64,000 bases of DNA from NCBI GenBank assembly GCA_006226775.1, contig SBGD01000074.1, positions 62,001 to 126,000 on the forward strand. The letters are read 5' to 3'. Under the pieces are notes generated by a model. That model searched no databases and was not told where the DNA came from. It saw nothing but the letters and a program-made list of their open reading frames with translations. This DNA comes from Paracoccaceae bacterium (GTDB lineage: Bacteria > Pseudomonadota > Alphaproteobacteria > Rhodobacterales > Rhodobacteraceae). The position numbers and the translations under genes were made by a program. Of the stretch, positions 1 to 64,000 are shown piece by piece; the stretch's first letter is position 1; every line of letters begins with the position of its first letter.

Positions 1-179
1 CCGAACATCGCCCCTGCCGCCCTGCGACTCACCCCTCCAATGGTGTAACTCGCTTACATTTCTGTCAAGATTTACCGCCTGACCGGAAGATTTTAGCGAC
101 GAGCGCACAAATTTGCTTTCCTTTTGTAAGTGAATCACAGGAAACTGGCGGCACCCGAGTCCCGCCGAAGGAGTGTCCC

Positions 180-1961
180 ATGGAACCGCAGATCGACCAC
201 TGGCTCGCCGCGCTGGACGCGGCGCTGCACCGGCGCGACATCGCGGCGGGCGCATTGTTCGAGGCCGAGGGCTATTGGCGCGACCTGCTGGCCTTTACCT
301 GGAACATCAAGACCATGGAAGGCCGCGGCGCGATCGAGGACATGCTGGCGGCCTGCCTGGCGCAGACCGCGCCCTCGGCCTGGGCGCGCAGCGGTGCGGC
401 GGAAGAGACCGAGGACGGGATCGCCGCCTGGATCACCTTTCAGACCGGCGCGGCCTGGGGCACCGGCCGGGTGACGCTGCGCGACGGGCGCTGCCGGATC
501 CTGCTGACCGCGATGGAGGATCTGAAGGGCCACGAGGAGCCCAGGGGCCGCCGCCGTCCCAAGGGGATCGAACATCGCGCCGACCGCGCCCGCCAGACCT
601 GGGCCGAGGCGCGCGCTGCCACCACCGCGCGGCTGGGCCGCGACGAGCAGCCGGAGGTCCTGATCATCGGCGGCGGCCAGGGCGGGGTGGCGCTGGCGGC
701 GCGGCTCAAGAAATTGGACGTGCCGACGCTGGTGATCGAGAAGAACCCGCGGATCGGCGACAGCTGGCGCAACCGCTACCGCAGCCTCGTGCTGCATGAT
801 CCGGTCTGGTACGACCACCTGCCCTATCTGCCCTTCCCCGAGACCTGGCCGGTGTTCTGCCCCAAGGACAAGATGGGCGATTGGCTGGAGGCCTATGCCA
901 CGATCTTCGAGCTTGACGCCTGGACCGGCTCCGCCTGCGAAACCGCCCGGTGGGATGCCGAGGCCGGGCACTGGACCGCGACGGTGCGCCGCGCGGATGG
1001 TGAAGAGGTCACGCTGACGCCGCGCCAGCTGGTGTTCTGTACCGGCGCCTACGGCCCGCCGCGCCTGCCGGAGTTTCCCGGGCAGGAGGAGTTCGGCGGC
1101 ACCCTGCTGCATTCCTCGCAATATACCGAGGGCGCGCCGTTCAAGGGCAAGCGCGCGCTGGTCATCGGCGCCGGAAGCTCGGCCCATGACGTCGCCGTCG
1201 ATCTCTGGGAGGCGGGCGCCGAAGTCACCATGGTCCAGCGCCGCGCCTCGATCGTGGTGCGGTCGGAAACGCTGATTGATCTGGCCTTCGACCTTTATTC
1301 CGAGGAAGCGGTCGAGCGCGGGCTGAGCACCGAACAGGCCGACCTGCTGGGGGCCGCCACCCCCTATGCGCTGTTCGCCGACAAACAGAAGCGGCTTTAC
1401 GAGACCATTCGCGCCCGCGATGCGGCCTTCTATGCCGCGCTGGACAAGGCCGGGTTCGCCCATGATTTCGGCGAGGACGACACCGGCCTGATGATGCGCG
1501 CGCTGCGCACCGCCTCGGGCTATTACATCGACGTCGGCGCCTCGCGGCTGATCTGCGAGGGCGAGATCGGGGTCATCGCCGGCGAGGGCATTGACCGGCT
1601 GACGCGCGAAGGCGCGCGGCTGACCTCGGGGCGCGAGGTCGCGGCCGACGTGATCGTGGCCTGCACCGGCTACCAGTCGATGAACGAGGCGGTGGCGGGG
1701 ATCGTCGACCGCGAGACCGCCGACCGGCTGGGGCCCTGCTGGGGGCTGGGCTCGGGCGTGCGCGGCGATCCCGGGCCATGGCGGGGCGAGCTGCGCAACA
1801 TGTGGGGGCCGACCGCGCATGAGGCGCTGTGGTTTCACGGCGGCAACCTGGCGCTGTCCAGGTTCTACTCGAAATTCGTCGCCCTGCAGCTCAAGGCGCG
1901 GCAGGCGGGCATCGACACGCCGGTCCATGCCCGCCCCGCGCCCTGTCAGAGCGGCTTGTAG
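180..1961 (+). CDS. Flavin-containing monooxygenase / NAD(P)-FAD oxidoreductase with an N-terminal SnoaL-like extension
   Basis: 593-aa ORF; two dinucleotide-binding motifs (VLIIGGGQGGVALAARL, ALVIGAGSSAHDVAVDL); about 150-aa N-terminal extension before the first Rossmann motif. Confidence 0.85.
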   Translation: MEPQIDHWLAALDAALHRRDIAAGALFEAEGYWRDLLAFTWNIKTMEGRGAIEDMLAACLAQTAPSAWARSGAAEETEDGIAAWITFQTGAAWGTGRVTLRDGRCRILLTAMEDLKGHEEPRGRRRPKGIEHRADRARQTWAEARAATTARLGRDEQPEVLIIGGGQGGVALAARLKKLDVPTLVIEKNPRIGDSWRNRYRSLVLHDPVWYDHLPYLPFPETWPVFCPKDKMGDWLEAYATIFELDAWTGSACETARWDAEAGHWTATVRRADGEEVTLTPRQLVFCTGAYGPPRLPEFPGQEEFGGTLLHSSQYTEGAPFKGKRALVIGAGSSAHDVAVDLWEAGAEVTMVQRRASIVVRSETLIDLAFDLYSEEAVERGLSTEQADLLGAATPYALFADKQKRLYETIRARDAAFYAALDKAGFAHDFGEDDTGLMMRALRTASGYYIDVGASRLICEGEIGVIAGEGIDRLTREGARLTSGREVAADVIVACTGYQSMNEAVAGIVDRETADRLGPCWGLGSGVRGDPGPWRGELRNMWGPTAHEALWFHGGNLALSRFYSKFVALQLKARQAGIDTPVHARPAPCQSGL

Positions 1962-2311
1962 GCGATGGCCTCGATCTCGACGGCAATGTCGATCATCAGC
2001 CGCGATTCCGCGGTCGAGCGCGCGGGCGGGTTGGTTGCGAAGACCTCGCCATATGCGGCGTTGAAGGCGGCGAAGTCGTCGCGGTCGCGCAGCCAGACCG
2101 TGGTCTTGATCACATCGCCGATCTCGCAGCCCGCCAGCGCCAGGCACTTGCGGAGATTCTCCAGCACCTGCCGGGTCTCGGCGGCGACGCCGCCCGCGAC
2201 GACCTTGCCATCCTCGCCCACCGGGACCTGGCCCGAGACATATACGAAGTCGCCGGCCCGGACGACCGGCGTCAGCGGGACATGGGATTCGCCAAAGAAC
2301 TGTTTGGTCAT
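1946..2311 (-). CDS. RidA family (reactive intermediate/imine deaminase-like) protein
   Basis: 121 aa from MTKQFFGESHVPLTPVVRAGDFVYVSGQVP; RidA-type GDFVYVSGQ and C-terminal ESRLMIDIAVEIEAIA. Confidence 0.88.
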   Translation of the reverse strand: MTKQFFGESHVPLTPVVRAGDFVYVSGQVPVGEDGKVVAGGVAAETRQVLENLRKCLALAGCEIGDVIKTTVWLRDRDDFAAFNAAYGEVFATNPPARSTAESRLMIDIAVEIEAIAYKPL

Positions 2312-2357
2312 GGAATTCTCCTTGTTACCATCGCCGCGAATATGAACAGAAGCCGGA

Positions 2358-3140
2358 GTGAAGGCCAAGACGATGTTTGATCTGACAGGGGCCAGGGTTG
2401 TCGTCACCGGTGCCGCGGGCAGCGTCGGCGGCGCATTGTGCCGGTCCTTCGCGGCGGCGGGGGCGCGGATCGTGGGCTGCGACCGGACGGCAGAGGGCAT
2501 CCCCGAGGTCTGTGCCGAGACCCATGGCTTCGACCTGGCCGATGCCGCGGCGGTGGCCGAGGCGGGTGCCGCGATCCTCGCCGCGGGCGCGCCCGACATC
2601 CTGGTCAGCAATGCCGGCTGGACCCGCGCCGAGGTGCTGGAGGACGTCACACCCGAGACCTTCGGCCCGGAGATGGACGGCAATTTCACCGGCGCCGCGC
2701 GGCTCTCCATGGCGCTTTTGCCCGCGATGCGGCAGGGGCGCGGCAATCGAAGCGTGGTCTTCGTGCTCTCGGTCAATGCCCAGGCGCATTTCGGCAACCC
2801 GGTCTATGCCGCCGCCAAGGCCGCCGGCCTCGCCTGGGTGCGGGCGCTGGCCACCGAGGAAGGCCGCCACGGCATCCGCGCCAATGCGGTGGTGCCCGCC
2901 TCGATCCGCACCGGCGCCTGGGATCACCGCATTGCCGCCGATCCCGGCATCCTCGACCGGCTGACGCCGCTTTATCCGCTGGGCCGGCTGGTCACCCCGC
3001 AGGAGGTCGCCAACGCGGTGCTGTTCCTGGCCTCGCCGCTGGCCAGCGGGATCACCGGCGCGGCGCTGAATGTCGATGCCGGGCTGATGGCCGGCAACCT
3101 GCCGTTCATCGACGCCATAACCAACCTGGAGCAGCCGTGA
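2358..3140 (+). CDS. SDR family oxidoreductase
   Basis: VVVTGAAGSVGGALCRSF, LVSNAGWTR, YAAAKAAGLAWVRALATE; start may be the internal ATG at 2373. Confidence 0.88.
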   Translation: MKAKTMFDLTGARVVVTGAAGSVGGALCRSFAAAGARIVGCDRTAEGIPEVCAETHGFDLADAAAVAEAGAAILAAGAPDILVSNAGWTRAEVLEDVTPETFGPEMDGNFTGAARLSMALLPAMRQGRGNRSVVFVLSVNAQAHFGNPVYAAAKAAGLAWVRALATEEGRHGIRANAVVPASIRTGAWDHRIAADPGILDRLTPLYPLGRLVTPQEVANAVLFLASPLASGITGAALNVDAGLMAGNLPFIDAITNLEQP

Positions 3141-4201
3141 TGCACATAGACGAGATCGAAACCCCCGCCGTCCTGATCGACCTCGACCGGGTCGAGGCCA
3201 ACCTGGCGCGGGCGCAGGCCTATGCCGATGCCCATGCGCTGCCGCTGCGGCCGCATGTGAAGACCCACAAGCTGCCCGAGATGGCCCTGAAACAGATGGC
3301 GCTGGGGGCCATCGGCATCACCTGCCAGAAGATCGGCGAGGCCGAGGCCATGGCCGACGGCGGGCTTTCGGACATCTTCCTGCCCTACAACATCCTCGGC
3401 GCGGCCAAGCTCGACCGGCTGGCGGCGCTCAACGCGCGCGTCACCCTCTCGGTCACCGCCGACAGCGCCGAGACCGTCGCCGGTTATGCCGCGCGGTTCG
3501 ACGCCGATGCGCCCTTGCGGGTGCTGGTGGAATGCGACACCGGGGCGGCGCGCTGCGGCGTGCAGACCCCGGAGGAGGCGGTGGCCCTGGCGCGCCGGAT
3601 CGCCGAGGCGCCGGGGCTGGAATTCCTCGGGCTGATGACCTATCCGCCGCGCGGCGGGGTCGCCGCGGCGGATGCCTGGCTGAAGGCGGCGAAGACCGCG
3701 CTGGAAGAGGCCGGGCTGGCGCCGCAGGTCATTTCCTCGGGCGGCACGCCTGACCTCATGCACGCCGCCGAAGGGCGCGTCACCACCGAGTACCGGCCCG
3801 GAACCTATATCTACGGCGACCGGATGCAGGTGGCCTGGGGGCACGGCACGCTCGAGGATTGCGCCCTGACCGTCAAGGCCACCGTGGTCAGCCGCCCCAC
3901 GCCCGACCGCGCGGTGCTCGACACCGGCTCCAAGGCGCTGGCCGCCGACCCGGTGCCCGCGCCCTTCGCGGGCCACGGCCATATCCTCGAATACCCCGAG
4001 GCCATCCTTGCCGGGTTGTCGGAGGAACACGGCGTCGTCGACCTTGCGGCCTGTGCGGCGCGGCCCGGCATCGGCGAGACGGTGCGGGTGATCCCGAACC
4101 ATGCCTGCGTGGTGTCGAACCTCTTCGACCGGGTCTACCTGATCCGCGGCGACCGGGTCGAGCGCGAGGCCGAGATCACCTCGCGCGGGAAACTGCGCTA
4201 G
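3140..4201 (+). CDS. D-threonine aldolase / DSD1-like alanine racemase N-terminal-domain PLP enzyme
   Basis: MHIDEIETPAVLIDLDRVEANLARAQAYADAHALPLRPHVKTHKLPEMA (PLP lysine region); overlaps the SDR stop. Confidence 0.85.
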   Translation: MHIDEIETPAVLIDLDRVEANLARAQAYADAHALPLRPHVKTHKLPEMALKQMALGAIGITCQKIGEAEAMADGGLSDIFLPYNILGAAKLDRLAALNARVTLSVTADSAETVAGYAARFDADAPLRVLVECDTGAARCGVQTPEEAVALARRIAEAPGLEFLGLMTYPPRGGVAAADAWLKAAKTALEEAGLAPQVISSGGTPDLMHAAEGRVTTEYRPGTYIYGDRMQVAWGHGTLEDCALTVKATVVSRPTPDRAVLDTGSKALAADPVPAPFAGHGHILEYPEAILAGLSEEHGVVDLAACAARPGIGETVRVIPNHACVVSNLFDRVYLIRGDRVEREAEITSRGKLR

Positions 4202-4210
4202 GCGGGCGCG

Positions 4211-5242
4211 TCACACGTTGCCATTGGCCGAGAGCAGGATGGCCAGTGGCCGGCCCGAGCGGATCTCGGCCAGCACCAGCACGAGGCTGGCGGTCAGCGG
4301 CACCGCCAGCAGCGCGCCGGGCAGACCCCAGAGCGCGCTCCAGAAGGCCAGCGCCAGCAGCACGACAAAGGGGCTGAGATTGAAGGCCCGGCCCATCATG
4401 CGCGGTTCAAGAAAGAAGGCGACGAAGATCTGTGCCATGGTCAGCGTGGCCAGAACCGTCCCCGCCATGCTCAGCGTGCCGAACTGGGCAAGGCTGAGCA
4501 GCACCGGAAAGAGCACGCCGACCAGCGAGCCGATATAGGGGATGTAGTTCAGAAAGGCGATCAGTACCGCCCAGAACAGCGCGAATTCGATCCCCAGGAG
4601 CAGCATGATGGCAAAGGACAGCCCGCCGAGGATCACGTTGAGCACCGTCTTGACGAAGAGATACTGCCCGATCCGTTCGTTGATCCGCGCCAGCAGCGAG
4701 ATCGCCCGCGCGCCGGCATCCTCGCCGCCCATGGCCATCACCACCTTGCGCGCCATGGCGCCGCGCTCGACGATGAAGAAGCTGGAATAGAGCACCACGA
4801 GAAAGAGCGTGACCCCGAAGCTGCGCAGCGACAACAGCGCCGGCGCCACCCAGGAGCGGAAATCCAGCTGGTCCAGCGTCACCCCGCGCAGGTTCTCCCA
4901 TGTCGGCTCGCCCTCGATGCCCAGCAGGCTGGCGTTGCGGGTGATGAGGATTTCCAGGTTGCTTTCATAGCGCGGCATGGCCGCGGCCACCTGTGCGAGG
5001 TTGTTGATCACCAATATGAACAGCAGGATGACCACGAAGGTGAAGACGATCAGGATCATGGTGCGCCGGGCCCAGGCCGGCAGACGGCCCAGCAGCGGCA
5101 GCCCCTCCATGCTCGCCGCCGCGGTCAGCACGATATAGACCGAGATCACCGCGGCGATCACCGGCAGAAGCACGTCCTTGCCGATCCAGAATATCCAGCC
5201 GATCATGAGCGCCAAAGCCGTTGCATAAGTCGCATTTCGCAT
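4211..5242 (-). CDS. AI-2E family transporter (PerM-like) membrane protein
   Basis: Multiple hydrophobic helices; FLNYIPYIGSLVGVLFPVLLSL typical of the AI-2E family. Confidence 0.82.
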   Translation of the reverse strand: MRNATYATALALMIGWIFWIGKDVLLPVIAAVISVYIVLTAAASMEGLPLLGRLPAWARRTMILIVFTFVVILLFILVINNLAQVAAAMPRYESNLEILITRNASLLGIEGEPTWENLRGVTLDQLDFRSWVAPALLSLRSFGVTLFLVVLYSSFFIVERGAMARKVVMAMGGEDAGARAISLLARINERIGQYLFVKTVLNVILGGLSFAIMLLLGIEFALFWAVLIAFLNYIPYIGSLVGVLFPVLLSLAQFGTLSMAGTVLATLTMAQIFVAFFLEPRMMGRAFNLSPFVVLLALAFWSALWGLPGALLAVPLTASLVLVLAEIRSGRPLAILLSANGNV

Positions 5243-5368
5243 GGTGCCTGTCTGTTCCCCGATCGCTTGCGGCCTCTGGCCCGTTGCCTGCCCGTCCGGC
5301 TCCCAGCATGATGCGGTTTCCGCGCAGCCTCAAGGGCGATGACAGGCGGGGGGCGCCCGGGCGGGGCG

Positions 5369-6655
5369 TCATGGCCCGTAGAAGACATCCACCAGAAACA
5401 GCGGGAATGCGGGCACATAGGTGACCAGCAGCAACACCAGCACCAGCACGGCGATGAACGGCAGGTTGGTCTGCGTCGTCTTCCAGACGTCGGTCTTGGC
5501 GATGGAACAGGCGGTGACCAGCACGCTCGCCACCGGCGGCGTCTGCTGGCCCAGCGCGATATTGAGCGTCAGCAGGATGCCGAACTGGATCGGGTCGATG
5601 CCCAGCTGATGCACCAGCGGCATGAAGATCGGCACCGTCAGGATGATCGCCGCCGCGCCATGCAGCACCATGCCGACGAACAGCAGGAACAGGTTGATCA
5701 GCATCAGCACGGCCAGCTTGTTCTCGGTAATCGAGATGATCCCCTGTGCCAGCCGCTGCGGCACCTCGGTCTCGGTGAGATAGAGCCCCAGCACCGCCGA
5801 GGAGGCCACCAGCAGCATCACCGTCGCGGTCTGCAGCACGCCGTCGACCAATGCCGCGTAGAGATGCCTGATGTCGAGCTCGCGGTAGATGAAAAGCCCG
5901 ATGACCAGCGCCGCCAGCACCGCGAGGCCCGCGCCCTCGGTCGCCGTGACGATGCCGCCGAAGATACCGCCGAGGATGATGACCGGCAGGATCAGCGCCC
6001 AGGAGGCGTCCTTGGTGGCGGCCCAGAGCCGGCAGAGGTCGAAACCCTCCTCGCGCGGCAGGTCGTAGCGCACGGCGAAGAAATAGCACAGCGCCATCAA
6101 CAGCAGCCCGCCGACGATCCCCGGCAGGATACCGGCGACGAAAAGCTTGACGATCGAGGTATTGGAGAGCGCGCCATAGAGGATCATCGGGATCGAGGGC
6201 GGAATGATGATCGCCAGCGACGCCGAGGAGGAGGTGATGGCCGCGGCAAAGCGCGGGTTGTAGCCCTTCGCCTTCATCGCCGGAATGAGGACCGAACCTG
6301 TGGCGGCGACATCCGCCACCGCCGAGCCCGAGATCTCGGCAAAGAACATCGACACGCCGACATTGACCATCGCCAGCCCGCCACGGACAAAGCCGATCAG
6401 CGCCGAGACAAAGGCGATCAGCCGGGTCGAGATGCCGCCGGTGTTCATCAGCGCGCCTGCGAGGATGAACAGCGGAATGGCGATCAGCGGAAAGCTGGTG
6501 GCGCCGTCATAGATCGACAGCGCCGCGTTGAGAAACCCCAGGTGCCCGTTGTTGAGCCACACGCCCACCAGCGCGGCCGAGAGGATGGCGACGGCGATGG
6601 GCAGGCCGGTGGCGATCAGCACGAACATGCCCAGCAGGACAAAGGCCTCGATCAT
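5369..6655 (-). CDS. TRAP transporter large permease (DctM)
   Basis: 428 aa, polytopic; PLIAIPLFILAGALMNTGGIS, TPPVASVLVTAC. Confidence 0.9.
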   Translation of the reverse strand: MIEAFVLLGMFVLIATGLPIAVAILSAALVGVWLNNGHLGFLNAALSIYDGATSFPLIAIPLFILAGALMNTGGISTRLIAFVSALIGFVRGGLAMVNVGVSMFFAEISGSAVADVAATGSVLIPAMKAKGYNPRFAAAITSSSASLAIIIPPSIPMILYGALSNTSIVKLFVAGILPGIVGGLLLMALCYFFAVRYDLPREEGFDLCRLWAATKDASWALILPVIILGGIFGGIVTATEGAGLAVLAALVIGLFIYRELDIRHLYAALVDGVLQTATVMLLVASSAVLGLYLTETEVPQRLAQGIISITENKLAVLMLINLFLLFVGMVLHGAAAIILTVPIFMPLVHQLGIDPIQFGILLTLNIALGQQTPPVASVLVTACSIAKTDVWKTTQTNLPFIAVLVLVLLLVTYVPAFPLFLVDVFYGP

Positions 6656-7209
6656 AGGGGACGCTCCTTCTGGGCGGCGAGCTCGGCCTCGGCGCGGGCG
6701 ATTTCCTGGGCGATTTCCTCGCTGTCCGGGTCGCGCCCGGCGCGCACTGCAGCAAGACGTTCCGGCAGGGTGATGAGCCGGGCAAGGATCATCAGCGCGG
6801 CGCTGACCGGCACGATGCCCTGGATGAACCAGCGCGGCACCCAGCGCAGGGTGGTCATGGTCTCGGAGCCGAAGATGCCGAGGATCACCCAGCTGCCCCA
6901 GAGCACCACGCCGAAGGCCGCCATGAAGACCACTTCGTTCACCGCGAAAAGCCCCAGCCGCACCGCCGGCGGCGCGCCGTAGAGGATGCCGCTGAAGCCC
7001 AGGTGCGCATTGCGCAGCACCGCAAATGTGGCGCCGGCATAGGTGATCCAGGCCAGCAGCACGATGGCCACCTCGTCATACCAGATCAGTGAATTGCCGG
7101 TGTAGCGGAACACCACCGCCATGAGCACGAGCACCGCCAGGATGACGATCAGGCCGATTGTGAAGCCTTGCAGGAAGAGATCGAGCCAGCGGATCAGTCT
7201 GTGGCGCAT
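6652..7209 (-). CDS. TRAP transporter small permease (DctQ)
   Basis: 185 aa, about 4 TM; overlaps the start of the large permease by 4 bp. Confidence 0.87.
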   Translation of the reverse strand: MRHRLIRWLDLFLQGFTIGLIVILAVLVLMAVVFRYTGNSLIWYDEVAIVLLAWITYAGATFAVLRNAHLGFSGILYGAPPAVRLGLFAVNEVVFMAAFGVVLWGSWVILGIFGSETMTTLRWVPRWFIQGIVPVSAALMILARLITLPERLAAVRAGRDPDSEEIAQEIARAEAELAAQKERPL

Positions 7210-7327
7210 CTGGGTTGGGTCCGTTTTTCTGGTGCGGGTTGGGGCGCGGGTGGCGCGTTATGGTCTGGCCTGGAGCGGACGGTGATGTTTAAAGGGGCGC
7301 TGCCCCTCGGACTTCGTCCTCACCCCG

Positions 7328-7392
7328 GGATATTTACCAAACCAGAGAAGTTCAGGACCGCTCCAGGGTCCTTCTCTGGTTTGCAAATATCC
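7328..7392. repeat. Long imperfect inverted repeat / hairpin between the dctP and dctQ genes
   Basis: GGATATTTaccaAACCAGAGAAG (to 7350) pairs with CTTCTCTGGTTTgcAAATATCC (7371-7392); followed by CTGGGGGGCaaaGCCCCCCAG at 7401-7421. Confidence 0.65.
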
Positions 7393-7557
7393 TGGGGGGT
7401 CTGGGGGGCAAAGCCCCCCAGCCTGTCGACGCGCGAAAGGCGCGGCGAAATCAAAACGCCTTGAACGATCGCTTCAGGCCATGTCCCACGTTCCGATCCA
7501 CGCCAGACCTTAGAAAGGGCGGCGCGCAGGCCGCCCCGGCTTCATGGAGACCAAGCC

Positions 7558-8544
7558 TCAGGAGCCGCCACCGGCCATCGACAGCACGTTGTCGATCATT
7601 TCCTGCCCGCCGTCGACCTCGCTGGCGAACTTCTCGTAGAGCGGTGCCGAGGCCTCGACAAAGGCGGCGCGGTTGGCGGTGTTCACCTCCATGCCGTCGG
7701 CTTTCAGCGTCTCGAGCAGCTCGCCTTCGGCCGAGGCGCCCTGATCGCGTGCCCAGAGCGCCATTTCCTGCGCCGTTTCCATAAGCACCTGCTGGATCTC
7801 CGGGTCGAGCTTGTCGAAGACCGCGGTGCCCACCGTCGGGTAGGCGGGCGAATAGACATGGCCCGAGAGCGACAGGTACTTCTGTACCTCCTGCAGCTTG
7901 GCGCCGGCGATATTGGTCAGCGGGTTTTCCTGGCCGTCGATCACGCCGGTCTGCAGCGACACGAAGACTTCGGAGAAGGACATCGGCGTCGGGTTGGCGC
8001 CGTATTCCTTGAACATCGCCACCCGCCAGGACGAATTCGGCGTGCGGATCTTCAGCCCGTCGAGGTCGGCAGGCGTGTCGATCGGGCGCACGTTGTTGGT
8101 GATGTGGCGAAAGCCGTTTTCCCAGACCGCCAGCGGACGATAGCCCGCGGACTCGGCGGCAGGCACCAGAACGTCCTTGAAGAAGGTGGTGTCGATCTTG
8201 GCCAGGTGATCGCGGTCGGCAACCAGGAAGGGCAGGTCGAAGATGGCGTATTCCGGCGCGATTTCCGGCATGATCGACGAGGGCAGCGTCATGTGCATGG
8301 TGCCGATCTTCAGCTTCTGCAGCATGTCCTTGTCCTTGCCCAGCTGCGAGCTGTCGAAGACCTTGACCACCGCCGCGTCGCCCAGCTTTGCATTGGCGCG
8401 GCGCGCGAATTCATGCGCGGTCTGGCCCTGGAGCGAGTTGGGCGTGGCGCTGATGCCGAAGATGATCTCTTCCTGCGCCAGTGCCGGTCCGGCCGCAAGC
8501 CCGAGGGTCAGCGTGGCGCCGACGAATGCGTGTTTCAGGTTCAT
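7558..8544 (-). CDS. TRAP transporter substrate-binding protein (DctP)
   Basis: Signal peptide MNLKHAFVGATLTLGLAAGPALAQ; GLKIRTPNSSWRVAMFKEYGANPTPMSFSEVFVSLQTGVIDGQENPLTNI. Confidence 0.9.
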   Translation of the reverse strand: MNLKHAFVGATLTLGLAAGPALAQEEIIFGISATPNSLQGQTAHEFARRANAKLGDAAVVKVFDSSQLGKDKDMLQKLKIGTMHMTLPSSIMPEIAPEYAIFDLPFLVADRDHLAKIDTTFFKDVLVPAAESAGYRPLAVWENGFRHITNNVRPIDTPADLDGLKIRTPNSSWRVAMFKEYGANPTPMSFSEVFVSLQTGVIDGQENPLTNIAGAKLQEVQKYLSLSGHVYSPAYPTVGTAVFDKLDPEIQQVLMETAQEMALWARDQGASAEGELLETLKADGMEVNTANRAAFVEASAPLYEKFASEVDGGQEMIDNVLSMAGGGS

Positions 8545-8584
8545 TGGTGTTTCCTCCCGTGGAACAATTTTTGTGGTTTTGAGG

Positions 8585-9661
8585 TCAGGCCGCCATATCG
8601 TCGGCCAGTAGCTCGGCCAGGCGCTGCGGCAGGTCTTCGCGCAACTCCGGGTCCGGCGCCGTGCGCGCCTGCATCGCCGCCAGCTTCCTCCCGAGAGCGA
8701 CGGCGTTGAAGGTGGCACCGGTGTCGGCCTTGCCTTGCCCGGCGATGTCGTAGGCGGTGCCATGAGCAGGCGTGACGATGGGGAACGGATAGCCCGCGAT
8801 CAGCGTCACGCCGCGGTCGAAACCCAGCAGCTTCATCGCGATCTGGCCCTGGTCGTGGAACATGGTCAGCACCGCGTCGAACTCGCCCCGCACTGCGCGC
8901 ACGAAGACCGTGTCGGAGGGCACCGGGCCGGTCACCGCAAGCTGCGCTTTCTGCGCGCGCTCCACCGCGGGGCGGATGATGTCCTCGTCCTCGTCGCCGA
9001 AGTTGCGCCCGTCACCGGCATGGGGGTTGAGCGCCGCGACGCCGATCCGTGGCCGGTCGATCCCGGCGGCGCGCATCACCTCGTCGGTCAGGCGCAGGCT
9101 GTCGAAGATGCGTTCGGCGCTCAGGGCGTCGGCCACGTCGCGCAGCGGGATGTGCGAGGTCACCCGCGCGTTCCAGACCTCGTCGAGCACGTTGAATTCG
9201 CGGCCCGAGCGGGTGGCGCCGATGGTGCGGTCGATGAAGCCGATCTCGTCGACGTAATCGGCGCGCGCCATGCGCATGGCGAACTTGTTGAACGGGGTGA
9301 AGCCCACCACATCGGCCAGCCCGGCCTTGCCCGCAAGCAGGGCGGCGGCGAAATTCTGCAGCGAGGCGCGACCGGCAGGTTCCGACGCCTCGCCGATGAG
9401 GATGCGGGTCGGGTCGCAGTTCTCGAGATCGACCAGGAAGCTGCCCTCGGGACAGACGCCCGACAGGGCCTGCGGCGTGACCTGCGGCAGGTCGATGTCG
9501 ACCCCGGCATGGGCCGCGCCCATCTCGAGCACCCGCCGGTCGCCGAACACCACCAGGTCGCCGACATTGGCGCTGGCGTCCGCCAGAACCCGGGCCGCCA
9601 GTTCCGGTCCGATCCCGGCGGCATCCCCGAGTGCCAGTGCCACGCGTCTGTGATGTGCCAT
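8585..9661 (-). CDS. PdxA family 4-phosphohydroxy-threonine dehydrogenase-like protein (PdxA2-type?)
   Basis: ALGDAAGIGPELAARVL; TSHIPLRDV; NPHAGDGRNFGDEDEDIIRPAV; FHDQGQIAMKLLGFDRGVTLIAGYPFPIVTPAHGTAYDIAGQGKAD. Confidence 0.85.
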   Translation of the reverse strand: MAHHRRVALALGDAAGIGPELAARVLADASANVGDLVVFGDRRVLEMGAAHAGVDIDLPQVTPQALSGVCPEGSFLVDLENCDPTRILIGEASEPAGRASLQNFAAALLAGKAGLADVVGFTPFNKFAMRMARADYVDEIGFIDRTIGATRSGREFNVLDEVWNARVTSHIPLRDVADALSAERIFDSLRLTDEVMRAAGIDRPRIGVAALNPHAGDGRNFGDEDEDIIRPAVERAQKAQLAVTGPVPSDTVFVRAVRGEFDAVLTMFHDQGQIAMKLLGFDRGVTLIAGYPFPIVTPAHGTAYDIAGQGKADTGATFNAVALGRKLAAMQARTAPDPELREDLPQRLAELLADDMAA

Positions 9662-9688
9662 GCTGCGCCTTTCTTCGGATTTGTATTT

Positions 9689-9696
9689 TGTATACA
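9689..9696. promoter_or_regulatory. Candidate GntR operator core TGTATACA in the divergent pdxA-like/gntR intergenic region
   Basis: Palindrome TGTATACA within ttgtatTTTGTATACATgtag, between divergent genes; short motif. Confidence 0.3.
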
Positions 9697-9764
9697 TGTA
9701 GAAAGTATCGACGGGCAAGCCCGCAGTGTCTATGCTGCTCACGTTTTTACGAATTGGCGAAAAA

Positions 9765-10442
9765 ATGATGGATTACGAAGGTTTGAGCGGGACCGGCGCG
9801 CTGCAGATCAAGAATCGGTCGCTGCACGACCAGGTCGCCTCACGCGTGCGGGACATGATCATCGAGGGCATTCTCGAACCCGGCAGCCGAATCGACGAGG
9901 CGCGGCTGATCGAGGACCTGGGCGTGTCGCGCACGCCGTTCCGCGAAGCGCTGCGGACACTTGCCGCCGAGGGGCTGGTGATCGTGCGCCCCTCGAAGGG
10001 CAGCACGGTGCGCAAGCTGACCCCCGAGGATGTCTTTTCGATGCTCGAAGTGCTGGGCCAACTTGAGCGCTTGGCGGGGGAACTGGCCTGCGACCGCGCC
10101 ACCGACGCCGAGATCGCGGATCTGTCGGCGCTGCACCATCGGATGATGGCGTTCTACGCGGCGCGCGACCGGATGCCCTATTACAAGCTGAACCAGGAGT
10201 TTCACAGCCGTCTGACCGCGCTGTCGAAGAACCCCACGCTGATCGAGATGCAGGCCAACCTGCAGGCGCGGCTGAAACGCATCCGCTATATCGGCAACCG
10301 CGAGCCCGAGAACTGGTCGGGCGCGGTCAAGGACCACGAGGCCATGGTCGCCGCCCTGACCGCGCGCGACGCCAAGGCCCTGGGCGAGACCATGGCGCGG
10401 CATCTGAGCAATACCTGGGACCGGGTGAAGGACAATATCTGA
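9765..10442 (+). CDS. GntR family (FCD domain) transcriptional regulator
   Basis: LHDQVASRVRDMIIEGILEPGSRIDEARLIEDLGVSRTPFREALRTLAAEGLV. Confidence 0.9.
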   Translation: MMDYEGLSGTGALQIKNRSLHDQVASRVRDMIIEGILEPGSRIDEARLIEDLGVSRTPFREALRTLAAEGLVIVRPSKGSTVRKLTPEDVFSMLEVLGQLERLAGELACDRATDAEIADLSALHHRMMAFYAARDRMPYYKLNQEFHSRLTALSKNPTLIEMQANLQARLKRIRYIGNREPENWSGAVKDHEAMVAALTARDAKALGETMARHLSNTWDRVKDNI

Positions 10443-10475
10443 GGCTCGGCGCGGGGCCGCCCTCGGCGCGACCGC

Positions 10476-11609
10476 CTAGATCTCGAGCCCGAGCGCCAGC
10501 TCGCCGCGCACGCGGTCCTCGTCGATGTCGCAGCCGAGGCCGGGGGTCTGCGGCACCAGCGCCATTTGCCCTTCGCGCGGCAGAGGGCTGCGCAGGTAGT
10601 CGCCGGACAGGTGCTGCGGGCCGTTGAGATCAACCGGGTAGTCGATGCCATAGGCGGCGAAGACATGCACCGAGGCGGCAAAGCCGATGGGCGCGTCCAT
10701 CAGCCCCGAGCCGATCAGCTTCAGGCCGGCATTGCGCGCCAGGTCGCAGAGTTGCCGGGCATAGTGGATGCCGCCGACCTTCTGCACCTTGCAGACCAGC
10801 CCCTCGACCGCGTCGCGGCGCAAAAGGTCGATGATCAGCGGCAGGCCCATGGCGGATTCGTCCAGCGCGATGTTCATGGCGGTGGCGGAGAGCAGCTTTT
10901 TCAGACCGTAGATGTCGGTCATCGGGATCGGCTGCTCGAAGAGCTCGACCCCCTCGGCCTCGAACAGCCGGGCGGCGCGCAGGGCGTTGTCGAGATCATA
11001 GCCCTGGTTGGCATCGACCCAGACCACCGCATCGGGGGCGGTGCGATGCACCATGCGCACGATTTCGGCGTCAAACGCAGGCGTATTGCCGACCTTGACC
11101 TTGAAGGCGCGAAAGCCCTCGGCCAGCGCGGCCTCGACAGCCCTGGCCGTCTCCTCCGGTCCGGGCTGCGAGACGAGGTAGGCCAGTTCGACCCGGTCGG
11201 CGCGCCTGGCGCCCAGCCAGGTCTGCAGGTTGATCCCCAGCGCCTTGCAGATCAGGTCATGCGCCGCCATGTCCAGCGCGCCCTTGGCAATCGGCTGGCC
11301 GGGGTCGAAGCCGGGGGCCAGCTCCATGTCCATCGCGCCGTGCAGCCCGGCAATGTCGAAGGCGTCGCGCCCGATCAGCACCGGCGCCAGCACGTGGCGG
11401 ATCGTGGTGGTCACCGAATGGATCGTCTCGGCCGACCAGCGGCGGCTTGGCCCGGCCTCGCCCCAGCCGATGGTGCCGTCGTCGCCGGTCATCTTCACCA
11501 GCGCGATCTGCTTGCCCTCGTCAAGCGAGCGCGACACGCCGCGCGCCAGTTTCAGCACGCCTTTCAGCGGCAGCCGCACCGGCAGCACCTCGATCCGTTC
11601 GATTTTCAT
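10476..11609 (-). CDS. Mandelate racemase / muconate lactonizing enzyme (enolase superfamily)
   Basis: FKVKVGN (KxK), VWVDANQGYD, LFEQPI, IALDESAMG, VCKVQKVGG. Confidence 0.9.
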   Translation of the reverse strand: MKIERIEVLPVRLPLKGVLKLARGVSRSLDEGKQIALVKMTGDDGTIGWGEAGPSRRWSAETIHSVTTTIRHVLAPVLIGRDAFDIAGLHGAMDMELAPGFDPGQPIAKGALDMAAHDLICKALGINLQTWLGARRADRVELAYLVSQPGPEETARAVEAALAEGFRAFKVKVGNTPAFDAEIVRMVHRTAPDAVVWVDANQGYDLDNALRAARLFEAEGVELFEQPIPMTDIYGLKKLLSATAMNIALDESAMGLPLIIDLLRRDAVEGLVCKVQKVGGIHYARQLCDLARNAGLKLIGSGLMDAPIGFAASVHVFAAYGIDYPVDLNGPQHLSGDYLRSPLPREGQMALVPQTPGLGCDIDEDRVRGELALGLEI

Positions 11610-13126
11610 GTCTTGCGCTCCTCTTGTCGCGGGATCCGCCGTTTGCGCCGGTCGGTGTATTCGCGCCAGCCCACCACGACGATGGTCAGCAGCGCGCAGG
11701 CCAGGAAGACCGCGGATATGGGCCGGGTCAGGAAGATCGTCATGTCGCCGCGCCCGATGATCGCCGCCTGCCTCAGCCCGATTTCGATCAGCGGGCCGAG
11801 GATGAAGCCGATCAGCAGCGGCGCGATGGGAAAGCCCAGCCGGTTCATCAGGTAGCCCATGACGCCGAAACCGATCATCACGTAGACGTCGAAATAGCTG
11901 CTGGTCGAGACGAAGATGCCGGTCACGCCCAGCACCAGGACCGCCGGGAACAGCACCGGGTTGGACACCCGCGTGGTCTGGACGAAGGCATACATGCCCA
12001 GCCGCCCGATCACCAGATGCAGCACCGAGGCCGCGACGATCATCAGGAAGAACCCGGCCACGAAGGGCCCCTGCTGCTCGAACAGCGCCGGGCCGGGCAC
12101 CAGCCCATGGGCGATGAAGGCGCCCAGCATGATCGCGGTGATGACATCGCCGGGGATGCCCAGCGTCAGGAGCGGCACGAAGGTGGAACTGGTCACCGCG
12201 TTGTTGCCGGCTTCCGCCGCCGCGACGCCTTCGATGGCGCCCTTGCCGAAGCGGTCGGGCTCACGCGACAGGCTGCGGCTCAGCCCGTAGTTCAGGTAGG
12301 CCGAGACCGCCGAGCCCAGGCCCGGCACCGCCCCGATGAAGACCCCGATCACCGAGGACCGCCCGATCACCGGCAAGGAGCGGCGCCAGTCGTCGCGGTC
12401 GAGGCAATGGTCGGGATCGCTCAGCCGCAGCGCGCCTTTCTGGCGGATCTGGGCGAGGTTGGCGTCAAGGATGCTGAGCGCCTCGGCAATGGCGAAGACG
12501 CCGATCACCAGCGCGATGAAGGACCAGCCGCCCGCCAACTGGCGCTGCCCGAAGGTCAGGCGGAACTCGCCCGAGAGCGGATCGACCCCGAAGGTCGACA
12601 GGAACAGCCCCAGCGCCGCGGCGATCAGCCCCTTGACCATGTTGCCCTGCGACAGCACGCCGACCAGCGTCAGCGCGAAGATGCCCAGCGAAAAGCTCTC
12701 GGGCGGGCCGATGCGCAGGGCGAAGGCGGCCATGGGAATGGCGAATGCGATCAGGGCGATGTCGCTGACGATCTCGGCGATCACCGAGGCATAGAGCGAC
12801 ATCTTCAGCGCCTTGCCGGCCTTGCCCTGGCGGGTCAGCTCGTTGCCGTCGATGGCGGTCGCCGCCGCCGCGGGCGTGCCGGGCACGTTGATCAGAACCG
12901 CGGTCAGCGAGCCGCCATAGGTGCCGCCCTTGTAGATGCCCACCAGCATGGCGAGGCCGGCGATAGGCTCGACATTGAAGGTGATGGGCAGGGCGATGGC
13001 CACCGCCAGCGGCACGTTCAGCCCGGGCACCGAGCCGATGACGATGCCCACCACCAGCCCCAGCGAGAGCAGCGCGAAGACCTGGATCGACGCGACTTCG
13101 GCCACCCCCTGAAGCAGGAACTCCAT
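11606..13126 (-). CDS. Tripartite tricarboxylate transporter large permease (TctA)
   Basis: IGSVPGLNVPLAVAIALPITF; TYGGSLTAVLINVPGTPAAAATAIDG; 506 aa polytopic. Confidence 0.92.
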   Translation of the reverse strand: MEFLLQGVAEVASIQVFALLSLGLVVGIVIGSVPGLNVPLAVAIALPITFNVEPIAGLAMLVGIYKGGTYGGSLTAVLINVPGTPAAAATAIDGNELTRQGKAGKALKMSLYASVIAEIVSDIALIAFAIPMAAFALRIGPPESFSLGIFALTLVGVLSQGNMVKGLIAAALGLFLSTFGVDPLSGEFRLTFGQRQLAGGWSFIALVIGVFAIAEALSILDANLAQIRQKGALRLSDPDHCLDRDDWRRSLPVIGRSSVIGVFIGAVPGLGSAVSAYLNYGLSRSLSREPDRFGKGAIEGVAAAEAGNNAVTSSTFVPLLTLGIPGDVITAIMLGAFIAHGLVPGPALFEQQGPFVAGFFLMIVAASVLHLVIGRLGMYAFVQTTRVSNPVLFPAVLVLGVTGIFVSTSSYFDVYVMIGFGVMGYLMNRLGFPIAPLLIGFILGPLIEIGLRQAAIIGRGDMTIFLTRPISAVFLACALLTIVVVGWREYTDRRKRRIPRQEERKT

Positions 13127-13132
13127 GGCGGA

Positions 13133-13624
13133 TCAGTTCCAGAGCGATGCGGATGGCAAAAGCACGATCATCACCTTCTCGAAGAACACCAGCAGCAGGC
13201 CCGGCAGCACCAGCGCCGAGACCAGCAGCACCCCCCAGCGCCGGTTGCCGTAAAGCAGCCCGGCGCCGATCAGGAAACCGCCGCTGGCCAGCAGGTAGCC
13301 GACCCAGGGCAGCGCCGCGACATAGGCGATGAGCCAGGCCACCAGCGCCGGCACCCGCCAGTTGAGACCGCGGGTCGCGCCGGGCCTGCGGGCCCCGGCC
13401 GGCGGGGCGCGGCGCATCCGCAGCACCGAGCCGGCCAGCAGCAGCGCCGAGAGCCCGGCCATGACCATGACAACTGCAATGGGCAGGGTGGCCGAGGTCA
13501 CATAGGCGCCGGTCGCCTCGCTGCGCAGCAGGTTGGACAGGAAGACGGCGCAGAGCCCCAGAAGGACCAGCGCCGCCCAGCCGTCCGCGTCGAGCCGGTT
13601 CAACCCGCGCGCCCCCGGCATCAC
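13133..13624 (-). CDS. Tripartite tricarboxylate transporter small subunit (TctB)
   Basis: 163 aa, about 4 TM, between TctA and TctC. Confidence 0.82.
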   Translation of the reverse strand: MMPGARGLNRLDADGWAALVLLGLCAVFLSNLLRSEATGAYVTSATLPIAVVMVMAGLSALLLAGSVLRMRRAPPAGARRPGATRGLNWRVPALVAWLIAYVAALPWVGYLLASGGFLIGAGLLYGNRRWGVLLVSALVLPGLLLVFFEKVMIVLLPSASLWN

Positions 13625-14562
13625 TTCTGCAGCATCGGCGCGTAGGTGGTCCAGTCACGCTCCCAGACCGCGCCGAACTCTTCCGCCGGAAGATAGGTCA
13701 GCGCCGAGGCCACCTTGATGGCGCGTTCGCCGAACGCCGGATCCTGCGCCACCTTGTCGAAGGCGGTTTTCAGGGTGGCCAGCACATCCTCGGGCACGCC
13801 CTTGGCAACGGCCAGCCCGACGAAGGGGCTGCCGTAGACCTCGTATCCCTGCTCCTTCGCGGTGGGGATGTCGGGGAAGGCGGGGTCACGCTCGGCGCTG
13901 AACACCGCCAGTCCGCGCATCTTGCCGCCCTTGAGGCTCGAGGCCACCGTGGCCGCATTGGCCGGCAGAAGATCGACGTCCCCGGCCAGAAGCGCCGTCG
14001 CCCCCGGCGCGCCGCCCTGCTGCGGCAGGTGGACAAGCTCGAGACCGGCACTTTCCGCCAGCGCGCGCAAGGTCAGGTGCGGCGCCACGTCCGGCACCGC
14101 GCCGAACAGGTATTTGCCGGGCTCGGCCCTGGCCGCCGCGATGAAATCCTCCAGCGTCAGCCAGGGCGAATCCTCGCGCACCGCGAGGATCAGCGAGGCG
14201 GCGACAAGCTGGCCGATCGGCTCGAAATCGTCGTAGCGATAGCCGACGTCGTTCTTCAGCGGCGTCAGGATGTGGTTGCCCGAGGTGGTGGCAAGGATGG
14301 TGTAGCCATCCAATGGCGCGTCCAGCGCCGCCCGGGTGCCCAGCGATCCGCCGCCGCCCGGCATGTTCGTCACCGCGACCGGCACGCCCAGCTCGGCGCC
14401 CAGCGGCTCGGCCAGCAGGCGGGCCAGCACGTCGGTGCTGCCGCCGGCGTTCCAGGTGACGATCATCGAGATCGGCTTTTCGGGATACTCCGCCGCGGCG
14501 GCAAGCCCGGTCGACACGATCAGCGCGGCAAGCGCGCCTTTCAGGATTCTGACAGGTTTCAT
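13621..14562 (-). CDS. Tripartite tricarboxylate transporter substrate-binding protein (TctC/Bug family)
   Basis: Signal peptide; EYPEKPISMIVTWNAGGSTDVLARLLAEPLGAELGVPVAVTNMPGGGGSLGTRA. Confidence 0.92.
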   Translation of the reverse strand: MKPVRILKGALAALIVSTGLAAAAEYPEKPISMIVTWNAGGSTDVLARLLAEPLGAELGVPVAVTNMPGGGGSLGTRAALDAPLDGYTILATTSGNHILTPLKNDVGYRYDDFEPIGQLVAASLILAVREDSPWLTLEDFIAAARAEPGKYLFGAVPDVAPHLTLRALAESAGLELVHLPQQGGAPGATALLAGDVDLLPANAATVASSLKGGKMRGLAVFSAERDPAFPDIPTAKEQGYEVYGSPFVGLAVAKGVPEDVLATLKTAFDKVAQDPAFGERAIKVASALTYLPAEEFGAVWERDWTTYAPMLQK

Positions 14563-14648
14563 GCTGGTTTCCCCCCTGGTGCATGGCTGCGCCGGTCACC
14601 GGAAAGCAGGGCGCGGCGCGCGGTCTGCGGCCTTGGATCCGGCCGCTT

Positions 14649-14664
14649 TCAACCGTTTGGTTGA
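14649..14664. promoter_or_regulatory. Candidate TetR operator, copy 1 (TCAACC-GTTT-GGTTGA)
   Basis: Perfect 6-bp inverted repeat arms upstream of tctC; same sequence with one centre change at 16957-16972. Confidence 0.6.
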
Positions 14665-14695
14665 GATCAGTTTACGCAGGGGCCATCGGCTTGTG

Positions 14696-15424
14696 TCAAG
14701 AATTTTCTCGGGCGGGCGGAGACTCGGGCGGGCTGCGCAGATAGCTCAGGATCATCTCGGTGACATGGGCGCGCCGCGCGGCGATGCGGTCGGATTCCAG
14801 CAGGTCGGTGTCGAAGATCACCGACAGGGTGTGGCGGTTGGACAGGAAGAAAAAGCACAGCGAGGCGATCGAGATGTAAAGCTCGACCGGATCGGCGTCG
14901 CGCCGGAAACTGCCCTCTTCCAGCCCGCGCCGGATCACCCGCCCCAGCGCGCGTTTCATGGTGCCCTGCAGCGCGGGGATCTTCTCGTTGCCCTTGGCGT
15001 GGCGGGCCTTGTGCAGGTTCTCGTCATTGAGCAGCGGGACGAAATAGCGGTTCTCGACGATGTAGTCGAAGTTGAAGTGGACGAAGCGGCGCAGGGCGTC
15101 TTCCGGCGAGAGCGCATCGAGATCCAGCGCATTCTCGCGCTTGCGGATGTCGCGATAGGCGCGTTCCAGCACCGCGCCGTAAAGGCGTTCCTTGTCCTTG
15201 AAGTAATAATAGATGAGTTGCTTGTTCACGCCGGCCTGTTCGGCAATCGTGTTCACCCGCCCGCCGCTCAGCCCCTTGTCGGAGAACTCGTCGCGCGCCG
15301 CGTCGAGTATAAGCGCGCGGGTGCGCTCGGGGTCGCGCGCGCGGCCCGAAGTCTCGGGCTTGGTGTCGGGCTTGGCGCGCGCGGGCTTGTTCCGGGGCGT
15401 CTCCGGGGGGCTTTGATCGACCAT
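14696..15424 (-). CDS. TetR/AcrR family transcriptional regulator
   Basis: RALILDAARDEFSDKGLSGGRVNTIAEQAGVNKQLIYYYFKDKERLYGAVLE. Confidence 0.9.
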   Translation of the reverse strand: MVDQSPPETPRNKPARAKPDTKPETSGRARDPERTRALILDAARDEFSDKGLSGGRVNTIAEQAGVNKQLIYYYFKDKERLYGAVLERAYRDIRKRENALDLDALSPEDALRRFVHFNFDYIVENRYFVPLLNDENLHKARHAKGNEKIPALQGTMKRALGRVIRRGLEEGSFRRDADPVELYISIASLCFFFLSNRHTLSVIFDTDLLESDRIAARRAHVTEMILSYLRSPPESPPARENS

Positions 15425-15434
15425 GGCACGCTGT

Positions 15435-16922
15435 CTAGCCCACAAACACCGGGCTTGCCCATGCCATATGGCCGTTGGCCTGGCGCGCGCGCAGGTAGGC
15501 ATGGCCCTGGCCGCCCGCCAGCGGCACGTCGCAGCGCCCGGCAATGCGCGAGGCGTTCAGCGGCACCAGCCGGTGCCATTGATAGGCCTCCTTGGGGAAG
15601 GGCCCGGTGAAGAAGTTCTGCGAGCTCAGCGCCAGGTCGCCCAGCGAGGTCTCGCTGGTCTGCGCCACCGGCTGGCGCAGGGTCAGGGCGACGCGGGTCT
15701 GCGCATCGCCGGCGATTTCCAGGATGGCGCTCTGGTTGGGATTGCCGCGATAGGCGCCGCGCCGCGAGGTGAACGAGCGGATCGCCAGCCCGTCGCTGCC
15801 CTTGCGCGCAACGCGGTGGCGCCGCTCTTCGTCGAAGGGGCCCGATTGCAGGCAGGGCCAGGCCTTCAGCAGCCGCCCGCCCCTGACCTCGACCTCCATC
15901 TCCCAGTCGCAGGTGCGCTCCAGCGCCAGGTCGCCCCAGGGCCCCCAGCCCCATTCCAGCCGCAGCTGCACCGGCGCGGCAAAGGCATCGCCCGCCAGCC
16001 GCGCCGGCGTGGCAAAGCCGCGGTGGACGATCTCGCCGCCCGAGATGATCTCGACCACGTCCATCTCGTCGCGGCCCTGCACGTCATAGGCGATCTCGAC
16101 ACTGTCGCGCGCGTCCAGGAAGGCGCCCATCGGCGCACCGTCGGCGGCAAAGCCGATCTCGATCCGGTCGCCGGTCAGCGCATAGGTGCGCCGCGCGCGG
16201 ATCGCCTCGAGGATCGCGCCGCGCGAATTCTCGGTGACCAGCGCGGCCATCAGCCCCTCGCCATAGGCGCCGGGAAAGCCGCTGTGGCTGTCGGACGAGG
16301 CGACGAAGCCGAAGCGCCGCCCGGTGTCCAGCGCATGGGCCACGGTATTGGTGGTCTCGCGCCCGCCCATGGAATGGTTGAAGAAGGGAAAGGCCCCGCG
16401 GTCGTCCTCGGAATTGCCGTGTTCGGAAAAGATCTCGACCACCGGCGTGCAGTCGCAGGTGAAGACCTCCCAGTTCACCCCGCGGTGCCCCTGGGGATAG
16501 GCCAGGTGGTGCGGGATCATCAGCGCGCCCTCGGCACGGCAGAAGCCGCGCAGGGTCTCGATGTCGTCGGGGCGGAACAGCGGGCGGTGATCCTCGGGAA
16601 AGACGACGCATTGGTCGCCGAAGTGGCTGGAATGCCACTCGAAGCCCAGAAAGGCGCTGAAATCATCGGCGCCATTGGCCTCGGCGATCAGGTTCTGGAC
16701 ATCCGGCCAGCCCGCCTCGAGCCGCGCGAAGCCGTTGATCCAATGGGCCTCGCGCCCGCCCTCCATCGGCGCCATGTCGTGCCAGTGGGAATGGCCGGTG
16801 AAGGAAAAGAAATCGAGGTGATGGCGGGCAATGTCGATCGCGCGTTCCAGCGATCCGACCCCGTAGCCCAGCGCATTGTGGTTGTGAATGTCGCCATAGA
16901 GAATCCGGTAGTCCGAGGTCAT
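15435..16922 (-). CDS. PHP/DUF3604-like metal-dependent hydrolase
   Basis: ILYGDIHNHNALGYGVGSLERAIDIARHHLDFFSFTGHSHW; FVASSDSHSGFPGAYGEGLMAA. Confidence 0.7.
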   Translation of the reverse strand: MTSDYRILYGDIHNHNALGYGVGSLERAIDIARHHLDFFSFTGHSHWHDMAPMEGGREAHWINGFARLEAGWPDVQNLIAEANGADDFSAFLGFEWHSSHFGDQCVVFPEDHRPLFRPDDIETLRGFCRAEGALMIPHHLAYPQGHRGVNWEVFTCDCTPVVEIFSEHGNSEDDRGAFPFFNHSMGGRETTNTVAHALDTGRRFGFVASSDSHSGFPGAYGEGLMAALVTENSRGAILEAIRARRTYALTGDRIEIGFAADGAPMGAFLDARDSVEIAYDVQGRDEMDVVEIISGGEIVHRGFATPARLAGDAFAAPVQLRLEWGWGPWGDLALERTCDWEMEVEVRGGRLLKAWPCLQSGPFDEERRHRVARKGSDGLAIRSFTSRRGAYRGNPNQSAILEIAGDAQTRVALTLRQPVAQTSETSLGDLALSSQNFFTGPFPKEAYQWHRLVPLNASRIAGRCDVPLAGGQGHAYLRARQANGHMAWASPVFVG

Positions 16923-16956
16923 GACGCTTGCCTATCCCCACGCGCTGTGGCAGCTT

Positions 16957-16972
16957 TCAACCGTATGGTTGA
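16957..16972. promoter_or_regulatory. Candidate TetR operator, copy 2 (TCAACC-GTAT-GGTTGA)
   Basis: Matches copy 1 at 15/16 positions; sits in the divergent promoter between the PHP-like gene and the epimerase. Confidence 0.6.
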
Positions 16973-17024
16973 TACCGGCCCTGAGTAGCGCATCGGCCCT
17001 GTCCGATCAAGCAGCGGAGCGTCC

Positions 17025-18068
17025 ATGAGCACATATTCCGACGGCAATGCCCTGCCCGAACGCATCGAGGACATCGAGGCGCTGGAGCAGATCCTGACCA
17101 CCCCCGATGCCGGGTTGGTGGCCGATCTGGCGCGTGTCGAGGGCGATATCGCGATCCTCGGGGCGGGCGGCAAGATGGGCCCGACCCTGGCCCGCCTGGC
17201 GCAGAACGCCGCGCCGGGCAGGACGATCCACGCGGTGTCGCGCTATTCCAACCGCGAGGAGCGCGCGCGCCTTGACGCCCACGGCGTCTCGACCATCGCG
17301 GCGGACCTGATGGACCGTGACGCGCTGGCGGCCCTTCCGGACGTGGCGAACGTGATCTTCATGGCCGGGCACAAGTTCGGCGCCGACGACAACCCCGGCC
17401 TGACCTGGGCGATGAACGTGCATCTTCCGGCGCTGGTGGCCGAACGCTATGCCGGGGCGCGGATCGTGGCGATGTCGACCGGCTGCGTCTATCCCTTCGT
17501 GCCCAGCGACAGCCAGGGCTCGACCGAGGACATCGCCCCCGATCCGCCGGGCGAATACGCCCAGTCCTGCGTCGGGCGCGAGCGGATGTTCCAGTATTTC
17601 TCGGGCCTGCACGACACGCCGGGGCGGCTGATCCGGCTGAACTATGCCATCGACATGCGCTACGGCGTGCTGCACGACATTGCCAGCAAGGTCATGTCCG
17701 GCGCCGAGATCGACGTGACCATGGGCCATGCCAACATGATCTGGCAGGGCGATGCCAATGCCCAGGTGCTGCGCGCGCTGGCCCATTGCACCACGCCCAC
17801 CAGCCCGCTGAACATCACCGGCCCCGAGACGGTGTCGATCCGCTGGGCGGCGCAGCGCTTTGCCGATCTGCTGGGCAAGCCTGCCCGGATCGTCGGTGAG
17901 GAAGCGCCGACCGCATGGCTCAACAACCCGGCGCAGGCGCTGGGGCTCTTCGGCTATCCCCGCGTGCCCTTGGACCGGATGATGCGCTGGACCGCCGACT
18001 GGGTCAGCCGCGGCCAGCCGACCCATGGCAAGCCGACCAAGTTCGAGGTCCGGGATGGACGCTACTGA
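17025..18068 (+). CDS. NAD-dependent epimerase/dehydratase family protein
   Basis: [47 protein letters not shown]. Confidence 0.8.
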
Positions 18069-18900
18069 CCCGCCGAAGCTGCGCGCCCTGACCGCCGGGG
18101 ACACGCCGGACCTCATGGCGCTGGTCGAAGAGGCCGGCTGGAACCAGACGCCGCGCGACTGGCAGATAATGCTGGCGCAGGGCAAGGGGCGCGGGCTGGC
18201 CGATCCCGCCGGGCGGATCCGCGCCAGCGCGGTGACGCTGCCCTATGGTGACGCCCTGGGCTGGATCGGCATGGTGCTGGTCGCGGGCGACTGGCGCAAG
18301 CGCGGGCATGCCACCCGTCTGCTCGCCGATTGCATCGAGGAGTTGCGCGGCGCGGGCCGGGTGGCCGGGCTCGACGCCACGCCGGCGGGAGAGCCGGTCT
18401 ACACCCGCCTCGGCTTTGCCGGCACCGAGCGGATCTCGCGCTGGCGGCGTCCGGCCCGGGCGCCGCAGGGCGCTGCCGCCGAGGGCCTCCGCCCCATCGC
18501 GCCGGGTGATCTGGCGCGCATCGCGGCGCTGGACGCCGAGAGCTTCGGCACCCCCCGCCCGGCGCTGATCGCGGACATCGCGCGGCGCTCCGACCCCATG
18601 GGCTGGATCGCCGGGGAAGGCGGGGTCCTGCTGCACCGCGCGGGCCGGAACGCGCGCCAGATCGGCCCGATCTGCGCGCCCGACACCGCCACCGCGGGCC
18701 GGTTGCTGGACGCCGCGCTTGCCGCCTTCGGCGAGCCACTGGTGATCGACGCCTGCGATGCCCGCCCCGGGTTCGGCACCCTGCTGGAGGCCCGCGGCTT
18801 CAGCGTCGAACGGCCCTTCACCCGCATGTACCTGGGCACGCCGGTGCCCCCGGGCGCCCCCGCGCGCCGCTTTGCCATCGCCGGGCCGGAACTGGGGTAG
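18055..18900 (+). CDS. GNAT family N-acetyltransferase (probably two GNAT halves)
   Basis: [30 protein letters not shown] at 18055 overlaps the upstream stop. Confidence 0.75.
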
Positions 18901-19044
18901 GCGGCGCGTCTTCCTTCGCAGATACGCCAAGGGAGCGCCGCGCAAGCGCGACAGAAGGGCCCAAGGGCGCGGATGGCCTTTCAAAGCCGTGCCGGCACTG
19001 CTATCGGCTTCGGCTTAGACTGAACCTCTCACAACAAGGAGCAC

Positions 19045-20355
19045 ATGATGCTCGGTTTCATTTCCCGCCCCATGGTGCGGATCGTGGATCGGTATTTGCC
19101 CGATCCCTTCGTCTTCGTCCTGGTCCTGACCCTGGTCGCCGGGCTTGCCGCGGTGCTGACCCAGGGCACCGGGCCGCTCGAGGTCATCTCCTACTGGGGG
19201 GACGGGTTCTGGTCGCTGCTGACCTTCTCGATGCAGATGCTGCTGGTGCTGGTCACCGGCTACATGATGGCCTCGACCCCGCTGGTGCGGCGCGGGCTGT
19301 CGGCGCTGGCCGGCATGGCCAACAGCGCAGGCGGCGCCATCGTGCTGGTCAGCCTGGTGTCGCTGGCCGCCTCCTGGATCAACTGGGGCTTCGGCCTTGT
19401 GGTCGGCGCGCTCTTCGCGCGGGAACTGGCGCGGACCATCAAGGTGGATTACCGCCTGCTGGTCGCCTCGGCCTATTCCGGCTTCATCGTCTGGCACGGC
19501 GGGCTGGCGGGATCGGTGCCGCTTTCCATCGCCACCGAGGGCCATCCCTTCGTCGATATGACCGGCGTGGTGGCCACCGGCGACACCATCTTCGCCTTCT
19601 TCAACCTGGCGATCGTGGCGGCGCTGTTCATCGTCGTGCCGCTGGTCAACCGCGCGATGATGCCGCCCGAGGACGAGGCGATCTATGTCGATCCGGCGCT
19701 GCTGGCCGAAGACGCCGCGACCCGGCCCGAAAGCCCGACCCCGGCCGAGCGGCTGGAGAACAGCTACGTGCTGTCGGTGATCATCGGCCTGGCCGGTGCG
19801 GCCTGGCTGATCCAGTATTTCGCCAAGGGCGGCGGGCTGTCGCTGAACGTCATCAACTTCCTGTTCCTCACCCTGGCGATCATCCTGCACGGCACGCCGC
19901 GCAACCTGCTCAACGCGCTGACCGAAGCGGTCAAGGGCGGCGCGGGCATCGTGATCCAGTTCCCCTTCTACTCGGGGATCATGGCGATCATGGTGCAATC
20001 GGGCCTGGCGGCGAATATCTCGCAGCAGCTGGTTGACCTGGCGACGGCGACCTCGCTGCCGTTCTGGTCGTTCCTGTCGGCGGGCATCGTCAACTTCTTC
20101 GTGCCCTCGGGCGGCGGGCAATGGGCGGTGCAGGCGCCGGTGATCCTGCCCGCGGCCGAGGCGCTGGGGGCGGATATCGCGCGCACCGCCATGGCGGTGG
20201 CCTGGGGCGACGCCTGGACCAACATGGTCCAGCCGTTCTGGGCGCTGCCGATCCTCGGCATTGCCGGGCTGCGGGCCAAGGACATCATGGGCTTCTGCGT
20301 GGTGCACCTGATCCTGTCGGGGGTGATCATCTCGGTCGGCCTGACCTTTCTCTGA
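19045..20355 (+). CDS. Short-chain fatty acid transporter (AtoE family)
   Basis: 436 aa polytopic; FFVPSGGGQWAVQAPVILPAAEALGAD and GDAWTNMVQPFWALPILGIAGL. Confidence 0.85.
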   Translation: MMLGFISRPMVRIVDRYLPDPFVFVLVLTLVAGLAAVLTQGTGPLEVISYWGDGFWSLLTFSMQMLLVLVTGYMMASTPLVRRGLSALAGMANSAGGAIVLVSLVSLAASWINWGFGLVVGALFARELARTIKVDYRLLVASAYSGFIVWHGGLAGSVPLSIATEGHPFVDMTGVVATGDTIFAFFNLAIVAALFIVVPLVNRAMMPPEDEAIYVDPALLAEDAATRPESPTPAERLENSYVLSVIIGLAGAAWLIQYFAKGGGLSLNVINFLFLTLAIILHGTPRNLLNALTEAVKGGAGIVIQFPFYSGIMAIMVQSGLAANISQQLVDLATATSLPFWSFLSAGIVNFFVPSGGGQWAVQAPVILPAAEALGADIARTAMAVAWGDAWTNMVQPFWALPILGIAGLRAKDIMGFCVVHLILSGVIISVGLTFL

Positions 20356-20365
20356 GCCATTCCGA

Positions 20366-20424
20366 CCGGACAGGGCAGGGCTTCGGCCTCGCGGCATCCG
20401 CCGCGGGGCCCTTTTTCTGTCCGG
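20366..20424 (+). terminator. Candidate intrinsic terminator / nested hairpin downstream of the atoE-like gene
   Basis: GGCCTCGCGGcatccgCCGCGGGGCC followed by CTTTTT, within outer CCGGACAG...CTGTCCGG arms. Confidence 0.6.
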
Positions 20425-20488
20425 CGGAGGGCGCAGGGCGCATGGAAGCGGTTGGCAGGGGCGGGCTTCTTGCCTTAAGCATGACGGC

Positions 20489-22549
20489 ATGTTCCGCGAC
20501 CCTTCCGTCCTGATCGACGCCATCGCCGCCGCGCCCGATGATCCGCAGCGCGCCCGCCTGCTGCACGACGGCGCGCGCGCCCTGCTGGCCGAGCCCGCCC
20601 GTGTCGCCGCCCTTGCCGCCCTGCTGATCGACCCCGGAGACAGCGCCCGGCAGGAGGCCGCCGCCGCGTTGCTCTCTGACGCGCTGGCCGAGGCGCGCAT
20701 GGCCGCCGAGAACGACGCCCCCGAGGGCCGCGCGCTGATCGCCCGGCTCGACACGGCGCTGGCCACCCAGGACGCCGCCCGGCCCTTCGCCCCCGATCTG
20801 CGCCTGAACCTGGCGCGGATCTATGCGCGTGCCGGGCTGGTGCCGCCGCCCTTTGCCATGCTCTCGGCCGAGACCCTGCCCGGGACCGCGCCCGAGGCCG
20901 GCGAGATGCCCGATATCGGCGCCCTGCTCGACCCGATCCTGAAAGAGCTTGGCGATGCGCCGCAGCAGGTCCATGCCGCGCTGGCCGAGCTTCTGGCCGG
21001 GCTGCCGCGGGAATTGGTGACGCTGATGGTCTCGATGACGGTGGCGCGGCTGGGCGACGTGGAGGCAAGGCTGGGGCTCTACTGGCTGCTCGATCCCGAG
21101 CCCGATACCCGCCTGGCCGCGGCGCTGGCGCTGCTGTCGCGGGCCGAGGACCGGACGCTGGCGCCCGAGATCGGCGCGCTCTTGCCGGCGTTGCGCAAGT
21201 GGCTGCCGGACGAGGATGCGCGCGCGGCCCTTGACGGCGCGATCCGGCGGCAATTGCAGAACCGCGCGCCGCCCGCGCCCGGCCCCGCACCCGGGGTTCA
21301 ACCCGAGATCCGGGAGGCCTTTGCCAGCCTGCCCGATGGCGCCGGGGCGCAGAGCCTGATTGCCTCGCTGCGCATCGGCGGCCAGCGCGCGGTGGCCATG
21401 GCGATGCTCAAGCAGGGCCATGGCGTCAAGGACGCCTTCGTCATCCCCTGCGAGACGCAAGCCGACCAAAAGACCGTGCTGACCCGCATCCTCAGCCAGA
21501 TCGAAGCCTTCCAGGTGCCGCCCGAAGCCCTTGCCGAGGCGCTGGCGCGCGGGCTGGGCGAGGCGGCCGAGCTGGGCCTTCTGCCGGCGCCGGGCATGGT
21601 CGATTTCGCCGAGTTCCTCGGGCCGGACCGCCTTGTGCCGCGGCCCGGTGCGACGCCGGAGATCCTCGGCTCCATCGGCGCGCCCGAGGAACTGGCCGCG
21701 CTGTCGGATGCCAACCGCCGCAAGCTGATCGCCCGGAGCGCCGAATGGGTAATGCAGCTCGACCAGATCGACAGCTGGTTCGAGGACACCGGCGACTTGC
21801 GCGCCGCCATCGCCCGCGCGCGCAGCGACACGGGGCGCGAAACCGCGGTCTGGAAGCACCTGGCGACGCGGCGCGACTGGTGGGCCCGGCAGATCGCGGT
21901 CTCGGCCGCGACGCTGAAGGCATCGAGCGAGGCGCCGCCGAGGCTCTGGCTGTCCTTTGCCGCGGTGGCGCAGGCGCTGGTCGAGGGGCGGGCGCTGAAG
22001 CGAGTCCCGATCATGGAGGCGATCGTCGCCATGACGCTGGCCGCCGACGAGGACCGCCACGAAGAGGAGGTCCCGCCCTTGACCGCGCCGCGCGAGGTCC
22101 TTGCGCTGCTGGCCCGGGCCCAGGTCGACGGCGCCTATCTGGAGGGCTATCTCACCGCCCTGGCGATCGCGCCTTTGCAGCCGGCGCCCGCCGACTGGCT
22201 GGTCGCGCTGCTCGGCATGATCGGCGCGCCGCGCAGCGATCTGCTTGATCCGCTGATGCAGTTCCTGATGACCGAGGCCAACCTGATCAACGAGATCAGC
22301 GGCGATGCGCAGGCGATGACCCGCGCCCTGGCGCAGCTCCACGACGAGGATCTGCGCGACTGGGCGGCGGGCTTCGACGACATGGTGCAGGCGACCAGGG
22401 GCTCCTGGCCCGCGAAGCGGTTGAACGCCGAGGACAAGCGCCTCCTGCGCGATCTGCGCCGCGCCGCCGACGAGGGCGGCACCGGGGTCGGCCCGCTGCG
22501 CGAGGTCCTGCCCGGCTGGGTGGCGCGGCGACATGCCTTGCGGCAGTAG
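20489..22549 (+). CDS. Large predicted alpha-helical (HEAT-like?) protein of unknown function
   Basis: 686-aa ORF, Ala/Leu-rich helical repeats, no recognised catalytic motif. Confidence 0.6.
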   Translation: MFRDPSVLIDAIAAAPDDPQRARLLHDGARALLAEPARVAALAALLIDPGDSARQEAAAALLSDALAEARMAAENDAPEGRALIARLDTALATQDAARPFAPDLRLNLARIYARAGLVPPPFAMLSAETLPGTAPEAGEMPDIGALLDPILKELGDAPQQVHAALAELLAGLPRELVTLMVSMTVARLGDVEARLGLYWLLDPEPDTRLAAALALLSRAEDRTLAPEIGALLPALRKWLPDEDARAALDGAIRRQLQNRAPPAPGPAPGVQPEIREAFASLPDGAGAQSLIASLRIGGQRAVAMAMLKQGHGVKDAFVIPCETQADQKTVLTRILSQIEAFQVPPEALAEALARGLGEAAELGLLPAPGMVDFAEFLGPDRLVPRPGATPEILGSIGAPEELAALSDANRRKLIARSAEWVMQLDQIDSWFEDTGDLRAAIARARSDTGRETAVWKHLATRRDWWARQIAVSAATLKASSEAPPRLWLSFAAVAQALVEGRALKRVPIMEAIVAMTLAADEDRHEEEVPPLTAPREVLALLARAQVDGAYLEGYLTALAIAPLQPAPADWLVALLGMIGAPRSDLLDPLMQFLMTEANLINEISGDAQAMTRALAQLHDEDLRDWAAGFDDMVQATRGSWPAKRLNAEDKRLLRDLRRAADEGGTGVGPLREVLPGWVARRHALRQ

Positions 22550-22700
22550 GGGTGCGGTCGGGTGAGACACATGTGAACGCAACTGCGTGAAACCGCTGTC
22601 ATGTTTCTGGATCACCGCGGGCGGCGTGATAGGTATGGGCGGGAACAGCGCGTGCCCCGCCGGACAGCAGGACCACAGGGATTCACCACGGGAGACGGGA

Positions 22701-23315
22701 ATGATCGACGCGGCCCTTCTGCCCCTTCAGCGGCGGATGCTGACCCCGCCGGGCCGCTGGCTGGCGGCGCGCGGGATGCAGGCCGACCATGTCACGCTGG
22801 CGGGCTTTGCGCTGGGGCTGCTGGCGCTGCCGGCGCTGGCCCTGGGTGCGTATGGGCTGGCGCTGGTGTTTTTGGGCCTCAACCGGCTGGCCGACGGGCT
22901 GGACGGGGCGGTGGCGCGGCTGTCGCGGCCGACCGACCGGGGCGCCTTTCTGGATATCGCGCTGGATTTCGTCTTCTACGCGCTGTTTCCGCTGGGCTTC
23001 GCGCTGGCCGATCCGGGGACGAATGCCCTGCCCGCGGCGGTGCTGATCGCGGCTTTCGTCGGCACCGGCTCGTCCTTCCTGGCCTTTGCCGCCATCGCCG
23101 CCAAGCGCGGCGAGCAGGCGCCGGGCTTTCCCGCCAAGGGGATCTATTACCTCGGCGGGCTGACCGAAGGCTTCGAGACCATTGCCGTCTTCGTGGCGAT
23201 GTGCCTGTTTCCCGCGCATTTTCCGCTTTTGGCCTATGGCTATGCCGCCGCCTGCGCCGTGACCACGCTGTTGCGCTGGCACCAGGGGTGGCGGGCCTTC
23301 GCGCCGCGAAGATGA
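22701..23315 (+). CDS. CDP-alcohol phosphatidyltransferase family protein (YnjF-like)
   Basis: LADGLDGAVARLSRPTDRGAFLDIALD matches D-G-x2-A-R-x8-G-x3-D-x3-D. Confidence 0.85.
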   Translation: MIDAALLPLQRRMLTPPGRWLAARGMQADHVTLAGFALGLLALPALALGAYGLALVFLGLNRLADGLDGAVARLSRPTDRGAFLDIALDFVFYALFPLGFALADPGTNALPAAVLIAAFVGTGSSFLAFAAIAAKRGEQAPGFPAKGIYYLGGLTEGFETIAVFVAMCLFPAHFPLLAYGYAAACAVTTLLRWHQGWRAFAPRR

Positions 23316-23363
23316 TCCACAAGGCCCTGTCGCGCTGCCCCTTTACCAGATACCGGAGACCGC

Positions 23364-24545
23364 ATGAAATTTCCCCTCGCCCTCGCCCTTTCCCTGCTTG
23401 CCACCCCCACGCTTGCCGACTGGCAGGAGACGCTGGAGGCCGCGCGTGGCCAGACCGTCTATTGGAACGCCTGGGGCGGCGATGCGCGCACCAATGCCTT
23501 CATCGACTGGGTGGGCGAACAGACCGAGGCGCGCTACGGCGTGCGGGTCGAACAGGCCAAGCTGAGCGATACCGCCGAGGCGGTGACCCGGGTGATCGCC
23601 GAAAAGGCCGCCGGGCAGGACGAAGGCGGCAGCGTCGACCTGATCTGGATCAACGGGCCGAATTTCCTGGCGATGAAGGAACAGGGGCTCTTGCACGGGC
23701 CATTCGTGGCGGACCTGCCCAATGCGCGATACCTCGATCTCGGCCCGACCTCGCCCGCCTCGGTCGATTTCACCGTGCCGGTGGAGGGGATGGAAAGCCC
23801 CTGGCGGCTGGCGCGTTTCGTGTTTTCCTATGATACGGCGCGGGTGGCGGAGCCACCGCGCAGCATGGCGGAATTCCTGCCCTGGGCCGAGGCGAATCCT
23901 GGGCGGCTGACCCATCCCGATCCGTCGAACTTCATGGGGGCGACCTTTCTGAAACAGGCGCTGATCGAGCTGACCCCCGATGCGGGCGTGCTGCAGGCGC
24001 CGGTCACGGAGGCGGCTTTCGCGGCGGCGACAGCACCGCTCTGGGACTGGTACGATGCGCTGCGCCCGAACCTCTGGCGCGGTGGCGAGACCTATCCGGC
24101 CAATGAATCGGTGCAGCAGCAGCTTCTGAACGATGGCGAGGTGGACATCGCCATGTCCTTCGATCCCGCCTCGACCGCCGCCGCCATTGCCGACGGGTTG
24201 CTGCCCGAAAGCGCGCGGGTCTTCGTGCCCGAGGGTGGCAGCATCGGCAATGTCAGCTTCGTTGCCATTCCCTTTAACGCCGCCAACAAGGAGGGCGCCG
24301 AGGTGGTGGCGAATTTCCTGCTCGACCCGGCGACCCAGGCGCATATGCAGAATATCGAGGTGCTGGGATCCTTCTCGGTGCTCGATCCCGCGCGGCTGGA
24401 CGCGGCGGCCAAGGCGGGTTTTGCCGCCCTGCCCTCGGCCCCGGCGCTGCCGACGCTGGACGCGCTCGGCCCGACGCTGCTGGAGCCGCACGCGAGCTGG
24501 ATGACCCGGCTGACCGAGGATTGGGCGCGGCGCTACGTCAAATGA
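23364..24545 (+). CDS. ABC transporter substrate-binding protein (YnjB-like)
   Basis: Signal peptide; QTVYWNAWGGDARTNAFIDWVG; followed by a permease and an ATPase. Confidence 0.85.
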   Translation: MKFPLALALSLLATPTLADWQETLEAARGQTVYWNAWGGDARTNAFIDWVGEQTEARYGVRVEQAKLSDTAEAVTRVIAEKAAGQDEGGSVDLIWINGPNFLAMKEQGLLHGPFVADLPNARYLDLGPTSPASVDFTVPVEGMESPWRLARFVFSYDTARVAEPPRSMAEFLPWAEANPGRLTHPDPSNFMGATFLKQALIELTPDAGVLQAPVTEAAFAAATAPLWDWYDALRPNLWRGGETYPANESVQQQLLNDGEVDIAMSFDPASTAAAIADGLLPESARVFVPEGGSIGNVSFVAIPFNAANKEGAEVVANFLLDPATQAHMQNIEVLGSFSVLDPARLDAAAKAGFAALPSAPALPTLDALGPTLLEPHASWMTRLTEDWARRYVK

Positions 24546-26245
24546 GCCATGAGGGCCGGGTGCTGCGCGGGGTGGTGCTGGCGGTGGTGGTCCTCGGGCT
24601 GATCGCGCCGATTGCGCTCGGGCTGTGGCAGACCGGGCGCGCCGCCTTCGGCATCCTGCCCGCGCTGGGCCGCGACACGCTGTCCCTGGAGCCCTGGCGG
24701 GACCTGGCCGCCCTGCCCGGCCTGGCCACCAGCCTGCGGCTGACGCTGGTCACAGGGCTGGGTTCCACGGTGCTCTCGCTGCTGCTGGCGACCGGGTTCT
24801 GCGCCGCGGTGCACGCAAGGATGAGCAATGCCACCGGCGCACGGCTGCTGACGCCGTTTCTGGCGATTCCCCATGCGGCGCTGGCGGTGGGGCTGGCCTT
24901 CGTGCTGGCGCCCTCGGGCTGGATCGCGCGGCTGCTGGCGCCGCTGGCCGGCTGGGAGCGGCCGCCGGACATCGCCACGGTCAACGACAGCTGGGGGCTG
25001 GCGCTGATGGTCGGGCTGATGGTCAAGGAGGTGCCCTTCCTCTTGCTGGTGATCCTCTCGGCGCTCAGCCAGATTCCCGTCGCGCGGCAGATGGCGGCGG
25101 GCCGCGCGCTGGGCTATGGCCGCGGCATCGTCTGGATCAAGATAATCATGCCGCAGGTCTGGCCGCTGATCCGCCTGCCGGTCTGGGTGGTGCTGGCCTA
25201 TGCGCTCTCGGTGGTCGACATGGCGATCATCCTCGGGCCGTCGAACCCGCCGACGCTGGCGGTGGCGCTGACCCGCTGGTTCAGCGACCCCGACCCGGCG
25301 ATGATCCTGCCCGCCTCTGCCGGTGCGGTGTTGCAGGTGGTCCTCGTGGCGCTGGCCGTCGCCCTGCTGATCGGCGCCGAGGCGCTCGGCAAGCGGCTGG
25401 GCCGCTGGTGGCTGCGCCGCGGCGGGCGCGGGCTCTCGGCCGAGCCGGGGCTCTGGGCGGCCAGCGCGGCGGTGGTGGCGCTGATGGCGGTGGGGATGCT
25501 GGCGATGGTCTCGCTGCTGGTCTGGTCGCTGGCCTGGCGCTGGTCCTTCCCGCAGATCTGGCCCGAGAGCTTCTCGCTGAAACCCTGGGCCGGGGCGCAA
25601 CGCGGCTGGATGCGGGCGCTGGGCAATACGCTGGTGCTCGCCGGGGCGACGGCGGTGCTGTCGCTGGCGCTGGCCATCGCCTGGCTCGAGGCCGAGGACC
25701 GCGCCCGCCGCAGCCGCGCCGCCTGGGCCGAGGCGCTGATCTACCTGCCGCTGCTGGTGCCGCAGATCGGCTTTCTCTACGGGCTGAACGTCGGTTTCTT
25801 GCAGGTCGGCCTTTCGGGCGGCATCTGGGCGGTGATCTGGGCGCAGGCGCTCTTCGTCTTTCCCTACGTGATGATCGCGCTGTCCGATCCCTGGCGCGCG
25901 CTCGATCCGCGGATGATCCGCGCCGCCGCCGCCCTTGGCGCCGGGCCGGGGCGCAGGCTCTGGGCGGTGAAACTGCCGGTGCTGCTGCGGCCGATCCTGA
26001 CCGCCAGCGCCATCGGAGTCGCGGTTTCGGTGGCGCAATACCTGCCGACGCTTTTCATGGGCGCGGGCCGCGTGGCGACGCTGACCACCGAGGCGGTGAC
26101 CCTGTCCTCGGGCTCCGACCGGCGGGTGACCGGGGTCTATGCGACCTTGCAGGCGGCGCTGCCCTTCGCCGCCTACCTCGCCGCGGCGCTGGTGCCGGCA
26201 TGGGTGCATCGCAACCGCCGCGCCCTGTCGGGAGGTGTCACATGA
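24542..26245 (+). CDS. ABC transporter permease, two fused membrane domains (YnjC-like)
   Basis: About 567 aa; two binding-protein-dependent permease segments (AAGRALGYGRGIVWIKIIMPQ; RAAAALGAGPGRRLWAVKLPVL); ATG overlaps the SBP stop. Confidence 0.87.
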   Translation: MSHEGRVLRGVVLAVVVLGLIAPIALGLWQTGRAAFGILPALGRDTLSLEPWRDLAALPGLATSLRLTLVTGLGSTVLSLLLATGFCAAVHARMSNATGARLLTPFLAIPHAALAVGLAFVLAPSGWIARLLAPLAGWERPPDIATVNDSWGLALMVGLMVKEVPFLLLVILSALSQIPVARQMAAGRALGYGRGIVWIKIIMPQVWPLIRLPVWVVLAYALSVVDMAIILGPSNPPTLAVALTRWFSDPDPAMILPASAGAVLQVVLVALAVALLIGAEALGKRLGRWWLRRGGRGLSAEPGLWAASAAVVALMAVGMLAMVSLLVWSLAWRWSFPQIWPESFSLKPWAGAQRGWMRALGNTLVLAGATAVLSLALAIAWLEAEDRARRSRAAWAEALIYLPLLVPQIGFLYGLNVGFLQVGLSGGIWAVIWAQALFVFPYVMIALSDPWRALDPRMIRAAAALGAGPGRRLWAVKLPVLLRPILTASAIGVAVSVAQYLPTLFMGAGRVATLTTEAVTLSSGSDRRVTGVYATLQAALPFAAYLAAALVPAWVHRNRRALSGGVT

Positions 26246-26898
26246 GCCTCGATCTCGACGCGCTGAGCATTCGCGCCGCCAATGGCCTGGCGCTTTTCGC
26301 GCCGCTGAGCCTGCAGGTGCCGGCGGGCGCGGTGGTGACCGTCATGGGGCCGTCGGGGGTGGGCAAGTCAACGCTGCTGGATGCCATCGGCGGGCACCTG
26401 GCGCATGGGTTTCAGCTTAGCGGCGCGGTGCGGCTTAACGGGCGCGACGTGACCCATCTGCCCGCAGAGGCGCGGCGCATCGGGTTGATGTTCCAGGACG
26501 CGCTGCTGTTTCCGCATCTCTCGGTCGGCGACAACCTGGCCTTCGGCCTGCCGCCGGGCTTGCGCGGCCGTGCCCGGCGCCGCGCGGCGGTGGAGGATGC
26601 GCTGGCCCAGGCCGGGCTGGCGGGGCTGCATGACCGCGATCCCGCCACGCTCTCGGGCGGGCAGCGCGCGCGGGCGGCGCTGATGCGCACGCTTTTGGCC
26701 GATCCGGCGGCGCTGTTGCTGGATGAACCCTTCTCCAAGCTCGACGCCGGGCTGCGCGACGAGATGCGCGCCTTCACCTTCGCGCATGTGACCTCGCGCG
26801 CCGTGCCGACGCTGATGGTCACCCATGACCCCGAAGACGCCAGGGCCGCCGGTGGCCCGGTGGTCGGGCTGACCTCGCCCGAGGGACGGCGCTTATGA
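26242..26898 (+). CDS. ABC transporter ATP-binding protein (YnjD-like)
   Basis: Walker A GPSGVGKST, signature LSGGQRAR, Walker B LLLDEPFS. Confidence 0.9.
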   Translation: MSLDLDALSIRAANGLALFAPLSLQVPAGAVVTVMGPSGVGKSTLLDAIGGHLAHGFQLSGAVRLNGRDVTHLPAEARRIGLMFQDALLFPHLSVGDNLAFGLPPGLRGRARRRAAVEDALAQAGLAGLHDRDPATLSGGQRARAALMRTLLADPAALLLDEPFSKLDAGLRDEMRAFTFAHVTSRAVPTLMVTHDPEDARAAGGPVVGLTSPEGRRL

Positions 26899-26965
26899 CC
26901 CCTGATCGGACCGACAACCGCCGCAGCCTGTCGCGCGATCTCATGTCCGATAAATCTACCACGCG

Positions 26966-27742
26966 CTACCGCCCGGTCCAGCCATAGGCGGCCAGGCCCA
27001 CCACCTCCTTCACCGCGGTATTCAACTGCTCCAGGTTGTCGGCGAGGTTCCAGCCGATCCCGTCGACCAGGCGCTGCGACCGGTAATCCACCGGCCAGGC
27101 CACCAGACCCGGCCAGCCGGCACGCTCGAAACTGCGTATCGCGCGCGGCATGTGGAAGGCGGAGGTGACCAGCAGCCAGCGATCGTCCGGCCCGGGCTGC
27201 ACCAGATCGTGGCTGAACCAGGCATTCTCGGCGGTATTGCGCGCGCGGGATTCGAGGATCAGGCGGTCCTGAGACAGCCCCAGCGACAGGAACAGGTCTT
27301 CGGCCAGGCCCGATTGCGCCTCGCTGACCTTGCCGACCGCGCGCAGGCTGCCGCTGCCGCCGGTGAAGACCACCCGGGCCGCGGGGAACCGCCGGGCCAG
27401 CACCATGGCCTCGGTGAAGCGCTCCCCGGCCTGGTTCAACTGCACGCCGCCCCAGCGCCGCGCCGGGCGGGGGTCTTCCCCGCCGCCCAGGACGATGATG
27501 CCGGTCACCCCGGAGACCTCCGGAGCGGCGGGATAGCGGGCCTCGAGGCGGGCCAGAAGGACGTCGCCGAGCGGAAAGACCGCCACGGCCAGGGTATAGA
27601 GCAGCGTGACCGTGGCCACCCATTGCCCCCGCCCGCGCCAGACCGCGAGACAGGTCCATGCACAGCCCAGCACCAGCCAGGACTCGGGCCGAATCAACAG
27701 CCCGACCAGCTTGGCGGCAATGAAAAACAACGTGTCGCTCAT
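26966..27742 (-). CDS. YdcF/SanA family (DUF218) membrane-anchored protein
   Basis: GIIVLGGGEDPRPARRWGG; ARVVFTGGSG; ILESRARNTAENA; WLLVTSAFHMPRA. Confidence 0.87.
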   Translation of the reverse strand: MSDTLFFIAAKLVGLLIRPESWLVLGCAWTCLAVWRGRGQWVATVTLLYTLAVAVFPLGDVLLARLEARYPAAPEVSGVTGIIVLGGGEDPRPARRWGGVQLNQAGERFTEAMVLARRFPAARVVFTGGSGSLRAVGKVSEAQSGLAEDLFLSLGLSQDRLILESRARNTAENAWFSHDLVQPGPDDRWLLVTSAFHMPRAIRSFERAGWPGLVAWPVDYRSQRLVDGIGWNLADNLEQLNTAVKEVVGLAAYGWTGR

Positions 27743-28058
27743 ATCTCCCCGCTTTGCCGAGCCCGGAATTGCCGCGGGCCGAGGCTTCCGACATGCGCCG
27801 GCCCGGGCCAAGGCGCAACCGAGACCGGGCAATCCGCGGCATTTCACGGGCAATGCGTTGTTTTAAGGTCAGATCCCCCGTGCGAAAGTCCGCGCCTTCG
27901 GGCGCGTTGGCAATAGTCGAGCGCCGGATCTTTTTGCGGCTGCGCGCAGTTCAAGGGTTTAATTTTGGACCGCAGCGGTTATTGATATGGAAAGCTGCCT
28001 GTCGATATCCTATTGTCGGAAAACGACGGCAACCCTTTTTTGTTTGGAGCGTCTCGCC

Positions 28059-28388
28059 ATGAAATTCATTCTTGCCGGCACCGCCTTTGCCCTGATGGCA
28101 TCGGTCGCACATGCACAGCAGACCGCGCTTGATCTGGTTCTTGCCCAGACCCCGGTGCCCTGCGGCGGATCGGACAATATCGCCGCGGCGGAATTCGACA
28201 CCAATGACGCCGGTCAGCGGATCGTGCGGGTCAGATGCCGCTCGGCCGGCCTGTTCGGCAATGCGCCCGCGGGGGCGCCGGCCACCAACTTCGGCTTCCT
28301 GGCACCCGTACTCGGGATCGGCCTTGCCGGTGCGGCGGTTGGTCTGGGCGGCGGCGGTGGCGGATCGTCCTCGTCCGACACCCAGTAA
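28059..28388 (+). CDS. Small secreted protein, unknown function, Gly-rich C-terminus
   Basis: Signal peptide MKFILAGTAFALMASVAHAQ; ends GVGLGGGGGGSSSSDTQ-like; followed by a terminator. Confidence 0.6.
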   Translation: MKFILAGTAFALMASVAHAQQTALDLVLAQTPVPCGGSDNIAAAEFDTNDAGQRIVRVRCRSAGLFGNAPAGAPATNFGFLAPVLGIGLAGAAVGLGGGGGGSSSSDTQ

Positions 28389-28411
28389 ACCGCCTTACGG
28401 TATCTGCATCC

Positions 28412-28441
28412 GGCCCCGTGGCTTACCGCCCCGGGGCCTTT
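28412..28441 (+). terminator. Candidate intrinsic terminator
   Basis: GGCCCCG...CGGGGCC hairpin followed by TTTGG. Confidence 0.5.
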
Positions 28442-28457
28442 GGATTTGCACGGGGCC

Positions 28458-28913
28458 CTAGCAACTGCGGTATCCCATGCGGATCAACTGGCTGCCGGAA
28501 ATGCGGTAGAACCCGTTGATCCGGTAGCGCCCCTTGCTCATGAACCAGCTTTGCAGTTCGGGCTTGAAATGGCTGGCCACCACATTGCTCCATTTCTCGA
28601 AATCCGTCGCCACCAGGCGGCGGCCAAAGGACGACGGGCCGTGAAACCCGAAGCGGGCGTTGGGCGCAATGCAGACATTGCCGGCGCCCAGGTACATCGT
28701 GCAGGCGGACAGGCAGGTGCCGCGAATTTCGACCCGCTGGCCGGTCGACCGGATGCGCCGGACCTTGGTGGCGCGGCTCTGGATCAACCCGCCGTGGTCG
28801 TTGCGCACCACGATGGTCTGCTGGGCCTCGGCCCCGTCGGGCGCGGCCAGTCCCGCGCCCAGAAGACAACATGCGGCGATCAGGCTGCGCCGCGCAGCTT
28901 TCAGAAGTGTCAT
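28458..28913 (-). CDS. Secreted ClpP-fold-like hypothetical protein
   Basis: Signal peptide; VEIRGTCLSACTMYLGAGNVCIAPNARFGFHGP resembles periplasmic ClpP-like (COG3904-type) proteins. Confidence 0.55.
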   Translation of the reverse strand: MTLLKAARRSLIAACCLLGAGLAAPDGAEAQQTIVVRNDHGGLIQSRATKVRRIRSTGQRVEIRGTCLSACTMYLGAGNVCIAPNARFGFHGPSSFGRRLVATDFEKWSNVVASHFKPELQSWFMSKGRYRINGFYRISGSQLIRMGYRSC

Positions 28914-29169
28914 ACCCCGTACCCCTACGGTTTGGCCCGGCCGGAACGGCGTCGGGCTCCCACGAAGGGCAGATTGGCGGGGATGTCTTACTCAAATCTT
29001 GACGGCGAATTGCGGCGAAATTGGGATATCCTTAACATATAAAGTGCTACGAAAGTCGGCAGAGCAGGCAGGCCCCCGTGAATTCACCGCGAAATCCCCC
29101 GGTACGCGCTGTCCTGCGGCGCCGGGCGTGTTAACCCATCGGTCGGATAAAAGGGCATGAGTTCCAGAA

Positions 29170-29706
29170 TTGACTAAATTGCCGAAAACAAACGCCCGCG
29201 AGCGCGCGGAATTGCCGGCCGAGAACTGGTTTGTCGCGCAATTGAAGCCCAACGGGCTGGCGCTGGCGCTGCGCAACCTGGCGCGGCAGGGATTCGACAG
29301 CTTTGTTCCCGAGCGTCTCGAGAACGTCCGGGGGCGGATGGCGCGCAGGCCGCTGTTTCCCGGCTATCTCTTCGTGCAGTTCGATCCCGAGGCGCATGGC
29401 TGGCAGGCGATCAACTCGACCCGCGGCATCACCCGGCTGCTCCTGAACGACACCCGCCGCCCGACCCCCCTGCCCGGGCAGTTCATGGGCGGGCTGATCG
29501 CGCGCTGTGATGACAGGGGCCTGCTGCTGCCGCCCGAGGATATTGCGGCGGGCGACCGGATTAGGGTGATCTCGGGGCCGTTTGCCGAACTGGTGACCAC
29601 GGTGGACAGTCTCGACAAGGATCAGCGGTTGCAGGTGCTGATCGACCTGATGGGCCGACAGGTGCGGACCTCGATCCCGCGGCAGAATGTAGAGAAGCTG
29701 GGTTAG
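29170..29706 (+). CDS. Specialised NusG paralog / RfaH-like transcription antiterminator
   Basis: TTG start; NWFVAQLKPNGLALALRNLARQGFDSFVP...RPLFPGYLFVQFDPE; KOW-like C-terminus (GDRIRVISGPFAELVTTVDSLD). Confidence 0.85.
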   Translation: MTKLPKTNARERAELPAENWFVAQLKPNGLALALRNLARQGFDSFVPERLENVRGRMARRPLFPGYLFVQFDPEAHGWQAINSTRGITRLLLNDTRRPTPLPGQFMGGLIARCDDRGLLLPPEDIAAGDRIRVISGPFAELVTTVDSLDKDQRLQVLIDLMGRQVRTSIPRQNVEKLG

Positions 29707-29772
29707 GTGTTTTGCTGGCGCGGGGGCGGCGACCGCAATAGTGGCCGAGAACCTTCGGCGCCTGCCACTGGG

Positions 29773-31050
29773 TTACGTGCCGTCGAGTCCCTCGAAGGCG
29801 CCCGGCACCAGTTCTTCCCAGAAGGCCACCATTTCGCCGACCGACAGGGCCGAGCCCCAGCCCAGCCGGGTGAATTCCTCGCGCTCGACGTCATCGGACA
29901 GCCGCGCCAGGAACAGCCGCCTGTCGGCATCGCGCTGGGTCGGGGAGCGCCCGGCCACCAATTCGCGGATCCGCCCCATGCGCCCGGCGCGAAGCCGCCG
30001 CGCACGGTCAAGCTCGGCCTCGCGGGCCGTTTGCTCGCGCGTTGCCGCCTCGGCCTGCGCCTTGCGCGCCTCGGCCGCCTGCACCGCTTCCGGCGAAGGT
30101 TCGGGCGGGGTTTCGCCCTTGTAGTCGTCGCGCAGCGCCGCGCTCAGGTAGCGGACCGGGCTTTTCACCCCGTCGCGCCGCGCCAGGTAGGTCAGTTTCT
30201 CGGCCACATAGGCCTCGCCATGTTCGGCGATCCATTGCCGGGCCAGACGGTCGCTGACGCCGACCTTCAACAGCCCTTGGTAGACCGCGCCCTGCCGCAC
30301 GCCTTCGCCATCGTCGATGTCGAGCATCGCCAATTGCGGGTTCTCGCGAATCTTGAAACGCAGTTCACTGACCTGCCGCCCCATCTTGCGAAACTCGGGC
30401 TCGAGCAGGATGTTCGACGTCTTGTTCACCTCCTTGACCGCCGGTTTGATCACCTTGGCATTCAAATGCTTGAAGCTTTCATAATAGGCGCTGCCGTCGA
30501 CGCCCATCAGCCGGCGAAACAGGTCGATCGGCCACCAGCCGGTCGACCCGGTGCGCACGAAACGATAGCAATTCTCGTAAAGCGCCAGCGCGTGGCCGGA
30601 GGTGAACCGCCGCTGGATGTTCAGGTTGATCAGGGCAAAGACCTTGGGATCATGCAGCTTTTCTGCCAGCGCGGGCGAATAGGCGTATTCGCAGACCCCG
30701 CCCTTGAGCTTGGCATAGGACAAAAGCGCCGAGACGCCCCATTCCTGCTGGCCATCCGCGCCCAGCATGTCCCATTCCGCCACGGTTTCCGCCAGTGAGC
30801 GCAAGGACGCCTTCAGCGTCTCCATGTCGTTGGAATTGTAGCCCACCATCATGCAGAGCGTGCGGGCGTCGATCTGGTGCTTGGGCCGGGTGACGAGGTG
30901 GTCATAGGCGTTGAGCAAAAGCACGTTGGACAGCTTGCGCTGCAGCAGCGTCAGCTTGCCGGAGACATGGATCGCGGCCACGTTCTTTTTCACCGAAGGG
31001 CGGCGCAGCGGGCCGCTCAACTGGTCGTGCGGGATGTCGTCGGTCTGCAT
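29773..31050 (-). CDS. Plasmid replication initiator protein (Rep_3 / RepA-RepB type)
   Basis: KLTLLQRKLSNVLLLNAYDHL; SGHALALYENCYRFVRTGSTGWWPIDLFRRLMGVD; divergent from parAB; iterons upstream. Confidence 0.85.
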   Translation of the reverse strand: MQTDDIPHDQLSGPLRRPSVKKNVAAIHVSGKLTLLQRKLSNVLLLNAYDHLVTRPKHQIDARTLCMMVGYNSNDMETLKASLRSLAETVAEWDMLGADGQQEWGVSALLSYAKLKGGVCEYAYSPALAEKLHDPKVFALINLNIQRRFTSGHALALYENCYRFVRTGSTGWWPIDLFRRLMGVDGSAYYESFKHLNAKVIKPAVKEVNKTSNILLEPEFRKMGRQVSELRFKIRENPQLAMLDIDDGEGVRQGAVYQGLLKVGVSDRLARQWIAEHGEAYVAEKLTYLARRDGVKSPVRYLSAALRDDYKGETPPEPSPEAVQAAEARKAQAEAATREQTAREAELDRARRLRAGRMGRIRELVAGRSPTQRDADRRLFLARLSDDVEREEFTRLGWGSALSVGEMVAFWEELVPGAFEGLDGT

Positions 31051-31108
31051 GGCCTGTCCTCTTGTCCGGCGGCCTTGGCGGCTCTGTCCGGTCTGCTCGG
31101 GGGCAGTA

Positions 31109-31365
31109 TGCCGTAAAAGGCACCCGTGCTCAATTGCTTGTCGGGCACCCGACGGCGCCGCCTGTGCGTCCCGTAAACGGGTGCCCTTCGCCTCGCGGTG
31201 CCAAGGGCGGGGCGGCGTCAGGTACCCTTTTACGGGACGCAGCCCCTGCGTTTTTGCAACAATGCACGGTTTTTCGGCCTTTCCCGAGTCCGGGTGCCCC
31301 CAACCCCGCGAATCGGACCCCTTGCTCCCGTAGTCCGGTGCCGCCGGTCCCGTAAAGGGGTGCCC
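31109..31365. repeat. Iteron array of the putative replication origin (TCCCGTAAANGGGTGCCC-type)
   Basis: TCCCGTAAACGGGTGCCC 31169-31186; inverted GGTACCCTTTTACGGGA 31221-31237; TCCCGAGTCCGGGTGCCC 31282-31299; TCCCGTAGTCCGGTGCC 31326-31342; TCCCGTAAAGGGGTGCCC 31348-31365; diverged CCGTAAAAGGCACCC near 31111; AT-rich stretch follows (about 31395-31460). Confidence 0.75.
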
Positions 31366-31503
31366 ATGGTCCTGTATGCAGGTGCCGAAAGAGGGTTAAG
31401 GCATTGAACAAATGTTATTAATAAAGGCCAAAGATCCTAAAATTCCTAAAGGAATCAAACCTTGTTCCGGTGCCGTGTTCCCGATTTTCTGATGAATAAG
31501 GCC

Positions 31504-31521
31504 GGTTTCGCATGCGAAACC
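31504..31521. promoter_or_regulatory. Candidate parS centromere site 1, GGTTTCGCATGCGAAACC
   Basis: Perfect 18-bp palindrome about 105 bp upstream of the probable parA ATG; one of five related palindromes. Confidence 0.65.
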
Positions 31522-31625
31522 CCAAAGATGTCTCCCTCGGATTGCTGATTCACAGGACGGCATGGATGTGCGATGATCTGGCGAATAACAGGCAAATCAC
31601 ACGATCCGAGCGAGGCACGAGCACA

Positions 31626-33041
31626 ATGGTCCGAAAACAGGACACCCCCCTGCCCCCCTATTACAATCTCGACCCCGAGACCTCGGCCGCCAAGTTGGGC
31701 GAGCCTATCGATACCGCCCGATTCGCGAAAGCCGCGGCCTTTGCCGGGCGGGGCCGCGACGATCTGGCCAGGCGCGGCTATGCCCCGGACGGGCGCAAGC
31801 GGCTGCGCAAGTTCTCGACCTGGGAGATCTGTCGCTACCTGATCCCGGTCGCCCCCGCCCACCTGCGCCGGGTGCTCAACAAGCATCCCGACCTGCCGCA
31901 GGGCGAAGGTCATGCGGGGGCCAAGTGGTTCAGCCTCGAAGAGGTGCTGCGCCTGCGCGATCACTTTGCCGAGGAAGGCGTGAGCACCAAGGAATACCGC
32001 CCCTACCGGCCCAAGGGGTTGCCCGCCAAGGTGGTGGCGGTGGCCAACTTCAAGGGCGGGGTCGGCAAGACCTCGACCGCGGCGCACCTGGCGATGAGTG
32101 CGGCGCTCGATGGCTACAAGGTGCTGGTGATCGATCTGGATTCCCAAGGCTCGATGACCTCGATCCTCGGCGGCCAGGTGGCCGATGAATGGCAGACCGT
32201 CTTTCCGCTGCTGGCGCGCGACTATGCCCGCCACCTGCAGGCCGAGAACCGGGTGCGCGAGGCGGCGGGCGATGCCCCTGCCCCGCTGGACGAGACGCTG
32301 ACGGAAAGCCTCGAGCTTTCGCTGCGAAACGTGGTGCAGTCGACCCATTGGCCGAACATCGACCTGATCGGCGCGCAGCTCAACCTCTACTGGGCCGAGT
32401 TCCAGATCCCGGTCTGGCGCATGGGGCTGAAGTCCTGGCCGCTCTGGGATGCGCTGACCGCGGGGCTCGAGGAAGGCGGCGCGCTGGACGACTATGACAT
32501 CATCCTGCTCGATACGCCGCCGGCGCTGGGCTACCTGACGATCAATGCGCTGGCCGCGGCCGATATCCTGCTGGTGCCGCTGGGCGCCTCGTTCCTGGAG
32601 TTCGATTCGACGGGGCGGTTTTTCGACATGCTTTATTCGACCTTCGCCAGCATCGAGGAAGGCGAGAACGGCGCCCGGCGCCGCGCGGGCCTGCCGGAGA
32701 TGAAATTCGAGTGGGACGTGGTCCGCGCCATCATCACCCGGTTCGACGCCAGTCAGCAGACCGATCTGGCCAACGTGATCCAGGCCTATTTCGGCGACAT
32801 GATGAACGCCTACCGGCAGGAATATACCGCGCTGGTCGGCCAGGCGGGTGAAAGCGTCAGCGGCATCTACGAGGCCGATTACCGCAACTTCAACCGCGAG
32901 ACCTATACGCGCGGTCGCGAGGCGTTCGACCGGACCTATGCGGAGTTCAAGGAGCTTCTGATCGGCTCCTGGTGGCGCGATGCGCAGATGGCGAAGACCG
33001 AGCAGAAGGAGGCCGAGCATGGCACGCCGCAGACAGCTTGA
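31626..33041 (+). CDS. parA: ParA family partition ATPase
   Basis: KVVAVANFKGGVGKTSTAAHLAMSAAL (deviant Walker A), VLVIDLDSQGSMTSILG; start chosen at internal ATG 31626 because the ORF ATG at 31512 lies inside the palindrome. Confidence 0.9.
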   Translation: MVRKQDTPLPPYYNLDPETSAAKLGEPIDTARFAKAAAFAGRGRDDLARRGYAPDGRKRLRKFSTWEICRYLIPVAPAHLRRVLNKHPDLPQGEGHAGAKWFSLEEVLRLRDHFAEEGVSTKEYRPYRPKGLPAKVVAVANFKGGVGKTSTAAHLAMSAALDGYKVLVIDLDSQGSMTSILGGQVADEWQTVFPLLARDYARHLQAENRVREAAGDAPAPLDETLTESLELSLRNVVQSTHWPNIDLIGAQLNLYWAEFQIPVWRMGLKSWPLWDALTAGLEEGGALDDYDIILLDTPPALGYLTINALAAADILLVPLGASFLEFDSTGRFFDMLYSTFASIEEGENGARRRAGLPEMKFEWDVVRAIITRFDASQQTDLANVIQAYFGDMMNAYRQEYTALVGQAGESVSGIYEADYRNFNRETYTRGREAFDRTYAEFKELLIGSWWRDAQMAKTEQKEAEHGTPQTA

Positions 33042-34104
33042 ACCGCCCTCGCCCGAGGCATTGAAGGCCCTGGAAGAGGGCTATGCGCGCGAGGTGCCGC
33101 GCAGCGGGCTGCGCATGCCCATTGCCGACGTGGTGGGCGAGGCCGCGGCCATGTCGACCCCCCTGCCCCCGGAGGCGCGCGCCGAACAGGCCCGCGACAA
33201 GGCCGATGCCGACCGCTGGCGCGAGGCCGAGAAGGACGGGCGGCTGGTCACCCTGATCCCGATCACCGAGATCCGGGTGGCAGGCATCACCCGCGACCGG
33301 CTCGAGGTCGATGCCGATGAGCTCAACGAGTTGGCGCTGTCGATCGGTGACAGCGGGTTACGCCTGCCGATCGAGGTGTTTCGCAGCGCGCAGGACAGCG
33401 AGGGCTATACGCTGATCTCCGGCTACCGGCGGCTCGAGGCCTTTCGCCAGCTGGTCGATCTGGGCCGCGTTGACGGCGATTTCACCCGCATCCCCGCCTT
33501 CATCCGCGAGCCCGAGAGCGAGGCCGAGGTCTATGTGGCGATGATCGAGGAGAACGAGATCCGCGTGGGTCTCAGCCAGTACGAACGCGGGCGCGCGGCG
33601 GCGATGGCGGTCTATGACGGGGTCTTCCCGACCCTCGACGAAGCGGTCAGCACGCTGTTTCGCAATGCCTCGAAAGCCAAGCGCTCGAAGATCCGTTCCT
33701 TCGCGATGATCCACGAGGAACTGGCCGACATGCTGGAATTTGCCACGCAGATGAACGAACGCCAGTGCCTGCGTCTCGCCTCTGCCCTGCGCGCCGGGCT
33801 GGGTCCGAAGATCCGCGAGGCGCTGGAGGCGGTGAAGGTCGGCTCGCTCGACGAGGAATGGGCCGAGATGCTGCCTTTCATCGAAGAGGCCGAGGGCGCT
33901 GCTCCCGCGCCGGGCCGTGGCGGTCGGCCCAAGGCGGCAAAGCGGCTGGAGACGGCGCGGCATACCCGGCTGGCAGGGGGCATCTCGATCGAGAGGGAAA
34001 GCGGCCCGCGCGGGTTTGCGATCCGGTTCCATGGCCCGGTGACGCCCGACATGGTGGATGACTGCATGGCGCGGATCGAGGCCCTTCTGGGCGCGCCTGA
34101 TTAG
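33019..34104 (+). CDS. parB: ParB/RepB/Spo0J family partition protein
   Basis: LRLPIEVFRSAQDSEGYTLISGYRRLEAFRQL; MIEENEIRVGLSQYERGRAA; overlaps the parA 3' end. Confidence 0.9.
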   Translation: MARRRQLEPPSPEALKALEEGYAREVPRSGLRMPIADVVGEAAAMSTPLPPEARAEQARDKADADRWREAEKDGRLVTLIPITEIRVAGITRDRLEVDADELNELALSIGDSGLRLPIEVFRSAQDSEGYTLISGYRRLEAFRQLVDLGRVDGDFTRIPAFIREPESEAEVYVAMIEENEIRVGLSQYERGRAAAMAVYDGVFPTLDEAVSTLFRNASKAKRSKIRSFAMIHEELADMLEFATQMNERQCLRLASALRAGLGPKIREALEAVKVGSLDEEWAEMLPFIEEAEGAAPAPGRGGRPKAAKRLETARHTRLAGGISIERESGPRGFAIRFHGPVTPDMVDDCMARIEALLGAPD

Positions 34105-34107
34105 GCA

Positions 34108-34140
34108 GGGGGGAGCGGCCTGCGCAGGGTCGCTCTCCCC
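34108..34140 (+). terminator. Candidate hairpin terminator after parB
   Basis: GGGGAGCG...CGCTCTCCCC imperfect stem; no strong U tract. Confidence 0.35.
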
Positions 34141-34311
34141 AATTCTCACCAAATCAATCTTCTGATTGAAAATACGGGGCTGCCCCCGGCGGTTCGCCGT
34201 GGCGTGACCAGGGCGAAACCTCGTGCGCAACACCCTGCGTTCGCCCTGTTGTTCGACCGGTAATACGCAAGGCGCATGTTGGCCCCGGTATTCAGACCGA
34301 GGAGTTGACCC

Positions 34312-34581
34312 ATGCCGATCACCGATCCCTTCGCCACCCATGTCGACAGCCTGACCGGCCCTGTCACCGGCGGCTTCGACATCACCCCCGACGATGCCGC
34401 GGACCTCGCCTCTGTCACCCGCGCGCTGATGGTTTCCGCCGCGGGCGACCTGGCGGTGACCTTCCGCGACGGCTCGAGCGTGACGCTGCCGGGGCTGGCC
34501 CCCGGGGTGATCTATCCGCTGCGGGTGCGGCGCGTGCTGGCCACCGGCTCGACGGCCACGGGCGTCAAGGGGCTGATCTGA
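34312..34581 (+). CDS. Spike base protein, RCAP_rcc01079 (GhsA)-like
   Basis: 89 aa MPITDPFATHVDSLTGPVTGGFDITPDDAADLASVTRALMVSAAGDLAVTFRDGSSVTLPGLAPGVIYPLRVRRVLATGSTATGVKGLI; architecture recognised from the gene-transfer-agent spike base family. Confidence 0.75.
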   Translation: MPITDPFATHVDSLTGPVTGGFDITPDDAADLASVTRALMVSAAGDLAVTFRDGSSVTLPGLAPGVIYPLRVRRVLATGSTATGVKGLI

Positions 34582-35924
34582 TGCTGGGGCTTGGCCTCGC
34601 GCTGCAACCGCAGTTTCCCGCCGAGGTGACCGTCCCTTTGCCGGTGGGCTTCGGCTGGAATGCGGCGGCGCATCCGGTGCGGATCGTCCAGAGCGGCGCG
34701 GGGTTTCGCAGCGAAACCGCACCGCGCGACCTGGTCGATCCCGGTATCTGGACCGGCGCCGCGATTCACGTCGACGGCGCCCTGGGCGACGATGGCAATT
34801 CCGGGCTCGGGGCCGAGGACGGCGATTTCTCGGCCGCAAAGCGCACCATCTGGGCGGCCTTCGTCGCGGGCAACGCCACCGCGGCGCCCTACCGCGTGCT
34901 CGTCAAGCCGGGGTTCTACGAGGAGGGCGCCTTTACCCGCAACGGCAATGACGAACCGGCGCAGCCGGTGGCGGTGATCGGCTGGGGCGGGCCGGTGATG
35001 TATCGCACCGGGCCCTGGTCGGTGGGCTGGACGGACGCCGGCGGCACCTTCAGCGCCGGGGTGAGCGCGGTCAAACGGGTCTTTCGCACCGATGTGGAAA
35101 ACCCGCGCGGGCTCTATTCCGAGCTGGCGCAGGTCGCCGATCCCGCGACCTGTGCAGCCACGCCGCAGAGCTGGTGCAACGATGGCGGCACGGTGCATGT
35201 CAATATCGGCAGCGCGCCGGGGGCAGGGGACCTGGCGCTGATACGGTCGTTTCACGGGGCGCGGTTCCTGAGCCATGCCGATGACCTCTACCTCGAGAAC
35301 ATCCATTGCCAGGGCGGCATCACCGGCGCGCTGCATTGCGATGCCGCGGCGTCGCGCAACGTGGTGGCGGTCGATTGCAGCTTCCGCTATTCGGCGCCGT
35401 CCAATTCCTCGGCGCCGCTCGATGCGGCGCGGGTGCGGCGGACCAAGGGGCTGGCGGCGTTCTTCGATTGCGACGCCAGTTACGGGGCCAAGGACGGCTG
35501 GTCGTTTCACGAGGACGGAAACGCCGGGCTGCATGTGCTGCTCGAACGCTGCACCGGCTCGGACAATGGGGCGCTGGGGGCCAGCTCGGTCAATGCGCTT
35601 TCGACCCATGACGCGATAAGGATGATCGTGCTGGGTGGCGAGTTCGGCTGGTCGCGGAACGGCACCGAGGTGCATTGCATCCAGGCGACCGAGAGTTTTC
35701 TGGCCGGCTGCCGCGCGGTGGCGCGGGACGTGGACGGCACCTCGGTGGCCTACAAATGCTCGAACCCGTCGTTCATGTGGCTGCTCGACGCGGTGGCCGA
35801 CGCCGATGGCGCGGCGACCAATTACGCCATCGAGGCCAATGCCGGCACGGTCTTTACCCGCGGGTTTCAGGCGATCTCGGGCAGTATCGAGACCTCGAGC
35901 GGCGGCACCGTCACGCCCTTCTGA
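34581..35924 (+). CDS. Predicted head spike/fibre protein, RCAP_rcc01080 (GhsB)-like, beta-helix-like
   Basis: 447 aa starting at ATGA overlap with the spike base gene; repetitive short-turn pattern (VVAVDCSFRYSA, AAFFDCDASYGA, LLERCTGSDNGA, MIVLGGEFGWS) typical of right-handed beta-helix adhesins. Confidence 0.65.
   Translation: MLGLGLALQPQFPAEVTVPLPVGFGWNAAAHPVRIVQSGAGFRSETAPRDLVDPGIWTGAAIHVDGALGDDGNSGLGAEDGDFSAAKRTIWAAFVAGNATAAPYRVLVKPGFYEEGAFTRNGNDEPAQPVAVIGWGGPVMYRTGPWSVGWTDAGGTFSAGVSAVKRVFRTDVENPRGLYSELAQVADPATCAATPQSWCNDGGTVHVNIGSAPGAGDLALIRSFHGARFLSHADDLYLENIHCQGGITGALHCDAAASRNVVAVDCSFRYSAPSNSSAPLDAARVRRTKGLAAFFDCDASYGAKDGWSFHEDGNAGLHVLLERCTGSDNGALGASSVNALSTHDAIRMIVLGGEFGWSRNGTEVHCIQATESFLAGCRAVARDVDGTSVAYKCSNPSFMWLLDAVADADGAATNYAIEANAGTVFTRGFQAISGSIETSSGGTVTPF
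34702..34718. promoter_or_regulatory. Candidate parS-like palindrome 2, GGTTTCGCAGCGAAACC
   Basis: 17-bp palindrome within the ghsB-like coding sequence. Confidence 0.55.
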
Positions 35925-36982
35925 ACCAGGCGCCGGGCAAGGTCGGACCAGTCCGGCAGCGACTCGGGGCGCTTGCCCCGGGTTTCGCAGCGAAACCGCC
36001 AGTCGGGATCGGCGTAGCCGATGATCGACGGGGCGGAGGGGTGACAGAGCCGGTCCGGTCCGAGGATCGGCAGCCCGACATGCCGGTAGAGCCCGATGCG
36101 GTTGGAGTTGTGGGTCTGGTACTCGATCCCGGGGGCATCGCGATAGGGCGCAAGGCCGATGTCGGCATGGGCGATGAAGGCCAGGGTGTCGGCATGGCTT
36201 TTCTCGCCATGCAGCACCAGGTTGGCGGGGGTTTCGCATGCGAAACCGGTCGGTCCCAGCACATGCAACCGCCAGTGCGGCGCCTCGGAGGCGATGCGGA
36301 CCAGGGCGGGCAGGTCGAGCAGGGTGGTCCCGGCGCAGACGGCCTCGAACCGCGCGCGAGGGGTATATGGGTCAGGGTTGCTGACCTGAAGCAATCGCTG
36401 CGGAATGCCCATCGGATCGAGCGTGACCTTGCCCGGGTGGAAGCGGCGGGCGAGATGCGGGCTGGCGGTGCTGATCCGGTCGACCAGTTTTGCGGCCCGC
36501 GCCTCGGCCATCAGCAGCGCGCGCGGCGCCTTGATCAGCCGCATGTCGTCGTTGACGCGGTAGACCAGCCGGGCCTTGGGGGCAAAGCGCCGGGCCAGGG
36601 GCGCCAGCATGACCGGCGCCCCGGATTCGATCAGCACGAGGGCGGCCTGCGCCAGGTGCGGCTCCAGCACCGGACCCCAGAAGGCGGGGAAGAGTTGGTG
36701 TAGCGGGCTGAGCAGCGCGTCCAGCCCCGGTCGGCGGGTCGAGACCGGGTGCAGCGGGCTCCAATGGAAAATCGTGGTGAGGGTTTCGCTGCGAAACCGG
36801 GTGCCGGGTTGCGGCTCATGCGCCAGGCGCTTGTCGCCGGTCAGGCGTGACAGCCAGGAATATCCCACCGTCGCCAGGGTCACATGCCAGCCCATCTCCT
36901 GCAGGTGATGCGCCACCCAGAGCATCGAGGGCTTGCGCTTCTGCTCCGGGAAATGCCCGGTGAGGATCACCACGCGCCTCAT
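35867..36982 (-). CDS. GumK-like glycosyltransferase (glucuronosyltransferase family)
   Basis: WLSRLTGDKRL, LHPVSTRRPGLD, VLIESG, ARLVYRVNDD, LHGEKSHADTLAFIAHADIGLAPY correspond to GumK blocks; longer ORF to 38383 is a spurious extension. Confidence 0.75.
   Translation of the reverse strand: MRRVVILTGHFPEQKRKPSMLWVAHHLQEMGWHVTLATVGYSWLSRLTGDKRLAHEPQPGTRFRSETLTTIFHWSPLHPVSTRRPGLDALLSPLHQLFPAFWGPVLEPHLAQAALVLIESGAPVMLAPLARRFAPKARLVYRVNDDMRLIKAPRALLMAEARAAKLVDRISTASPHLARRFHPGKVTLDPMGIPQRLLQVSNPDPYTPRARFEAVCAGTTLLDLPALVRIASEAPHWRLHVLGPTGFACETPANLVLHGEKSHADTLAFIAHADIGLAPYRDAPGIEYQTHNSNRIGLYRHVGLPILGPDRLCHPSAPSIIGYADPDWRFRCETRGKRPESLPDWSDLARRLVQKGVTVPPLEVSILPEIA
35981..35997. promoter_or_regulatory. 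Candidate parS-like palindrome 3, GGTTTCGCAGCGAAACC
   Basis: 17-bp palindrome identical to copy 2, inside the GumK-like gene. Confidence 0.55.
36230..36247. promoter_or_regulatory. Candidate parS-like palindrome 4, GGTTTCGCATGCGAAACC
   Basis: 18-bp palindrome identical to copy 1, inside the GumK-like gene. Confidence 0.6.
36782..36798. promoter_or_regulatory. Candidate parS-like palindrome 5, GGTTTCGCTGCGAAACC
   Basis: 17-bp palindrome (CTG centre, reverse complement of CAG), inside the GumK-like gene. Confidence 0.55.
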
Positions 36983-38136
36983 GCCGGAACCCCGCGCGGC
37001 AGGTGCGCGCGGGCGTCGCGCAGGAAGGGCAGGGCGGCAAGCGCGCTGGCCAGCGGCAGGGCCCAGAGCGCCAGCGGGTGATGCAGGACCGGGCCCAGCA
37101 GCGCCAGCGAGAGGGCCAGCGTCACGGCGGCACGGCGCAGGGGCGGGGCGGTGTGGCCGGTGGCGATGAGCGCCTGGGTCAGCGGCATGAGCAGCGCGGA
37201 CAGCGCGCCGGTGAGCAGCAGCGGCGGCAGCAGCGGCGCGGCAGCCCGGGCCTTGTCGGGGCCGAGAAGCGGCAGCAGATGCGGCGCGGCGGCCCAGGCG
37301 GCGGGGTAGATCATCGCGGTCAGCAGCGTCACCTGGCGCAGGCTCTGGCGGAGGTGAGTGGCGAAATCGGCGCTGCCGGCGAGGGACTTGAAGCGGGGCA
37401 GCGCGAGATAGCGCAGCGGGGCGAGGGCGAGGGTGTCGATCAACTCGACCAGCCGGGTGGCGATCTGGAAGGCGCCGGCGGCGGGCAGGCCGAGGGTGAG
37501 GGCGATCAGGAGTTGCACGGCGGGGAAGGTGGCCGATCCGGCGAGCGGGCGCAGGGTGAGGCGGGCGAGATCGGGCAGCAGCGGGCGGAGCGTGCCGCGC
37601 GGGCCGAGGTCGGGCGGGGCGAGGGCAAGGGACAGCGCGGCGGTGAGGGCGGTATTGGTCAGGGCGAAGGCGGTGAGGCTCCAGGCGGCCCAGCCCTGGG
37701 TCAGGCCGTAGAGGGCGACGCCGGCGGCGAGGGCCTGGGCCAGCAGGGTGCGCAGGGCCAGCGCGCGGAGCTTGAGCGCGCGGCGCAGGCAGCCTTCGGA
37801 GGGCGCGGCGAGGGCGTTGAACAGCGGCAGGCTGGCGAGGACGGCAAGGTGCGGGCGGCTCTCGGCAGGCAGAACTGGAAGCGCGGCGAGGCAGAGCAGG
37901 GCGGCGGCGAGGCCGAGGCTGAGTGAGAGGGCAAGGAGCGGGTGGTCCGGCGTGTCGGAGGTGATGCGAAGCTCGGTGATGCCGGATTTGTGCAGCACCT
38001 GCAGGAGCCTGGGCAGGGCGAAGGCGGTGGCGAAGACGCCGATCTCGGCCAAGGGGAGAAGCCGGGCGGCAAGCAGGAAGATCGCCGCGGAAATGCCGAG
38101 ACGGGACCATTGCAGGATGATCGCCCAGAGCGTCAT
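36979..38136 (-). CDS. Polysaccharide flippase (Wzx/MATE-like)
   Basis: MTLWAIILQWSRLGISAAIFLLAARLLPLAEIGVFATAFALPRLLQVL; polytopic; start may be 38181. Confidence 0.78.
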   Translation of the reverse strand: MTLWAIILQWSRLGISAAIFLLAARLLPLAEIGVFATAFALPRLLQVLHKSGITELRITSDTPDHPLLALSLSLGLAAALLCLAALPVLPAESRPHLAVLASLPLFNALAAPSEGCLRRALKLRALALRTLLAQALAAGVALYGLTQGWAAWSLTAFALTNTALTAALSLALAPPDLGPRGTLRPLLPDLARLTLRPLAGSATFPAVQLLIALTLGLPAAGAFQIATRLVELIDTLALAPLRYLALPRFKSLAGSADFATHLRQSLRQVTLLTAMIYPAAWAAAPHLLPLLGPDKARAAAPLLPPLLLTGALSALLMPLTQALIATGHTAPPLRRAAVTLALSLALLGPVLHHPLALWALPLASALAALPFLRDARAHLPRGVPA

Positions 38137-38177
38137 GACGGGACCTCTGGGGTCGGGCGGCTGTTGGCTGTGGCGGA

Positions 38178-39185
38178 TCATGCGGGGACCTTGGCGGGGC
38201 TGGGGGTGAGGGCGGCGAGCAGGGGGCGCTCGATGTGGCGGTGGACCAGCAGGGCGGTCCAGAGGCAGGCCAGGGTGAGGGCGGCGCAGAAGGCGACGGC
38301 GGCCAGCGGGGTGGCCGGGAGAATGGGAAGCAGCGCCAGGGTGGCGGCGCGCAGGGTGAAACGGTGCGAGAGGTAGAGCGCATAGGAGGCGTCCCCCAGC
38401 CGCTGGAAGGGCAGGGGGCGGTCGGGCGCGAACAGCGTGCCGGCGGCGACGATCAGCATGGCGGGAAGGCCCGCGGCGAGGAACCGGGGCAGGGCGGTCT
38501 GGTGGAGCAGGGCGAGGAGAGCGAGGCCTGCGGCAAGGGCCGTCAGGGCCAGCGGGGTCGAGGGGCGGATGACACCCCTTTGCCAGAGGCGGGCGAGGGT
38601 GATGCCAAAGGTGAACTCGAGGATCAGCGGGTTGGTGTAGAACAGCGTTGCCGTGGACCGGGGCAGGTGGGGCCCGAGCAGGGCGAGGGTCACAAGCGCG
38701 GCGGCGCAGGTCAGAAGCGGGCGGGGCAGGGTGAGGCAGAGGGCCAAGAGGGCGTAGAAGAAGACCTCGTAATTGAGCGTCCAGCCGAGCGAGAGGACCG
38801 GGGCGATGCGGCCATCGGGGCGCTCGAACGGCAGGAAGAGGTAGGAGTGGAGGATCTGCGCGGGATCGAGGCCGGTGTCCTTGAGCGCGCCGGGGGCGGC
38901 AAGCAGGAGCGCCACCATCAGCGTGGTGAACAGCGCATAGAGCGGCGCGACGCGGCGCAGGCGGCGGCCGAGGAAGGCGCCGGGGCGGTGCAGGAAGCGG
39001 GCGGCGGAAAGCGTGACGATGAAGCCGGAGATCACGAAGAAGATGTCGACGCCGCGGGTCCAGGGCAGATCGGCGCCGGGCAGGTCGAGAGCGAAGTAAT
39101 GCGCGGCCTCGGCGCGGATATGGCCGACCAGCACCAGAAAGGCGGCGAGGGCGCGCAGGGACTGGAGGCCCGGGAGATGGGTCAT
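38178..39185 (-). CDS. Acyltransferase 3 family membrane protein
   Basis: LQSLRALAAFLVLVGHIRAE; RGVDIFFVISGFIVTLSAARFLHRPGAFLGRRLRRVAPLY. Confidence 0.9.
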   Translation of the reverse strand: MTHLPGLQSLRALAAFLVLVGHIRAEAAHYFALDLPGADLPWTRGVDIFFVISGFIVTLSAARFLHRPGAFLGRRLRRVAPLYALFTTLMVALLLAAPGALKDTGLDPAQILHSYLFLPFERPDGRIAPVLSLGWTLNYEVFFYALLALCLTLPRPLLTCAAALVTLALLGPHLPRSTATLFYTNPLILEFTFGITLARLWQRGVIRPSTPLALTALAAGLALLALLHQTALPRFLAAGLPAMLIVAAGTLFAPDRPLPFQRLGDASYALYLSHRFTLRAATLALLPILPATPLAAVAFCAALTLACLWTALLVHRHIERPLLAALTPSPAKVPA

Positions 39186-39320
39186 GGGGTTCGGCTTTCG
39201 TGAGGGGTGGCTTGGGCGTTTCCGGTTATTTCATTTGAAATCAAGGCATTAAGTCGCGCGCCTCTCGGCGGGCGGCAATCGATGCGGGACGGCGACCCTG
39301 CCGCGCCTCGGGATCGGAGC

Positions 39321-40589
39321 TCAGGCTGCTTCATGGAGGGCCTCGGTCTGTTGCATGGGCAGGGGGATGATCTGGGCCGTCGGGGCCGCCTTGCGGCGCG
39401 ACAGGTGGCAGATCAGGGCGATGACCAGCAGCGAGGCCAGCAGGTTCTGATGCAGAAGGTAAGGCGCGTGCGAGGAAAACAGCAGCGCGGCGCCGCATTG
39501 CGCATAGATCGCGGCAGCCAGCAGCGTCGCCCGGGCGCGGTGAAAGAGGATCCGCAGCGTGAAACCCGCGAGCAGCAGAAAGAGCGCCGCGCCGAAGGGG
39601 CCGAAATCGACGTAAGGGGCGGTCAGCAGAGGGAAATCTCCGCCGCCCTTGATGGCATCGAGCGCCGGCGCAAGCGGGGCGAGGGCCTGGTCGACCACCC
39701 CGTCGGTGAAGGTCAGCACCGCGACACCATGCAGGGTGATCCCGCCCCAGGTGGGCGGCGTTTCGGTGGCCAGCGGTGCGACGGCATTCCACAGGTCGTT
39801 GACCATGTAGAAGGCGAGTTTCTGCAACCCGATGGGCACCGCGTCGGTGCTGATGGCAGGGTTGGTCAGCGCCTCGCGCAGGCTCCAGACCCCGAGAAAC
39901 AGCGCCGCGCCGAGGATCAGCCAGGGCAGCGCCACAAGGCGGCGGCGGATCAGGCAGGTGACGAGATAGGCCGAAAGGGTGAATTGCAACAGCAGCAGGC
40001 GCTGGCTCATCACGATGGGCAGCAGCGTCAGCGCGATGGCGTTGAGCAGCAGCGTGAGACGGCAGAGCCTGCGGGCGCGGTCGGGCAATGCGCCGGTGGC
40101 GAGCAGCGCGGCGGCGAGGCAGCCGGTGGCGGGCAGCGCGGCATAGAACAGGCGCATCCCGGTGAAAAGCTTGTTCTGCAACAGGAAATCCCGGGCGGTC
40201 AGGGCCTCGGCGGCGGTCAGGATCAGCAGGCGGCGAAAACCGCCGAGTTGCAGCGCGGTGAGCGTGATCCAGAGCAGAGTAGTGCCCAGCAGCAGGAGGT
40301 TGGCCAGGAAGGTGAGGCGCGCGGCCCTCGCCAGATCCGGCGGAATGAAGCGGGGGCTGCGGCGGGGCAGGGCGGTGCGTGCGGCGAGGTCTCCCACCGT
40401 CCAGGCGGCCAGCGCGGTGAACAGCCAGAGCGCGCCCAGCGGGGTGAAGGCGGCAAGCGTGATGTCTTCGCGCGCCATGAAGGCGGGCATCAGGTCGAAG
40501 GCCCGTGGCGAGGTCAGCGCGACAAGCGCCACCGCAAGGGTCAGCGCCCAGCAGATCAGCACCAGCGAGAGGGGCGAGAGCGCACGCAT
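39321..40589 (-). CDS. Polytopic membrane protein, candidate polysaccharide polymerase (Wzy-like)
   Basis: 422 aa, about 10 TM, between acyltransferase/flippase and sulfotransferase genes. Confidence 0.6.
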   Translation of the reverse strand: MRALSPLSLVLICWALTLAVALVALTSPRAFDLMPAFMAREDITLAAFTPLGALWLFTALAAWTVGDLAARTALPRRSPRFIPPDLARAARLTFLANLLLLGTTLLWITLTALQLGGFRRLLILTAAEALTARDFLLQNKLFTGMRLFYAALPATGCLAAALLATGALPDRARRLCRLTLLLNAIALTLLPIVMSQRLLLLQFTLSAYLVTCLIRRRLVALPWLILGAALFLGVWSLREALTNPAISTDAVPIGLQKLAFYMVNDLWNAVAPLATETPPTWGGITLHGVAVLTFTDGVVDQALAPLAPALDAIKGGGDFPLLTAPYVDFGPFGAALFLLLAGFTLRILFHRARATLLAAAIYAQCGAALLFSSHAPYLLHQNLLASLLVIALICHLSRRKAAPTAQIIPLPMQQTEALHEAA

Positions 40590-41281
40590 CAGGCGGCCTG
40601 GGGCAGGGCGCGCGCGGCCGCGTAGAGGTGACGGTCGGCGGCGGTGAGCCGCTCGATCCGCGCGCGCAGGTCAGCCGGGATGCGGGTGCCCTCCGGCGCG
40701 CGGTTGCGGTGCAGGATGGGCAGCGGCAGGCCGGTGAAGCGGCGCAGCGCGCGGGCAAAGGCACGGGGCCGGGCGAGATCGCCGATCAGGGCGAAGCGGG
40801 CGAGGTTGTCCTGCGCCCTGGCAAGGGCCTTGGGAAGATCGCGACAGGTGGTCAGGCTCTCGCCCGCGAAGTGAAAGAGGTATTGCGAGGCCAGCCGCCG
40901 GGCATCCTCGGTGTCGAGAAAGGCGGCGAGGCAGGCGGGGCGCGCCGGGTCGGGATGGCGGCGTTGCAGGTAGTGGTAGTGCGAGACGAAGCGCTCGGCC
41001 GGGTCGCGCAGCAGGGTGATGAAGTCATGGCCGGAGCGGGCGTGAAGCTCGGGGTTGTAGCGGAGATGGCCGGCGATGCAGCGCGTCCTGCGCGCCAGGA
41101 GCCGCGCCAGCACCGCGTCGCGGGCGGCATAGTCCGACAGGATCCGCGCCTCGCCCGCCAGCGCCGGATCGCCAAGGTCGAGCGGGATCGTCGCCTGCGA
41201 AAAGGCATGACGCAGGCGCAGCGCGGCGCCAAAGCTCGACCCGCCGCATTTCGGAACATGAAGGTAGACGATGCCGCGCAT
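40589..41281 (-). CDS. Sulfotransferase family protein
   Basis: YLHVPKCGGSSFGAAL (5'-PSB loop) and LLRDPAERFVSHYHYL (3'-PB). Confidence 0.85.
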   Translation of the reverse strand: MRGIVYLHVPKCGGSSFGAALRLRHAFSQATIPLDLGDPALAGEARILSDYAARDAVLARLLARRTRCIAGHLRYNPELHARSGHDFITLLRDPAERFVSHYHYLQRRHPDPARPACLAAFLDTEDARRLASQYLFHFAGESLTTCRDLPKALARAQDNLARFALIGDLARPRAFARALRRFTGLPLPILHRNRAPEGTRIPADLRARIERLTAADRHLYAAARALPQAA

Positions 41282-41327
41282 GGGGGCCTTCCGTGTTTGC
41301 GTTTTGTTAAGGAAAACACGGGCATGG

Positions 41328-41343
41328 TTAATGCAGGTTTAAC
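41328..41343. promoter_or_regulatory. CtrA-type site TTAA-TGCAGGT-TTAAC
   Basis: Exact TTAA-N7-TTAAC in the divergent sulfotransferase/glycosyltransferase intergenic region. Confidence 0.5.
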
Positions 41344-41360
41344 GCCGCATCGGAGACGCC

Positions 41361-42500
41361 ATGCGGATTGTTCATGTGGTCACGCGGCTTCTCAGGGCCG
41401 GGTCGGAAGAAAACACGCTGGAATGCTGCCGCTGGCAGGCCGGCGCCGGGCATGAGGTCCTGTTGGTGCACGGGGCCGAGGCGGATGCGGGCTGGGCCGC
41501 GCGTCTTCCGGTGCGGACGCTGGCCGTGCCCGAGATGGTGCATCCGATCCGGCCGGTCGCCGACCTGCGGGCCCTGGGCGCGCTGCGGCGGCTCTACCGC
41601 GCGGTGCAGCCCGACGTGATCCATACCCATCAGAGCAAGGCCGGCATCCTCGGGCGGCTGGCGGCGGATGCGGTGCCGGGCGCGCGGGTGGTGCACGGGG
41701 TGCACATGCTGCCCTGGGCGCATGTCGGCGCGGCGCGGCGGCGGGTGTATCTTGCGGCAGAGCGGGCGGCGGCGCGGCGCACGGATGTCTTCGTCGGCGT
41801 GAGCGAGGCCCTGGGCACCGCCTATCGCCAGGCGGGCATCGCGCCGCAGGTCCATTGCGTGCGCTCGGGGATGGACCTGGCGCGCTTTCGCCGCGCGGAC
41901 CTGCCGGCGGACTGGCGCGCGCTCTTGCGGCTGGCCCCGGGCGCGGCGCGGCCGCCGGTGGCGGTGATGCTGGCCGCGCTGGAGCCGCGCAAGCGCCACC
42001 TGGCCTTCCTGCGCGCCTTTGCCACGGTGCGGCGGCTGATGCCGGACCTGCGGATCGTGCTGGCCGGAACCGGGCCGGAGGCGCCGCGCGTGCGGCACGA
42101 GGTGGCGCGGCTGGGGCTGGGCGACCGGGTGATCCTGGCGGGCCATCGGCGCGATCCCGAGCGGCTTCTGGCGCTGGCCGATGTCTCGGTGCTGGCCTCC
42201 GAGCGCGAGGGCCTGCCGCGGGTGGTGGTGCAATCGCTGGCGGCGGGGGTGCCGGTGCTGGTCAACGACCTGCCGGGGATCGGCGAGGTGCTGCGCGACC
42301 GGGTCAACGGGCGCATCCTTCCGGCGCGCGATGCCGGCGCCTTGGTGCGCGAAATGGTCGGCATCCTGCGGGTGCCCGAGCGGCTGGAATGCCTGCGGCG
42401 CGGTGCGGCGGCCAGCGACGTCAGCCCCTGGGCGCTGGAGCGGCTGGGGCCGGAGACCACGGCGCTCTATGCGGCTGAGCCGATGAGGGCGGCGGCATGA
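41361..42500 (+). CDS. Glycosyltransferase family 4
   Basis: VVTRLLRAGSEENTLECCRWQAGAGHEVLLVHG; VSVLASEREGLPRVVVQSLAAGVPVLVNDLPGIGEVL. Confidence 0.88.
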   Translation: MRIVHVVTRLLRAGSEENTLECCRWQAGAGHEVLLVHGAEADAGWAARLPVRTLAVPEMVHPIRPVADLRALGALRRLYRAVQPDVIHTHQSKAGILGRLAADAVPGARVVHGVHMLPWAHVGAARRRVYLAAERAAARRTDVFVGVSEALGTAYRQAGIAPQVHCVRSGMDLARFRRADLPADWRALLRLAPGAARPPVAVMLAALEPRKRHLAFLRAFATVRRLMPDLRIVLAGTGPEAPRVRHEVARLGLGDRVILAGHRRDPERLLALADVSVLASEREGLPRVVVQSLAAGVPVLVNDLPGIGEVLRDRVNGRILPARDAGALVREMVGILRVPERLECLRRGAAASDVSPWALERLGPETTALYAAEPMRAAA

Positions 42501-43594
42501 GGCTGATGGTGAACGCGCGCTTCCTGGGCCAGCCGCTGTCGGGCGTGCAGCGCTTCGGCCGCGAGATCGTGGCGGCGCTGGATGCGCGGCTGATGGCGGA
42601 TCCGGCGCTTCGGGCGCGGCTGGGCCCGGTGGTGGCCTGCGCGCCGGAAGGCGTGGCCGATCCGGGGTGGCAGGCGATCACGCTGCGGCAGGTGCCGGGC
42701 GGGCAGGGCCACCGCTGGGAGCAGGGCGCGCTCTACCGCGCCGCGCGCGATGCGGTGCTGTTCTCGCCCGGCAATGCCGGGCCCCTGCGGCACCGGACGC
42801 AGGTGCTGGTGCTGCATGACGCCAACCTGTGGGAAATCCCCGAGGCCTATGGCTGGCGCTACCGCGCGCTGCACCGGGCGCTGCGGCCAAGGCTGGCGCG
42901 GCAGGCGGCGGAACTGGTGACGGTCAGCCGCTATTCGGCGCGGCAGCTGGCCGGGGTTCTGGGGGTGTCGGAGGGCCGGTTCTCGCTGGTGCCCAATGCG
43001 GTCGAGCATGTGCTGCGGTGCGACGCCGATCCCGGCGTGCTGGCGCGGCACGGGCTGACACGCGGGGGATACCTGTTCTGTGTCGGCAACCGGTCGCCGA
43101 ACAAGAACGTCGCGCGGCTGGTCGCGGCGCATGGGATGGCGGGCGAGGTGCCGCCGCTGGTGGTGGCGGGCGGCTTGGCGCCGGGCCTGGCGGCAACGCC
43201 CGCGGTCCAGGGCCTGGGCCGGGTCAGCGACGGCGAATTGCGCGCGCTCTACGAAGGCGCGCGGGGCTTCGTCTTCCCCTCGCTCCACGAGGGCTTCGGC
43301 ATCCCGCCGCTGGAGGCGATGGAACTGGGCTGCCCGGTGCTGGCGGCGCGGGCCGGCGCCCTGCCGGAGGTTCTGGGCGAGGCCGCGCTCTGGTGCGATC
43401 CGCTGTCGGTCGCGGACATGGCGCGGGGGATCAAGGCGCTGGCCGCGCTGGCGCCGCAGGACCGGGCGCAGCGGGTTGAGGCCGGTCGCGCGCGCGCCGC
43501 GCGCTATCGCTGGGCGCGCAGCCTTGACGCGCTTTTGCCGGTACTGGCGCGGGCGCGGGTCTGCGGCGGCGTCGGGATGCTTGCGGCGGGGTAG
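42497..43594 (+). CDS. Glycosyltransferase family 4
   Basis: LFCVGNRSPNKNVARLV; GARGFVFPSLHEGFGIPPLEAMELGCPVLAARAGALPEVLGEAA. Confidence 0.9.
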   Translation: MRLMVNARFLGQPLSGVQRFGREIVAALDARLMADPALRARLGPVVACAPEGVADPGWQAITLRQVPGGQGHRWEQGALYRAARDAVLFSPGNAGPLRHRTQVLVLHDANLWEIPEAYGWRYRALHRALRPRLARQAAELVTVSRYSARQLAGVLGVSEGRFSLVPNAVEHVLRCDADPGVLARHGLTRGGYLFCVGNRSPNKNVARLVAAHGMAGEVPPLVVAGGLAPGLAATPAVQGLGRVSDGELRALYEGARGFVFPSLHEGFGIPPLEAMELGCPVLAARAGALPEVLGEAALWCDPLSVADMARGIKALAALAPQDRAQRVEAGRARAARYRWARSLDALLPVLARARVCGGVGMLAAG

Positions 43595-43609
43595 GGGGCC
43601 GGTCGCGGC

Positions 43610-44278
43610 CTACCGCCCGGTGGGGCTCAGCACCAGCCCGGCGGTGCGCAGGATCAGCACGAGGTCGAGCGGCAGGCTCTGCTCGGCGCGGTAGCGGCGG
43701 TCGAGCGCGACGCGCTTGCGGTAACAGCCATCGTCGCGGCCCTCGATCTGCCAGAGCCCGGTGATGCCCGGCGTCTGGCCGAGATAGGCGGCGGGGTCGC
43801 CATCGTAGAACGCCAGTTCCCCGGCGGTGATCGGGCGCGGCCCGACAAAGGACATCTCGCCACGCAGCACGTTGAGGATCTGCGGCAACTCGTCCAGCGA
43901 GGTGCGGCGCAGCAGCCGGCCCAGGCGGGTGATGCGCGGATCGTCACGCAGCTTGAAGGCGCGCGCCCAGTCGAGCGCGGCAATCGGATCCTGCGCCAGG
44001 GTCTCGGCAAGGATGCGGTCGGCATCGGGCACCATGGTGCGGATTTTCCAGCAGCGGAATGGCCGGCCCTTGCGGCCGATCCGCCGGTGGCCGTAGAACC
44101 CCGGCCCGCCATCGGCGCGGGCAAGCAGCCACAAGACCGCGATGACCGGGATCAGGAAGGGCAGCAGCACCGCGGCAACGACAAGATCGAGCGCGCGTTT
44201 GCCGCACCGGGCATAGAGGCGGCGGGCCGGGGTCGGCAGGGGCAGATCGGTGGTGACATCTGTCATGCGGGGCCTCAA
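43610..44278 (-). CDS. Initiating sugar transferase (ExoY/WbaP C-terminal type), copy A
   Basis: KRALDLVVAAVLLPFLIPVIAVLWLLA; FRCWKIRTMVPDAD; DELPQILNVLRGEMSFVGPRPI. Confidence 0.92.
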   Translation of the reverse strand: MRPRMTDVTTDLPLPTPARRLYARCGKRALDLVVAAVLLPFLIPVIAVLWLLARADGGPGFYGHRRIGRKGRPFRCWKIRTMVPDADRILAETLAQDPIAALDWARAFKLRDDPRITRLGRLLRRTSLDELPQILNVLRGEMSFVGPRPITAGELAFYDGDPAAYLGQTPGITGLWQIEGRDDGCYRKRVALDRRYRAEQSLPLDLVLILRTAGLVLSPTGR

Positions 44279-44509
44279 AGGTCGGTCCCACCCAGCCTTT
44301 GGTTAACCCCGATAAACCATGGGTTAGGTTAATGGAATGTGAATAAAATCGATTAAAATCAGGATGTTGTCGTTAACCTTTCGGTAAGGATTGCCGCGTG
44401 TTCCGCCGGGGCGCGACGGATGCCGGATCTGCGCGGGTGGGCGGAAAGGCTTGAAAAGGTAATGCGCGGATGGCATTTGTAAGGGGAAACGCAGTAACGG
44501 AGGTCGCGC

Positions 44510-44746
44510 ATGCAGGAATCCACCGTGACGACCAAGGGCCAGACCACCCTGCCGCGTGAGGTCAGGGAGGCGCTGGGCCTGAAGCCCGGCGACCGCATCC
44601 GCTACCTGGTGCTGGACAATGGCCAGGTGCGCATCCTCAAGCCGCGCTCGGTCATGAGCCTGGCCGGGCTGCTGCACCGCGAGGGGCGGGCGCCGGTGAC
44701 GCTCGAGGACATGGAGGCGGCCATCGCCCGCAGCGCCCAGGGATGA
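44510..44746 (+). CDS. AbrB/SpoVT-type antitoxin
   Basis: STVTTKGQTTLPREVREALGLKPGDRIRYLVLDNG. Confidence 0.9.
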   Translation: MQESTVTTKGQTTLPREVREALGLKPGDRIRYLVLDNGQVRILKPRSVMSLAGLLHREGRAPVTLEDMEAAIARSAQG

Positions 44747-45132
44747 CCGGGCTGGATACCAACCTGCTGGTCCGCTTCCTGACCCGCGACGATCCCGCGC
44801 AGGCCGCTGCCGTCGATTCGCTGTTCGCGGGGTTGAGCGAGGCCGATCCCGGCTTCATCTCGCGCGAGGTCGTCGTCGAACTGGTCTGGGTGCTGGAACG
44901 CGCCTATGGCTTCGAGCGCGAGGCCATCGGCCGGGCGCTGTTCGGCCTGCTCGAGGCGCAGGACTTCGTGGTCGAGGCCGCCGACCGCGTCGGGCTGGCC
45001 GCCTCGCGCTATGTCAAGGGCGGGCCGGGGTTTTCCGACCAGATGATCCTTCTGGCGGCGGTGGCCGAGGGCGGCAGGCTGGTGACGCTGGACCGCAAAC
45101 TGGCCCGCGAAGAGGGCGCCGCCCTGGCCTGA
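44743..45132 (+). CDS. VapC-like PIN domain ribonuclease toxin
   Basis: GLDTNLLVRFLTRDDPAQAAA; ISREVVVELVWVLERAY; FSDQMILLAA; LDRKLA; overlaps the antitoxin by 4 bp. Confidence 0.9.
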   Translation: MTGLDTNLLVRFLTRDDPAQAAAVDSLFAGLSEADPGFISREVVVELVWVLERAYGFEREAIGRALFGLLEAQDFVVEAADRVGLAASRYVKGGPGFSDQMILLAAVAEGGRLVTLDRKLAREEGAALA

Positions 45133-45149
45133 CGCACCGTCAGACACCG

Positions 45150-45884
45150 TCAGGTGCTGTCGAACTCCACCTCGCCCGGGGTGATGCGCGCGACCGAGAG
45201 CCTGCCGGTGACATAGGCGCCGGTGTCGACAGCGATGCGGCCATCGGTGACATTGGCCTGCTCGACGATGGTATGGCCATGCACCACCCATTGCCCGTCG
45301 CGGCGCGGTTTCGACAGGAAATCGGCGTGCCCCCAGGTCAGCGTGCGATGCTCCTGCTGGTCGAGCGGCAGCGCCGGATCGGCGCCGGCGTGCAGCACGG
45401 TGACATTGCCGCTGCGGTGCATCAGCGGCAGCAGGCGCAGCCATTCGATCAACTCGGCCCCCATGGCGCGGCGCAGCGCGTCGGCGGCGATCTTGAGGTC
45501 GATGCCGGAGGTGGACTGGCTGATGCCGGTGACGCCGAAGCTGGCCAGGGTCTGCAGCCCGCCATAGCGGATCCAGCGGGTGCCCTTGTCCTGCGGCGCC
45601 TCGAGAAAGGCCAGCAGCATGTCCTCGTGGTTGCCGCGCAGGCAGAGGATGTCGGGGCGGGCGACCAGGCGGCGCAGCACCTCGGCGCTGTGCTCTCCAC
45701 GGTCGATGTAGTCGCCGACGCAGACGATCGGCAGGTCGGTGGGCAGGTCGCGCAGCACCTGGTCAAGCAGGTCGATGCGGCCATGGATATCGCCCACGGC
45801 ATGAAACCCCGATTCGGGGGCGATCGGGGGGAAGCTCACCGGTTTCGGCGAGCGGAAGGCAGTGAACAGCGATGGCAGTTTCAT
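45150..45884 (-). CDS. Serine/threonine metallophosphatase family protein
   Basis: AVGDIHGRIDLLDQVL; VGDYIDRGEHS; LRGNHEDML; VHGHT. Confidence 0.9.
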   Translation of the reverse strand: MKLPSLFTAFRSPKPVSFPPIAPESGFHAVGDIHGRIDLLDQVLRDLPTDLPIVCVGDYIDRGEHSAEVLRRLVARPDILCLRGNHEDMLLAFLEAPQDKGTRWIRYGGLQTLASFGVTGISQSTSGIDLKIAADALRRAMGAELIEWLRLLPLMHRSGNVTVLHAGADPALPLDQQEHRTLTWGHADFLSKPRRDGQWVVHGHTIVEQANVTDGRIAVDTGAYVTGRLSVARITPGEVEFDST

Positions 45885-45961
45885 TTTTAAATCAGTCGCA
45901 GTCTCATTGACCTTGTATGCGCGCAAAATCTGCGGTTTGGAATTGCTGTCACGGGGATGTG

Positions 45962-45976
45962 TTAACGCCAGCTTAC
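45962..45976. promoter_or_regulatory. Near-match CtrA-type site TTAA-CGCCAGC-TTAC
   Basis: One mismatch to TTAA-N7-TTAA in the divergent phosphatase/yjbH intergenic region. Confidence 0.25.
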
Positions 45977-46103
45977 AATCTGCTGCGGTCGGTCGTGTCA
46001 TATACGCCACATCCTGTGTGGATTGCGGCGAAAAGGTGGCACTGGCGGGTGTGACGGGGGCAGCGCGCCTGTAGATTGCCGGCAATTGAAGAGGGACGTT
46101 GAT

Positions 46104-48221
46104 TTGAAACGCCAGGTGGTCTCGATTGCGGCGATCCTGCTGTGCGGCACGGCACTGGCGGAACCGGCGATCCAGACCGGGTACAATACCTATGGAACGG
46201 CCGGGCTGATCGAGATGCCGACGGCAAACGCGATGCCGGACGGCGAACTGGCCTATACCTTCAGCTATTCGCGCAATACCAAGCGACACACCCTGACCTT
46301 CCAGATCGCGCCACGGCTGTCGGGCAGCTTCCGCTATGCGCTGCTGTACGATCAGGACCCGAACTCCGGGCCCGACCTGAATACCTCCACCGATTTCCGC
46401 TTCGACCGCAGCTTCACGCTGCAATACCTGATCTCGGAAGAAACCGACAAATGGCCGGCCTTCGCGGTGGGCCTGAACGACTTTCTCGGCACCGGGGTCT
46501 ACCGGTCGGAATACCTGGTCGCCAGCAAGACGATCACGCCGCAGTTCCGCGTCACTGGCGGGATCGGCTGGGGCCGGCTGGCCGGGGTTGGCGGCTTCGA
46601 CAACCCGCTCGGCCATGTCGCGGATCGCTTCAAGACGCGGGATGAACGGATCTCGAACCGGGGCGGCGAGGTCGAGGCCAGCCAGATTTTCCGCGGCGAT
46701 GCGGCGTTTTTCGGCGGTGTCGAGTATCAGGTCACCGACAAGCTGAAGCTGACCGCGGAATATTCCTCGGACCGCTACGAGCTGGAGGATGGCGCGACCT
46801 TCGACTATGTCTCGCCCTTCAACTTCGGCGTCAGCTACCAGGCGCGCAAGAACATCAACCTCAAGGCGCATTACCTCTATGGCGCGGAGGTGGGCGTGCA
46901 GCTGACCTTCGCGCTCAACCCCAAGAACCCGCCCAACTACAGCGGGCTGGAAAAGGCGCCGCCCGCGGTGGTGCCACGCCGCTCGGCGGCGGCCCTGGGC
47001 TGGAGCGGGGGCGCCGCGGCAGGCGGGCCGGGGGCGCTGCAGCAGCGGGCAGCCACGGCGCTGGGCCCCTACGGCATCGGGCTGCATGGGCTGGAGGTCA
47101 GCGGCACGCAGGCGCGGATCGAGATCGACAACCGCAGCTACCTGACCCAGGCGCAGGCGATCGGCCGCAGCGCGCGGGCAATGACCGGGGTGCTGCCGCC
47201 GCAGGTCGAGACCATGGTGATCGTGCCGGTCAGGAACGGCATCGCCGGTGCGCAGGTCACCCTGCGGCGCAGCGACCTTGAGGCGCTGGAATTCGAGCTT
47301 GACGGCGCCTGGGACAGCTATGCCCGCGCCGGGATTGCCAGCGCGCCGGGGCAGTTGGCCCCCGCGCCGGGCCGCTATCCCTTCTTCGACTACAAGATCG
47401 GACCCTATTTCGCCACCAGCCTGTTCGACCCGGACAACCCGTTCCGCGCCGATCTGGGCATCGAGACCTCGGCACGCTACGAGGCGCTGCCGGGCCTCGT
47501 CTTCCAGGGCGCGGTGCGCAAGAAGCTGGTGGGCAACCTCAACGAATCCACCCGGCCTTCGACCTCGGTGCTGCAGCGGGTGCGCTCGGAATCCAACATC
47601 TACGAGAAACACGGCGATCCGGCGCTGACCCATCTGACCGGGTCCTATTACTTCAAGCCGGCCGACGATCTCTATGGCCGGGTGACCGCGGGCTACCTCG
47701 AAAAGCACTTCGGCGGGGTCTCGACCGAGCTTTTGTGGAAGCCGGTCGACAGCCGCCTCGCCGCCGGGATCGAGGTGAACTACGTCAAGCAGCGCGCCTT
47801 CGACCAGCGCTTCGGCTTTCGCGACTACGAGGTCGCCACCGGCCATGCCTCGGTCTACTACGACCTCGGCAATGGCTACCAGGCGCAGGTCGATGCCGGG
47901 CGCTACCTGGCGGGCGACTGGGGCGCGACGCTGTCGCTGGACCGGACCTTCAAGAACGGCTGGTCGATCGGCGCCTTTGCCACGCTGACCGATGTGCCCT
48001 TCGACGAATTCGGCGAAGGGTCGTTTGACAAGGGCATCCGGATCTCGATTCCGATCGGCTGGGTCAATGGCCAGCGCACGCGCGACACCTATGCCACCGT
48101 GATCCGCCCGGTCACCCGGGACGGCGGCGCGCGGGTGCATGTCAACGACCGGCTCTACGAGACCGTGCGCGACACCCATCAGCCCGCCCTGGCCGAGACA
48201 TGGGGGCGGTTCTGGAGATGA
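46104..48221 (+). CDS. yjbH: YjbH domain-containing exopolysaccharide outer-membrane protein
   Basis: GYNTYGTAGLIEMPTANAMPDGELAYTFSYSRNTKRHTLTFQIAPRLSGSFRYA; YFKPADDLYGRVTAGYLEKHFGGVSTELLWKPVDSRLAAGIEVNYVKQR; probable TTG start with upstream GAGGGA. Confidence 0.85.
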   Translation: MKRQVVSIAAILLCGTALAEPAIQTGYNTYGTAGLIEMPTANAMPDGELAYTFSYSRNTKRHTLTFQIAPRLSGSFRYALLYDQDPNSGPDLNTSTDFRFDRSFTLQYLISEETDKWPAFAVGLNDFLGTGVYRSEYLVASKTITPQFRVTGGIGWGRLAGVGGFDNPLGHVADRFKTRDERISNRGGEVEASQIFRGDAAFFGGVEYQVTDKLKLTAEYSSDRYELEDGATFDYVSPFNFGVSYQARKNINLKAHYLYGAEVGVQLTFALNPKNPPNYSGLEKAPPAVVPRRSAAALGWSGGAAAGGPGALQQRAATALGPYGIGLHGLEVSGTQARIEIDNRSYLTQAQAIGRSARAMTGVLPPQVETMVIVPVRNGIAGAQVTLRRSDLEALEFELDGAWDSYARAGIASAPGQLAPAPGRYPFFDYKIGPYFATSLFDPDNPFRADLGIETSARYEALPGLVFQGAVRKKLVGNLNESTRPSTSVLQRVRSESNIYEKHGDPALTHLTGSYYFKPADDLYGRVTAGYLEKHFGGVSTELLWKPVDSRLAAGIEVNYVKQRAFDQRFGFRDYEVATGHASVYYDLGNGYQAQVDAGRYLAGDWGATLSLDRTFKNGWSIGAFATLTDVPFDEFGEGSFDKGIRISIPIGWVNGQRTRDTYATVIRPVTRDGGARVHVNDRLYETVRDTHQPALAETWGRFWR

Positions 48222-48805
48222 TGCGCCTTGCCGCGATCCTCGGCCTCGCCCTTTTGGCGGCCTGCAACCCGACCGCGCCGGATGTGCGCAGCCAGATCAC
48301 CCGCGCCCAGCTTGACCAGGTGAAAGAGCCGCTGCTGCTGGCCGAGATCAAGCAACTGGGCACCGCCGCCGGGGTGACGCCTTTGGCGCAGAACGGCGAC
48401 GTGGTCACCTGGCAGACCGGCGACCGCGTCACGCTGAGCTTTCGGGACGGGGTTCTGGTGGGCAGCCGCGGGCTGGGCCAGGATCTGATCTCGGCGGATG
48501 TGGGCAATACGCTGGTCGCGCTGCGCGGCGGGGCGGCGGGCTATTATCCGAAGTTCCACAGCTATCTCGACGGCGAACACCAGACGCAGTTCCGCAGCTT
48601 TCAATGCCGGATCACCGCGCGCGCGCCCGAGACCATCGAGATCTTCGAGCGCCGCCATGCCACCACGCGGATCGAGGAAACCTGTCATTCGCCGGGGCTC
48701 GAGGTGGTCAACCGCTTCTGGCAAGGCGGCGGGATCATGTGGAAATCACAACAATGGGTCAGCCCGTTCGTCGGGTATCTTTTGACCGAACGCCTGGTGC
48801 GTTAA
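48218..48805 (+). CDS. yjbF: YjbF family lipoprotein
   Basis: Lipobox LLAACN; W-rich YjbF/GfcB-like; follows yjbH with overlap. Confidence 0.82.
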   Translation: MMRLAAILGLALLAACNPTAPDVRSQITRAQLDQVKEPLLLAEIKQLGTAAGVTPLAQNGDVVTWQTGDRVTLSFRDGVLVGSRGLGQDLISADVGNTLVALRGGAAGYYPKFHSYLDGEHQTQFRSFQCRITARAPETIEIFERRHATTRIEETCHSPGLEVVNRFWQGGGIMWKSQQWVSPFVGYLLTERLVR

Positions 48806-48836
48806 ACCGGGATTCGTAGGGGACGGGGAGTTTAGG

Positions 48837-50201
48837 ATGTTGGCGATTGTGCGGAACTTGGGGCTGGCGCTGGGCCTTGTGGCCCTGTCGGCCTGCGGTG
48901 TGACCTATACCAGCCCGACGGTGAAATCCCAGGCCGAGGGGGCCAAGGTCCGGGTGGTCAGCCTGACCCCCCAGAGCGTGCTGGTGGCGAACCGCCAGAC
49001 CTATGTGCCGCGCTCGCTGCCGGACGTGTTCTACGCGGCCACCGGCGGCGGCACTGTCCGCGGCGCGACGGCGATCCCGCCCGCGCCCTACGTGCCGACC
49101 GAAAGCCGCGGCACGCTGACCCTGCGCCTGCCCTCGGACCCGCCGGTCGAGCCTTACCGCCTCGGGGTGGGCGACGTGGTGATGCTCTCGGCCAAGGGCG
49201 GCGCCTCGACGATCCAGGAATTGTCCGGCCTGCTGGCGGCGCAGAGCCAGCGCCAGGGCTTTACCGTGCGCGACGACGGCGCGATCTCGATCCCCAATGT
49301 CGGCACGGTGCAGATCGCCGGCATGACGCTGGAAGAGGCCGAGTCGCGGCTGTTCCGCGCGCTGGTGGACCGCCAGGTCGACCCGGATTTCTCGCTCGAG
49401 GTGGCGGAGTTCAATTCCAAGAAGATCGTCGTCGGCGGCGCGGTCGCCAGCCCGACCATCGTGCCGGTGAGCCTGACCACGCCGAACCTCGGCCAGGTGC
49501 TGACCGCCGCCGGCGGGCTGACCATCCAGGACGAGGAATTCGCCTCGGTGCGGCTTTACCGCGACGGGACGCTCTACCAGATCCCGATCCGCGATTTCTA
49601 CAACCGGCCCGAGTTGCAGCGCACAAGGCTGATCGACGGCGACGCGATCTATGTCGACACCAGCTATGATCTCGACCGGGCGCTGAGCTTCTACCGCCAG
49701 AAGATCGACATCATCAATATCCAGAACCAGGCCCGTTCGCAGGCGATTGCCGAATTGTCGACCGAGATCGGCCTGCGGCGCGCGGCGCTCGATGAGCAGC
49801 GCAGCAATTTCCAGGCGCGGACCACGTTGGATGCCGAGAAGCGCGACTATGTCTACCTGGCCGGCGAGGTGTCGAAACAAAGCCGCTTCACCCTGCCTTA
49901 CGGCCGGCAGGCGACGCTGGCGGATGTGCTTTACGACAGCGGCGGTTTCAGCACCGAGACCGGCAACCCGGCGCATATCTACGTGCTGCGGGCGTCGTCG
50001 AACCCGGCGGAATTCGGCGCGGTGACGGCCTGGCATCTGAATGCGTCGAATGCGATCAACATCACCATCGCGACCAATATGCAGATGCGCCCGAACGACG
50101 TGGTCTTCATCGAGGAACAGCCGATCACCAAGTGGGGCCGCGCGCTGCGCCAGTTCTTCCCGCCGCTGATCTCCTTGGGTACGACTGCCTTGGCGCAGTA
50201 A
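48837..50201 (+). CDS. Polysaccharide export protein (Wza-like, SLBB)
   Basis: Lipobox LSACG; PYRLGVGDVVMLSAKGG; RDDGAISIPNVGTVQIAGMTLEEAESRLFRAL; second SLBB-like DVLYDSGGFSTETGNPAHIYVLR. Confidence 0.88.
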   Translation: MLAIVRNLGLALGLVALSACGVTYTSPTVKSQAEGAKVRVVSLTPQSVLVANRQTYVPRSLPDVFYAATGGGTVRGATAIPPAPYVPTESRGTLTLRLPSDPPVEPYRLGVGDVVMLSAKGGASTIQELSGLLAAQSQRQGFTVRDDGAISIPNVGTVQIAGMTLEEAESRLFRALVDRQVDPDFSLEVAEFNSKKIVVGGAVASPTIVPVSLTTPNLGQVLTAAGGLTIQDEEFASVRLYRDGTLYQIPIRDFYNRPELQRTRLIDGDAIYVDTSYDLDRALSFYRQKIDIINIQNQARSQAIAELSTEIGLRRAALDEQRSNFQARTTLDAEKRDYVYLAGEVSKQSRFTLPYGRQATLADVLYDSGGFSTETGNPAHIYVLRASSNPAEFGAVTAWHLNASNAINITIATNMQMRPNDVVFIEEQPITKWGRALRQFFPPLISLGTTALAQ

Positions 50202-50688
50202 TGGACTTGGCCCGGGGGTGCGGTTGCGCGCCGCCCGGGCCAGACGCTGCCGGGAGAGGGAACCTGACGGAGTGGCGCTTTCGGGGGAGCGCTCCGAGAG
50301 GATAAGCCGGGGTCAGGGTTCCTTGATAAAGGCCGGACACCGGCTCAGGGGTTGATCCCGAGCTTTCGTTTGATTGGGTTGTGGGACGAGCGGCGGGGGG
50401 AGTTGCACGGTCTGAGCGCGCCCTGCGGCAAATCCTCGGGCTCACGAAAAGTCCTGGGTGGCATCGTCTTCATTCGTCGCAATGGAATGCCATGGCGCGA
50501 AACAGGATGGGGCTTGCGGCGGTAGACGGCGCCGAAATCTCCGCGAGGATCGAGGCGGCCTGCCTTATGACACGTCGGACGACCACAGGTACGGTATGTG
50601 AAATCTGGATGGGGCAACCCGACCCGTCAGGTGGCCGAAGGGCTTGCGTGCCGCTGTCGGCTACGAGGCCGGAGCTTGAATGCCGCTC

Positions 50689-52878
50689 TCACCCCGCGTC
50701 GTAATAGCCTTTGCCATAGGCCGAATTGGCGCCGTATTTCCCGCCATAGCCGTAGCGCTTCATCCCCTTGGGGTCGATCTGTGCCATGACGAGGCCATGC
50801 ACCCGGATGCCGACGGATTCGAACTGGCGCAGGGCGTCGGTGACCTGGGTCTTGCTGGTGCGGTCCCAGGCGACCGAGAAGATGATGGCGTCGACGAACT
50901 GGCCGATCACCCGGGCGTCGGGGACGACCAGCACCGGCGGCGTGTCGATCACGATGTAATCATAGGTGTCGCGCAATTCCTGCAGGAAGTCGCGGAACCG
51001 GTCCGAGGAAAAGAGGTCGGCGGCATTGACGCTGGCCTTTTCGCCGCGCAGGACGTCGACCTCCATGCCCGGTGCGCGGACCACGAGCTCGGCCAGGGGC
51101 TGCTTGCCGGTCAGGGCGGAGACGATGCCGCCGGTGCTGTCTCCGAAGTCGAAATATTCCGCGAAGGTGCGGCGGCGGATGTCGCCTTCGACCAGCAGCA
51201 CCTTCTTGCCCAGACCCGAGAGATTATGCGCCAGGGCGATCGACTGGGTGGTCTTGCCTTCGCCCGGGATGGCGGAGGTGGACATGATGATCTGCGGCGT
51301 CTGGTCGATGTCGGACAGCAGCACCGAGGTGCGCAGGTTGCGGATCGCCTCGGAGGCGGCGGAGGTGGGCTTGTCGTTGAGGTAGCTCACCAGCGAACTG
51401 CGCTTGCGGAAGGGCATCTTGGGGATCTGGCCGAAGACCGCCAGGCCGGTGGCGGCTTCCAGGTCTTCGGGGGTGCGGAAACCGGAATGCAGCATCTGCC
51501 GGACCAGTACGATGCCGGCGCCCAGCATGGCGCCGAGGATCATGCAGAGCGCAAGGATGCGCGACTTGCGCGGTTCGACATATTGACCGGGCGTGGCCTT
51601 GGACAGGACCCGGCTGTCGGCCTGCTGCAAGCCGCGCTGCACCGTGGTTTCCTTGAGCCGGGTCAGGAAGGTCTCGTAGAGCGTGCGGGTGGCCTCGGTC
51701 TCGCGCTCCAGCTGCTGGAGTTTGACCAGGTCGGCGGATTGCCGTTCGATCTGCTCTTCCAGCCGGGCGAAGGATCCTTCCAGCGCCGTGACCTGCTGCC
51801 TGGCCCGCTCGAGGGCGTTTTCCTCGCGGGTGATCAGCATGGCGAAACGTTCGTCGAACATCTCGCGAATGGCCGGATCGGTCCCGGCGCGCCCGCTCAG
51901 GCGGTCAAGGGTGGGGTCATTCACGGCGGCGGCCATGGCGGCAAGGTCGTCGCCTTGCTGCAGGGTCTTGAGGTTCTCGACCCGGGCGGTGAGCAGGGCG
52001 ACATTGGTGCGCGACTCGGCAAGCCGGTCGCGCACGTCCTTGGCCTGCTGGTTCAGCGCCTGCAGCGTCTCGGCGTTGACCAGGTCGGTCCCGGCGCGCA
52101 ATTCCTTGATCGCGTTCTCGCGCTCCTTCAGCTCGGCCTCCAGCTCGACAACCCGTTCCGAGAGCCAGGCGACGGCATTCTCGGTGGCCTGGAACTTGAT
52201 GTCGATCTGGTCCTGGATATAGAGCTGCGCGAGGGTATTGGCGATCAGCGCGGATTTTCGCGGGCTTTCGGTCGTGGCGCTGATGTTGAAGATATAGGTA
52301 TTGCGCTGGTTCGACGCGGAGACGGCACCTCTGACCGCGGAAATGGCGCGGGTCACTTCGGGCGAGTCGGCGTCGTCATCCTCAGCCTGCGGCGCTTCGG
52401 CAACCGGCGTCGGGGCGACGACAGCGCGGATGGCAGCCTTGATCGTGCCGAGGGAAAATGCCGGCTCCGGTCGCAGCGCGCCATTGAATTCGGGGTCTTG
52501 CGTGAGGTTCAGCTCTTCGACCAGCTTGGCCAGCAGACCGCTCGAGCGGATCACCTCGAGCTCGGTATTGATGGCGCTGGTTTCCGTCGACACCCCGGAC
52601 ATGACGCTTTCCAGGTCGACGACATTCTCGCTGCGGATCTGCAGGGCGAGCTGGGTGGAGGACTGGTACTTCGGCACCGCCACCCAGAAAGCATAATAGC
52701 CGCCGATCAGCATCAGCAGCGCGGCGCATCCGGCAATGATCCACTTGCCCCGCCAAAGGGTGCCCAACAATGCCAGCAGATCGATCTCGTCGCCGTCATC
52801 CTCCCGCGCGGGGGATCTCTGGGTCATCGGCGTGAACCGGTTTCCGGGGCGGAAACCACCTTGGCTCTTTTCTAACAT
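50689..52878 (-). CDS. Polysaccharide chain-length determinant / BY-kinase (Wzc-like)
   Basis: Wzz N-terminal domain; Walker A SAIPGEGKTTQSIAL; C-terminal Tyr cluster YGYGGKYGANSAYGKGYYDAG. Confidence 0.9.
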   Translation of the reverse strand: MLEKSQGGFRPGNRFTPMTQRSPAREDDGDEIDLLALLGTLWRGKWIIAGCAALLMLIGGYYAFWVAVPKYQSSTQLALQIRSENVVDLESVMSGVSTETSAINTELEVIRSSGLLAKLVEELNLTQDPEFNGALRPEPAFSLGTIKAAIRAVVAPTPVAEAPQAEDDDADSPEVTRAISAVRGAVSASNQRNTYIFNISATTESPRKSALIANTLAQLYIQDQIDIKFQATENAVAWLSERVVELEAELKERENAIKELRAGTDLVNAETLQALNQQAKDVRDRLAESRTNVALLTARVENLKTLQQGDDLAAMAAAVNDPTLDRLSGRAGTDPAIREMFDERFAMLITREENALERARQQVTALEGSFARLEEQIERQSADLVKLQQLERETEATRTLYETFLTRLKETTVQRGLQQADSRVLSKATPGQYVEPRKSRILALCMILGAMLGAGIVLVRQMLHSGFRTPEDLEAATGLAVFGQIPKMPFRKRSSLVSYLNDKPTSAASEAIRNLRTSVLLSDIDQTPQIIMSTSAIPGEGKTTQSIALAHNLSGLGKKVLLVEGDIRRRTFAEYFDFGDSTGGIVSALTGKQPLAELVVRAPGMEVDVLRGEKASVNAADLFSSDRFRDFLQELRDTYDYIVIDTPPVLVVPDARVIGQFVDAIIFSVAWDRTSKTQVTDALRQFESVGIRVHGLVMAQIDPKGMKRYGYGGKYGANSAYGKGYYDAG

Positions 52879-52952
52879 GCGCGCATTGTCTTCCGGTTAC
52901 TGGTTACTCCGGTCTTCCCACAATAGCCGACCGGCGGCAACGTACAATGGGC

Positions 52953-53618
52953 TCAGGTCCCGTGGCGGCAGAAGACAACGACGAGGGTCCGCCAGAACAG
53001 CCAGGCCTCGAGCCGGAACCCGGCGTTCTGGATGTAGTAGAGATCGGCGCGCACCTTGGCGGTGGTGGCGTCCAGCCCCGCGGCATAGCCCAACTGGGTC
53101 TGCGCCAAGCCGCTGATGCCCGGGCGCACGGCGTGGCGCTGGCGATAGCCGGGGATGACGCGCAGGTTGTGGCGGGCATGGTGGAAATAATCCGGGCGCG
53201 GGCCGATCAGGCTCATGTCGCCGCGCAGCACGTTGATCACCTGCGGTAGTTCGTCGAGCCGTGTCCGCCGCAGGAACCGCCCGAGCGAGGTGATGCGGTC
53301 GGTTTCCAGCGGATCATGGGCGCCGCGGCTGATCCTGGCGGCGGGCTGCATGGTGCGGAATTTCAGCGCCGCGAAGGCACGGCAGTTGCGGCCCATGCGC
53401 GGCTGGACATAGAGCAGGGGTCCGCGGTTGAAGAAGGGGTTGAGCACGAGAAGGCACAGCGCGGTCAGCCCGACAAAGGGCATCAGGGTCAGGCTGAACA
53501 GCACGTCGAAGGCGCGCTTCGCCCAGAGGAACACCGGACCTCGGGCGGGCACCTTGGCGGATGTGTTGAGAATATCGTGCTGAGAGGCGGCTGAAGCCGC
53601 AAAATTGGAATCGAACAC
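52953..53618 (-). CDS. Initiating sugar transferase (ExoY-like), copy B
   Basis: KRAFDVLFSLTLMPFVGLTALCLL; FAALKFRTMQPAARIS; DELPQVINVLRGDMSLIGPRPD. Confidence 0.92.
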   Translation of the reverse strand: MFDSNFAASAASQHDILNTSAKVPARGPVFLWAKRAFDVLFSLTLMPFVGLTALCLLVLNPFFNRGPLLYVQPRMGRNCRAFAALKFRTMQPAARISRGAHDPLETDRITSLGRFLRRTRLDELPQVINVLRGDMSLIGPRPDYFHHARHNLRVIPGYRQRHAVRPGISGLAQTQLGYAAGLDATTAKVRADLYYIQNAGFRLEAWLFWRTLVVVFCRHGT

Positions 53619-53644
53619 TGTAACCCCCGTCGGTGAATCGACTT

Positions 53645-53660
53645 TTAACTATATCTTAAC
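53645..53660. promoter_or_regulatory. CtrA-type site TTAA-CTATATC-TTAAC
   Basis: Exact TTAA-N7-TTAAC about 30 bp upstream of the sugar transferase B start. Confidence 0.55.
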
Positions 53661-53868
53661 TACTATCATGACGCTTGGGCAGGGCAAGTGTTCGTAGTGG
53701 TTAATTTTTGAAACAGAGGGGCAGACTCTCAAGCCCTTGGCTGATACGACAGTGCAGAATACCCCGATGTTTTCAGATGCAATGAAAATTCCTGATAAAT
53801 GCGCATTTCACATTTCGCATTGGGTTTTTCGATTAATTGACGGTGGATTGACGGGTTTTGAACAGGTC

Positions 53869-53884
53869 TGTGACATGGTTCACA
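53869..53884. promoter_or_regulatory. CRP-type site TGTGA-CATGGT-TCACA
   Basis: Perfect TGTGA-N6-TCACA (18-bp CTGTGA...TCACAG inverted repeat) in the long AT-richer intergenic region 53.62-54.21 kb. Confidence 0.5.
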
Positions 53885-54215
53885 GGTCATGTGCGATTTG
53901 TCAGTTTTGCATCAGTTTTACATAAGTCCGATTCTGCGCGGCGCGTAGCGCAAACTGCCCACAGCCCTGCGACCGCCTTGAATTCCCCCGAGAAATCTCG
54001 CCCACCCTGATCGAACCATGGCAGGATCGCGCCCGAAACCCGCGCCCGATGCGCAACCCTGACCGGCCGGGCGCGTCACCAGTGATGGCGATCCGCACCC
54101 TGGCTTGGCACGCAGGGCGGCGTCACGCAGGGCCGTGGTTTACTTTTGAAACCTGCCGTCCCCGAATCGCAATGTTAGGGTTTGACTTGTTCAAATCGGA
54201 GCCAGATCTCAACGG

Positions 54216-55082
54216 ATGCCCCATGACCGTTCCACGTCTGCAAGATCGCTCCGGGTGCGGCTCGATGCGTTGTCGTCCATTGAAAGCTATGTCCCCGAGG
54301 CATTGCAGGAGTTTTTGCAGGATCTGAATCTTGCACCGGATCGCGATGCCGTCTGGGGCCTGCTCGAATCGCTTTGCGAGCGGTTGGGCCAGCGTTATGT
54401 CCTCTACCGTTTCGTCCTGGTACGGCCTCCGGGCGGCGGCATCCGGCATCGCCGGTCGAACCTGCCCGCCGACTGGACCCGCTGGGTCGAGAGCCTGCCG
54501 GAGGAGGCGACCCTCGATTACGGGCTCAACCATGCGATCCACAAGCTGACCGCCTTTGCCATCGGCATCGAGTTCGCCGACCAGTACCGGCGCGCCGGGT
54601 TCCTGTCGCCGCACTACGAGACCCTGATGACCCAGGCCGCGCGGATCGGCTGGCGGTCGGGGCTGCTGATCCCGCTGCGCACCTCGCGCAGGGAAGAGCG
54701 CGGCACCTTCATCATCGGCGGCGGCCAGAGCGAGGCGGAGTTTCGCGCCTTTGTCGCCGAACATGGCTGGACGGTCTCGGTCGCGGCGCTCCAGGCGCAT
54801 CTGAAGTACACCGCCCTGCTGCTGCAGGAGGAGGCCGAGAGCTATGAGCTGACGCCGCGCCAGCTCGAATTCCTGCATCTTTCGGCCAATGGCTATGAGG
54901 TCAAGGAAATCGCCTTTCACTGGGGCGTCTCGGTGCAATATGTCACCCGCGTGCGGCGCGATATCTGCGACCGCATGGGCACCAAGTCGAAGATGGCGGT
55001 GATGGCCAAGGCGGTGCGGCTGGACCTGCTGACCGAAGAGGATTTCGAGATCGCGCAGGCGATGTCGACCTCCTGGTCGTGA
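54216..55082 (+). CDS. LuxR family regulator with atypical autoinducer-binding-like domain
   Basis: SNLPADWTRWVESLPEEATLDYGL; C-terminal HTH LTPRQLEFLHLSANGYEVKEIAFHWGVSVQYVTRVRRDICDRMGTKSK. Confidence 0.75.
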   Translation: MPHDRSTSARSLRVRLDALSSIESYVPEALQEFLQDLNLAPDRDAVWGLLESLCERLGQRYVLYRFVLVRPPGGGIRHRRSNLPADWTRWVESLPEEATLDYGLNHAIHKLTAFAIGIEFADQYRRAGFLSPHYETLMTQAARIGWRSGLLIPLRTSRREERGTFIIGGGQSEAEFRAFVAEHGWTVSVAALQAHLKYTALLLQEEAESYELTPRQLEFLHLSANGYEVKEIAFHWGVSVQYVTRVRRDICDRMGTKSKMAVMAKAVRLDLLTEEDFEIAQAMSTSWS

Positions 55083-55095
55083 CCGCCGCGCCGGT

Positions 55096-55704
55096 TCAGG
55101 CGTCGGGCTGGCGCAGGCGTCGCAAGGCCCGGGCGGCATGTTCGGCGGCGTCGATCAACGGCTGTTTCGGGGTTTCGAACCATTCGTCGGGATGCAACTC
55201 GCGCATCTTGCGCACCTCGGCGATGGCATCGGCCAGGTCGGGATAGGCGCCGGGTTTCTGCACATGCAGATAGAGCGCGACAAGCGCCACCGAGCGGCTG
55301 CGCCCGCCGCGGCAATGCACCAGCACATTGCCCCGCTCGCGGTTGGGATAGGAGGCGCGGTCGGGCATGGTCTGATCCAGCGCGCCTTCGAGGATGAAAT
55401 AGGCGCCGAGCAGCATGTCGATGGGGTTACCCGGCCCGTCGATCAGCCCGACCTTGTAGGTCTTCATCTGCCCGAAACCCGCCGCCGCCTTGCCGTCTTC
55501 GGGCGCATGGGTCAGCCGCTCGGCATAGTTGATGTCGAGGTTCTGGGCACAGTTCACCACCGTGGTGATCCCCAGGTCCTTGAGGCTGGCGATATCCCGC
55601 GCGCCCTCGGTGCCGCTGATGAACAGCGCCACTCGGTCCGGGCCCAGGTCGTCGGCAATGAAGCTGATGGCCGGGCGATCGATGACGGGTGCTTTCTTGG
55701 TCAT
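55096..55704 (-). CDS. Dual-specificity/tyrosine-type protein phosphatase
   Basis: VLVHCRGGRSRSVALVALYL (HCx5RS). Confidence 0.85.
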   Translation of the reverse strand: MTKKAPVIDRPAISFIADDLGPDRVALFISGTEGARDIASLKDLGITTVVNCAQNLDINYAERLTHAPEDGKAAAGFGQMKTYKVGLIDGPGNPIDMLLGAYFILEGALDQTMPDRASYPNRERGNVLVHCRGGRSRSVALVALYLHVQKPGAYPDLADAIAEVRKMRELHPDEWFETPKQPLIDAAEHAARALRRLRQPDA

Positions 55705-55937
55705 GCCTACTCCAGTTCAAGACGCCCGTTTCACCGGGTTTGCACTGCTGTGCACTATAGGGGGCAAGCCTGCCCGGAACCAGAGCCTGCGCGGCGGCGA
55801 AGCCCGGATGAGGCGGAAAAAACGCCCGGAAAACCGATTGTTGCCGGGGGTGCGGTGAATTTCCTGTTTGTCCCGCCGCGACGGGGCTGTAGCATGGCGG
55901 GGTGTTCAAGGTGACCCGGAAAACAGGGCTTCGGTAG

Positions 55938-56948
55938 GTGAGCCACAGGCAGGAAAGCTCTTTCGTCAGCGCCCAGCAGGTCGCGGACCTGGCCGGGGTG
56001 TCGCGCTCGGCCGTGTCGCGGACCTTTACCAAGGGCGCCTCGGTTTCCGAGGCAACGCGCGAGCGGGTGCTGAAGGCCGCCGAAACCCTCGGCTACCAGG
56101 TCAACCAGCTGGCGCGCGGCATGATGAACGACCGCAGCAATATCGTCTGCATCGTCACCGCCGACATCGACGCGCCCTATCACGGGCAATTCATCGAGGC
56201 GCTGACCCGGCATCTTCAGGCCGCGGGCAAGGTGGCGATGCTGGTCAATACCTCCGGCGGGTCGGGCATCGAAAGCGCCATGCGGCTGACGCTGCAATAC
56301 CGCGCCGAGGCCTCGATCGTGCTGTCGGGCCAGCCCGACCGGCGGATCATCGAGAACTGCATCCGCAATGGCCAGCGTGTCATCGTGGTCAACCGCGACG
56401 AGGTCGCCGATGGCACGCGCAACATCAATGTCTCGAACCGCGCCGCGGCGCGCGAGGCTTTCGCCATGCTGCACCGCGCCGGATGCACCCGCCTGGCGGT
56501 CATCATGTCGGACGTGGGCACGCCCAGCCTGCGGGCGCGCGAAACCGCCTTTGTCGAGGCGGCCCGCGGCAAGGGCCTCGCGGTCACCACCGTGCGCGCC
56601 GGGCCGACCTCCTACGAGACCGGGTGCCTGGCGGCACGGCAGCTGTTCGGGGGGCCGACCCCGCCGGATGGCGCCTTTTGCGTGACCGATCTGCTGGCCT
56701 TCGGCTTCATGGATGCGGCGCGGCGCGACTTCGGCCTGTCGATCCCCGCGGACCTTTGCGTCGTGGGCTTCGACGACATCATGCAGTCGAAATGGGCGGC
56801 CTATGACCTGACCACCTTTCGCCAGCCGATCGAGGAGATTGCCGCCTACATGGTCTCGCAGACCGACCGCGCGCCGGACCAAACCACCAGCACGCCGCGG
56901 CGCTTCCTGACCGAGCGGGTCTGGCGCAGCACCGTCCGCCCCGGTTAG
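55938..56948 (+). CDS. LacI family transcriptional regulator
   Basis: QVADLAGVSRSAVSRTFTKGASVSEATRERVLKAAETLGYQVNQLARGM. Confidence 0.92.
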   Translation: MSHRQESSFVSAQQVADLAGVSRSAVSRTFTKGASVSEATRERVLKAAETLGYQVNQLARGMMNDRSNIVCIVTADIDAPYHGQFIEALTRHLQAAGKVAMLVNTSGGSGIESAMRLTLQYRAEASIVLSGQPDRRIIENCIRNGQRVIVVNRDEVADGTRNINVSNRAAAREAFAMLHRAGCTRLAVIMSDVGTPSLRARETAFVEAARGKGLAVTTVRAGPTSYETGCLAARQLFGGPTPPDGAFCVTDLLAFGFMDAARRDFGLSIPADLCVVGFDDIMQSKWAAYDLTTFRQPIEEIAAYMVSQTDRAPDQTTSTPRRFLTERVWRSTVRPG

Positions 56949-57799
56949 CCCTGCGCCTTGCCGCGACGCTGCCCGGCGATGGCGCGGGCCATGTCGATCA
57001 GCGCCGGGCACTCCACCCCTGCCCCGAGCGCGACATAGCCGGAATGCAGGTGATCGGGCGTGCCCGCGGGTAGCGCCTTGAGGTCCAACGGCACAAAGCG
57101 CCCGCCCGCCTGGCGCAGGATCAGGATGCCGGCGGTGATGTCCCAGGCGTTGATCGAGAAGTTCGCCGCCCCGTCGGCCCAGCCTGCCGCCACATGCGCC
57201 AGCCCAAGGGCCGCGCTGCCGATGCGGCGCACGGCGGAATAGGTCTCGACCATGCCGGCAAAGCGCTCGAGCGCAAGGTCGCGCCCGTCCTGCACCAGAT
57301 CGCGCGCGGACGGATAGCTGCAGAGCACGGTCGCCAGCCCCTCGTCGGCGGTGCCGCCCGCGCGCAGCGGCGCCTCGCCGTGATAGGCGCCGTCCAGGTC
57401 GGCGCTGAAGACATTGCCGCCCATCGGATCGACAATCGCCCCCGCGACGATCCGGTCGTCGCAGACCGCACCGATGGAAATGCACCAGCTGGGCAGCCCG
57501 CGGGCGAAATTCGCCGTGCCGTCGATCGGGTCGATGAACCACTGGATGCGCCCGCTGCCCTGGACGCCGCCCTCCTCGCCGACAAAGGACGAATCCGGCA
57601 CGGTGTCGGCCAGATGCGCGCAGATCCCCACCTCGGCGGCCTTGTCATGGGCGGTCACGATATCGCGGCGGTCGCGCTTGAACTCGATATCCATCTCCGC
57701 GCGGAAGGCCGCCTGCAACTGCGGCGCGACGCTCTGGGCGGCGGCAATGGCGGCAAGGCGCAGGGCCCGGGCCTGGGCCGGGTCGAAATCTTGGGTCAT
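56945..57799 (-). CDS. Inositol monophosphatase family protein
   Basis: VGEEGGVQGSGRIQWFIDPIDGTANFARGLPSWCISIG; AWDITAGILILRQAGG. Confidence 0.92.
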   Translation of the reverse strand: MTQDFDPAQARALRLAAIAAAQSVAPQLQAAFRAEMDIEFKRDRRDIVTAHDKAAEVGICAHLADTVPDSSFVGEEGGVQGSGRIQWFIDPIDGTANFARGLPSWCISIGAVCDDRIVAGAIVDPMGGNVFSADLDGAYHGEAPLRAGGTADEGLATVLCSYPSARDLVQDGRDLALERFAGMVETYSAVRRIGSAALGLAHVAAGWADGAANFSINAWDITAGILILRQAGGRFVPLDLKALPAGTPDHLHSGYVALGAGVECPALIDMARAIAGQRRGKAQG

Positions 57800-57864
57800 G
57801 GGGTGTGCTTTCCGAGAATAGGTGCGGGGCCGGGCGGAACTGCCCGGCCCCGTTTGGCCGGCGC

Positions 57865-59001
57865 TCAGCGCTTGTAGTGGATGCGCCAGAAGTCCTGCCA
57901 GTCCTGGCGCTTGTCGAAATCCTCGGCGCCGGTGGCGGCGATATGCGGGGTCAGCCGGTCGGCATAATCGACCACGCCCGAGATCTCGTCCGGATGCGCC
58001 GGGACCGCGGAATTGCCCGACATCTTGCCGTCCTCGGTCATCGGCAGGACGCCCGCTTCGGTCATCATGAAGTGCAAGAACAGCTTGGCCGCATTCGGGC
58101 TGTCGGTGCCCGCCGCGATCAGGCCGAAGCCGGGCTTGGCAAAGCCCATGTAGGGCGCCATGTCCTTGCAGATCGCCATGGCGAGCCCTTCCTCGCTGAC
58201 ATCGCGGTACTTGGCGCTGGCCACCAGGCCGAAGAACGGCTTGTCCTGGCCGCGGGTGCCGATGGCCTCGGCGGCGCCCGACGAGGAATCCGTCAGGAGC
58301 GGCGCATTGGCGGCCAGCCGTTCGACCCAGGTGGCGGTGGCGCTTTGCGCGCTGGTGTCGAGCGCCTCGCCGTAGTGCGCCTTGTAGGCCTCGGCCATCT
58401 TGTCGTCGAAATGGGTCTCCATCTGGTTGAACCAGTCGCTGAACGACGGCTTGTTCAGCGGATCCTCCAGCGTGATCCGGCGGTTCCATTCCGCCTCGGT
58501 CACCTGCCAGATATTGTCGACCGGGCAGTCGCCGCCGTCCTCGTTGTTGTAGGTCCAGAGCGAGGGGTCGCGCCAGACAACCAGCGGATCCTTGGAAAAT
58601 TCGTCAATGGTGTCGGCCAGGTCCGGCGGGGTCCAGCTGGTCACCATGCCCTCGGGCAGAAGCTGCGCCAGCGCCGCGCCCGCGTCGGACGAGATGATGA
58701 CATCGCCCACCACGTTGCCGGCCTGGGCCTCGCGCACCACCAGTTCGATCTGGGCCGCGCCCTTGGCCTTGGTGCCGGTCGCCGGGATGCCGTAGGTCTC
58801 GGTAAAGGCGGCGGCGGCCTTCTTGATCTTGCTGGTGCTGGAATAGATGGTGATGCCGTCCTCGGCCTGCGCCGCCTTGATCAGCGCGTCGAGGTCGAAA
58901 TCCTCGGCCAGCGCCGGCGAGCCGAGGCCGACCCCGGCGAGCATTACCGCCACCAGGCCCCGGCGCATCCGCCGGGATGTGTGTTCCGCTTTCAGTCTCA
59001 T
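57865..59001 (-). CDS. ABC transporter substrate-binding protein (Fbp/AfuA-type)
   Basis: Signal peptide; GITIYSSTSKIKKAAAAFTETYGI. Confidence 0.85.
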   Translation of the reverse strand: MRLKAEHTSRRMRRGLVAVMLAGVGLGSPALAEDFDLDALIKAAQAEDGITIYSSTSKIKKAAAAFTETYGIPATGTKAKGAAQIELVVREAQAGNVVGDVIISSDAGAALAQLLPEGMVTSWTPPDLADTIDEFSKDPLVVWRDPSLWTYNNEDGGDCPVDNIWQVTEAEWNRRITLEDPLNKPSFSDWFNQMETHFDDKMAEAYKAHYGEALDTSAQSATATWVERLAANAPLLTDSSSGAAEAIGTRGQDKPFFGLVASAKYRDVSEEGLAMAICKDMAPYMGFAKPGFGLIAAGTDSPNAAKLFLHFMMTEAGVLPMTEDGKMSGNSAVPAHPDEISGVVDYADRLTPHIAATGAEDFDKRQDWQDFWRIHYKR

Positions 59002-59040
59002 CGTCTCTCCTCCTCCATCATGAATCCTCTGCCGGGCAGA

Positions 59041-60171
59041 TCACCCGGCAATCCGCGCCTCTGCCCCCGGTGTCTCGGCCAGTTCGACACGGGCGTCCTC
59101 GCCGTCGAACAGGTGCACGGCCTCGGCCGCGACGTGGAAATGCAAGGGCTCGCCGTCCTGCCAGACCGGGGCGGCATGGGTGGTCGCGTGCAGTTTCTGA
59201 CCTTCGCTGACCAGTTCCAGGATCCAGCTTCCGCCGGTCGGCAGAACCGCGCTCAGCGTGACCTCGCCGCAGAGATCCCCGGCCGGCAGGGTGGCGGTGT
59301 CGCGGGTCAGGTGGATCGCCTCGGGGCGCAGCCCGATCGAGGTCACGGCCCGGGCCGCCCCGCCCCGGCGCGCCAGAAAGGCCTTGGCTGCGCGGCCCAG
59401 CCCGTCGTCTCCGCCCGGATCGACAATGTTGATCGGCGGGTTGCCGACGAATTCCGCGACAAAGCGGTTGGCGGGCCGGTCGTAGATATCCTCCGGCGTG
59501 CCGACCTGTTGCAGCGTGCCGGTGTTCATCACCGCGATGCGGGTGGCCAGCGTCATGGCTTCCCACTGGTCATGGGTGACAAAGACGATGGTGGTGCCGA
59601 ATTCGCGGTGAATCCGCTTCAACTCGGTGCGCATCTCCAGCCGCAGGCGGGCGTCGAGGTTGGACAGGGGCTCATCGAGCAGAAGCACCTCGGGATTGAC
59701 CGCCAGCATCCGCGCCAGCGCCACCCGCTGTTGCTGGCCACCGGACAGTTGCGACGGGTAGCGGTGGCGGTATTGTTCGATCCCCAGCGTCGTCATCACC
59801 TTGGTCACCCGGGCTTCGCGTTCGGCCTTTGGCACCTTGCGCAGGCGCAGCCCGAAGTCGGTATTGCCCTCGATGGTCAGATGCGGCCAGAGCGCGTAGC
59901 TCTGGAACACCAGCCCCATCTCGCGCTTTTCCGGCGGCACGAAGACACCCTGTTCGGCGGCATCGACCAGCCTGTCGCCGACCGCGATCTCGCCGCCGGT
60001 CAGGTTCTCGAGCCCGGCGATCATCCGCAGGGTCGTGGTCTTGCCGCAGCCCGACGGCCCCAGCAGGCACATGAAATCGCCATCCGCCACCTCGAGGCTC
60101 AGGTCCGCCACCGCCCGGGCGCCGCCCTTGCCGTAGCGTTTGCTGATCTCTCTCAGTGCAATCGTCGGCAT
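59041..60171 (-). CDS. ABC transporter ATP-binding protein
   Basis: GPSGCGKTTTLRMIAGLE; LSGGQQQRVALARML; LLLDEPLSNLDARLR. Confidence 0.93.
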   Translation of the reverse strand: MPTIALREISKRYGKGGARAVADLSLEVADGDFMCLLGPSGCGKTTTLRMIAGLENLTGGEIAVGDRLVDAAEQGVFVPPEKREMGLVFQSYALWPHLTIEGNTDFGLRLRKVPKAEREARVTKVMTTLGIEQYRHRYPSQLSGGQQQRVALARMLAVNPEVLLLDEPLSNLDARLRLEMRTELKRIHREFGTTIVFVTHDQWEAMTLATRIAVMNTGTLQQVGTPEDIYDRPANRFVAEFVGNPPINIVDPGGDDGLGRAAKAFLARRGGAARAVTSIGLRPEAIHLTRDTATLPAGDLCGEVTLSAVLPTGGSWILELVSEGQKLHATTHAAPVWQDGEPLHFHVAAEAVHLFDGEDARVELAETPGAEARIAG

Positions 60172-60172
60172 C

Positions 60173-62008
60173 TCAGCCCCCCAATCCGTCGGCAAGGTTG
60201 GTCTTGGTCATTTTCTGCACCGCGAGCGTTCCGAAATAGGCGATCGCCGAGATGATCAGTACCACGGAATTGGCCGCCTGGGTGTAATTGTAGTCCAGCA
60301 GCCGCAGCGAAAAGGTGGTCAGCACATCGGTCCCCGGCACCGCCAGGATCACGAAAAGGCTGAGCCCGCGAATGCCCGAGATGAAGGGCAGCAGCACCCC
60401 CGCCACCAGCGCGCCCTTCTGGATCGGGATGACGATGCTGACCATCCGCCGGAACCAGCCGGCACCGGCGACCTGCGCCGCTTCCTCGGGGTCCTTGCCC
60501 AGCTGCATCATCGCCGAGATCCCGGCGCGCGAGGCATAGGGCATCTGGTCCGACATCAAGGCCAGGATCAGGATCAGCGAGGTGCCGTAAAGCGCCGGGA
60601 TCGGCCCGCGCGGCACGGCAAAGAGCGACAGATACGCGGCGGCAAAGGCGATTCCCGGCACGAGATAGGGAAAGAAGGTCACCTGCCGCAAAAAGATCGA
60701 CACCGCGCGCACCTGCGAGCGCACCACCACGTAGCCCACCAGCAGCCCCATCATCCCCGAACAGACCGAGGCGAGGCCGACGATCTTGAGCGTGTTCCAT
60801 GTCGCCTGCCAGAGGTCGGGCGTCAGCAGGATGCCATTGGGGAAGGCGACGAATTCGAGCCCGCTGCCGATCCAGTAATCCAGCGTGAAATTGCCCAGGG
60901 CGAAATTCCCCGGCACCCGCATGACGGTCGACATGGTCAGCACCAAGAGCGGCAGCGCCACGCTGATCAGGAAGATGAAGGCGGCAAAGCCGGTGGCCGG
61001 AAGGCGGTACCGGCCCAGCGCGGTCTGCCGGTCCATCGAGCCCTTGCCGCCGACGGTGACGAAGCGCCGGCTTTCGCGTACCAGCCGCGCGTCGATCAGC
61101 AGCGACACGATGCCGATCGACATGATGGCAATGGCGATCACCGCCGCCACCCCGGGCTGGCGCGACGAGATGCTGCGGTAAAGCGAGGTCGCCAGCACGT
61201 CGTAATCCACCGGCAGGCCAAGCACGTAGGACACCCCGAACTCGCCCAGGCACTTGGCAAAGATCAGCACCGTGGCCGACATCAGCGAGGGCAGCATCAG
61301 CGGCAGGATGATCTTGCGCGCCACGATGCGCGGGCTGGCGCCCAGCACGCGGGCGCTGTCTTCGAGCTGGCTGTCAAAGCGGCGCAGGGCATTGCCGAAC
61401 AGCAGGATCACGAAGGGCGTGTAATGCAGCGCCAGGATGATGGTGATCGGCACCTGGCCATAGGCCAGCCAGTCGGGCGGCGTGAAGCCCAGCGCCTCGA
61501 GCCAGCCCATCTGGCCGCCGACCTCGCGGTTCTTGAAGGCGGTGCGCCAGGCCAGCGCGAAGGTCCAGCTGGGCAGCATGTAGGGCACGATCAGCGCGGT
61601 GGCGAACCAGCGCCGCGCGAACAGGTCGGTGCGCCCCAGCAGCCAGGCCAGCACCCCACCGACCGACAGCGAGATCAGGATCGCGCCGAACGAAATGCTC
61701 AGGGTATGCGACAGCGGCTCCCAGAACAGATCCCCCGCCACCGGCGAGAACAGCGCGCGGTTGAAGTAATAGGTCGTCAGCCCGCCGACCGGCACGCCGG
61801 TGCGCCTCTGGTCGCCGAATTGCACTTCGACGGAATCGTAAAGCAACGTCGTGATGGGCACCACGATCAGGTAGGCAAAGACCAGCGTCAGCAGGATGCC
61901 GATCAGCGCCGTGGGTTCGCGCCAGGAGGTGCGCAGCCGGTAGAGCATCCGGCGCGACCGTGCCACGCCGCCCGGGCCGGAGGCCCCGGTTTGCCCGGCC
62001 TCACTCAT
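60173..62008 (-). CDS. ABC transporter permease, two fused membrane domains (Fbp type)
   Basis: About 611 aa; two permease segments (EDSARVLGASPRIVARKIILPL; EEAAQVAGAGWFRRMVSIVIPIQKG). Confidence 0.9.
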   Translation of the reverse strand: MSEAGQTGASGPGGVARSRRMLYRLRTSWREPTALIGILLTLVFAYLIVVPITTLLYDSVEVQFGDQRRTGVPVGGLTTYYFNRALFSPVAGDLFWEPLSHTLSISFGAILISLSVGGVLAWLLGRTDLFARRWFATALIVPYMLPSWTFALAWRTAFKNREVGGQMGWLEALGFTPPDWLAYGQVPITIILALHYTPFVILLFGNALRRFDSQLEDSARVLGASPRIVARKIILPLMLPSLMSATVLIFAKCLGEFGVSYVLGLPVDYDVLATSLYRSISSRQPGVAAVIAIAIMSIGIVSLLIDARLVRESRRFVTVGGKGSMDRQTALGRYRLPATGFAAFIFLISVALPLLVLTMSTVMRVPGNFALGNFTLDYWIGSGLEFVAFPNGILLTPDLWQATWNTLKIVGLASVCSGMMGLLVGYVVVRSQVRAVSIFLRQVTFFPYLVPGIAFAAAYLSLFAVPRGPIPALYGTSLILILALMSDQMPYASRAGISAMMQLGKDPEEAAQVAGAGWFRRMVSIVIPIQKGALVAGVLLPFISGIRGLSLFVILAVPGTDVLTTFSLRLLDYNYTQAANSVVLIISAIAYFGTLAVQKMTKTNLADGLGG

Positions 62009-62318
62009 GCCCGGCCTCGCCGGCACCCGGCGGGCGGCTTGTGGCACGGCGCATGGGTCATGTCATCCGCTGGTGCAGCATGTCGGTTTCCCCTCAGATC
62101 AGATGCCGCCCGGCGTGCCCTGCGCAGCATAGCACGGTTTCGTGCCCTCCAACCCTCGGGCTGGGGGGCGGTCATGTCAACCACTTATTGCACAGGTGTG
62201 CAAGCGCGCCGGGATAGCGGCGCGGACAAGAGCTAAGCGCAAGAGAACAGGGAAGTTTTCCGGCCCGAACCGGGGTCCGGGCCGGGCGGGCCGCCACCCC
62301 GGCGCGGGGCCGCAGCGG

Positions 62319-63410
62319 TCAGGGCACCCCGGCCAGGGCGCGGCCATCGGCGCCGAAGATCTTGTAGCTTTCGGGCCGGGCCTCGACATGGACGGTATCG
62401 CCCAGCCGCAGGTGCGGCGCATCGTTCTGGCGCACGATCAGCGATTTGCCCGCCATGTCGACGTGGTAATACCAATCCGATCCGGTGGGCAGCAAGGTGG
62501 TCACCCGCGCCGGCGCGCGCGCCGGGCCGGGGGTGTCATGCAGCCGGAATTCCTCGGCCCGCAGGCCCAGGGTGACCTCGGCGCTTTCGGGCAAAGGCAT
62601 CGCGTCGGGCAGGGCCAGGTCCAGCCCGGCAGAGTGGAACACGCCCCGGGCGACCCGGCCTTCCAGCAGGTTGATCCGCGGATTGCCGAGGAAATCCGCC
62701 GCGAACTGGTTGGCGGGCTGGGCATAGACCTCGAGCGGCGGGGCGAATTGCTGCAACTCGCCCGCCTGCATCAGCGCGATATGCGTCGACATGGTCAGCG
62801 CCTCGAGCTGGTCGTGGGTGACATAGATGATCGTCGCCTCGGTCTCCTGGTGCAGGCGCTTGAGCTCGGCACGCATGTCCATCCGCAGGGTCGCATCGAG
62901 GTTCGACAGCGGCTCGTCCAGCAGGAGCACCGAGGGTTTCATCACCAGCACCCGGGCAATCGCCACCCGCTGTTGCTGGCCGCCCGACAACTCGCTGGTG
63001 TAGCGGTCGAGCAACCCGTCGATCTGGAGCGCCGTGGCGACCTGCTCCAGCCGCTGCCGGGCCTCGGCGCGCGGCACCTTCTGCACCTCCAGCCCGAACG
63101 AGATGTTCTGCGCCACGGTCAGATGCGGCCAGAGCGCATAGCTCTGGAACACCAGCCCCAGCCCGCGTTTGGCCGGCGGCAGCGATACGCCCTCGGCCAG
63201 CGAAAAGGCGAACCTGTCGCCGATGCGGATGGTGCCGCTGGTCGGCATGTCGAGCCCGGCAATCATCCGCAGCGTGGTGGTCTTGCCGCAGCCCGAGGGG
63301 CCCAGCAGCGTGGTGAAGGATCCGTCGGGGATCGCCAGCGTCAGGTCGCTGACCGCGCGCACCTCCTTGCCGTAAAGCCGGGTCACTTGGTCCAATACGA
63401 TGTCCGGCAT
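62319..63410 (-). CDS. ABC transporter ATP-binding protein
   Basis: GPSGCGKTTTLRMIAGLD; LSGGQQQRVAIARVL; LLLDEPLSNLDATLR. Confidence 0.93.
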   Translation of the reverse strand: MPDIVLDQVTRLYGKEVRAVSDLTLAIPDGSFTTLLGPSGCGKTTTLRMIAGLDMPTSGTIRIGDRFAFSLAEGVSLPPAKRGLGLVFQSYALWPHLTVAQNISFGLEVQKVPRAEARQRLEQVATALQIDGLLDRYTSELSGGQQQRVAIARVLVMKPSVLLLDEPLSNLDATLRMDMRAELKRLHQETEATIIYVTHDQLEALTMSTHIALMQAGELQQFAPPLEVYAQPANQFAADFLGNPRINLLEGRVARGVFHSAGLDLALPDAMPLPESAEVTLGLRAEEFRLHDTPGPARAPARVTTLLPTGSDWYYHVDMAGKSLIVRQNDAPHLRLGDTVHVEARPESYKIFGADGRALAGVP

Positions 63411-63411
63411 C

Positions 63412-64000
63412 TCAGCCCCCCAAACCTTTCGCGATACTGGTGCCCATCAACCGGCGGCTGAGGATCGTGCTGCCGACCACGATCACCACCAGCAAGAGCA
63501 CCATGCCGTTGGTATAGGGATACCAGCCCCGGTCGGTGTAGCGCAGGGTGATGGTGGTCGCCACCTGGGTCGCGGGCGTCACCAGCAGGATCAGCAGCGA
63601 CAACTCGCGCGTGACGGAAATGAACGGCAGCAGCATCCCCGAGAAATAGGTCGATTTCTGCACCGGGATCAGGATGCGCCGCATCCGCGTCCACCAGGAG
63701 GCTCCGACCATGACGGCGGCCTCTTCAAGCTCCGGCCCGATCTGGCGGATGGCGCTGACGCCCGCCTTGACCGCATAGGGCAGGTAGCTGACCGTGCAGA
63801 CGATCACCAGCAGCCAGAAGGTGCCATGCAGCGAGGGGATCGGCCCGCGCGGCACCGCGAACATCGCCAGGAAGATCGCCCCCAGCGCAATCGACGGCAT
63901 CAGGTAGGGCATGAAGGACATCTGGTCCAGCGCCTGCGACACCCAGCTGCCGCGCATCCGCACGATGGCATAGCCCACGAGGATGCCGAGGATGCCGGTG
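63412..64000 (-). CDS. ABC transporter permease, C-terminal part (gene continues beyond the window)
   Basis: EEAAVMVGASWWTRMRRILIPVQKS permease motif; no clear start before the window edge. Confidence 0.88.
   Translation of the reverse strand, partial: TGILGILVGYAIVRMRGSWVSQALDQMSFMPYLMPSIALGAIFLAMFAVPRGPIPSLHGTFWLLVIVCTVSYLPYAVKAGVSAIRQIGPELEEAAVMVGASWWTRMRRILIPVQKSTYFSGMLLPFISVTRELSLLILLVTPATQVATTITLRYTDRGWYPYTNGMVLLLVVIVVGSTILSRRLMGTSIAKGLGG

Follow-up and report, generated by a model that had tools for sequence, protein, structure and literature searches.

Candidate gene-transfer-agent head spikes encoded on a plasmid beside genes for their probable polysaccharide receptor

Why bacteria keep gene transfer agents (GTAs) is a long-standing question: the producers die, and the recipients may be anyone. 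Were the head spikes of a GTA and the receptor coat passed on together in a single cassette, transfer would be directed to cells that have that same cassette. We consider this question for a pair of genes in a 64,000-nt stretch of DNA from a marine bacterium, Paracoccaceae bacterium GCA_006226775.1 (contig SBGD01000074.1, positions 62,001-126,000 of the forward strand), referred to here as the window. Our best explanation, to which we assign a probability of about 0.6, is that the pair, which we call ghsA and ghsB, encodes accessory head spikes of a GTA and moves together with the genes that make the probable receptor of those spikes.

The 149-kb contig that holds the window carries Rep3, ParA and ParB genes and matches RepB-I plasmids such as Marinovum algicola pMaD9. 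ParA, ParB and the Rep3 replication protein are encoded to the left of ghsAB and a polysaccharide locus lies to the right, so that the first-pass annotation's placement of the pair on a plasmid, between parB and polysaccharide genes, is borne out by the Rep3/ParAB genes and by Pfam matches in the polysaccharide locus. The pair and the plasmid backbone comprise:

29773..31050, minus strand: plasmid replication initiator, Rep3 (pMaD9 homologue annotated RepB-I)
31512..33041, plus strand: parA (Pfam AAA_31, CbiA)
32980..34104, plus strand: parB (Pfam ParB_N, E 1e-7)
34312..34581, plus strand: ghsA-like gene, head-spike base protein of 89 aa (NCBIfam NF048002, PDB 6tb9)
34581..35924, plus strand: ghsB-like gene, head-spike fibre, beta-helix protein of 447 aa (PHROG 16653/32409, AF2 model, Foldseek)
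34584..34604, plus strand: putative anchor peptide LGLGLAL, residues 2-8 of GhsB, predicted to dock in the GhsA pentamer (RcGTA fibre pattern)

The 89-aa product had been placed in the Rcc01079 spike-base family by its architecture, and profile and structure matches agree: GhsA scores 108 bits against NCBIfam NF048002 (RCAP_Rcc01079 family; E 2e-31, cut-off 28) and matches PDB 6tb9, 'Head spike base Rcc01079' (E 7e-13), as well as PHROG 12296 'tail fiber' (E 2e-25). It is the sole spike-base gene in the 4.58-Mb genome. Homologues of the spike base also occur in ordinary phages (RcapNL, RcapMu, DSS3P8 and Rhizobium phages) and on the prophage-like plasmid Tritonibacter p5, and family membership alone is therefore no proof of use in a GTA. 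We also considered the capsid-contact residue Glu12, which coordinates a cation in RcGTA, as a diagnostic; the position holds Thr in the window's GhsA and Glu in 17 of 108 aligned family members, and we rejected it because it varies within the spike-base family.

The stop codon of ghsA and the start codon of ghsB share one base. Of the translational coupling proposed earlier, the overlap stands, while the junction reads TGATG and not ATGA; an overlapping, coupled ghsB start is kept in the intact copies of the window-type clade. In RcGTA the fibre is anchored in the base by its residues 2-10 (IALGLGLGL) and is otherwise flexible (PMC7296036). Five hydrophobic positions of that peptide occupy the pockets of the RcGTA base, and the N-terminus of GhsB, MLGLGLAL, fits four of them. 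Across 100 family loci, an N-terminal run of at least three alternating hydrophobic residues was found in 33 of 63 ORFs starting within ~20 bases of the ghsA stop, compared with 6 of 641 control genes (Fisher p 4e-33); the fibres adjoining ghsA otherwise vary widely, from ~100 to 1385 aa. Public annotation of several sister RepB-I plasmids begins ghsB 28-42 codons too late (L003 12001-12085, L005 2999-3083, L004 12001-12127), which cuts off the anchor peptide, and calls both genes 'hypothetical protein'.

GhsB has no match in Pfam or NCBIfam, Pfam gave nothing on 21 GhsB family members, and a PDB sequence-profile search with the GhsB alignment was likewise empty; matches come from PHROG 16653 'hydrolase' (E 1e-30) and PHROG 32409 'tail fiber' (E 1e-14). 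An AlphaFold2 model of the monomer (pLDDT 89.6) is mostly beta strand, residues 1-11 being disordered. The top Foldseek matches of this model are viral proteins, including several with the name tail fibre or right-handed beta-helix (TMq up to 0.84), which upholds the first-pass description of the 447-aa ORF as beta-helix-like, and it also weakly matches polysaccharide-acting beta-helix enzymes in the PDB (lyases and glycosidases). The profile match, the gene coupling and the fibre anchor peptide identify the pair as one of the GhsA/GhsB kind.

The first-pass annotation had suggested looking in the genome for a GTA cluster and a ghsAB pair belonging to it. Contig C102 holds a cluster of RcGTA type (large terminase, portal, protease, HK97 capsid, connector, tail tube, DUF2460, hub and GTA_TIM), and the genome has no spike base other than the window's. 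The capsid of the C102 cluster matches that of RcGTA, Rcc01687, at E 3e-162 and is 93% identical to the M. algicola FF3 capsid. A second GTA_TIM copy lies on contig C9 (L038) in a prophage-like tail region, where the hub protein matches its family at E 1e-158. Another genome from this genus carries GTA_TIM and lacks the spike base. In a survey of 398 genomes of the family, GTA_TIM was present in 352 and the spike base in only 142, so that the spikes look accessory and exchangeable. GTA_TIM accompanies ghsA in 137 of 142 genomes, against 215 of 256 genomes without ghsA, an association that counts as weak because GTA_TIM also occurs in some prophages.

These data bear on two other explanations of the pair. 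In one, it is the spike of an ordinary phage or prophage that was left on the plasmid or exchanged with it, and it decorates phage heads rather than those of a GTA; the base homologues in tailed phages and on a prophage-like plasmid would fit, as would the host's own prophage contig C9 with its GTA-like tail hub. We nevertheless think this unlikely. No phage structural gene was seen adjoining ghsAB in the window or in syntenic plasmid loci, where the neighbours are parB and polysaccharide genes, and the scanned parts of the window contained no capsid, portal or terminase gene, as first noted. The phage relatives are also distant: phage matches to the window's GhsA are 33-41% identical, the bases of the same small family in RcapNL, RcapMu, vB_PbeS_Pben1 and DSS3P8 being at 34-40%, and the phage beta-helix fibres and hydrolases of PHROG 16653 and 32409 share the predicted fold of GhsB but reach ~31% identity or less, with no GhsA base seen alongside them. 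A search of IMG/VR returned no relatives of GhsB. Moreover, its position next to polysaccharide genes is conserved across many genera.

The other explanation is that GhsB modifies or binds polysaccharide for the cell's own use, like the lyase or hydrolase of many exopolysaccharide loci. While the position of GhsB within a polysaccharide locus and the resemblance of its model to lyases and glycosidases are in keeping with such a role, we judge it improbable, since a simple hydropathy check found no secretion signal (no basic N-region or hydrophobic core) on either GhsA or GhsB, since ghsB is coupled by overlap to a virion spike-base gene and retains the anchor peptide in the clade, and since GTA genes are found in nearly all ghsA genomes, though also in most genomes without ghsA. 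Accessory GTA spikes remain our preferred reading, and the polysaccharide genes to the right of the pair are then candidates for the source of the receptor:

35867..36982, minus strand: GumK-like glycosyltransferase (Pfam GumK_N, E 2e-47)
36979..38181, minus strand: Wzx-type flippase (Pfam Polysacc_synt_3, E 4e-14)
38178..39185, minus strand: acyltransferase-3, polysaccharide acylation (Pfam Acyl_transf_3, E 1e-21)
39321..40589, minus strand: Wzy-like polymerase (homology to annotated O-antigen/oligosaccharide polymerases of syntenic loci; no Pfam match)
40589..41281, minus strand: sulfotransferase (Pfam Sulfotransfer_2, E 9e-6)
41361..42500, plus strand: glycosyltransferase GT_a (Pfam Glycos_transf_1, E 5e-27)
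42497..43594, plus strand: glycosyltransferase GT_b (Pfam Glycos_transf_1, E 5e-19)
43610..44278, minus strand: initiating sugar transferase (Pfam Bac_transf, E 3e-54)
48837..50201, plus strand: Wza-type polysaccharide export protein (Pfam Poly_export, SLBB_2)
50689..52878, minus strand: Wzc-type chain-length/tyrosine autokinase (Pfam Wzz, GNVR, AAA_31)
52953..53618, minus strand: second initiating sugar transferase (Pfam Bac_transf, E 4e-51)

The closest known system is the GhsA/GhsB pair of RcGTA (Rcc01079/Rcc01080), which has in common with the window the spike-base family, the two-gene tandem, the Leu/Gly anchor peptide, an RcGTA-type capsid in the genome and directly adjacent polysaccharide genes (rcc01081-01086 in R. 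capsulatus). Unlike that pair, the window's lies by parB on a RepB-I plasmid, encodes a predicted fibre of 447 aa rather than 325 aa, and adjoins a locus of the GumK/Wzx/Wzy/sulfotransferase type. Other roseobacter RepB-I plasmids (Marinovum pMaD9, Sulfitobacter, Roseivivax) share the rep-parAB backbone, the position of ghsAB and the polysaccharide locus.

Linkage between spike-base and polysaccharide genes extends well beyond these plasmids. We examined stretches of up to 20 kb around 96 spike-base genes, together with 40 control stretches from the same contigs. At least one polysaccharide gene lay within ~10 kb of ghsA in 67 of the 96 loci and at least three in 47, compared with 5 and 0 of the 40 controls (p about 1e-9), using gene profiles that were seeded from plasmid ghsA loci and could favour ghsA regions somewhat; the other 29 loci had no recognisable polysaccharide gene within 10 kb. 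The first-pass annotation had proposed surveying other plasmids for such pairs together with this polysaccharide locus; pairs next to polysaccharide loci are found on many unrelated plasmids and chromosomes. Among annotated plasmids, pairs with varied fibres sit in varied polysaccharide loci in Loktanella, Rhodovulum, Limimaricola, Jannaschia, Leisingera, Roseobacter litoralis and Alloyangia; the exceptions are the prophage-like Tritonibacter plasmid and a Cereibacter plasmid, and Thioclava has only YjbH/YjbF-type genes nearby.

For the window's own type of fibre, the pair and the polysaccharide genes appear to travel as a unit. This fibre type occurs in 8 of 111 spike-base loci, and high-scoring window-type polysaccharide genes occur in those eight and in essentially no others; one of the eight contigs ends at the GumK gene, one locus is without GumK (pMaD9) and one is decayed. 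A scan for the fibre covering one genome for each of 84,980 species identified 24 named genomes, some of which overlap the 111-locus set, and ghsA stands alongside in all 24. Window-type polysaccharide genes accompany the pair in 22-23 of them: in 22 they follow it, either in full or up to the end of the contig, and in one locus (L208) some of these genes lie on the opposite side of the pair. In another (L206, a Marinibacterium MAG) the fibre gene is broken and the polysaccharide genes are weak remnants. Three of the 24 modules lie beside Rep3-ParAB; the others are elsewhere, some on contigs of 0.7-1.6 Mb. A GTA capsid was not recognised in five of the 24 genomes, four of them uncultured or MAG assemblies and one an isolate, Ruegeria sediminis (L200, G408). 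In this isolate the spike-polysaccharide module is intact, GTA_TIM is matched only in part and a capsid of the RcGTA type is not recognisable; it may have a different type of GTA or put the spikes to another use.

Over 15 of these loci, distances between GhsB proteins correlate with distances between the polysaccharide genes (Mantel r 0.78, or 0.67 after controlling for the GTA capsid, p 0.0002) and to a lesser degree with GTA capsid distances (0.23, p 0.065), the capsid serving as a stand-in for the species tree that does not fully correct for shared ancestry. Divergence of the fibre tracks that of the polysaccharide genes more closely than that of the capsid. On two Sulfitobacter plasmids (L008 and L146) that have the same backbone and have lost most of the polysaccharide genes, ghsB survives only as fragments. 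With the Marinibacterium locus, ghsB is thus broken at three loci where the polysaccharide genes are gone or remnant, two of them on related plasmids, and the three may offer a natural test of whether ghsB depends on those genes.

Polysaccharide loci are recombination hot spots. The spikes could be GTA spikes whose linkage to polysaccharide genes reflects shared mobility, surface-variation loci having gathered them as accessory genes, with another polysaccharide as the ligand. In line with this, a comparison of fibre type with polysaccharide-locus type over 61 usable loci was positive only through the window's own clade, and a match was not demonstrable outside it, where related fibres are too few. 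Several observations make shared mobility alone an unlikely account: a single fibre type is found with the same locus of several genes in many genera and on replicons of different kinds, GhsB and the polysaccharide genes co-diverge beyond the level seen with the GTA capsid, and ghsB has decayed at the three loci described above. Furthermore, ghsAB of R. capsulatus lie next to capsule genes with which they are co-regulated, and the tagged head spike has the capsule made by those neighbouring genes as its ligand (PMC10218006).

The reading that we prefer, of accessory GTA spikes travelling with receptor genes, suggests a mechanism whose steps at the window are assumed from homology with the R. 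capsulatus experiments (PMC7296036, PMC10218006). At each five-fold vertex of the GTA head, GhsA would assemble into a pentameric base, into which GhsB would plug its LGLGLAL tail, presenting a beta-helix domain that would bind, and may cut, surface polysaccharide. The likeliest ligand would be the polysaccharide made by the adjacent Wzx/Wzy locus, and binding would bring GTA particles to cells wearing the same coat. Spike and receptor synthesis would move in a single cassette, carried in this case by a RepB-I plasmid, and its uptake would equip a cell with a spike as well as with the coat recognised by that spike. We infer in this way that GhsA and GhsB are incorporated into GTA particles, bind this polysaccharide and affect which cells receive DNA; the R. 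capsulatus pair is the only one for which spike binding to the polysaccharide of an adjacent locus, and the steering of gene transfer, have been shown by experiment (PMC10218006).

The genomic predictions of the first-pass annotation that could be tested all came out in its favour (the profile and anchor match, the GTA cluster and the polysaccharide-linked pairs), and we found neither a lack of similarity to known spikes nor a pair consistently apart from polysaccharide genes or GTA clusters. As far as sequence reaches, its reading of the locus as a self-matching recognition module is supported. A broader idea, which we offer tentatively and hold at somewhat less than even odds, is that of a mobile 'greenbeard' cassette: one stretch of DNA would make both a polysaccharide and the spike that finds its wearers, so that plasmids and chromosomal islands would set, and could swap, the group within which genes are exchanged, the GTA heads staying constant and the spike-plus-coat being exchangeable. 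Because a plasmid can supply the spikes, the idea is testable by curing or moving one replicon. The analysis also suggests a function for 'hypothetical' genes on many roseobacter plasmids. This kind of spike was already known, as was its adjacency to capsule genes in one species, R. capsulatus; the plasmid setting, the family-wide rule and the movement of the module intact between replicons appear new, as we did not find them in the literature searched, which did not include Hynes 2016 and Westbye 2016.

We also inspected the DNA upstream of ghsA. CtrA half-sites and CtrA regulation have been reported for the ghsAB promoter of R. capsulatus (PMC9638019). A head-spike pair of this kind would be expected to be expressed together with the GTA, under CtrA and GafA. 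In the window, GGTAAT at 34259..34264 (plus strand), 53 bases before the ghsA start, is a weak, degenerate candidate for a CtrA half-site; at a similar distance Marinovum pMaD9 has GGTAAC and Sulfitobacter GGTTAAT. A targeted search found TTAAC half-sites upstream of 24 of 72 polysaccharide-linked ghsA genes, against 7.9 expected. When ghsA upstream regions were searched for dyads without a preset motif, no strong common promoter element emerged. CtrA regulation of ghsA across the family is therefore plausible on the basis of these motifs, the window having a degenerate site alone.

A second motif in the window is the palindrome GTTTCGC-N1/2-GCGAAAC, which occurs at positions 31505, 32316 (with one mismatch), 34703, 35982, 36231 and 36783, clustering around parAB, ghsB and the GumK gene, with a chance expectation of 0.01; one copy sits within ghsB. 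Copies lie near parAB on all RepB-I plasmids checked, and none was found in 800 kb of control DNA or in module copies away from parAB. These are probably the plasmid's parS-like centromere sites.

Finally, a NusG-domain protein (Pfam NusG, E 6e-17) is encoded at 29170-29706 (plus strand) in the window. It is a specialised paralogue of NusG whose gene lies near those for the polysaccharide; the Sulfitobacter OXR-159 plasmid (L008) has one in a similar position, and there is a homologue at locus L190. The protein is possibly an RfaH/LoaP-like antiterminator for the long operons.
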